Source of the DNA: a virus
Virus record (IMG/VR): IMGVR_UViG_3300034198_010993
Span: 1-27,572 of that record
Length of the DNA: 27,572 nucleotides
Reading direction: 5' to 3' (one strand)
Shown: positions 1-27,572 of the stretch, piece after piece
Numbering within the stretch: position 1 is the first letter of the stretch
Layout: every line of letters starts with the position of its first letter
Program-made: the position numbers and the translations under genes
The notes under the pieces: generated by a model
What the model saw: the letters and a program-made list of their open reading frames with translations, nothing else
Databases searched by the model: none
What the model was told of the DNA's origin: nothing

Positions 1-1
1 A

Positions 2-25
2 ATCGCCAAAGCCACCGCACCATGA
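2..25 (+). CDS. possible 3' end of an upstream gene (partial)
   Basis: An open frame enters from the left edge, reads IAKATAP and stops at TGA 23-25, overlapping the ATG at 22 as ATGA. The next two gene junctions have the same ATGA overlap, which is the only reason to call it. Seven codons are too few to say more. Confidence 0.25.
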   Translation: MAKATAP

Positions 26-246
26 GCCATCGAGTTCCTAGGCGAATCGTCGAACGTAACCGCAGTTTGTATTTCAACAGACTGGAGCAAGCCTCCACCG
101 AGTATTGGTATCTGAAGAACGCCGACTGCCGTGGCTGGATCTCCAAGATCAACGGCAAGTGGAAGATGGGCGGCTACCACCGCCTCACCAAGCACCCCAA
201 CAAACTGAAGCACCACAACCTAACCCAACTCACCTTTGACTTATGA
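22..246 (+). CDS. small basic hypothetical protein (74 aa)
   Basis: A 74-residue protein rich in Lys, Arg, Tyr and Trp, with the segment EYWYLKNADCRGWISKINGK in the middle. No known domain is recognised and there is no signal peptide or membrane segment. Its stop TGA (244-246) overlaps the ATG of the next gene (243) as ATGA, the usual sign of translational coupling in phage operons. This supports it over the leftward frame on the other strand. The start ATG 22 itself overlaps a probable upstream stop. Function unknown; a small early or accessory phage protein is a reasonable guess. Confidence 0.7.
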   Translation: MSHRVPRRIVERNRSLYFNRLEQASTEYWYLKNADCRGWISKINGKWKMGGYHRLTKHPNKLKHHNLTQLTFDL

Positions 247-509
247 GCACCGAGAACGATTGGATTAAGACCGAATGGTTCTGCCCCCTGTGCGGAAAGC
301 CGCACGTTTGGAAAGAAGATACTGGTGGTGGCGACTATTATGTGGGCGAGCACCACATCTGCGTTGTCTGCGGGGCTGGGTTTTACCTCCCCGACAAGCC
401 CGAGAAGTTCCAAGAGCTCTACTACTCCAACGGACAGCCCAGCATCGGCACCACAAGCTACCTGCGCCTCATGCACATCGTCAACAACCCAACCCCACCA
501 ACACCATGA
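243..509 (+). CDS. zinc-ribbon small protein (88 aa)
   Basis: An 88-residue protein with two CxxC knuckles, CPLC at about residues 14-17 and CVVC at about 40-43. They are separated by a loop containing KPHVWKED and GEHHIC, which fits a treble-clef or zinc-ribbon fold binding one Zn ion. The C-terminus is a Pro/Thr tail. It is joined to both neighbours by ATGA overlaps (starts at 243 and 506), so it is probably made from one coupled message with them. Such proteins in phages may bind nucleic acid or a host protein; nothing here shows which. Confidence 0.75.
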   Translation: MSTENDWIKTEWFCPLCGKPHVWKEDTGGGDYYVGEHHICVVCGAGFYLPDKPEKFQELYYSNGQPSIGTTSYLRLMHIVNNPTPPTP

Positions 510-676
510 CAACCGAAGAATACGACATCCTAACCCGACCCTACCTCGAACGCATGGCACGCCAAACCCAGCTCCGGAACGAGCGAGAGTGGAGCTACGC
601 CATCCTCACTGCCCTGTTCCTCTGCATCTTTGCAGCCGCGTTCTGTTTAACCCTGTCATTTCTACTCAACTACTAA
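506..676 (+). CDS. single-span membrane protein (56 aa)
   Basis: A 56-residue protein. About 30 polar, Arg/Glu-rich residues (MTTEEYDILTRPYLERMARQ onward) are followed by a single hydrophobic helix at about residues 31-54 and an Asn-Tyr end. The ATG at 506 overlaps the stop of the zinc-ribbon gene (507-509). It shares DNA with longer spurious frames; the coupled start and clean membrane topology decide for this one. The expected topology is N-terminus in the cytoplasm with a C-terminal anchor. It could be a small inner-membrane effector or holin-like protein, but it lies far from any lysis gene. Confidence 0.65.
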   Translation: MTTEEYDILTRPYLERMARQTQLRNEREWSYAILTALFLCIFAAAFCLTLSFLLNY

Positions 677-681
677 CACCT

Positions 682-1218
682 ATGACCACCGCAACCAAAG
701 TCAAGCCGCCCACCCGATCCCAGATCATCAATCAACTCCTACCCATCCGCAGGGAGCAGCTAAAGAAAGAGTGGGACGACGCCAAGGCCGAATACAAGGT
801 GGCCGAGGAAGCCTTTGAGGCTCTCGCCACCGATTGGATCAAAGCAAACCCAAGCGTCTGGACTCCCTTTATATCGGTCGATTCCTATTACTCTGGAATG
901 AGTATCAGTTGCTTCCTCGTTAACGAGAAGGATCACGCCACTGGGTCAGGTACCACGATGATGCCGCCCCACCTCTTGGCTGAGTACAACAAGCTGGAAG
1001 ACATAGAGAAGAAGCACCACAAGATGCTTAACCCCAATCACTTGAGCGATCACAGCATTAGGAAGATGATCCGAGAAGAGCTCGATGCACTCGACCCTAA
1101 GTCAGTCATCGACAACACCGCACCTACCGAAGAGATGCCTGTAGTGAAAGAGTACTTGGAGCAGTTCATGGCAACCCTCACCAAGGTATCTAAAGCTCGT
1201 GCTCGTCTAGCCGCTTAA
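682..1218 (+). CDS. hypothetical protein, helical (178 aa)
   Basis: A 178-residue protein starting at ATG 682, five bases after the previous stop. Residues 1-55 (MTTATKVKPPTRSQIINQLL onward) are predicted strongly helical with Lys/Glu heptads, suggesting a coiled coil. A central segment has aromatic and Ser/Gly content (VDSYYSGMSISCFLVNEKD), and the C-terminal half is again helical. No catalytic motif is visible. It sits directly upstream of the DUF3150-like/MoxR/VWA module with a 19-base gap, so it may be cotranscribed with it. Function unknown. Confidence 0.75.
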   Translation: MTTATKVKPPTRSQIINQLLPIRREQLKKEWDDAKAEYKVAEEAFEALATDWIKANPSVWTPFISVDSYYSGMSISCFLVNEKDHATGSGTTMMPPHLLAEYNKLEDIEKKHHKMLNPNHLSDHSIRKMIREELDALDPKSVIDNTAPTEEMPVVKEYLEQFMATLTKVSKARARLAA

Positions 1219-1237
1219 ACAATCAACCCTATCATAT

Positions 1238-2377
1238 ATGAACGCACTCATTACACCCGACGAACTAGCCAGCCGAGTATGCTCCGGCGGCATCCTCTAC
1301 TCCATCACGCTGGGTCGCTTCGGCACCGAGAAGTTGGATAAGCAAGCCAGTGCCAAGGCGAGAGCCGACGCTGGCATCACCGACAAGAAGTCAGCTCGGG
1401 TTTACAAAACCCTCGTCAACGCTCAAGTGATCGAGATGATCAAGAAGCTGGATGCCTACATCCGAACAATCCCCAAGAAGTACGGAGCCCCTTGGGGTCC
1501 GAACATCTGGTTCATCCCTGCCTCCAGGTACATCGAGCTGACTCGTGAGATCAAAGTCAAGCTGGACGAGCGCAACGAGTTAGTTAAGAGAGTAGCCGAC
1601 GAGTATAACATTGCCCGTGAGGAGGCTAAGACCCGCTTGGGCACTATGTTCGACGACGCCGACTTTCCTCCAGTGACTCAAGTGGTCAGCAAGTTCACGC
1701 AGGAGACTCGCACCGCACAGATCACCTCACCGAATGGGTCGATGCTCGGAGTCTTCGGAGACATCGCCTCGGCAGTCATGTCGGATGTGCAGGAGACCTT
1801 CAACGATCAGATCGGTTCGATGGTTCCCTACATCAAGGAAGTCTTGCTCACGCCGTTGGTCGCCATGTCTTCCAGCTTGCAGAATGAGAACGCCATCTAT
1901 CGGGACACCCTATTCACCAACGTGTGGGATGCTTCCGAGCAGGCTAGGGGACTCAATGTTGTGCAGGACGAGGAGATCCTCGGAGCGATCAACGAGATCG
2001 ACAACTGCCTACGCCGTCAGCCTGAGACTTGTAGGGAGAGCAAGACTGCTCGCTCTATGGTCGCCGCTGATTGCGGACGCATCATCGAGCACCTCGGCGG
2101 CACGATCCCTGCACCAGCACCGGACAGCAAGAAGGTGAAGGTCGAGGAGACTCCCGAGCCTGTTACCCTGTTACCCGATCCCCCTGCGGTCATTCAGCTC
2201 GATGAGAAGATCTTTGATTCTCCTCGTAGCTGGGCAAACCCCTCCACGATCTTTAAAGCCGAAGAGATCAACGAGCCTACTGATGAGCAGATCCACTCGG
2301 TAGCTGATGCAGCCCCCTCAGTAGAAGTAGAAGCCGACGCATCTGGTGAGGACATCCTCGCCAAGCTCGGCTGGTAG
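1238..2377 (+). CDS. DUF3150-like protein of MoxR/VWA module (379 aa)
   Basis: A 379-residue soluble protein placed immediately before a MoxR-type ATPase and a metallopeptidase-VWA protein. In phages and plasmids that position is commonly filled by DUF3150 proteins. The fit is supported by an N-terminal helical part with many Lys/Ala, then PWGPNIWFIPASRYIELT at about residues 87-104, and a long helix ending RLGTMFDDADFPP. Residues after about 285 are Pro/Glu/Val-rich and look like a flexible tail, ending in an acidic helix EDILAKLGW. The family assignment comes from pattern and context, not a search. Presumed role: partner or substrate adaptor of the ATPase. Its stop TAG overlaps a putative promoter motif. 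Confidence 0.65.
   Translation: MNALITPDELASRVCSGGILYSITLGRFGTEKLDKQASAKARADAGITDKKSARVYKTLVNAQVIEMIKKLDAYIRTIPKKYGAPWGPNIWFIPASRYIELTREIKVKLDERNELVKRVADEYNIAREEAKTRLGTMFDDADFPPVTQVVSKFTQETRTAQITSPNGSMLGVFGDIASAVMSDVQETFNDQIGSMVPYIKEVLLTPLVAMSSSLQNENAIYRDTLFTNVWDASEQARGLNVVQDEEILGAINEIDNCLRRQPETCRESKTARSMVAADCGRIIEHLGGTIPAPAPDSKKVKVEETPEPVTLLPDPPAVIQLDEKIFDSPRSWANPSTIFKAEEINEPTDEQIHSVADAAPSVEVEADASGEDILAKLGW
2159..2189 (+). repeat. degenerate 8-bp-period CCCTG repeat
   Basis: The stretch reads as CCTGTT, ACCCTGTT, ACCCGATC, CCCCTGCG, an 8-base period with the CCCTG core. It encodes the Val-Thr-Leu-Leu-Pro tail of the DUF3150-like protein. It is one of five such tracts in the window (others at 5354, 13111, 13421, 18955), and one of the weaker ones. 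Confidence 0.45.
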
Positions 2378-2400
2378 GTATCACACACCACAACAACAAT
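2376..2400 (+). promoter_or_regulatory. AGGTATC motif, candidate promoter or operator
   Basis: AGGTATCACACACCACAACA resembles the motif at 7231-7255 (AGGTATCATATACAACAACA). It begins inside the TAG stop of the preceding gene and lies 79 bases ahead of the MoxR-like start, in a 77-base non-coding gap. This is the more diverged copy: T to C at two sites in the TATAC core. Confidence 0.45.
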
Positions 2401-2435
2401 TCAGTCAGTAATCATCAACCAAACAAGTCAGTCCA

Positions 2436-2448
2436 ACCCTTAAACAAC
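2436..2448 (+). promoter_or_regulatory. AACCCTTAAACAA leader ahead of start
   Basis: The 13-base sequence AACCCTTAAACAA occurs identically before the starts at 2455, 4978 and 5812. No purine-rich Shine-Dalgarno sequence is present here. Likely an A/C-rich translation-initiation leader or part of a transcript 5' region. Confidence 0.45.
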
Positions 2449-2454
2449 ACCATT

Positions 2455-3474
2455 ATGACAACCATCGAAGCAACCCCATCTCAGCTCACCTCCGTCCTCA
2501 AAGATTGCCACGCCGCAGGGCTTAGGCCGTTCATTCAGGGTCAGCCTGGAGTTGGCAAGTCCGCCGTCGTCGCCGAGTACGCTCGCAGCATTGGCGCAGA
2601 GTTCATCGACGCCCGTCTCGCCTACTACGCCCCGCAGGACGTACAGGGTTTCCCCTACCTCCACACCGACCCCGAGTCCGGCGAGAAGTCCATGCGCTTC
2701 TCCAAGCCAGCCTTCTGGCCTCAGACCGCCAACCCCGTCATCGGTCTTGAGGAGTTCAACTGCGCCACTCGCCCGGTGCAGAACGTCGCCCTTCAGCTTC
2801 TCAACGACAACCGAGTCGGCGAGCACGAGCTGCCCAAGGACGCCTTCGTCTGCCTCCTCGGTAACCGCGCCGAGGATCGTGTCAACATCGAGAAGCTCAG
2901 CTCCGCTGTGGTCAATCGTATCGTCAACATCCGAGTCAAGCTCGACCTCAACGACTGGGTCAAGTGGGGACAGAACAACGGCATTGACTCTCTAGTCACC
3001 GCCTTCATCCGCTTCCGCCCCGACCTCTTGACCACCTTCAATGGTGCCAAGTGGGACGGCGTCAGCAACTTCGCCAGCCCCCGTACTTGGGAGAAGGCGA
3101 GCAAGATTGTGGAGACCAGCAGCAACCGCCATGTGCGTCACTTGTTGCTAGAGGGCGTGCTCGGTCAGTCCGCTGCCGCTGAGTTCCTCGGCTTCCTCGG
3201 CGTGTACGAGAAGCTCCCCGACCTCGATGCGGTGCTGCTCAACCCAACTGGGTCGGATGTGCCGACCGATCCTTCCACGATCTACGCAACCTGCGCTGGT
3301 CTGGCTAAGCGTGTGAAGCCCGCCACGATGGGTGCCTTCACCACGTACATCGACCGCATGAGCAAGGAGTTCGGCGTGTTTGCCATCAAGACGGCAGTCA
3401 CCTCCAACAAGAAGCTCTGCGCTACCCCAGCGTTCACCACCTGGGTTACCGACAATCAGGACGTGTTCGCCTAA
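2455..3474 (+). CDS. MoxR/CobS-like AAA+ ATPase
   Basis: A 339-residue AAA+ ATPase. Walker A is GQPGVGKS at residues 29-36. The Walker B region is VIGLEEFN at 95-102, where the usual Asp-Glu is Glu-Glu, a conservative variant. Sensor 1 is LLGNRAED with the Asn at 137. The segment RLAYYAPQDVQGFPY matches the MoxR/CobS-type loop after strand 2. It is followed, after a 59-residue ORF, by a protein with HExxH and VWA domains and preceded by a DUF3150-like protein. MoxR ATPases and their VWA partners work as chaperone-like pairs in metal insertion or complex remodelling. The phage target is unknown. Start ATG 2455 follows an AACCCTTAAACAA leader. Confidence 0.9.
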   Translation: MTTIEATPSQLTSVLKDCHAAGLRPFIQGQPGVGKSAVVAEYARSIGAEFIDARLAYYAPQDVQGFPYLHTDPESGEKSMRFSKPAFWPQTANPVIGLEEFNCATRPVQNVALQLLNDNRVGEHELPKDAFVCLLGNRAEDRVNIEKLSSAVVNRIVNIRVKLDLNDWVKWGQNNGIDSLVTAFIRFRPDLLTTFNGAKWDGVSNFASPRTWEKASKIVETSSNRHVRHLLLEGVLGQSAAAEFLGFLGVYEKLPDLDAVLLNPTGSDVPTDPSTIYATCAGLAKRVKPATMGAFTTYIDRMSKEFGVFAIKTAVTSNKKLCATPAFTTWVTDNQDVFA

Positions 3475-3478
3475 GACC

Positions 3479-3658
3479 ATGTTCCGAGTAGAGGAAGACG
3501 TACACCTATACGTCCCAATATACCGAGTAGTTCAGTACGTACCAAGTGGACTCAAGTACCGAGACTCCACTTGGTACGACTGGGCACGAGCCGATGCTCG
3601 CTGCCAGTTATTAAACAGCGCAATCAAACGACTCACTAACAACGCAACCAATAAATAA
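3479..3658 (+). CDS. small hypothetical protein (59 aa)
   Basis: A 59-residue protein starting at ATG 3479, four bases after the ATPase stop. It is Tyr/Val/Arg-rich (HLYVPIYRVVQYVPSGLKYR) followed by an amphipathic helix (WARADARCQLLNSAIKRL). No known domain. Its placement between the ATPase and the VWA gene, with tight spacing, suggests it is translated as part of this module. It may equally be an unrelated small phage protein. Confidence 0.6.
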   Translation: MFRVEEDVHLYVPIYRVVQYVPSGLKYRDSTWYDWARADARCQLLNSAIKRLTNNATNK

Positions 3659-3670
3659 ACATCCAACTAT

Positions 3671-4957
3671 ATGTCCGAAGCATCCGATAAAGTGGCGCAA
3701 GCCACGACCACCATTGTTCTCGACCACCCCTTCTTCGCCAGCCTTCTGCTCAGCATGAAGCGCATCGAAGACCCCTCCGTCGATACGGCCTGCACCAACG
3801 GCGTCATCATCAAGTACAACCCCGACTTCATCAACTCTCTCAGCGTCGGACAAGTTGCTGGCTTGCTCGTCCACGAGGTTCTCCACCCTGCGCTAGGTCA
3901 CCTCACTAGGTTGCCCCGCGACAAGGAAGGTAACATCGCTGGCGACTACGCCATCAACAACTTCATGGATAACTACAACCAGTCCGCTGGTTCCCGTAAG
4001 TTGGATTTGCCTGACGGCGGTTGCATCGACCACGAGTTCGACCCCCTATCATGTGAGCAAATCCTCGCTGAGCTGCGCCGTCGCCAGCCACCTCAGCCTC
4101 CCGAGCCACCCAAGGGTCCAGAGCCTCAGCCTGGCACACCTGAACCTCAGGAGGGCGAGGGTGGGGGAGACGGCGAACCGCAGCCTCAAAATGGCGGCAA
4201 GCCACAGAAGCCCAGCGGCAACGAGGGCAAGCCAGATCAGCGCACTCGTGAGCAGGGCGCATGGGGCGAGTTCGAGGATCAAGCTGGCGGCGAGAACGGC
4301 GAGACACCTGACGAGATGAACTCCGAGTGGGAGCGTCGTGTGATCCAAGCCGCTACCGCTGCCAAGATGCAGGGCACGATCCCCGCCTGCATCGAGGCTC
4401 TCATCGACGAGATGGTCAACCCCAAGGTTCCTTGGCAGCAGGTTCTCGAACGCTTCGTCGATCAGACCTCGGCCAACGACTACTCTTGGAATCGTCCCGA
4501 TCGTCGCTTCCTTCCGGACGACATCGTACTCCCCGATCTCCAAGACGAGACGCTGGGCGAGATCGTCATCGCTCTCGATACCTCTGGCTCCATCTACGGA
4601 GTGCCCAAGGTTGTCGGTGCGTTCCAGAACGAGGTCAATAACCTCATCACCCGATGCAAGCCTACCAAGGTTACCATCATTCAGTGCGACTCCCGAGTCA
4701 CCGATGTGCAGGAGTATCACGAGGGTGAGCTGGTCGAGCTCAAGCTCAAGGGCGGTGGCGGCACTTGCTTCGAGCCAGTAGGCGAGGAGATCCGCAAGCG
4801 TAACATCGACCCTCGTGTCTGCATCTATCTCACCGATCTGTACGGCAGCTTCCCCGAGGTTGCTTGGGACTTCCCTACCATCTGGTGTGTGTACGGCAAC
4901 GAGTCCGGCGTGGCTCCCTTCGGCGAGACCATCCACATCGCGGAGGACGGCGAGTAA
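3671..4957 (+). CDS. metallopeptidase-like/VWA protein, MoxR partner
   Basis: A 428-residue two-domain protein. The N-terminal domain (about 1-135) carries HEVLHPALGH at residues 68-77, an HExxHxxxxH zinc-binding pattern seen in the N-terminal metallopeptidase-like domain of DUF2201-type VWA proteins. Residues about 136-210 are a Pro/Gln/Glu/Gly linker. The C-terminal VWA domain has the MIDAS motif DTSGS at 303-307, a Gly-rich GGGGTCFEP near 361, and the third metal site Asp at about 389 (TDLYGS). The layout matches partners of MoxR ATPases and recalls CobT. The zinc site looks intact, so real proteolytic activity is possible. Start ATG 3671, no Shine-Dalgarno. Confidence 0.88.
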   Translation: MSEASDKVAQATTTIVLDHPFFASLLLSMKRIEDPSVDTACTNGVIIKYNPDFINSLSVGQVAGLLVHEVLHPALGHLTRLPRDKEGNIAGDYAINNFMDNYNQSAGSRKLDLPDGGCIDHEFDPLSCEQILAELRRRQPPQPPEPPKGPEPQPGTPEPQEGEGGGDGEPQPQNGGKPQKPSGNEGKPDQRTREQGAWGEFEDQAGGENGETPDEMNSEWERRVIQAATAAKMQGTIPACIEALIDEMVNPKVPWQQVLERFVDQTSANDYSWNRPDRRFLPDDIVLPDLQDETLGEIVIALDTSGSIYGVPKVVGAFQNEVNNLITRCKPTKVTIIQCDSRVTDVQEYHEGELVELKLKGGGGTCFEPVGEEIRKRNIDPRVCIYLTDLYGSFPEVAWDFPTIWCVYGNESGVAPFGETIHIAEDGE

Positions 4958-4964
4958 CACAATC

Positions 4965-4977
4965 AACCCTTAAACAA
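4965..4977 (+). promoter_or_regulatory. AACCCTTAAACAA leader ahead of start
   Basis: Exact copy of the 13-base leader also at 2436 and 5798. Here it abuts the ATG at 4978 directly. It lies in the 20-base gap after the VWA gene, so a separate promoter is less likely than a translation leader. Confidence 0.45.
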
Positions 4978-5589
4978 ATGAAACGTAAACGATACTCATC
5001 AGCAAGTAAACTCGGTAAGGCTTGGCTCGACCGAGAGATCAAGTCGGAGTCAATGGCCGGACGCTGCGGAGCGTACCTGCTAGTCGCCGACCCCAACACC
5101 CTCTGGAATGGCGAGAAGCGTCTAGTACTGGTTCGCCGTCACAAGACGCTCAACCTAGTTATGGCTTCCCGCCACGGGACTCTATCGCTGGGTAAAGCCG
5201 CCCTTGAAGCAGTAGACAAGTCCCTGCACATACCGGAGAAGTGCGATACCCGCTGGGACTACAAGAACAACCAAGTCATTAAAAGTAACGTCGTACCCCG
5301 CAAGGTGCCCGTTCCCTTCACTTACTTGGACGACTTGGATGATGAAGCTCTGTCATCCTGTGACCTTGCGACCCTGCAACCCTTAGCCCTGCAATCCTGC
5401 AAACCAACGCTCGATCGCCTGATCAAATGCTTCCGTTCCAAGTCCCACCAAGACTGGACGCACCGCAACGCAGTGAAGGAGTGGGAGCTTGAGCGTGAGT
5501 CTCTCGCAGCCGTAGGTCTGGAAATCCCCAAGTCCTACGAAGATCGGAAACTAGTAGCCCTTGCAACACGCAGACTTCAACCCAACTAA
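4978..5589 (+). CDS. hypothetical protein (203 aa)
   Basis: A 203-residue basic protein starting at ATG 4978, chosen because the conserved leader ends there; upstream in-frame codons fall inside the VWA gene. The N-terminus is Lys/Arg/Ser-rich. The middle contains a strand-rich segment (RLVLVRRHKTLNLVMASR), and the C-terminal half is helical. Residues 126-142 are encoded by a CCCTG repeat tract and read CDLATLQPLALQSCKPT, probably an inserted segment. No known domain. It lies 20 bases after the VWA gene and 4 bases before the next gene. Confidence 0.72.
   Translation: MKRKRYSSASKLGKAWLDREIKSESMAGRCGAYLLVADPNTLWNGEKRLVLVRRHKTLNLVMASRHGTLSLGKAALEAVDKSLHIPEKCDTRWDYKNNQVIKSNVVPRKVPVPFTYLDDLDDEALSSCDLATLQPLALQSCKPTLDRLIKCFRSKSHQDWTHRNAVKEWELERESLAAVGLEIPKSYEDRKLVALATRRLQPN
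5354..5402 (+). repeat. 8-bp-period CCCTG repeat tract
   Basis: The tract divides into ATCCTGTG, ACCTTGCG, ACCCTGCA, ACCCTTAG, CCCTGCA and ATCCTGCA: six near-repeats of an 8-base unit with one 1-base deletion. It is read in frame as part of the 203-residue protein. It has the same orientation as the other four tracts. Confidence 0.65.
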
Positions 5590-5593
5590 CCCC

Positions 5594-5791
5594 ATGCCAA
5601 AGCTAAGACCTAAGAAAGAGGGACCCCATAAGTACGTCGCTTATGCGTCCATAATCACAACCATGCGTTTGGAGTTTACAGCCTCCTCCATGAAGCAAGC
5701 TCGTCAGATTGTCGAAAACTCTGATGGCTTCGAGTGGATCGCTTCCAATGATGGATACTGGGAGGAAGGCTCCATCGAAGAACAACCTTAA
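5594..5791 (+). CDS. small hypothetical protein (65 aa)
   Basis: A 65-residue protein from ATG 5594, four bases after the preceding stop. The basic N-terminus (MPKLRPKKEGPHKYVAYASI) is followed by a helix and an acidic end (GYWEEGSIEEQP). It resembles a small single-domain alpha/beta fold, but no family is recognised. An earlier in-frame ATG at 5561 would overlap the upstream gene by 29 bases and add a non-conserved-looking tail, so the internal ATG is preferred. Confidence 0.65.
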   Translation: MPKLRPKKEGPHKYVAYASIITTMRLEFTASSMKQARQIVENSDGFEWIASNDGYWEEGSIEEQP

Positions 5792-5797
5792 TCAACT

Positions 5798-5810
5798 AAC
5801 CCTTAAACAA
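5798..5810 (+). promoter_or_regulatory. AACCCTTAAACAA leader ahead of start
   Basis: Third exact copy of the 13-base leader, one base before the ATG at 5812. The 20-base intergenic gap holds nothing else. Confidence 0.45.
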
Positions 5811-5811
5811 T

Positions 5812-6591
5812 ATGATCGCCTACCCACCAAAACCTAAGAGCACCTACAACCAAGAGTACCACGAACGAAAGTGGAATGAAGTTAAAGAAAGCATCGACGA
5901 ATCGATGTTTGAACTTGAGACCCTGCGGGAAGACCTCGGGGATCAGTTCTTCAACGCCATCCTGAAGAACCGCAGCAAGGTACTAGCCGTTATTAACCAG
6001 CGTAAATATCTACGCGATGTCGGACGCCTCAGTAAAACCGCTGAGTGTGAGCGACCCAAGTACTTCGACGTGATCCAGAAGATCAATAAGAAGCTCCCCG
6101 AGCGAATCCAGATGCACAAGAATCAAGTGCTCTCTCGGATCAAGGACTGCATCGAGGATGTCCTCAAAGTATCCGAGATCTGGAACACCTCGATCACTCG
6201 GGACGATCTGCGACCATACGACATCACCGCCCTCTGCGAGGTGCGATCTGGCTGGAGAAGCAATCGCACCGATTGCATTGCCAACCTTCCCTTTAACTGG
6301 CTCCACACGCCAGCCTCCAAGGTGATGAAGGCTTTCGATAATAAGTTCTTTGCTATCGAGTGCCGACGTGAAGTCGCCCTAGATCAAGGCGACATCCAGA
6401 TGTACTGGGTTAACCGCAAGGTGCGAACTGCTAAGGTTGGCTTCAAGCCAGCCGAGGTCGGCTACGCAGCCATCAACGCCAACGAGTTCACTGGATGGGG
6501 CGAGACCCCCGAGCTCGCCGTCAAGTCCTTGAAGAGGGACATCGCCAAAGCCGCCAAGGCTCGTCTGCTGGAGAGCCTCAAGCGGTCTTAA
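5812..6591 (+). CDS. hypothetical protein, helical (259 aa)
   Basis: A 259-residue protein. Residues about 15-130 are Lys/Glu-rich helices (for example ESIDESMFELETLREDLGDQ) and probably form coiled coils. The remainder is mixed, with SGWRSNRTDCIANLPFNWL and the C-terminal FTGWGETPELAVKSLKRDI, which looks like a short alpha/beta tail. No catalytic residues stand out. It follows the leader at 5798 and precedes the next gene by 13 bases. Function unknown. Length, codon usage and intact frame support it strongly as a gene. Confidence 0.78.
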   Translation: MIAYPPKPKSTYNQEYHERKWNEVKESIDESMFELETLREDLGDQFFNAILKNRSKVLAVINQRKYLRDVGRLSKTAECERPKYFDVIQKINKKLPERIQMHKNQVLSRIKDCIEDVLKVSEIWNTSITRDDLRPYDITALCEVRSGWRSNRTDCIANLPFNWLHTPASKVMKAFDNKFFAIECRREVALDQGDIQMYWVNRKVRTAKVGFKPAEVGYAAINANEFTGWGETPELAVKSLKRDIAKAAKARLLESLKRS

Positions 6592-6604
6592 CCAAACACC
6601 TATC

Positions 6605-7015
6605 ATGACAACGCAACAAATACACGACAACCCCGACCTAGCCAAAGCCGTCCACGAGACCGCCACCCAGAAGCTGAACGATCCCGAGTGGGAGCCGTTT
6701 CCCATCGACCTTGTCGGTGGTGACCTTGAACTAGGTCAACGCGCCTTCGAGGTACTTCAGACGCTCGGCTACGCCAAGGAACCCTCGGGAGTTAACTGGC
6801 CTGAGGTGCTTGAGACTCTCGGCTACGCCAAGGAACCCTCGGGAGTTAACTGGCCTGAGGGGATGGGGATGTCTACCGAGCCTCATTACGACACTTACTA
6901 CGACGACCTCATTCACCCCCGAGCCAAGGAGCACCTTATCAAGTACGGCAAAGATTACGTCGAGTGCCTCGAAGCATTCATGAGATTAACCAACCAACCC
7001 ATCAACCGCTTATAA
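6605..7015 (+). CDS. hypothetical acidic protein with tandem repeat
   Basis: A 136-residue acidic protein with two adjacent copies of an 18-residue unit at residues 49-84, EVLxTLGYAKEPSGVNWP, followed by EGMGM. The copies differ only by Gln/Glu at the protein level and are nearly identical in DNA, so the duplication is recent. The N-terminus has a short helix (DNPDLAKAVHETATQKLNDP), and the C-terminus a helix ending MRLTNQPINRL. The unit resembles part of a Phe/Tyr-rich small phage domain, but no family is recognised. Starts at ATG 6605 after the leader ACCTATC. Confidence 0.7.
   Translation: MTTQQIHDNPDLAKAVHETATQKLNDPEWEPFPIDLVGGDLELGQRAFEVLQTLGYAKEPSGVNWPEVLETLGYAKEPSGVNWPEGMGMSTEPHYDTYYDDLIHPRAKEHLIKYGKDYVECLEAFMRLTNQPINRL
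6749..6856 (+). repeat. tandem duplication, 2 x 54 bp
   Basis: Units 6749-6802 and 6803-6856 are nearly identical; from CTCGGCTACG onward (6764 and 6818) they match without difference for over 40 bases. The period is 18 codons, so the frame is kept. Confidence 0.92.
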
Positions 7016-7019
7016 CACT

Positions 7020-7232
7020 ATGAAATTCTGGTATCACTACAACAAACCCGCATCACGCTCACAGGGCTGCAACATCCTCACCGTCCACTTCAAGGGGGCT
7101 TGCCACCTTGTTAAGGACATCGTGTGCGGCGTCCCCACCGCCACCCGTACCCGCAAGTCGCAGCCGTTCTGCGTCATTGCGGGGGACGCCTCCGGCATTC
7201 TCGTAGAAAACGAGGTTGCTTACATTAGCTAG
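7020..7232 (+). CDS. small hypothetical phage protein (70 aa)
   Basis: A 70-residue protein beginning MKFWYHYNKPASRSQG and continuing with a strand-rich stretch containing three cysteines (GCNIL, GACHLV, VCGV) and SQPFCVIAGDAS. The pattern of HYNKPAS near the start and QPxxVxxG near the end is one I associate with a recurring small phage protein of unknown function; this is from memory. Starts four bases after the previous stop. Its TAG stop (7230-7232) overlaps the first bases of the AGGTATC motif. Confidence 0.7.
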   Translation: MKFWYHYNKPASRSQGCNILTVHFKGACHLVKDIVCGVPTATRTRKSQPFCVIAGDASGILVENEVAYIS

Positions 7233-7255
7233 GTATCATATACAACAACACTACC
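7231..7255 (+). promoter_or_regulatory. AGGTATCATATAC motif, candidate promoter
   Basis: This copy matches the one at 11504-11528 at 22 of 25 positions and shares AGGTATCNTATACAACA with the reverse-strand copy at 27290-27306. It ends four bases before the start codon at 7260. A TTGCTT lies 17 bases before a TATACA within the motif, so a sigma-70-like reading is possible, but the conserved part reaches further than a -10 box. Confidence 0.6.
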
Positions 7256-7259
7256 TCCT

Positions 7260-7979
7260 ATGAAATATCATCTGACCCTGCGGTCTGGTAACTCGAAGAC
7301 TGGCACGATACCCGTTACTACCTCTTCCGCCGATACCTGCCCCGATGCCTGCCCCTTCAAAGCTAACGGGTGCTACGCGGACGGAGGTCCTCTCGCACTC
7401 CACTGGCGTGCGGTGACCAACGAGACCCGTGGTACGAACTGGCAGTCCTTCATCCGTCAGATCTTCGAGCTACCAGCTCGTCAGCTATGGCGTCACAACC
7501 AAGCTGGAGACTTGCCGGGTCTCAACAACGACATCGATCGCAACAAGTTAGAAGAGCTAGTCATCGCCAACCAAGGCAAGCGTGGGTTCACCTTCACACA
7601 CAAGCCCCCGACTCGTCGGAACTTGGATCTGATTCGATCCGCCAACACGCACGGATTCACCATCAACCTCAGTGCCAACACGCTTGATCACGCCGACAAG
7701 CTGATCAAGACGGGCTTGCCTGTAACCGTCGTCCTTCCGCAGGAAGACGTAGCCAAGCGCAACCAGCTCACCCCAGCCGGACACAAGGTAGTCACCTGCC
7801 CAGCAGCCCGATCCAAGACGATCAGTTGCTCTACGTGCGCCCTGTGCCAGAAAGCAGATCGAAACTTCATCATCGGCTTCCCAGCCCACGGGGCTCGTAA
7901 AAACTCAGTCAGTCAACTTGTGCGTCAGGTATCTCATACCACGCACATACCAACAGCAACCCAACTCGCAACCAAATAA
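7260..7979 (+). CDS. DUF7227-like cysteine-rich protein
   Basis: A 239-residue protein. The N-terminal signature SGNSKTGTIPVTTSS is followed by Cys27, Cys31 and Cys38 in TCPDACPFKANGCYADGGPL. The central part is strand/helix alternation (LDLIRSANTHGFTINLSANT; LPVTVVLPQED), suggesting a TIM-barrel-like or radical-SAM-related core. The C-terminal region has Cys180 and a CxxCxxC at 190-196. The two Cys groups could bind Fe-S or Zn. I recall this signature as a phage DUF (DUF7227) loosely like the phage Gp37/Gp68 group; activity is unknown. It lies directly upstream of the methyltransferase, with no gap, so a linked role in DNA modification is possible but not shown. Confidence 0.7.
   Translation: MKYHLTLRSGNSKTGTIPVTTSSADTCPDACPFKANGCYADGGPLALHWRAVTNETRGTNWQSFIRQIFELPARQLWRHNQAGDLPGLNNDIDRNKLEELVIANQGKRGFTFTHKPPTRRNLDLIRSANTHGFTINLSANTLDHADKLIKTGLPVTVVLPQEDVAKRNQLTPAGHKVVTCPAARSKTISCSTCALCQKADRNFIIGFPAHGARKNSVSQLVRQVSHTTHIPTATQLATK
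7927..7951 (+). promoter_or_regulatory. AGGTATC motif inside gene end, candidate promoter
   Basis: AGGTATCTCATACCACGCAC lies within the last codons of the DUF7227-like gene, 55 bases before the ATGTG double start of the methyltransferase. It keeps AGGTATC, CATAC and the ACC end of the other copies. Being in coding sequence it is weaker evidence than the intergenic copies. Confidence 0.4.
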
Positions 7980-7981
7980 AA

Positions 7982-9388
7982 ATGTGGATACTACCAAAAC
8001 AATTACACACGTTAGCCTCTGCTCTGGATACGGAGGCATTGACTTGGGACTCAGAGCAGCTCTGCCGTCTCTACGAACAATCGCTTACTGTGAACGGGAA
8101 GCCTTCCCGATCTCGATCCTTCTCCGCCGCATTGAAGAAGGACAACTGGATGTCGGCCCTATCCACACGGACCTTAAAGCCTTCCCTTGGGAACTCTTTC
8201 GTGACCGAGTTTCTATCCTCAGCGGCGGATATCCTTGTCAGCCATTTTCAGCCGCCGGTAATCGCAAAGGGAAGGACGACCCCAGACACCTCTGGCCTTG
8301 GATCGCAGATGGCATTAGGGCTATGCGACCTCGCCAGTGTTTCTTTGAAAATGTCGATGGACACATCTCGATGGGACTCTCCACAGTCATCAGCGATCTG
8401 GAAGAGCTTGGTTACCAAGCGACGTGGGGAGTTTTCAGCGCGTCTGAAGTTGGCGCACCTCACCAGAGAAAACGGGTCTTTATCTTGGCCCACCGCAAAT
8501 GCGAGGGACTGGAAGGACTCCGTGAATTCAGTACCTCCCTCGGTTGGTCAGACGAGAGGATACAGCTTGGGAATGGCAGTAGCAGAGAAGAACTGGCCGA
8601 CTGCCTCGACGAGGGATCACAAGGGAGGTTACGAGGGGGGGCGAATCCGGAACGGCAAGGTGTCGATGGACACGCTGGATGTAGCAGTTCAGGCGTACTC
8701 GGAAGGTGGCCTGCTCGCCCAGGCGAACCCCAATTCAGTTGGGAGCCCCCAAGAGTCCTCGACAACAAAGTGGGCGACTCCAAGCGCGTTCGATTGGAAT
8801 CAACCGGAGACCAAGGAGCAGTGGGAGAAGAGAGCAGCGACTCAAGCCGAAAAGGGAGTGAACCTTCATCTGCCCCTCAAATCTCAGGCGATCCAAGTGG
8901 GGAACAACTGGGCGACTCCCAATACTCTAGATCACATGGCTCTACGTTCTCCGGAAGCATTACTTCGGCAAGCAACTACGACCCGCTCAGGGAGAACGGC
9001 TCCGGCGAATTTGAGAGAGCAAGTCGATCCCTCCTCGGTGGAGATCTACAAGCAAGCAAGCTGGCCGACACCGACCTCGATGGAGGCTGGGAAGATCGGC
9101 AATCAACCGAACTTCGGTCAGTTGGGGCTGAGCAATCACCCAGCCATCGTGGGATTGCCGGATCGGGAGAAGGCGGCGAAGTCGGATTCGACGGCGCAAC
9201 AGAAGCAGAAGATCACAGCCAAGCTCTCCCCGAGGTTTGTGGAGACCTTGATGGGGCTTCCAATCGGATGGGTTATGCCGAGCTGTGCCGAACCTATGAC
9301 AACCGCACCCACGAGCTCCGCGCCCTCGGGAACGGAGTGGTATGGCAGCAATGCGCCCACGCCTATCGAACTCTCGTTGGTCAACTAA
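7982..9388 (+). CDS. alternative-frame protein overlapping C5 methyltransferase
   Basis: A 468-residue frame in +1 register to the methyltransferase and covered by it almost completely. It starts at ATG 7982, two bases ahead of the GTG that starts the methyltransferase, and stops at 9388. Residues 1-150 look like a passive shadow (Ser/Leu-rich). From about 155 it has regular features: five modules starting Trp-(Pro/Ala)-Thr at residues 169, 205, 264, 310 and 361, a conserved-looking TPNTLDHMALRSPEALLRQ, and the end LSPRFVETLMGLPIGWV. I recall similar modular sequences from other phage methylase loci. Either an independent overprinted protein or a frameshift extension. Function unknown. Confidence 0.55.
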   Translation: MWILPKQLHTLASALDTEALTWDSEQLCRLYEQSLTVNGKPSRSRSFSAALKKDNWMSALSTRTLKPSLGNSFVTEFLSSAADILVSHFQPPVIAKGRTTPDTSGLGSQMALGLCDLASVSLKMSMDTSRWDSPQSSAIWKSLVTKRRGEFSARLKLAHLTRENGSLSWPTANARDWKDSVNSVPPSVGQTRGYSLGMAVAEKNWPTASTRDHKGGYEGGRIRNGKVSMDTLDVAVQAYSEGGLLAQANPNSVGSPQESSTTKWATPSAFDWNQPETKEQWEKRAATQAEKGVNLHLPLKSQAIQVGNNWATPNTLDHMALRSPEALLRQATTTRSGRTAPANLREQVDPSSVEIYKQASWPTPTSMEAGKIGNQPNFGQLGLSNHPAIVGLPDREKAAKSDSTAQQKQKITAKLSPRFVETLMGLPIGWVMPSCAEPMTTAPTSSAPSGTEWYGSNAPTPIELSLVN

Positions 9389-9399
9389 TCCAAAATTAA
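7984..9399 (+). CDS. C5 cytosine DNA methyltransferase
   Basis: A 471-residue Dcm-type enzyme that transfers a methyl group from S-adenosylmethionine to cytosine C5. Motif I is VSLCSGYGGIDLGL (10-23). Motif IV is GGYPCQPFS with catalytic Cys85. Motif VI is ENV (122-124), motif VIII HQRKRVFILAH (160-170), and motif X-like ELRALGNGVVWQQ (444-456). The target-recognition region between VIII and X is about 270 residues, Ser/Gly-rich and of low complexity, with LAD/LGD-type repeats; it coincides with the patterned part of the +1 frame. GTG 7984 is preferred because it follows the previous stop; a TTG at 7918 would add 22 residues inside the upstream gene. Probably protects phage DNA from restriction. 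Confidence 0.9.
   Translation: MDTTKTITHVSLCSGYGGIDLGLRAALPSLRTIAYCEREAFPISILLRRIEEGQLDVGPIHTDLKAFPWELFRDRVSILSGGYPCQPFSAAGNRKGKDDPRHLWPWIADGIRAMRPRQCFFENVDGHISMGLSTVISDLEELGYQATWGVFSASEVGAPHQRKRVFILAHRKCEGLEGLREFSTSLGWSDERIQLGNGSSREELADCLDEGSQGRLRGGANPERQGVDGHAGCSSSGVLGRWPARPGEPQFSWEPPRVLDNKVGDSKRVRLESTGDQGAVGEESSDSSRKGSEPSSAPQISGDPSGEQLGDSQYSRSHGSTFSGSITSASNYDPLRENGSGEFERASRSLLGGDLQASKLADTDLDGGWEDRQSTELRSVGAEQSPSHRGIAGSGEGGEVGFDGATEAEDHSQALPEVCGDLDGASNRMGYAELCRTYDNRTHELRALGNGVVWQQCAHAYRTLVGQLIQN
8483..9085 (+). repeat. five dual-frame modules in methylase target region
   Basis: A core like TGGCCGAC or TGGGCGAC recurs at 8486 (diverged, TGGCCCAC), 8594, 8771, 8909 and 9062. In the methyltransferase frame it gives LAH, LAD, VGD, LGD and LAD. 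In the +1 frame it gives WPTA, WPTA, WATP, WATP and WPTP. Spacing is irregular (108, 177, 138, 153 bases, all multiples of three), so frame is kept in both. Confidence 0.7.
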
Positions 9400-9410
9400 C
9401 AAAACCTATC

Positions 9411-9647
9411 ATGAACGAACACCTCACAAGCAGACGCCGCAACGGCAAAGCCCTCGGTTACACTGTTTCGGACGACGACTCCGGCTGGGGCGAGCACCGC
9501 AGCCTCGGAGCCTCAGTCAACAAAGCCTGCGCCAAGTGGCTAGAAAATAAGCTAGGATACAAGTCCACCTTCGGAGGCGGACGCCGCTTTAGTCGCGAGC
9601 AACTTGCGACTCGGAAGCCTTCTTCTCCGATCGGATCAGCCACTTGA
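9411..9647 (+). CDS. small hypothetical protein (78 aa)
   Basis: A 78-residue basic protein from ATG 9411, preceded by the leader AAACCTATC. It reads MNEHLTSRRRNGKALGYTVS and later KACAKWLENKLGYKSTFGGG. No known domain. Its last 59 bases overlap the 3' end of the leftward metallopeptidase-like gene, so the C-terminus (from about residue 60) is shared DNA and its sequence is constrained by both. A shorter product is not supported by any earlier stop. Confidence 0.55.
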   Translation: MNEHLTSRRRNGKALGYTVSDDDSGWGEHRSLGASVNKACAKWLENKLGYKSTFGGGRRFSREQLATRKPSSPIGSAT

Positions 9648-9993
9648 GGCAACGCTCCATGAGGGAGTCCAGCAAGTACGCTGAGGCTTCCTCATGGCCC
9701 GCCTCTTCCTTCACCCCCTTGGCGTGAAGCGTGTTAAAAGTAACGTGAACCAACTCGTGAGCAAGAATCGCGATCTTCGCCGGAGTCGGCTCGAACTTCT
9801 GCATGAAGACGATGTTCCCGCAATTAGAGTAGTAGGTAACCGCATCCATCGTCTCGTACCCTTCCAAGTCTAGCTCTATCTTTTTCTTCTTGCACCAAGC
9901 CGCTGCCTGTTCCGGCGAGCAAGGGCAAAAGAAATACAAAGCATCCTTGTACGGGTCGATCGAAAGTCGAGTTCCTTTAGGTAGATTGCTCAT
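9589..9993 (-). CDS. HExxH metallopeptidase-like protein
   Basis: A 134-residue protein with KIAILAHELVHVTF, HExxH at residues 79-83. A helix GHEEASAYLLDSLMERCLKW at about 99-118 could supply the third zinc ligand, as in ImmA/IrrE-like and related small phage zincins. The N-terminal part has FFCPCSPEQAAAWCKKKK. ATG 9993 is chosen because it overlaps the stop of the upstream HNH gene as ATGA (9990-9993); a longer frame to 10074 would sit inside that gene. Likely cytoplasmic. In phages such proteins may cut a repressor or host regulator, but here the target is unknown. Confidence 0.8.
   Translation of the reverse strand: MSNLPKGTRLSIDPYKDALYFFCPCSPEQAAAWCKKKKIELDLEGYETMDAVTYYSNCGNIVFMQKFEPTPAKIAILAHELVHVTFNTLHAKGVKEEAGHEEASAYLLDSLMERCLKWLIRSEKKASESQVARD
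9591..9611. terminator. hairpin at convergent gene ends
   Basis: AGTCGCGAG and CTTGCGACT (9591-9599 and 9603-9611) can form a nine-pair stem with one wobble and a CAA loop. It lies in the overlap of the converging genes. There is no T-tract on either side, so it may stabilise or slow rather than terminate. Confidence 0.35.
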
Positions 9994-10400
9994 AGGTCTG
10001 GTGCCAAATAGGCACCGATGTCGAGTAGCCCAGCATGGCGTTCCCGGTGACATCGGCAGCAAAGCAGCAAGCACTTTTCAGACTCTAGCAGAGCGGAAGG
10101 CATATCGTTCCTACGTGATGAAATCGTGTAGCTCTTCTCCTCCGGCTTGAGGTGATCAAACTCCAGTGCGGCGATACACTTGTTGTACCCACATACCGCG
10201 CAGCATCCGCCGTGTTCAGCCTTGATTTGAGTAGATATGTTGCGTCTCCGCACTTTGTTCCGAGATACGGTTTTCTCTTTCTGCCCACTGCCTAAGTAGT
10301 AACTGATCGTGCCCATTGAACACGGAATCGCCTTGGAAATGTCCTTATAGGACATACCAGTAGCTCTTAAAGCAATAATATGGTCGCCAAGTACACTCAA
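9990..10400 (-). CDS. HTH-HNH endonuclease-like protein
   Basis: A protein of 136 residues if it starts at TTG 10400. An N-terminal helix-turn-helix (HIIALRATGMSYKDISKAIP, then CSMGTISYYLG) is followed by a zinc-binding HNH nuclease region: CCAVCGYNKC, LEFDHLKPEEKS and LLCCRCHRERHAG. The two Cys pairs and the His residues match HNH proteins with a structural zinc. The frame stays open to ATG 10514 and ATG 10598, but those extra residues are encoded by AT-rich DNA with a palindromic TATAAT element and match nothing I know of the family, in which the HTH lies at the very N-terminus. Probably a free-standing homing-type nuclease. Coupled by ATGA to the metallopeptidase gene. Confidence 0.72.
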   Translation of the reverse strand: MSVLGDHIIALRATGMSYKDISKAIPCSMGTISYYLGSGQKEKTVSRNKVRRRNISTQIKAEHGGCCAVCGYNKCIAALEFDHLKPEEKSYTISSRRNDMPSALLESEKCLLLCCRCHRERHAGLLDIGAYLAPDL

Positions 10401-10675
10401 AATATCAGTGATATATACCTCATTTGTTTTACGTATACTAGGTATATTATACCACCTAGACAAAATACTTATTAAAAAGACCTTTTGGCGTTGACCAAAC
10501 CGATAACGCCCCATAACCTTTCCGGCAATCCTTGAATACAGCTTCGTTATGACCCACCTGTTCGCACTTATCCCCCACAAGGTATATGGGCGCGTCATGA
10601 CGATCTACCCGCTGAGGTAGCCTGGGATTGCCAGAACAAACAAAAAACCCCACCCGTCGGTTCCTTAAATTGTAT
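10401..10675. other. divergent spacer, probably non-coding
   Basis: A spacer between the leftward HNH operon and the rightward gene at 10676, with A+T-rich parts (10370-10480). It is open in the HNH frame, so it could instead be its N-terminus. It contains the palindromic motif at 10440-10456. The remaining part shows no clear gene; an 80-residue leftward frame there has no family features. Confidence 0.4.
10440..10456 (-). promoter_or_regulatory. palindromic TATAAT element ahead of HNH operon
   Basis: GGTATATTATACC (10441-10453) is a perfect inverted repeat of six bases about one centre. The leftward strand reads GGTATAATATACC with a consensus TATAAT. It resembles the AGGTATCTTATAC motif. 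It lies about 40 bases before the proposed TTG start. No good -35 box at normal spacing, so it could be a phage promoter variant or an operator. Confidence 0.45.
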
Positions 10676-10906
10676 ATGAACTCCTCGACAATCAACATTG
10701 CCGATCTGATTCGGTTGCTAGATCAACCAACCCTCGACGCCCTTAGTGCGCGGTTGCACAAAGTGCTAGACACCCTCGAAGGAGCTGATGCAGGTCAGCT
10801 ACTCTTCGAGTTTATCCATGAGGGCTTGACCGCCCACGAAGAGTTCGATCCTAGAGCCGCCACAATGGTTCTCTGTGAGATCGAGCAAGACGCTGCGGCA
10901 GCATAA
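10676..10906 (+). CDS. small acidic helical protein (76 aa)
   Basis: A 76-residue protein beginning MNSSTINIADLIRLLDQPTL. It is almost entirely helical (LHKVLDTLEGADAGQLLFEF; AATMVLCEIEQDAAAA) and acidic. No known family is recognised. It is monocistronic: it follows the divergent spacer and ends 13 bases before a strong intrinsic terminator. That arrangement suggests separately controlled, perhaps early or constitutive, expression. A longer frame from 10628 is possible, but ATG 10676 follows the AT-rich leader TTAAATTGTAT and starts the conserved-looking helix. Confidence 0.7.
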   Translation: MNSSTINIADLIRLLDQPTLDALSARLHKVLDTLEGADAGQLLFEFIHEGLTAHEEFDPRAATMVLCEIEQDAAAA

Positions 10907-10919
10907 AGGAACCTCTTAG

Positions 10920-10955
10920 CCGCACCCTGGGTAACTGGGGTGCGGTTTATTTTTA
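10920..10955 (+). terminator. rho-independent terminator
   Basis: CCGCACCC (10920-10927) pairs perfectly with GGGTGCGG (10938-10945) across a 10-base loop and is followed by TTTATTTTT. This is the clearest terminator in the window. It ends the transcript of the 76-residue gene. Confidence 0.9.
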
Positions 10956-10966
10956 CCTACAATAAT

Positions 10967-11107
10967 ATGACACCACGCACTAACCACGCTGAATTCTTAA
11001 AGAAACTAGCTCTTGCCAAGACACCCTCGGTAAAGCCCACGAATAAAGGCCCTCTCTACATGGCTCTAATCCGAGCCAAACTGAACGGAGCGGCTAAACC
11101 TAAGTAA
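10967..11107 (+). CDS. small basic protein (46 aa)
   Basis: A 46-residue frame starting MTPRTNHAEFLKKLALAKTP and ending LIRAKLNGAAKPK. It is basic and helical with a Pro/Lys centre. It lies just after the terminator, preceded by the A-rich leader ACCTACAATAAT, which resembles leaders of neighbouring genes. No homologous family is recognised. Support is the clean start, codon usage like its neighbours, and the lack of any competing frame. Confidence 0.45.
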   Translation: MTPRTNHAEFLKKLALAKTPSVKPTNKGPLYMALIRAKLNGAAKPK

Positions 11108-11241
11108 ACAATCGGGTAAGTTGTCCAGAGCCCTGGCGGGTAGCCCTCCTATGGATGGGGCTTTCTATCCCTGGTACGCCGCAGCCAGTCGCCAATCGAC
11201 AAAGCGGCAACCCTTTTTTCAACCCTTCAAAACCCAACACC
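11108..11241 (+). ncRNA. structured non-coding spacer, possible RNA or leader
   Basis: A 134-base gap with several possible stems: AGCCC/GGGCT at 11142-11162, and a nested hairpin GCCGC (11178-11182) / GCGGC (11204-11208) enclosing GTCG/CGAC with a CCAAT loop. TTTTTT follows at 11214-11219. This could be a small RNA ending in a terminator, or a terminator plus leader ahead of the gene at 11242. I looked for a tRNA cloverleaf and did not find a credible one. Confidence 0.35.
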
Positions 11242-11493
11242 ATGACCGAAGAAAATACTGCTAAGACAAAAAGAACCCGATCCTGCACGATGGTAAATAG
11301 AGCTCAAGTAAAAGAGTTCGCCCTCCGCGTAGCCCATAACAACTTCGGCCCCCGGTTCAACCGCGTTGGCTCCTGCTTCCTCGATGAGTTCACCGAAGAG
11401 GTTGAGCGGTTGCTTGCCTCCAAGGTCAAACGTCACCCCAGCCGTGGCAAAACGCTCCTATCATCATTCCCGCGTACCGCCTACGAAGGTTAA
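11242..11493 (+). CDS. small basic protein, possible histone-fold-like
   Basis: An 83-residue basic protein. After a Lys/Arg/Thr N-terminus comes a helix RAQVKEFALRVAHNN, a loop FGPRFNRVG, a longer amphipathic helix CFLDEFTEEVERLLASKVKR, and then HPSRGKTLL. The order short helix, loop with Arg, long helix, loop with Arg-x-x-Thr recalls the first two-thirds of a histone fold. A clear third helix is missing, so this may simply be a small DNA-binding or unrelated helical protein. ATG 11242 follows CCCAACACC. The AGGTATC-like motif for the next gene lies 11 bases beyond its stop. Confidence 0.65.
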   Translation: MTEENTAKTKRTRSCTMVNRAQVKEFALRVAHNNFGPRFNRVGSCFLDEFTEEVERLLASKVKRHPSRGKTLLSSFPRTAYEG

Positions 11494-11503
11494 CTCTTGA
11501 CAC

Positions 11504-11528
11504 TGGTATCATATACTACAACACTACA
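11504..11528 (+). promoter_or_regulatory. TGGTATCATATAC motif, candidate promoter
   Basis: TGGTATCATATACTACAACA lies 13 bases before the ATG at 11542 and matches the copy at 7231-7255 at 22 of 25 positions. A TTGACA stands just upstream (11497-11502), but its spacing to TATACT is nine bases, too short for a normal sigma-70 pair. Confidence 0.6.
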
Positions 11529-11541
11529 ACGCAGTTTCTCT

Positions 11542-11901
11542 ATGAGTTCTCTTAAAACACCTGAAGTAGCCATTCATGCTCTATTCCAAGAGTTGGGATG
11601 TGACCTTGATGAGATCAAACACTGCATCAAAGAGTTCCTCAACGGAGACTCCGGCGACTTCTCCGATGAAGACGAAATTCTCGGCTTCTTAGCTAGAGAC
11701 CTCAAGGACGAGCACAGACACGGCGTCTACGAGACCAGTTCCGCTGGTCGCATTCACATCACGGGGGATAGCAATCAGATTATCGTGGCTCCTGACATCA
11801 TCTTCGCCGTCATGACTGAAGGTGCCCAGTGCAGCCTCAATACCTGCACCTGTGAAAACAAACACTCACCTAAAGATAAATCGTCAACCCCAACAAAGTA
11901 A
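11542..11901 (+). CDS. hypothetical acidic protein (119 aa)
   Basis: A 119-residue acidic protein starting at ATG 11542, 13 bases after the conserved motif. The N-terminal half is helical (TPEVAIHALFQELGCDLDEI), then an Asp/Glu-rich segment. A strand-rich part follows (GRIHITGDSNQIIVAPDIIF), and the tail has CSLNTCTCENKH, three cysteines that could bind metal. No family recognised. As the first gene after a candidate promoter, it may be the head of the 11542-12474 transcript. Four bases separate it from the next gene. Confidence 0.7.
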   Translation: MSSLKTPEVAIHALFQELGCDLDEIKHCIKEFLNGDSGDFSDEDEILGFLARDLKDEHRHGVYETSSAGRIHITGDSNQIIVAPDIIFAVMTEGAQCSLNTCTCENKHSPKDKSSTPTK

Positions 11902-11904
11902 CCC

Positions 11905-12156
11905 ATGCCAACTGCAAAGAAACGCTTCGCAAAAGTAGTCACTAACCCTACCACAGGTCGCACCAAGACCGTCCGCTACGGACAGGCCGGAAAGGCTAAG
12001 GACGGCGGTGATCGCATTCGACCAGGAACCTCCAAAGGAGACGCTTACTGCGCCCGATCGGCCAAGATCAAGGGCGACTGGAAGAGCGATCCTAACAGCC
12101 CCAACAACCTGAGCCGCAAGAAGTGGAAATGCAGCGGCTCCAAATCCATGAAATAG
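11905..12156 (+). CDS. small basic phage protein, DUF6321-like
   Basis: An 83-residue strongly basic protein. The N-terminal MPTAKKRFAKVVTNPTTGRT is followed by GDAYCARSAKIKGDW, DPNSPNNLSRKKWKCSGSK and a Lys end. The pattern CARS, DPNSPN, LSRxxWxC, KSMK is one I recall from a small phage family (DUF6321) of unknown role; this assignment is from memory. Two well separated cysteines and the charge suggest nucleic-acid contact. It precedes the HNH gene with a two-base gap. Confidence 0.75.
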   Translation: MPTAKKRFAKVVTNPTTGRTKTVRYGQAGKAKDGGDRIRPGTSKGDAYCARSAKIKGDWKSDPNSPNNLSRKKWKCSGSKSMK

Positions 12157-12158
12157 CC

Positions 12159-12386
12159 ATGCCTACAGCACGCAACTACAAGAAAGAGTACCGGGACTTC
12201 CAAGGGAAGCCCGAGCAGATCAAGCGTCGAGCCGAACGGAATACCGCCCGGGCCAAAATGGTCTCGGCTGGTCGGGTCCGTAAAGGTGACGGCAAAGATG
12301 TCGATCACCGCGACCGCAACACTGCCAACAACAGCAAGTCCAACCTTCGGGTGATGAGCAAGTCGGCCAACCGATCTCGCCAGTAG
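12159..12386 (+). CDS. HNH-type small phage protein (75 aa)
   Basis: A 75-residue basic protein. The N-terminal MPTARNYKKEYRDFQGKPEQ and an Arg-rich helix (IKRRAERNTARAKM) are followed by KGDGKDVDHRDRNTANNSKS and then NLRVMSKSANRSRQ. The DVDHRDxNxxNNxxxNLR part is the core of an HNH/beta-beta-alpha metal nuclease: His in DH as general base, Asn residues positioning the loop. Phage proteins of this short form often lie among late or packaging genes. It lacks zinc-binding Cys. ATG 12159 is two bases after the preceding stop. Confidence 0.82.
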   Translation: MPTARNYKKEYRDFQGKPEQIKRRAERNTARAKMVSAGRVRKGDGKDVDHRDRNTANNSKSNLRVMSKSANRSRQ

Positions 12387-12387
12387 C

Positions 12388-12474
12388 ATGACTTTAACGG
12401 CCTACATCGTAGTGGCAGGCGGCTTAATCGCGCTTGTCACCATGATCAACCATACCCAGTGGCCGTGGGAATAA
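12388..12474 (+). CDS. very small membrane peptide (28 aa)
   Basis: A 28-residue frame starting one base after the HNH stop: MTLTAYIVVAGGLIALVTMI followed by a short polar end HTQWPWE. Most of it is one transmembrane helix. The tight spacing and amphipathic end suggest a real peptide, perhaps a lysis or host-membrane effector. It is short enough to be fortuitous. Confidence 0.45.
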   Translation: MTLTAYIVVAGGLIALVTMINHTQWPWE

Positions 12475-12500
12475 ACCTCTAACCCCAACAACCCAACCCC

Positions 12501-12692
12501 ATGTTCGTCAAAATTAAAGATACCTACATCAACCCCGCCCACGTCAGCCTCGTCTCCCTCCGGAACGAGAACAAGACGCTGGTGGTAGACCTCGCTTACA
12601 GTAAGGCTGAAGACCCCGTCTTCGTCACCTTCCAGTTTGATACTGAGAGCGACACCCTCGAAGCCCTTCACTCCATCATCGGCGATGTCTAA
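12501..12692 (+). CDS. small strand-rich hypothetical protein (63 aa)
   Basis: A 63-residue protein, MFVKIKDTYINPAHVSLVSL followed by NENKTLVVDLAYSK and DPVFVTFQFDT, then a helix ending LHSIIGDV. The alternating pattern fits a small beta-barrel or SH3/OB-like domain. No family recognised. ATG 12501 follows a CAACAACCCAACCCC leader. Its stop (12690-12692) overlaps the next gene's start by 8 bases, supporting coupled translation. Confidence 0.7.
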   Translation: MFVKIKDTYINPAHVSLVSLRNENKTLVVDLAYSKAEDPVFVTFQFDTESDTLEALHSIIGDV

Positions 12693-13014
12693 GGAGATCA
12701 ACCACGAAGCTGACGAGAAGCTGGACCTCGATGTCCAGCACGCAGTCGCCGAAGCCATCACTGAAGCCTCGGAAGCTGGCTCACTTGTTGGTCAGGAAGC
12801 CCCTGTCTACAAGTGCCACACCTTCCTCCCCGCCAGTGGAGGAGAGGACTACGCCAAGGCGATCACCAACCAGCTCAACCACCTCGCCCCCGCGCTCGGT
12901 GTGCTTGGTTTTCAGGTGACCTACAAGGAAGACTCCTTGTCGCCCCTCGCTACCAAACCGGATCGCGGTTATTTCCAGATCCGCGTGTTTGCGTCGGACG
13001 TGGTCGTAGTGTAA
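12685..13014 (+). CDS. hypothetical acidic protein (109 aa)
   Basis: A 109-residue protein from ATG 12685, which overlaps the end of the previous gene by 8 bases. The N-terminal 45 residues are acidic and helical (MSKEINHEADEKLDLDVQHA onward). The rest is a mixed fold: APVYKCHTFLPASGGEDYAK, a helix, then strands (FQVTYKEDSL; GYFQIRVFASDVVVV). No known family. The earlier in-frame ATG at 12637 would extend it deep into the upstream gene and is not preferred. Confidence 0.7.
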   Translation: MSKEINHEADEKLDLDVQHAVAEAITEASEAGSLVGQEAPVYKCHTFLPASGGEDYAKAITNQLNHLAPALGVLGFQVTYKEDSLSPLATKPDRGYFQIRVFASDVVVV

Positions 13015-13035
13015 TACATCATTAGAGAGTACTGA

Positions 13036-13075
13036 ACGCCTGGGACGCACGGCGTGACTGCTCGGAGAGACGAGC
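13036..13075 (+). promoter_or_regulatory. two hairpins in leader of secreted protein gene
   Basis: ACGCC (13036-13040) pairs with GGCGT (13051-13055), and GCTCG (13060-13064) with CGAGC (13071-13075) across GAGAGA. No T-tract follows. They lie in the 78-base gap before ATG 13093, so they may be a leader structure. Confidence 0.35.
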
Positions 13076-13092
13076 ACAACCCCTAAAACAAC

Positions 13093-13374
13093 ATGAAAAC
13101 TAAAACTCTATTCCTTGCAGCCCTGTTACCTGCAACCCTGCTAACCCCTAACCTCAACGCTCAGATTCCTCCAGGCATCGACGCATCACAGGTGGTCAGC
13201 GGTAGGACTTATGCCGGACGATACGAGTATCAGATGAAAGACGGCTCCACCCAAGAAGGCAGGGTCCACACCATTGCAGATCCCAAGCATGGGAGTGCAG
13301 TGATCATCACCGTACCCGATAGGGGGGAGCAGACCACTACGCTGGTCTCCCCCGGAATGTCGATCACCCACTAG
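13093..13374 (+). CDS. small exported protein (93 aa)
   Basis: A 93-residue protein with a typical signal peptide: MKTKTLFLAALLPATLLTPN, with likely cleavage after LNA before QIPPG (about residue 23). The mature part is strand-rich with Gly/Thr (VVSGRTYAGRYEYQMKDGST; SAVIITVPDRGEQTTTLVSP). No family recognised. The signal peptide core is encoded by the CCCTG repeat tract at 13111. Its TAG stop overlaps the stop of the leftward gene in a CTAG palindrome. It acts outside the cytoplasm, perhaps in lysis or superinfection exclusion. Confidence 0.75.
   Translation: MKTKTLFLAALLPATLLTPNLNAQIPPGIDASQVVSGRTYAGRYEYQMKDGSTQEGRVHTIADPKHGSAVIITVPDRGEQTTTLVSPGMSITH
13111..13153 (+). repeat. 8-bp-period CCCTG repeat in signal peptide
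   Basis: Reads TTCCTTGC, AGCCCTGT, TACCTGCA, ACCCTGCTA, ACCCCTA. It encodes the hydrophobic LFLAALLPATLLTPN core of the secreted protein, so the repeat may have supplied the signal peptide. Confidence 0.5.
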
Positions 13375-13598
13375 ACCTCGGTACAGGTTTCCTTGCCCCA
13401 TCCGTTCTGACGGCACATGGCATCCTGTAACCATGCAACCCTGTCGCCCTGTACCACGATGCCATTGGCCTTCAGGTAGCTGTTGACCTTAAACAGCAAC
13501 TCGGTAAACGCCCCCGCCTTTAGGGTGATGTCATGCACATCGCAGTGCCACCTCCACCCTCCGGGCGGGTCTAAATCTAAACTATTCAACTTAAACAT
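13371..13598 (-). CDS. small phage protein, lone leftward gene (75 aa)
   Basis: A 75-residue protein, MFKLNSLDLDPPGGWRWHCD, then a helix and KANGIVVQGDRVAWLQDAMC and RQNGWGKETCTEV. The C-terminal pattern NGI-x-V then a helix ending in Cys, with a second Cys, is one I associate with small phage proteins of unknown function. ATG 13598 lies three bases from the divergent start at 13602, so the two share a very short promoter region. Its stop overlaps that of the secreted protein. A frame reaching 13673 would invade the divergent gene and is rejected. Confidence 0.62.
   Translation of the reverse strand: MFKLNSLDLDPPGGWRWHCDVHDITLKAGAFTELLFKVNSYLKANGIVVQGDRVAWLQDAMCRQNGWGKETCTEV
13421..13454 (+). 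repeat. 8-bp-period CCCTG repeat inside leftward gene
   Basis: ATCCTGTA, ACCATGCA, ACCCTGTC, GCCCTGTA. Positions 13434-13452 are identical to 18960-18978 (19 bases). In the leftward gene it encodes VVQGDRVAWLQD. Confidence 0.7.
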
Positions 13599-13601
13599 AT
13601 T

Positions 13602-13826
13602 ATGAGTGCTTATTGGAACCCTGAGAATCGTCACAAGTATGAGAAGATTGACTACACCCGCAAACCGGGGCAACCGAAGCCTTGGGTAAAGCGTACTGGT
13701 TTAATCATCTCATCAGTCTTGCTCGCCCCCGTGTTCATCGCTTTCTTGATCGCCATGTGGTATATCATGATCCCGTTGTGCGTCTTTTCACTAGGGTACG
13801 TGGCGTATAAGTCGTTCTCATCCTAA
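13602..13826 (+). CDS. membrane protein with one or two spans (74 aa)
   Basis: A 74-residue protein. A polar, basic N-terminus (MSAYWNPENRHKYEKIDYTR onward) is followed by a long hydrophobic region, residues 32-70 (GLIISSVLLAPVFIAFLIAM; WYIMIPLCVFSLGYVAY). This could form two close helices as in a small holin. No lysin is visible nearby in this window. The gene begins divergently from the leftward gene and its last 9 bases overlap the end of the giant gene. A small inner-membrane protein is the safe call. Confidence 0.65.
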   Translation: MSAYWNPENRHKYEKIDYTRKPGQPKPWVKRTGLIISSVLLAPVFIAFLIAMWYIMIPLCVFSLGYVAYKSFSS

Positions 13827-16800
13827 CTTCAGTTTGCCGCCCAATATCTCGGCCTCGATCTGCTTTACCGCGTGGTTACGGGCAGCGTTACCGATCTTAG
13901 AGTCGAGATAATCTTGAGCTAGGTTCTTGTTTTCCCTTGCGTACTGGGAAAGCTGGTCAATCATCTCCGGCGTAAGCATCTCCTTCATGGCTTCACCCCG
14001 GAGTTGCACAAAACGGCGGTTAACCTCTGGGTATTTACCCATCTTGCTCTTGACGATCGCCCCTTGAGCGTCCAGATACCGGAACTCAGTGGCCTTGCTA
14101 GGGTTTGGAAGAATCAATCCTGCTTTAATTATTGGAGAGATGATCGGATGAGGAGCCATGTTGCTGGCATTCACAAACCTCCAAGTGGTGGCAGAGTACC
14201 AAGGCTGTTTGATCGGCTCTCCCAGCGTGTTGAGTGCAGGCGTATTGTAACCAATCGATGCTGGAACCATTGAGTAGAGCCAGCCCTCGGTCGTGCCTGT
14301 ATCAAGTCGAGCTACCTGCCCGTCTTTATCCATGCCAAAAGTATTCCTAGCCCAACGCACTAGACCTGGGTTTGTAAACCCAGCCACAGTCCCTCCCGCC
14401 AGCCTCTTCAGACTGCTAGTCTGCTGAGTAGGATTTGTCGCCCGCAACGCCTCGAAAAGGTTAGTAACACCCGAAAGCATATTCTTGTCTAGTACCGTGG
14501 AAGCCGAGGAAAGAGCTGCTGCCCACGCCACCTCAGAAGTCGTCTGCTCATCCTTCTTATATCGGATAGTATCAAATCCCGACCCCAGACCCCCCAATAA
14601 AATCCCGAGAGCAGGCCAATCCACATAACGATAGAAGTGGCCTCCGATACATACGGAGTTAGGCTCCCATTTTTGCGTGTCTTTTAACTGCTGCTTGTCC
14701 ATCGAATTACGAGGACCCGCCCCGTGGATAGCAAAAAAAGGAACCTTACCTTCCTGCTCTTCCAAGAGACCCTTATAGGCTAGATACGCCAGAGACATAA
14801 ATGCAGTAGTCCCGAGAATCGACTTTGCAAACTGAGCGGACTGCTCCGGAGAGCCTTCCTCGAACTTCCTAGGAGCGTACTTACTGTTCTCAGAAAAAGA
14901 TCGCTGAGAGGGCGACATATTCTTCGCCCTGAGTGCCCCCCACACCGTGTAGTCCAAAGACTGGTTCATGATGTTGGAAAGCGTGTTCATAAACGAGAGC
15001 ACAAACTTCGTGACCTTGAGCTCAGAATTCATCTGAGAAGCAAAACCCGCCACAAACCTACCCAAGATTCCATGAGCCCCCTCGTTGTAGGTAGCGTGCT
15101 CCGCGAAGTTAGACCCCTGCTCGGTCACCCCTTTATAAACCTCCTCACGTCGATTCTGAAGCAACTCAGAGACTCGGCGTTCGATCCACTTCTTCTGGTT
15201 TCCGCTGTCTGCCCCATACATCCCCTCAGCAGCTTCCTTTTCAGCCGTCGCCCGCACCCCTTCTGTAACTTTCTGATCCGGGTAGAAGAGATCGCGAATG
15301 ATCTCGTTTACCTGTTCGGTGGATCTGCCCTGCTTGTGTTCCAAAAAGAACCTTGTAGCCATTCGCTGCTTGGCTTCGTCGGCGGACACCATGTTCATAG
15401 CGTCAAGTGCCAGCATGGCGCGACCTACGTACTTGAGCTTGCTTGCATAAGAAGCGACCAAACCTGCAACACCTTTGTAGTCGGCTGGATCTAGGTTCTC
15501 CAAGTGAGAGGCTCCCTCCATCTGGTTGACTCGGTACTGGGTCGTCCCTTCCTGTAAAGCCCTACCAATTTCCTGCCTCGACCGCTTTCCTAGAAACGAG
15601 CCGTAAATAGTAGAAAGACCATCGGCAATGTACCTAGAGTCTCCAGTCTGCCACAAGTAGCCGAGAGACTCCATGAAAGTCTCAGTGACGACACTGATAT
15701 GCGAGCCGCCCAAGTTGACCATCTGGGTAGGAGGGCCGCTTAGCACTCCCGCTTGCCATGCTGCCGTGGTGATATCGAGTATCTTAGAAATACCCTCTAC
15801 GCTCTTCCACTTACCCAAGACTTCCTGAGTACGCTTTGTTGCAATCTTGTTGAGGAGATCCCCCGTCCTCTGGTTGCGGTACTGACCCTCTGGGAGAGCT
15901 TGTACTTCAGCCGCTTCCTTCTCGATCTGAGCACTAAATCTCTCATCCCAAGTTGGTAGTTTGTAGCTATCTGAAATCGCATTATAAAACCTCTCTTCTG
16001 TAAACGCACCTAGGTTCACGAGCTTCAACATCTTCTGGATGTCACTCTCCTTGATCTGTTTGATCCCCGCCCTAGCGTCTCGATCCGCCTTGTTTTTCAA
16101 CAGGGCATCTAGTTGAGTCTTTGCCGACTTGTGGGCCTCAAACTCGTAAGTCTGACGTAAGGACTCCGCCACCCGGACAGCTTGTTCTGGGCTTAAATCA
16201 CTATTAGTAATGATCTCACCGATCAGAGCCTCCCGACTCGCGTTCCTATCACTTAGTGTCTTTTTAACCACATCACGGAAAACAACTTCTCGGCGAAGTA
16301 AGTCCTGAGCTTTCTTCATGGCTCCGCCATCAAACTTTGCTCCTTCCAGAGCTGCTCGCTGGGCAGGACTAATCTTTGCATCGGGGTTCACTAGGATTGC
16401 CTCCCTAGCGGAATTAAACGCTCTCTCCGATAGCTCGGAAATATCCAACCCTTCTGCGAGTGCCTTAACTGCTGCCTCCCGATTAAACTCCGGCTTTTCC
16501 TCGATCCCCTTGAACACCTCGCGCATACGCGCAGAGATCTCTTGGTGGATGTTCTTTTGAAGGATTTCCAGTGCGGGTCCGTTTACCTTGGACTCTTTAC
16601 CTACTGATCCTGCAATCTTCTTGGCAAGGGAAGCTGCCGCCTTCTCCGCATACTGAATGCCCAGAGGCGTAGAGTTCTTAGAAGGGCTCGTGTTGTCTGG
16701 GTCGCGAACAGCGTCAAAGAAGTCGAACACGCTCTGAGCAAATCCATCTTGTACTTCCTTGCTGGAGGCAAAGATCTTACGGATCAACGTCCTTGCCCTA

Positions 16801-19800
16801 CCCACAGTCTCCTCAGCACCTGTTTCAATGCTAGCCTGCACCGCTGTTTTCAGCTCCTGTGCAGTCTTGTCGCCCGACAACTTGGCAGCTTGTTGCTTGA
16901 AAATAGGGGATAGGTACTCATCGATGATGTACCTGCCATTCATGTTCCTTGAGATCATGCGGAATACTGCAAGCATCTTACCGCTTGCGGTAGCCTTCTC
17001 CGAGAGCTCACGGGTCAACTGGTTTCCCGTAGTTGTGTACTCGGCGAGTTGCACCTCATCAGCAATCGTCTTCACTCCTGCTGACTTAATCTGCTTCTCC
17101 AGTGCCCATTTAAGAACTTTTGCTTGCTGGGCAACAACGTACTTGGCGGTAGCTATCTCCGGCTCCGTATTAAGTCCGTTAGTTGCTCCTGAGAGTAACA
17201 TACGAGCGATATCTTTATTTGAGTCACCAGCCTGTACTCGGGTTGTGATCCAATCTTCTGCTACATCGATCCACTGCTTAAAGCTCTCGGGGATATAGGT
17301 CTTTCCGGCCATCATTGCCCGGACTTCCGGATCAGCCGTCAGTAGATCCTTCTCCAAAGCCCGAGTGGGCTTAGGTTTCTGAGGGGTTATGCTGATTGCT
17401 CGGAGCTTGCCGCCCTGAGCCTGTTGAAAAGGCTCCCTACCAACAAAGTAGGTTACAGGATCAAATACTCCAATTTCTCCATTAGATAATTTCTTAGCAT
17501 TTTCTTCATGCACATCCTCAAGCCACAAGTTGAGCTCCTCGTTATAAAAGCCTACGCGCTTCGGCTCTGGAAGAGCGGGCGGCTTGAGTCCCGCGTCAAT
17601 AGCAAGTTGATGGGCTTTTGACATACCCTTACCCGTCTCGAAGACCTCCTTAAAACCCCTAGCTTTAAGGCTGTTAGTAATTTCCAGTTCTGTTGGCTCC
17701 GAACCTACCGCGTCTGGTTGGGATATGACGGGCATAAGCTCGCCCTCAAAAGTGGTGAAACCCTTGAATTTAGGAGCTAGTTCCGGAAACAAATACCTTT
17801 GTGCAGCGATGCGCTCCAAGTACGCCGTAAGAGACCCATCGTGGAAATTAAGAGTATTTCGCTTCCACCAAGTCTGAGTCTCCTCATCAAAGTAAACTTG
17901 ATGCTCGCTTTCTCCTCGTTTCCCTTGCTCTTCCCAACGCCTGTTAAATTCGTCCTCTGATATGAATAGGCCGTTTTCCTTGGCCCATTTCTCTAGGGCG
18001 TCCGCTTCAGCAGCGTGGGCTGCCTTTCTGAAGGCTTCACTCGTTTTACTGTTCGGTCGTAATCCGCTAAGGCTTCTTTGGCTGACCTCCAGGGCTGCTT
18101 GGAGATTGCTTCCATCGCTCGTTCTGACGAGATCCTGTGCGATTCGCTCAGGTAGCTCCTTGGTGGTAGCTCCGTATTGCCGCTTGATGTAGGAGTCTCG
18201 GATATCGGAAGGGTTGATTGAGATTTTTTCATTTTGAGAGTTATTTGGGTTGACTTTTTGGTATAATACACCACTACCACTCTCCGTGTCAAGCGTAGGC
18301 TCCCCATACTCTCTCTCACTCATGTGATCGAACATCTTGTTCAAGTACTGATCTAGGGCGGAGTCCTTCTTGACGTTGAATCCGAGCCACTTGATCAGCT
18401 CACCCTTGAGGTACTTCCAGGCACTTACGAGCTTCCCAGTAATCGAGTCACGGATTTCAAGATTGTTGAGCGCATCACGAACCTCTCGGTTCTTGAGAGC
18501 GGCTGCGAGTAGCTCGTGGGGATTGGAGAAAGCGTAGTGGAATGCGTCGGACTCCTGTTTATTGAGGACAGTCGGATCAGCGGCACGAGTCCAAAGCTCT
18601 TTAGAAGTAAGCCCTTTCTTAACCGCCTCAGCTTGAATCGTCTTGAAGAGACGTTGTATCTCAGGAGGAAGATTTCTATCAGCAGTGAGTGAGTGTAATA
18701 CTTCCTCAAGGATAGTCTCAGCGGCACTGTCTTTCGTAAGAGCAATTCGTCCAGTTGCTGGGTCATACTCTCCCAATACTCCAGCCTCCAACCTATCATG
18801 CACATCGACCGGAATGCGTAGGAGTTTACCAGACCCTGCGAATTTCTTCAGTAGGAACTGGGCAACCACATTTACCATCGAGTCGTGCTCGGGGTTATTA
18901 GCGAGATCGTAGAGTACGTCCTCGGCGTGGGTCACTCGGATCGGCTCTCCACGAGTCTCTGCAACCCTGTCGCCCTGTGACCCTGTATCAATAGCGTTTA
19001 ACTGCTCATTATCAATGTCTCTAAGCTCCCTAAAAAGTTGATCTCTCAAAGGATCTGCAAAACTATTAAATTTAGAAAGTCGCTCCAACGCCCCCTCTAA
19101 CTTGGACTCAAGGGCTGACCCCCTGACAGAATCTCTCAACCGCTCTATTGCTTCTGCCCCGGCTCTATACGGATCGATTGTTCCGTTAGCTTTATTTCGC
19201 TCTATTAATGTGAGATCTGGCGGCATCTCATTCGCTGACAGGGCGTGGAGGACGAATGTTTCCATACCGAATGGAAGTTGATCTTCCTCCCAAGGAAGAT
19301 CGCCTGTTTGGTGCATAATATCTTTTATCTTCTCCCATTCCGGAACTTGTTTTTGTTCGTAGTACTCCTCTAATTTGTTGATCTGTTTTATTATTTCACG
19401 GGTTTTTTTGCTCCTTTGAGCCCGTCCCCCTGTATCAATGGATCTGAGCGGACTCACCTCAAATTTTCCGTTGCCGACAACATTGTCCATCAACTGATCT
19501 GGAGTGAAATCCATGTCAGCTATCCTGTCAGCTCGTTCACTAACCCGACTCAAGTAGCTTGACTGGCCTACTACAGACTCTTCCAACCCTTCCGTCTGGC
19601 TCCATATTTTCTCAGCGGCAGAAAGTCGTTCCTTAGTTGCCTCAAGTCTATCTTTCAACAATTCGAGTAGTTCCTCAGGAGAGGTTGACCTCCTCCCTTC
19701 GTTGTCTTGTTCATCAGACTTAAAAAGGAGCTCCTCAAACTCACTTTCCGAAAGTATCTCGCTCTCCTTCATCGAGTAAGCGATCTCAAGGACTTTCTCA

Positions 19801-22800
19801 GACTCGATCTCCCCTTCGACTTGCTCAAGGGCTACCAACTCCCCCTCGCTTCTTTCGATAGCAGCGTAGGCTTTTTCAATTCCTTGAGCTTCGTAGGCAG
19901 AGGTATCTACTGACTTAGCTTGAGGATTAGGATTTGACAGTTCGTCCTCGACTTTTTGTGCGGCATCCGAAATCTGCTTATACTCCTCATCGCTAATACC
20001 TAGTCGGTCAGCGATCTCTGATTTACCGAGCATTCTGGCTAGAGCTAGACGGCGCACCAAGGGTACGTCTGGACGCCCCATGTGAGCAATGGCTCTACTG
20101 ACTAAAGCAGCAGTAGAGTTCTGCTGCGCCCCCGAAATCTTGTTGGGATCAGTGCCTACAAAGGTTCCCCCGATAGTTGCATCGCCATCACCTACAGGAG
20201 CATCTAGCGAGGTGCTGGAATTTACAGCGGCGGAAGTCTGTGACGCAAATTCTCCTTCCTCGGTGCGCTTGTTAATCCAGGCTACGGCCTGCTCCACACT
20301 TCCCGTAGGCATACCCTGCTCCTCGTACTTAGTAAGCGTATTGCGGCTGCGACCAGTTGCCCGACTAATGGCTGAGATGTTACGGGTTAAAACTGGAGTA
20401 TCAGCATCCAACTGATCCTTGACGGGTTCCGGCAAGGTATTGAGATCCACGTAGGTAACGATTCCATTCTCAAGAGTCACCTCTCTCAATTTCATCGTGC
20501 CAGTCTCTTGTACTCCAAGATCCCTCCACTGGGCTCCCTTGAGCGATGCTACCCCTTCTCCGTCAGCCAAGCCCGCTTGGTCGAAGGTCTTAGCCATCGG
20601 GTTGTTGAGATCTGTCCTGGAGTAACGCTCTGGGTCTAAGCGGTAATCTTTTTTCATATCCCCGATCTCCTTGGAGATAGCGTCCCTCTCCTTGCTGTCG
20701 GTAGATTTCGATAGTTGATCCCTTAGCGACTCAAACCTCTCGAAGTATTCTTGGGACTCCTGATCTTTGTACCAGTAGTTAGGGACTTGAGATTCAGCTA
20801 CAGGTTCTTCTGGAAGGGTCTCGGCGACTGGCTCCTCCACCGAAGTCTCTACAACAGGTTCTTCCACGACAGGAGGCTCCACAACCGTCTCTGGCCTCGT
20901 GATCTGAGCCTTTGCTAAATTGTTAAGGTGCTTCTGAACATCAGCCACCGTTATTTTGAGAGGCTGGCCTTTCTTGTTGATTCGTACAGGTACGTCCTGA
21001 AGATTAATTTTTTCACTCTGCGCTAATTCAACTGCTTTCGGTGAAGCGTTGATCTCGACGGGGGGCTCAAAGTCTTCAATATCATCCTGTGACTCTGTGA
21101 CTGGTTCCTCTGTCACCTCTTCGCCTTCAGATAGCCATTTCTCTTCCAGCCACTTCTCCAAGTCAAAAGGCGCAATTCCATCTGGGCGGGGTGCGCCGTT
21201 CTCTCCGGTAATCCTAAGAGCTGGAGCGACTGGCTTCTGACCAGTACGTGCCTCAATCTCACGACTGATCTTTTCTTTGATAGAGTTGTTGGCGGCGGAG
21301 GCTTTCCTGACGCTCATCTCGGCGTGCAGCTCTTGAAGCAGAGGTACATCCTCTGCTCGTATCGCAGCATCGACTAACTGGGAGACTGATGGGATTGGCT
21401 TCCCCGTGCGCTTGCTAACCTTAGGTTCATTCGCGTACAGATCGGCAAACCTGCGATTCTCTACGTACTGCTCCGGAGTGCGGCCTTGAGCCTGTCTCTC
21501 GGCGGGGGTTACAGGAGCTTGACTCTTCTTGGCCTCTTCCAGCTCGCGCAGGATTCCGTCTGTATGGAAAGTGAGGTTCTGGGGCTTCTGAGCCAAGGCG
21601 GCTGCGTGGAGGGCTACCCGCCCTTCCGGTGTCGCTGGATCGATCTCAGGTTCGACCGCGTCGGTTGGTAAGGCAGCAGGGGTCTCGGTAGCACCCGATA
21701 CATCCGGTAGGGCCGGAGCGGGTTCTACCGAAGATGCTAAAGGGCTTTTTCCATCGGTGCCCCCTACCTTATTCAATTCGTCAATTACACCTTGCGGGTC
21801 TTTAGCTATGCGCTCTTTCAGCAGCATGAGGGACCCAGTGTCTAACTTGTCGGTATCTTCTCGCGGTATATCGTCAGCCGTTAAAGTTCCTTTTTTCTTC
21901 AGGATATGCTGCAACCGAATTGCGATTAGCTCTTGCGTATCCTGATCTATCCCCCTGCTATCGAATAAGTATTTAGTAGATGGGCCGACATTATCCGGAT
22001 TTGTAGTCGTGGTTTCTTCAACCCTATCCGCCGCCATTTTCTTTGCGGCCTCGGCACGTGCAACCCTTTCGGCTTCTTCTTTAGCCAGTCGAGCGGCCTC
22101 TGCTTTTCGAGTGGCCTCTGCCGCAGCTTCTGCTGTTGCTGGGGAATTAGATGCCAGCAAGTCGTCAACTTGACTCTCGATGTTTGAGTCACCTGGTGGG
22201 ATGTAGGTCTCAGTGGCCTGCTCGACTGCCCCAGAGGCAGCTCCTCCCTTGGTTTTGTAAGGGTTGAGGAACACCCCGCCTGGGCCAACCCAAGGTTTGA
22301 CCGCCAGACCAGCAACACCCTTGAGAGCTGCTGTGCCAGGATCTTCTCCTTCGGCAATGCCCATGCCTGTCATAACGCTAACGCCAGCGGCTCCGCCCAG
22401 TGCGTGCCCAAATTGTTCAGCGGCCTCTTGTTGAGCCTTTCCGGCTGCAATGGCTTCTGGAGTCAAGGTCGTGGTACCGGGAATCACGGCCTTGGTTGCC
22501 CTCTCTACCTCTTCACGGGCTTCCTTGCTGCCGATCTGCTTGGCAATGGTAGCGATCCCTTTGCGTCCGGCCTGAGTTCCTAGAGCCTTGACTGATCCAG
22601 CAAGGGCAGAAGCACTTGGCTTACCCATGCCGACCAGAGATCCGGCAAAAGTAGAGACTGGATTAGCCTTATAATCGGCCTGAGCCGACTTGGTTCCCAT
22701 GAATGACTCTGGAGCAATTTCATCGGAAGCCATATCTTGGAGCTTACGAGCCCCCATGCCGAAACCGATACCTCCCGCCAGAGCCCCTATAGGAACGGCA

Positions 22801-23063
22801 ACGGGGGCGAGGGGACCAGTTAGAGCACCAGCGGCTGCGCCAGTACCCATTGCTCCCAAGAGACCCGCTACTCCAGGGATGACACTACGTCCTGCCTCAC
22901 GGCCAAAAGATCCAAGCTGCGAGGGCGTTTCTTCCGGCGTCTCAACCTCCTTTTCTTCTGGCTCTTGAGTGGCGGAGGAGGGGGCAGCGTATTTAGTCCA
23001 CGGCCCCTCTTTAGTTTTGTCGCTTGACGAGGCGTATCTTTCCCAAGGTTTTTGGTCGGACAT
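13818..23063 (-). CDS. giant polyvalent virion/ejection protein (3081 aa)
   Basis: A 3081-residue protein. It starts with two PWxxYA motifs (PWERYA, PWTKYA), then a Gly/Ala-rich hydrophobic stretch at about 52-112 and an Ala/Glu/Lys coiled coil near 315-345. Pro/Val/Glu repeats lie at about 722-760. An HTH resembling phage Nu1-type domains (ATGRSRNTLTKYEEQGMPTG) is near 902-935. A degenerate zincin (EEVLH at about 1452) follows, then a kinase-like domain about 1715-1880 with LEDVHEENAK and GVFDPV. The last ~900 residues (for example VLSGPPTQMVNLGG) resemble C-termini of internal virion proteins. Such multi-domain proteins are injected with phage DNA and act in the host. It follows two virion-type genes with a 5-base gap. 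Domain calls are by eye. Confidence 0.85.
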   Translation of the reverse strand: MSDQKPWERYASSSDKTKEGPWTKYAAPSSATQEPEEKEVETPEETPSQLGSFGREAGRSVIPGVAGLLGAMGTGAAAGALTGPLAPVAVPIGALAGGIGFGMGARKLQDMASDEIAPESFMGTKSAQADYKANPVSTFAGSLVGMGKPSASALAGSVKALGTQAGRKGIATIAKQIGSKEAREEVERATKAVIPGTTTLTPEAIAAGKAQQEAAEQFGHALGGAAGVSVMTGMGIAEGEDPGTAALKGVAGLAVKPWVGPGGVFLNPYKTKGGAASGAVEQATETYIPPGDSNIESQVDDLLASNSPATAEAAAEATRKAEAARLAKEEAERVARAEAAKKMAADRVEETTTTNPDNVGPSTKYLFDSRGIDQDTQELIAIRLQHILKKKGTLTADDIPREDTDKLDTGSLMLLKERIAKDPQGVIDELNKVGGTDGKSPLASSVEPAPALPDVSGATETPAALPTDAVEPEIDPATPEGRVALHAAALAQKPQNLTFHTDGILRELEEAKKSQAPVTPAERQAQGRTPEQYVENRRFADLYANEPKVSKRTGKPIPSVSQLVDAAIRAEDVPLLQELHAEMSVRKASAANNSIKEKISREIEARTGQKPVAPALRITGENGAPRPDGIAPFDLEKWLEEKWLSEGEEVTEEPVTESQDDIEDFEPPVEINASPKAVELAQSEKINLQDVPVRINKKGQPLKITVADVQKHLNNLAKAQITRPETVVEPPVVEEPVVETSVEEPVAETLPEEPVAESQVPNYWYKDQESQEYFERFESLRDQLSKSTDSKERDAISKEIGDMKKDYRLDPERYSRTDLNNPMAKTFDQAGLADGEGVASLKGAQWRDLGVQETGTMKLREVTLENGIVTYVDLNTLPEPVKDQLDADTPVLTRNISAISRATGRSRNTLTKYEEQGMPTGSVEQAVAWINKRTEEGEFASQTSAAVNSSTSLDAPVGDGDATIGGTFVGTDPNKISGAQQNSTAALVSRAIAHMGRPDVPLVRRLALARMLGKSEIADRLGISDEEYKQISDAAQKVEDELSNPNPQAKSVDTSAYEAQGIEKAYAAIERSEGELVALEQVEGEIESEKVLEIAYSMKESEILSESEFEELLFKSDEQDNEGRRSTSPEELLELLKDRLEATKERLSAAEKIWSQTEGLEESVVGQSSYLSRVSERADRIADMDFTPDQLMDNVVGNGKFEVSPLRSIDTGGRAQRSKKTREIIKQINKLEEYYEQKQVPEWEKIKDIMHQTGDLPWEEDQLPFGMETFVLHALSANEMPPDLTLIERNKANGTIDPYRAGAEAIERLRDSVRGSALESKLEGALERLSKFNSFADPLRDQLFRELRDIDNEQLNAIDTGSQGDRVAETRGEPIRVTHAEDVLYDLANNPEHDSMVNVVAQFLLKKFAGSGKLLRIPVDVHDRLEAGVLGEYDPATGRIALTKDSAAETILEEVLHSLTADRNLPPEIQRLFKTIQAEAVKKGLTSKELWTRAADPTVLNKQESDAFHYAFSNPHELLAAALKNREVRDALNNLEIRDSITGKLVSAWKYLKGELIKWLGFNVKKDSALDQYLNKMFDHMSEREYGEPTLDTESGSGVLYQKVNPNNSQNEKISINPSDIRDSYIKRQYGATTKELPERIAQDLVRTSDGSNLQAALEVSQRSLSGLRPNSKTSEAFRKAAHAAEADALEKWAKENGLFISEDEFNRRWEEQGKRGESEHQVYFDEETQTWWKRNTLNFHDGSLTAYLERIAAQRYLFPELAPKFKGFTTFEGELMPVISQPDAVGSEPTELEITNSLKARGFKEVFETGKGMSKAHQLAIDAGLKPPALPEPKRVGFYNEELNLWLEDVHEENAKKLSNGEIGVFDPVTYFVGREPFQQAQGGKLRAISITPQKPKPTRALEKDLLTADPEVRAMMAGKTYIPESFKQWIDVAEDWITTRVQAGDSNKDIARMLLSGATNGLNTEPEIATAKYVVAQQAKVLKWALEKQIKSAGVKTIADEVQLAEYTTTGNQLTRELSEKATASGKMLAVFRMISRNMNGRYIIDEYLSPIFKQQAAKLSGDKTAQELKTAVQASIETGAEETVGRARTLIRKIFASSKEVQDGFAQSVFDFFDAVRDPDNTSPSKNSTPLGIQYAEKAAASLAKKIAGSVGKESKVNGPALEILQKNIHQEISARMREVFKGIEEKPEFNREAAVKALAEGLDISELSERAFNSAREAILVNPDAKISPAQRAALEGAKFDGGAMKKAQDLLRREVVFRDVVKKTLSDRNASREALIGEIITNSDLSPEQAVRVAESLRQTYEFEAHKSAKTQLDALLKNKADRDARAGIKQIKESDIQKMLKLVNLGAFTEERFYNAISDSYKLPTWDERFSAQIEKEAAEVQALPEGQYRNQRTGDLLNKIATKRTQEVLGKWKSVEGISKILDITTAAWQAGVLSGPPTQMVNLGGSHISVVTETFMESLGYLWQTGDSRYIADGLSTIYGSFLGKRSRQEIGRALQEGTTQYRVNQMEGASHLENLDPADYKGVAGLVASYASKLKYVGRAMLALDAMNMVSADEAKQRMATRFFLEHKQGRSTEQVNEIIRDLFYPDQKVTEGVRATAEKEAAEGMYGADSGNQKKWIERRVSELLQNRREEVYKGVTEQGSNFAEHATYNEGAHGILGRFVAGFASQMNSELKVTKFVLSFMNTLSNIMNQSLDYTVWGALRAKNMSPSQRSFSENSKYAPRKFEEGSPEQSAQFAKSILGTTAFMSLAYLAYKGLLEEQEGKVPFFAIHGAGPRNSMDKQQLKDTQKWEPNSVCIGGHFYRYVDWPALGILLGGLGSGFDTIRYKKDEQTTSEVAWAAALSSASTVLDKNMLSGVTNLFEALRATNPTQQTSSLKRLAGGTVAGFTNPGLVRWARNTFGMDKDGQVARLDTGTTEGWLYSMVPASIGYNTPALNTLGEPIKQPWYSATTWRFVNASNMAPHPIISPIIKAGLILPNPSKATEFRYLDAQGAIVKSKMGKYPEVNRRFVQLRGEAMKEMLTPEMIDQLSQYARENKNLAQDYLDSKIGNAARNHAVKQIEAEILGGKLKLG
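18955..18991 (+). repeat. 8-bp-period CCCTG repeat inside giant gene
   Basis: TCTCTGCA, ACCCTGTC, GCCCTGTG, ACCCTGTA. Read leftward it encodes DTGSQGDRVAET. Shares 19 identical bases with 13434-13452. Confidence 0.7.
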
Positions 23064-23068
23064 ATAAG

Positions 23069-25339
23069 TTAAATTTTTACCCAGTTCTTTTGATCGGCAG
23101 GATCGCCACCTTTGAATTTGTGCCCGTCCACTACCTCCCCGATTTTAGGTGCTTTGACCTCTTCTGCGGTCTTAGCTTCTACAGGGGCGGTGGCGGCGGT
23201 GGGGTTAAGAATCCCTTTCTCCTCTTCATTGTACCGATCTAGCTCCGCCTCGATGGCAGCCATATCCGCATCTCGGGTTTTGCCTCCGCGCATAGTGTCG
23301 GCTTTGTATTTGTCGAGTCTGTCATTCGCTTGTCTCCTCAGTCGGTCGATACGATCCTTGGCCTGAGCGGTCTTCTTATCGGCTTTTTCTTCCGCTTGGT
23401 TCTCAGCAGCCTTCTCAGCAATCTTCAGCTTGTCGGCGCGAGTTTCTGTATTGGAGACATTGTTGGCGGTTCCGGCCACGTCAGCAGCCTGCTTTCTTGC
23501 ACGCTCGTTTTGGCGAAGGTCGGTAACCGATCCGCCCATATTCTGCCCGACCGCATAGTTGACCAGTTCTGGCATCGCGGTTCCTCGGAGAGCCTGCATT
23601 GCCATATCGTTCGTAAGCAGTGAACTACCCAGCGCATTGATACCCGTAGACTTAGGTAGGAACCTTGCAGCAAGCTCGGGATTGGCTTTAAGCTGCTCAT
23701 CAGTAACTCCATTGGCCTTTGCCATACCCGCTGCGGCCTTACCAATGTTTGCATCAATCTGAGCACCCCTAAGAGGATTGCCATTGGTACGTGGTGCGCT
23801 TGCCGCTTCCATAGCGTTCTTAGCGGTATACTGATCCCAACGGGCTTTCTCTGCCTGAGCTGTGGGAGAGTTTCGCATTGCTTCGGCCTGCTTAGAAACT
23901 TCAGCTTGGAAATCTTTCGTGGTTGGTAGACCAAAAGTATTATCGCTCTTAGACGCAAGAACTTCACGGGCCTTGGCATCGGCATCTCTACCAGCGTTGT
24001 ATTGAGCAACGCTCTCTGGGGTAGCCGTTACGTTTGCAGGTCCAGTGGTGAAGTTCTCGTCTGGCTCGCTAGGAGCCGAGCGATCCACAACTACTGGTAC
24101 TCGATTGAATCCAGGTTTAGCGGCGGCGGCGTCCAGCTTCGTCAAGAGATCTCCGAATGAGGGTTCCTTAGTGCTATTGTACTCGGCGATCCGCTTCTCG
24201 ATCACACTGGCAGGCGTATTCCGATCAATGATGCCACGGCGATTGAGCTCCGTAAGAGCTTGCGTTAGGTCTGGCGTTGCCGTGATGCGAGCATTGATCT
24301 CCTTCTGGATGTTAGAATTTATGCTCCCCTCCATAGGGCCCGATTCCTTTGCGATACGATTAGCGTTATTCTCCAAGAACTGCTTCGCTGGAACTCCCTC
24401 GATAAGCTCTCCCTTTGGAGTACCCCTTGGGATCACACCGCTAAGATCTTGGTAGTTCAGGACGTTACTTGCTACAGTTTGAGGGTTGAGAACAGATTGC
24501 GCTGGCTGTACCGATCCACCTCTAGGTTTGCCCATAGTTACGGTGCCCCCACCCGCAGGGTGATAAGTAGTCGTTCCATCAAGGTTCCTTTCGCTCCGAG
24601 TAATTCCTCCCGAAGACTCGTAGAGACCCTGCACCCTTCCAGATCCATCGCTCATTGAACCAGCCTGAGGAATGATTGCGTTACCTTTGCTATCAGACGG
24701 GAGAGTACGATCCACCCCGTCATTTCCTCTAGCAAGAACTCCAGCCGCACGAGCCGCCTTATCCTCGTCGTGCTGACGGAAAACATTCTGGACATTTGTT
24801 ATGCCAGCCATGCCGCGATCATATTCGTTCTGTGCCGCTCTAGAATCGACGCCGTGGTTCTGCCCATAGGCGAGCCTCCACTTGAGCATATCCATATTCC
24901 GCTGCATCATGTCGGGAGCGTAGATCTTAGGTTGCGCTGCTTCGGGGGCAGAAGCTACCTCTGGAGTGGTCGCTTCAGCGGCTGCTGTTGACGGGGCTAC
25001 TGGGGCTGAGGGAGTTGCCCAAGTAGGCTGCGGGAATTGAGGGCTCCCAGGAATAGCCGCCATTTCACGATCTTTTCTAGCCCAAGGGTTATCACCCATC
25101 ACAAAGTTCTTAATGCCCTTACCAACCGTAACTATAGGAGCCTCAGACTTAGCTTGAGGGGAGTCATTCGGACCTACTGGCTTTATTCCTGCTGCCCGTA
25201 GCTTATCCGCATAAGTCTGAGGCGTCCCGTAATCCGTAACGCTGGGCGAAAGCAAGCCGTCGCCCATAGGCTTACCTTTGGCGGCTTCAGCCTCTTGCTT
25301 TTTCTTCTCTTCTTCGGACATGGGTGTGGTAGCTGCCAT
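23069..25339 (-). CDS. alanine-rich virion-associated protein (756 aa)
   Basis: A 756-residue protein of low complexity: Ala, Pro, Lys, Asn and Gly rich, with few strands. The N-terminus (MSEEEKKKQEAEAAKGKPMG) is charged. A middle part has EAAQPKIYAPDMMQRNMDML, and a long Lys/Glu coiled coil lies at about 627-714 (KIAEKAAENQAEEKADKKTA). It contains NPWARKDREM, slightly like the PWxxY repeats of the giant protein. Position directly upstream of the giant gene in the same leftward operon suggests an internal virion or ejection protein. The start may be ATG 25339 or 25321 (MSEEEKK); the first is used. It overlaps no neighbour; two bases separate it from the preceding stop. Confidence 0.75.
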   Translation of the reverse strand: MAATTPMSEEEKKKQEAEAAKGKPMGDGLLSPSVTDYGTPQTYADKLRAAGIKPVGPNDSPQAKSEAPIVTVGKGIKNFVMGDNPWARKDREMAAIPGSPQFPQPTWATPSAPVAPSTAAAEATTPEVASAPEAAQPKIYAPDMMQRNMDMLKWRLAYGQNHGVDSRAAQNEYDRGMAGITNVQNVFRQHDEDKAARAAGVLARGNDGVDRTLPSDSKGNAIIPQAGSMSDGSGRVQGLYESSGGITRSERNLDGTTTYHPAGGGTVTMGKPRGGSVQPAQSVLNPQTVASNVLNYQDLSGVIPRGTPKGELIEGVPAKQFLENNANRIAKESGPMEGSINSNIQKEINARITATPDLTQALTELNRRGIIDRNTPASVIEKRIAEYNSTKEPSFGDLLTKLDAAAAKPGFNRVPVVVDRSAPSEPDENFTTGPANVTATPESVAQYNAGRDADAKAREVLASKSDNTFGLPTTKDFQAEVSKQAEAMRNSPTAQAEKARWDQYTAKNAMEAASAPRTNGNPLRGAQIDANIGKAAAGMAKANGVTDEQLKANPELAARFLPKSTGINALGSSLLTNDMAMQALRGTAMPELVNYAVGQNMGGSVTDLRQNERARKQAADVAGTANNVSNTETRADKLKIAEKAAENQAEEKADKKTAQAKDRIDRLRRQANDRLDKYKADTMRGGKTRDADMAAIEAELDRYNEEEKGILNPTAATAPVEAKTAEEVKAPKIGEVVDGHKFKGGDPADQKNWVKI

Positions 25340-25340
25340 A

Positions 25341-26174
25341 TTATTTAAGATTCACGCCGCTTTGACCGGGTAGCATGGAGGTACGTCGCTTGTTCTGACC
25401 CTGACCTAGGGTTCCGTGCGCTGCGTGGTTGGCGGAGTCTCCTACGCGGCCAACTGCGTTCGAGATAGAACCGAAGAGTCCGCCGAGATGACTATTCTCT
25501 CGGTATCCCCGTCCAGAATTCGGAACCTGCTGCATGGGAGCAGCAGCGATTTCACCAGGGCGATGATGTCGGGGGTAGTTTACGATTCCGTGTGCAACTG
25601 GCATCCCATTGGCGATTCCATTCTGAGGGGAGATCGTTGAGTGCGCCGTCGCGGTCGGAGGAGTAAGATTTAAGATGCGGTTGGACGGGGCGATTGTCTG
25701 CGAAGCAGATGGAGGTTCCGTAAGCCCGTTGACAACCGGAGAACTGATTTGAAGACTGCTTGGGGGAGTAGAGGGATTGCTAACCGGAGCGGCGTAAGGC
25801 TGCATCCCAGCATCGGGGAGAGGGAGGTTGGACTGAGTGGGCTGGAGATTTATTACCCTCCCCTGACCTTCAGATTCATAGCCCGCTACTGGGCCGACCC
25901 CGCTGTTCATTGGCAAAAAGGGGTTTCTGTACTGGAAATCAGATGATGGGGGGAGCATTGAGCTGGACGCAACACTACCGGGGACATAAGCCTGCTGAGA
26001 CTGAATGCTGGTTCCGGTATAAGGGTTGGTGCGAGCAGCCTCCCAAGAGTGAAGTGGAGCCTCACCCGAACTACTTGGAGCGTTGATCGGAGTAGCCTGC
26101 CCAGTCTGTGCCCGACCAATTCGATTGGTGTTTCTCTTATCTGCTTCTGATTCTTGGGTTCCGGATGTGTCCAT
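25341..26174 (-). CDS. Ser/Pro/Gln-rich structural protein (277 aa)
   Basis: A 277-residue protein, strongly enriched in Ser, Pro, Gly, Asn and Gln from end to end (MDTSGTQESEADKRNTNRIG; PSTPPSSLQISSPVVNGLTE), with a Gly/His/Arg-rich C-terminus (GLFGSISNAVGRVGDSANHA). No catalytic motif or membrane helix; likely disordered. In podovirus-like gene orders such proteins lie between tail and internal virion genes. It follows the 333-residue protein by 12 bases and is followed directly by the 756-residue gene. Function inferred only from place. Confidence 0.68.
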   Translation of the reverse strand: MDTSGTQESEADKRNTNRIGRAQTGQATPINAPSSSGEAPLHSWEAARTNPYTGTSIQSQQAYVPGSVASSSMLPPSSDFQYRNPFLPMNSGVGPVAGYESEGQGRVINLQPTQSNLPLPDAGMQPYAAPVSNPSTPPSSLQISSPVVNGLTEPPSASQTIAPSNRILNLTPPTATAHSTISPQNGIANGMPVAHGIVNYPRHHRPGEIAAAPMQQVPNSGRGYRENSHLGGLFGSISNAVGRVGDSANHAAHGTLGQGQNKRRTSMLPGQSGVNLK

Positions 26175-26186
26175 AATAGTTGGGGG

Positions 26187-27188
26187 TTAGTATCTAGCAG
26201 GAATCCGCATTGCGGCTCCGATGGGGTTCATTTGCAAAGTGATCACGGGATTTCCCATGTCTTCCTTCAGCTCCGCGTTAAGCAGTTGAATCGCTTTCTG
26301 GAAATAGGTCTCGGCACGCTCCATGTCGTTCTTGTCCTCGTACTGGAGGCTCATGAGAACGAGTTTCAGGGCACCCTCGTTGCCGGGGATAATGAGAGTC
26401 TCGTCATCGGCTTCGTTTACCAGTTCGACAAAACGACGTTTGCAGAGGCAGTTTAGTCGGCTTGCGAACTCGCCACCGGAAACCTTGTACCGCTTGTAGC
26501 TAGGTACTGTTTCAGTGGGCTCGTAATCGGCGATCTTGCACTTGAGAGAAGAGTTGCCGTGGTTCACTGCAAACAGGTTCACGGTCCCCTCAGTCACTGG
26601 CTTGTGGATAGAAACTATTTTAGCGACTAGAGAGGGGAGTGTAACCCCCTCGGCGGTAAGCGTGACCGAGAGCCAAGCATTTCCCTGAGTATTGAAAATG
26701 TCGTTCCCGTTCACATCGACTGCGGAGATCTTGACCACCTGACCGATGTCGTTTCCATCAGTGATCTCGAAGCGGGGGTAGAACTCTGCGGTAGGCTCGT
26801 TGTAGGTGACGAAGCCGTCCCCCATATCAATGATCATCTGCATCCCTGTGCCCGCGTTCACCTGACCGGAGCCTCCTGCGATATACTCCTGCCAGCGTGG
26901 GTAGACCAGACGTGGGAGACCGGGCATATCGCCCGTGGCGAACTGGACGCCGAGCACCGATTGGAACTGGCGAGGTAGAGTCACGTACTTGACGGCCTCT
27001 GAAGTCCACCACTGGGTGGGATCGTCGGTGTTAGCCATCGAGACTGGCGCGATTAACCCCTTCCACTTTCCGCTGCCGTAAATTCGCTCTAGCGCAGAGT
27101 TAATTCGATCGGTTACCAGGGCAGCATCAAGCGTCGGAGAGACGTACTTGAAGAGCTTTGTTCGGGCTTGATCGAGAGTTAGTGCCAT
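26187..27188 (-). CDS. virion protein, tail-tube-A-like (tentative)
   Basis: A 333-residue protein with an N-terminal helical segment (LDQARTKLFKYVSPTLDAAL; LERIYGSGKWKGL), a central strand-rich region, and a helical C-terminal segment (ALKLVLMSLQYEDKNDMERA; YFQKAIQLLNAELKEDMGNP). The layout of helices, beta domain and helices is like T7 gp11-type tail tubular A or head-tail adaptor proteins. NSALERIYGSGKW recalls a recurrent phage virion signature. Position ahead of internal virion proteins fits. The exact identity (adaptor, tube or other) is uncertain. It is the first gene after the motif at 27290-27306 and a 117-base gap. Confidence 0.6.
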   Translation of the reverse strand: MALTLDQARTKLFKYVSPTLDAALVTDRINSALERIYGSGKWKGLIAPVSMANTDDPTQWWTSEAVKYVTLPRQFQSVLGVQFATGDMPGLPRLVYPRWQEYIAGGSGQVNAGTGMQMIIDMGDGFVTYNEPTAEFYPRFEITDGNDIGQVVKISAVDVNGNDIFNTQGNAWLSVTLTAEGVTLPSLVAKIVSIHKPVTEGTVNLFAVNHGNSSLKCKIADYEPTETVPSYKRYKVSGGEFASRLNCLCKRRFVELVNEADDETLIIPGNEGALKLVLMSLQYEDKNDMERAETYFQKAIQLLNAELKEDMGNPVITLQMNPIGAAMRIPARY

Positions 27189-27289
27189 AGAAAGGGGTGG
27201 AGGTGAGACAGACGACCAACATCACCAGCCTTTCTAAGGGCTATCGCCGTTAAAACTGCATTAAGTAGTGCGGTATGTCAAGAAAAAGG

Positions 27290-27306
27290 TGTTGTATAAG
27301 ATACCT
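27290..27306 (-). promoter_or_regulatory. AGGTATCTTATACAACA motif, candidate late promoter
   Basis: The leftward strand reads AGGTATCTTATACAACA, 16 of 17 identical to 7231-7247. Its first base lies in the TAA stop of the zinc-ribbon gene. It precedes the leftward virion genes by about 100 bases, so it could drive the late operon. In the 117-base gap (27189-27305) a leftward TTGACA at 27276-27281 is also visible, but no good -10 lies 16-18 bases further on. Confidence 0.55.
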
Positions 27307-27572
27307 TATTCAGACGGAGTAACCGGACCCCACTTAGGCGGGTTTAAGGGACAGGAAGTAGTAGCCATCCGCAGCTTTGCTTGAGTTGAGCATCCGCATT
27401 TATTGCAAGATCCAGTCCCTCCAAATCCCGATGGATTCCAGAACTCACAGCCTTTGCAAATAACTAGCCTTTCTTCTAGCTGCTCTGGTGTAGTGGTCTT
27501 GAACCCATTGATGGCAAACTCAGATGCAGCCTCAAAGAAAGAGGATGCTTCGTTTGTTAACCTTACAGCCCT
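27306..27572 (-). CDS. zinc-ribbon protein, partial (right edge)
   Basis: A leftward frame of 88 codons plus stop enters from the right edge and ends at TAA 27306-27308; its 5' end is outside the window. It reads TNEASSFFEAASEFAINGFK, TPEQLEERLVICKGC, then EFWNPSGFGGTGSCNKCGCS and TTSCPLNPPKWGPV. CKGC and CNKCGC, with a further Cys, form a typical zinc ribbon. The family is one of small phage proteins placed among structural genes. It may be transcribed with genes off the window. Confidence 0.75.
   Translation of the reverse strand, partial: RAVRLTNEASSFFEAASEFAINGFKTTTPEQLEERLVICKGCEFWNPSGFGGTGSCNKCGCSTQAKLRMATTSCPLNPPKWGPVTPSE

Follow-up and report, generated by a model that had tools for sequence, protein, structure and literature searches.

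A probable two-subunit C5-cytosine DNA methyltransferase encoded by two almost fully overlapping viral genes

The small chain of the methylase M.EcoHK31I is encoded inside the gene for its large chain, in another reading frame. In this two-polypeptide enzyme (YGGCCR), the large chain contains motifs I-VIII, motif X and the predicted recognition domain, and the small chain contains motif IX only (PMC3404938). M.AquI (CYCGRG) is also a two-polypeptide enzyme, and its second chain consists of the distal variable region together with motifs IX and X (PMC3404938). The C5-methyltransferases of Bacillus phages (SPR, SPbeta and H2 type) carry tandem target-recognition domains between motifs VIII and IX, and have several targets (PMC8936443).

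The locus analyzed here lies in a window of 27,572 nucleotides, which is the whole stretch of DNA considered (IMG/VR virus record IMGVR_UViG_3300034198_010993, positions 1 to 27,572); the loci compared with it are referred to by L numbers. It contains two reading frames, “alpha” and “beta”, which resemble the chains of M.EcoHK31I in that motifs I-VIII and X are found in alpha and motif IX in beta, and in that beta (7982-9388) lies in another frame over alpha (7984-9399). M.EcoHK31I is the nearest known case. The two differ in the location of the target-recognition region, which is predicted for the large chain of M.EcoHK31I but is found in beta in the window, where the middle of alpha is weakly constrained, and in the extent of beta, which has the full length of alpha, an overlapping start and five modules. 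A further difference is that distant backbones have cassette-like modules in common, 2-9 of them in a beta, which are probable target-recognition domains. Because the recognition region is in beta, the locus is not filed as a member of the M.EcoHK31I type; compared with that enzyme by description, it is a variant of it.

M.AquI is likewise split in nature after motif VIII, and its second chain also holds the distal variable region and motif IX (PMC3404938), but it has motifs IX and X together in this chain, whereas motif X of the window is in alpha. An AquI-like layout, in most cases with overlap, is found at L110, L118, L129, L130, L132, L150, L152, L153, L176, L177 and L183. The Bacillus phage enzymes have tandem modules at the same place as the window, for whose modules a recognition role is predicted, but they are single chains, whereas in the window a second, overprinted subunit carries the array, which may confer multiple specificities. 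Single-chain phage methylases (A1SD1, Papez, Trax and L225-L236) have a catalytic domain, modules and IX and X blocks like those of the window, but all in one reading frame.

Two reading frames under selection

The original prediction described two overlapping open reading frames of 471 and 468 codons, and both are present. In the ORF list of the window, alpha extends on the plus strand from a GTG at 7984 to 9399 (471 codons), and beta, in the +1 frame, from an ATG at 7982 to 9388 on the same strand (468 codons), with nearly all of its DNA in common with alpha and its end 11 nt away, as had been noted. Alpha, delimited by its ORF, PF00145, phrog_363 and alignment A2, comprises the catalytic domain of a C5-cytosine methyltransferase (motifs I-VIII), a low-complexity linker and motif X. 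Beta, delimited by its ORF, conservation in 77 loci, phrog_1008 and selection tests, comprises an N domain followed by five W-[PA]-T modules that are probable target-recognition domains, and motif IX.

The start codons overlap as ATGTG at 7982-7986 (+), with the ATG of beta at 7982 and the GTG of alpha at 7984, and the start contexts of relatives have the same character: alpha and beta starts overlap in 70 of 71 relatives, the form being ATGTG in 46, ATG-N3-ATGG in 21 and the related ATGGACACATGG in 3, with another form in 1. The N-termini of the relatives are conserved, beta beginning with MWILP or MTWILP and alpha with (V/M)DTT, and the two stops are separated by a median distance of 23 nt. 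No clear Shine-Dalgarno sequence precedes ATGTG in the window. The annotated phage C75C1 (L096) has full-length alpha and beta, yet its start context is ATGATTATATTACC instead of ATGTGGATACTACC.

The genes that surround the locus were also inspected. A 239-aa gene directly upstream (7260-7979, +) has a match to phrog_2554, a family of unknown function, over the C-terminal half of the latter (E 2.5e-52); the gene is conserved in L002 and was not found in L003. A 136-aa ORF at 6605-7015 (+) contains a tandem in-frame duplication in which LGYAKEPSGVNWPE occurs twice, and its orthologue lies upstream of the methylase in L002 and L003. Just downstream, a 202-aa ORF at 9990-10598 (-) has HNH endonuclease matches (phrog_2255 and phrog_3106, E about 1e-20) as well as weaker HTH matches, and is possibly a mobile endonuclease. 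Four large ORFs (3081, 756, 277 and 333 aa) at 13818-27188 (-) have no PHROGs match at E 1e-3.

Relatives were collected with beta as the query and from annotated phages, which gave 99 loci, 77 of them non-identical; one of the sequences, IMGVR_UViG_3300032232_000840 (L001), is 100% identical to the window over beta, and the search of genome contigs gave only two relatives. Retrieval by beta requires neither an open alpha middle nor a stop-free beta, but it favours conservation of beta, a bias of which a survey based on the DNA pattern of motifs IX and X, described below, is free. Both frames are open in all 99 loci (77 non-identical), and beta is always the alpha frame +1; the loci compared are related, and the counts are not those of independent events. 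In synonymous-codon shuffles in which one protein and its codons are preserved, the expected numbers of stops per locus are 2.5 for beta in the N part (~500 nt) and 6.7 for alpha in the middle, while the number observed in 69 loci is 0 in both regions. In the window alone, the middle is significant (0 of 200 shuffles open), but the N part of beta is not (P = 0.125). The significance of the open N part comes from the family and not from the window by itself.

The divergence at four-fold sites between the window and L002 or L003 provides a measure of the constraint that each frame imposes on the other. It is 0.19-0.25 at the alpha sites of the N part that lie under beta, compared with 0.52-0.71 in neighbour genes, and has a normal value of 0.51-0.54 at the beta sites of the middle. 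These divergences indicate that the N part of alpha is constrained, that beta is constrained throughout, and that the middle of alpha is close to a free linker which is mainly required to avoid stops. At conserved alpha sites, the diversity of third bases amounts to 0.34 where beta has its full length and to 0.59 in single-chain relatives, two groups with slightly different GC3 (0.56 and 0.63); in loci with a short beta, the values are 0.64 ahead of the opening of beta and 0.48 within beta.

That the +1 frame gives a real overprinted product, as originally proposed, is almost certain, given its openness in all relatives and the purifying selection on it that the synonymous sites reveal; no relative was found in which the +1 frame is broken while the DNA is otherwise conserved. 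The description of this frame as random before 8490 did not survive the comparison, since the frame is open there in all relatives, begins with a conserved MWILP and keeps synonymous change in alpha low. A frame that is open by chance or codon bias, or a methylase with sequencing frameshifts, would fit the 12.5% of shuffles in which the N part of beta is open when the window is taken alone, but it is next to inconceivable given the absence of stops in 69 loci, the suppressed synonymous change and the recurrence of the layout in phages, plasmids and MAGs that were assembled independently. Both chance openness and an assembly error were rejected on these grounds.

Distribution of the conserved motifs between the chains

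PF00145 matches alpha over residues 8-185 only (E 5.5e-30). Motifs I-VIII, located with PF00145 and alignment A2, occupy 8005-8490 (+) and end with motif VIII, APHQRKRVFILA; PCQPFS is encoded at 8233-8250, with the catalytic cysteine codon at 8236-8238, so that alpha has the motifs and the PCQ cysteine that characterize a C5-cytosine methyltransferase up to motif VIII. The alignment of phrog_363 with alpha extends over residues 2-464, but covers the N part and the very end and skips the middle. This middle, which had been noted as rich in Ser and Gly, indeed has a composition that suits a nearly free linker, as S, G, E, D, R, Q and N make up 61% of it over the family compared with 37% in the N domain. 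It contains a block of the RPGExQ/RPNxQ type (WPARPGEPQFSWEPPRV, 8707-8757, +), and 70 of 71 alphas possess this linker block, WPARPGEPQ..WEPPR.

The remaining parts of the enzyme were located by comparison with single-chain relatives, which include Mycobacterium phages A1SD1 (gp80) and Papez (gp46), Gordonia phage Trax (gp78), contigs L225-L236 and others. In these proteins motifs I-VIII, a variable segment, the block L(S/N)xxFxEWMMGxPxGW and the block LRxxGNGVVPQQA follow each other in one frame, and in the contig forms the variable segment usually contains 1-4 L/W-P-T-P modules. A first hint that the two frames of the window are parts of one protein was that phrog_1008 (“DNA methyltransferase”) matches both beta residues 74-232 (E 2e-21) and, separately, the last ~29 residues of alpha. 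Pfam scans of the short IX+X tails gave no match, split or composite, and profile-profile comparison was therefore used. With hhalign, the beta tail aligns with the first block of the single-chain relatives (E 4.5e-9), the alpha tail with the second (E 1.2e-11), and the joined beta and alpha tails with both (E 3e-20). By position, the two blocks are motif IX, in the beta frame at 9224-9271 (+; LSPRFVETLMGLPIGW; alignments A5 and A7), and motif X, in the alpha frame at 9301-9387 (+; NRTHELRALGNGVVWQQ...RTL). Alpha lacks both motif IX and the target-recognition region, which are in beta as the same blocks that the single-chain relatives possess; motifs IX and X come together only when beta, with IX, is combined with alpha, with X, and in a 471-aa alpha/beta composite the PF00145 match reaches residue 453.

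The natural single-chain relative L122 was folded with AlphaFold in place of a frame-joined alpha-beta chain. Its model is confident over motifs I-VIII, IX and X, while the modules are not confidently folded, and residues 1-383 superimpose on M.HhaI with Z 22 and rmsd 3.5 over 231 aligned residues. The region between motifs VIII and IX in the single-chain relatives corresponds to the beta modules. Alpha and beta are most probably the two halves of one C5-cytosine methyltransferase; the earlier reading of the methylase recognized the overprinting, but missed the complementarity of the parts, with IX in beta and X in alpha, although its observation of recognizable motifs in both frames near the end was sound.

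A +1 protein that is real but independent, such as a regulator or an antirestriction protein overlapping a complete methylase, would account for a beta N domain without known relatives. Both of these options had been raised, but neither is supported, because alpha is incomplete without the motif IX and target-recognition region encoded in beta, blocks that the single-chain relatives contain; an independent factor is accordingly very improbable. Programmed frameshifting is also very improbable as a source of the arrangement. It would yield a single chain by reading the alpha frame to motif VIII, the +1 frame for the modules and motif IX, and the alpha frame again for motif X, and the order of these elements in the DNA is indeed collinear with the single-chain relatives, but two opposite shifts would be needed in one pass, and there would be no reason for beta to be open and constrained over its first 150 codons or to possess a conserved start of its own that overlaps that of alpha in 70 of 71 relatives. 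The suggestion that the +1 frame might be a frameshifted product is for these reasons not supported. It is further contradicted by loci in which motif X is in the beta frame: at L130 and L152, which have a beta of the window type, alpha ends soon after the WPARPGE block at its own stop codon. Such an early stop is what is expected if the long tail of alpha serves only to reach motif X.

Modules and N domain of beta

The N domain of beta (residues 1-168; 7982-8485, +) is overprinted on alpha motifs I-VIII, and is defined by invariant or near-invariant residues in alignment A4 and by the reduced synonymous change in alpha; no homologue of it is detectable outside the family. It is followed by five modules, all on the plus strand. 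Module 1 (WPTANARDWKD...AEKN, 8486-8593) has a 94% identical counterpart in L004, L006, L007 and L008, despite the fact that the beta N domains of these loci are only 38-41% identical to that of the window. Module 2 (WPTASTRDHKGGY..., 8594-8770) is of a type also found in Klebsiella, Cronobacter and Salmonella phages, and module 3 (WATPSAFDWNQPETKEQW..., 8771-8908) is the same in L002 and L003 and diverged in L004, L025 and L028. Module 4 (WATPNTLDHMALRSPEALLRQATTTR..., 8909-9061) is 65% identical to part of a methylase from a Paenibacillus polymyxa plasmid, in which this part is also in the +1 frame, and 51% identical to a stretch in phage C75C1. Module 5 (WPTPTSMEAGKIGNQPNFGQ..., 9062-9211) was delimited in a survey of modules in beta proteins.

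The W-P-T modules that had been discerned in the +1 frame are real. The survey found 343 W-x-T modules in 74 beta proteins, mostly 3-6 in each (range 0-9) with a median of 38 residues, which form 131 clusters at 70% identity, and near-identical modules occur in backbones that are ~40% identical. Such cassette-like swapping, located where the target-recognition region lies, is the behaviour expected of tandem recognition domains, and from this position and mode of exchange the beta modules are probably target-recognition domains, a predicted function that agrees with “target choice”, which was among the earlier guesses for the +1 frame. That each module confers one specificity is slightly favoured.

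The AlphaFold model of beta, from a 63-row alignment with one row from an annotated phage record left out, is poor and uninformative: it has a mean pLDDT of 56 and a pTM of 0.28, and Foldseek found no match for it in the PDB. That the modules are unfolded in the models of both beta and single-chain L122 could also be explained if the methylase is split but its modules jointly build a single composite region, for recognition or as a scaffold, that has only one target. Such a region is possible, if rather unlikely, since there are 2-9 modules per protein, which fall into so many clusters, since near-identical modules are found in such dissimilar backbones, and since the modules resemble the tandem domains of the multispecific Bacillus phage methylases (PMC8936443).

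The locus can thus be read, with high probability, as a two-subunit C5-cytosine DNA methyltransferase produced from two almost fully overlapping genes. Ribosomes would start in both frames at the one overlapping site, ATGTG. Alpha would contribute motifs I-VIII, as the domain for catalysis and AdoMet binding, and, at its C-terminus, the helix of motif X, with a linker between them whose main requirement would be to stay open, and beta would supply motif IX and, between it and the N domain, a tandem W-[PA]-T-P array placed exactly at the target-recognition region of the single-chain relatives. The two chains would assemble into one enzyme in which the beta modules are exchangeable target-recognition domains, so that one or several sequences would be methylated and host restriction escaped. 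Translation of both frames, assembly of the heterodimer and methylation activity are all very likely on the sequence evidence, and a role in anti-restriction is rather likely.

Occurrence of the split layout and its implications

In order to estimate how widespread the layout is, an unselected survey of viral contigs was made using a DNA pattern for motif IX followed by motif X in any frame relation, and it yielded at least 80 loci. Among the 80 matches listed, motif X is shifted by two bases relative to the frame of motif IX in 63, in frame in 17 and shifted by one base in none. The 17 in-frame loci among the matches listed comprise 6 single-chain forms and 11 in which the catalytic part is in a separate, usually overlapping ORF and motifs IX and X are together in the second. 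The full-length-beta class also appears in this unselected survey (for example L114, L135, L172 and L182), and in most of the others beta is shorter and begins within alpha, as in M.EcoHK31I. With a single-chain query, 42 of the 52 classifiable relatives are split across frames, and the motif patterns left 28 more relatives unclassified. Hundreds of viral sequences appear to share the two-frame layout, and a split enzyme of the kind predicted here is unexpectedly common in phages. No description of the layout as widespread in phages was found in the largely open-access literature that was searched.

Several annotated genomes provide individual examples. Klebsiella phage MAG26fr (L097), Salmonella phage SW3 (L098) and Cronobacter phage JC01 (L099) have the alpha/beta layout of the window with a distinct alpha tail (ADWLFCRD...RPVEPGTFPL...GNA), and in each the locus carries a single-gene annotation. 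In the methylase of the P. polymyxa plasmid (L305; NZ_CP040830.1, 1514-3004), an LGRVxDGLS block occurs twice in the alpha frame and, correspondingly, the motif IX block (LNPxWVECLMGFPLxWT) occurs twice in the +1 frame, the second time after stop codons. The annotated records examined, such as those of Salmonella phage SW3, Mycobacterium phage Rhynn and the P. polymyxa plasmid, list one frame only, and it is the frame without motif IX and the recognition region.

It is fairly likely that in phages this C5-methyltransferase lineage consists as a rule of two overlapping genes, one for a catalytic subunit and the other for an overprinted recognition subunit with 2-9 exchangeable modules, to which the full-length-beta class would add the overprinted N domain of roughly 165 residues and co-initiation from ATGTG or ATG-N3-ATG. 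The subunits would then be made together, and specificity could change by cassette swaps that leave neither frame interrupted. Should the split reading be true, many viral genes that are called complete methylases are half-enzymes as annotated, so that cloning the annotated half alone would fail, and prediction of specificity from the annotated protein would use the wrong frame. The reading is testable because cultured phages share the layout. If it is true, a curiosity of the 1990s would become a common phage strategy, and the family would offer a large collection of naturally occurring genes with long overprinting, in which selection can be measured, as well as a natural library of recognition modules for two-part methylases.
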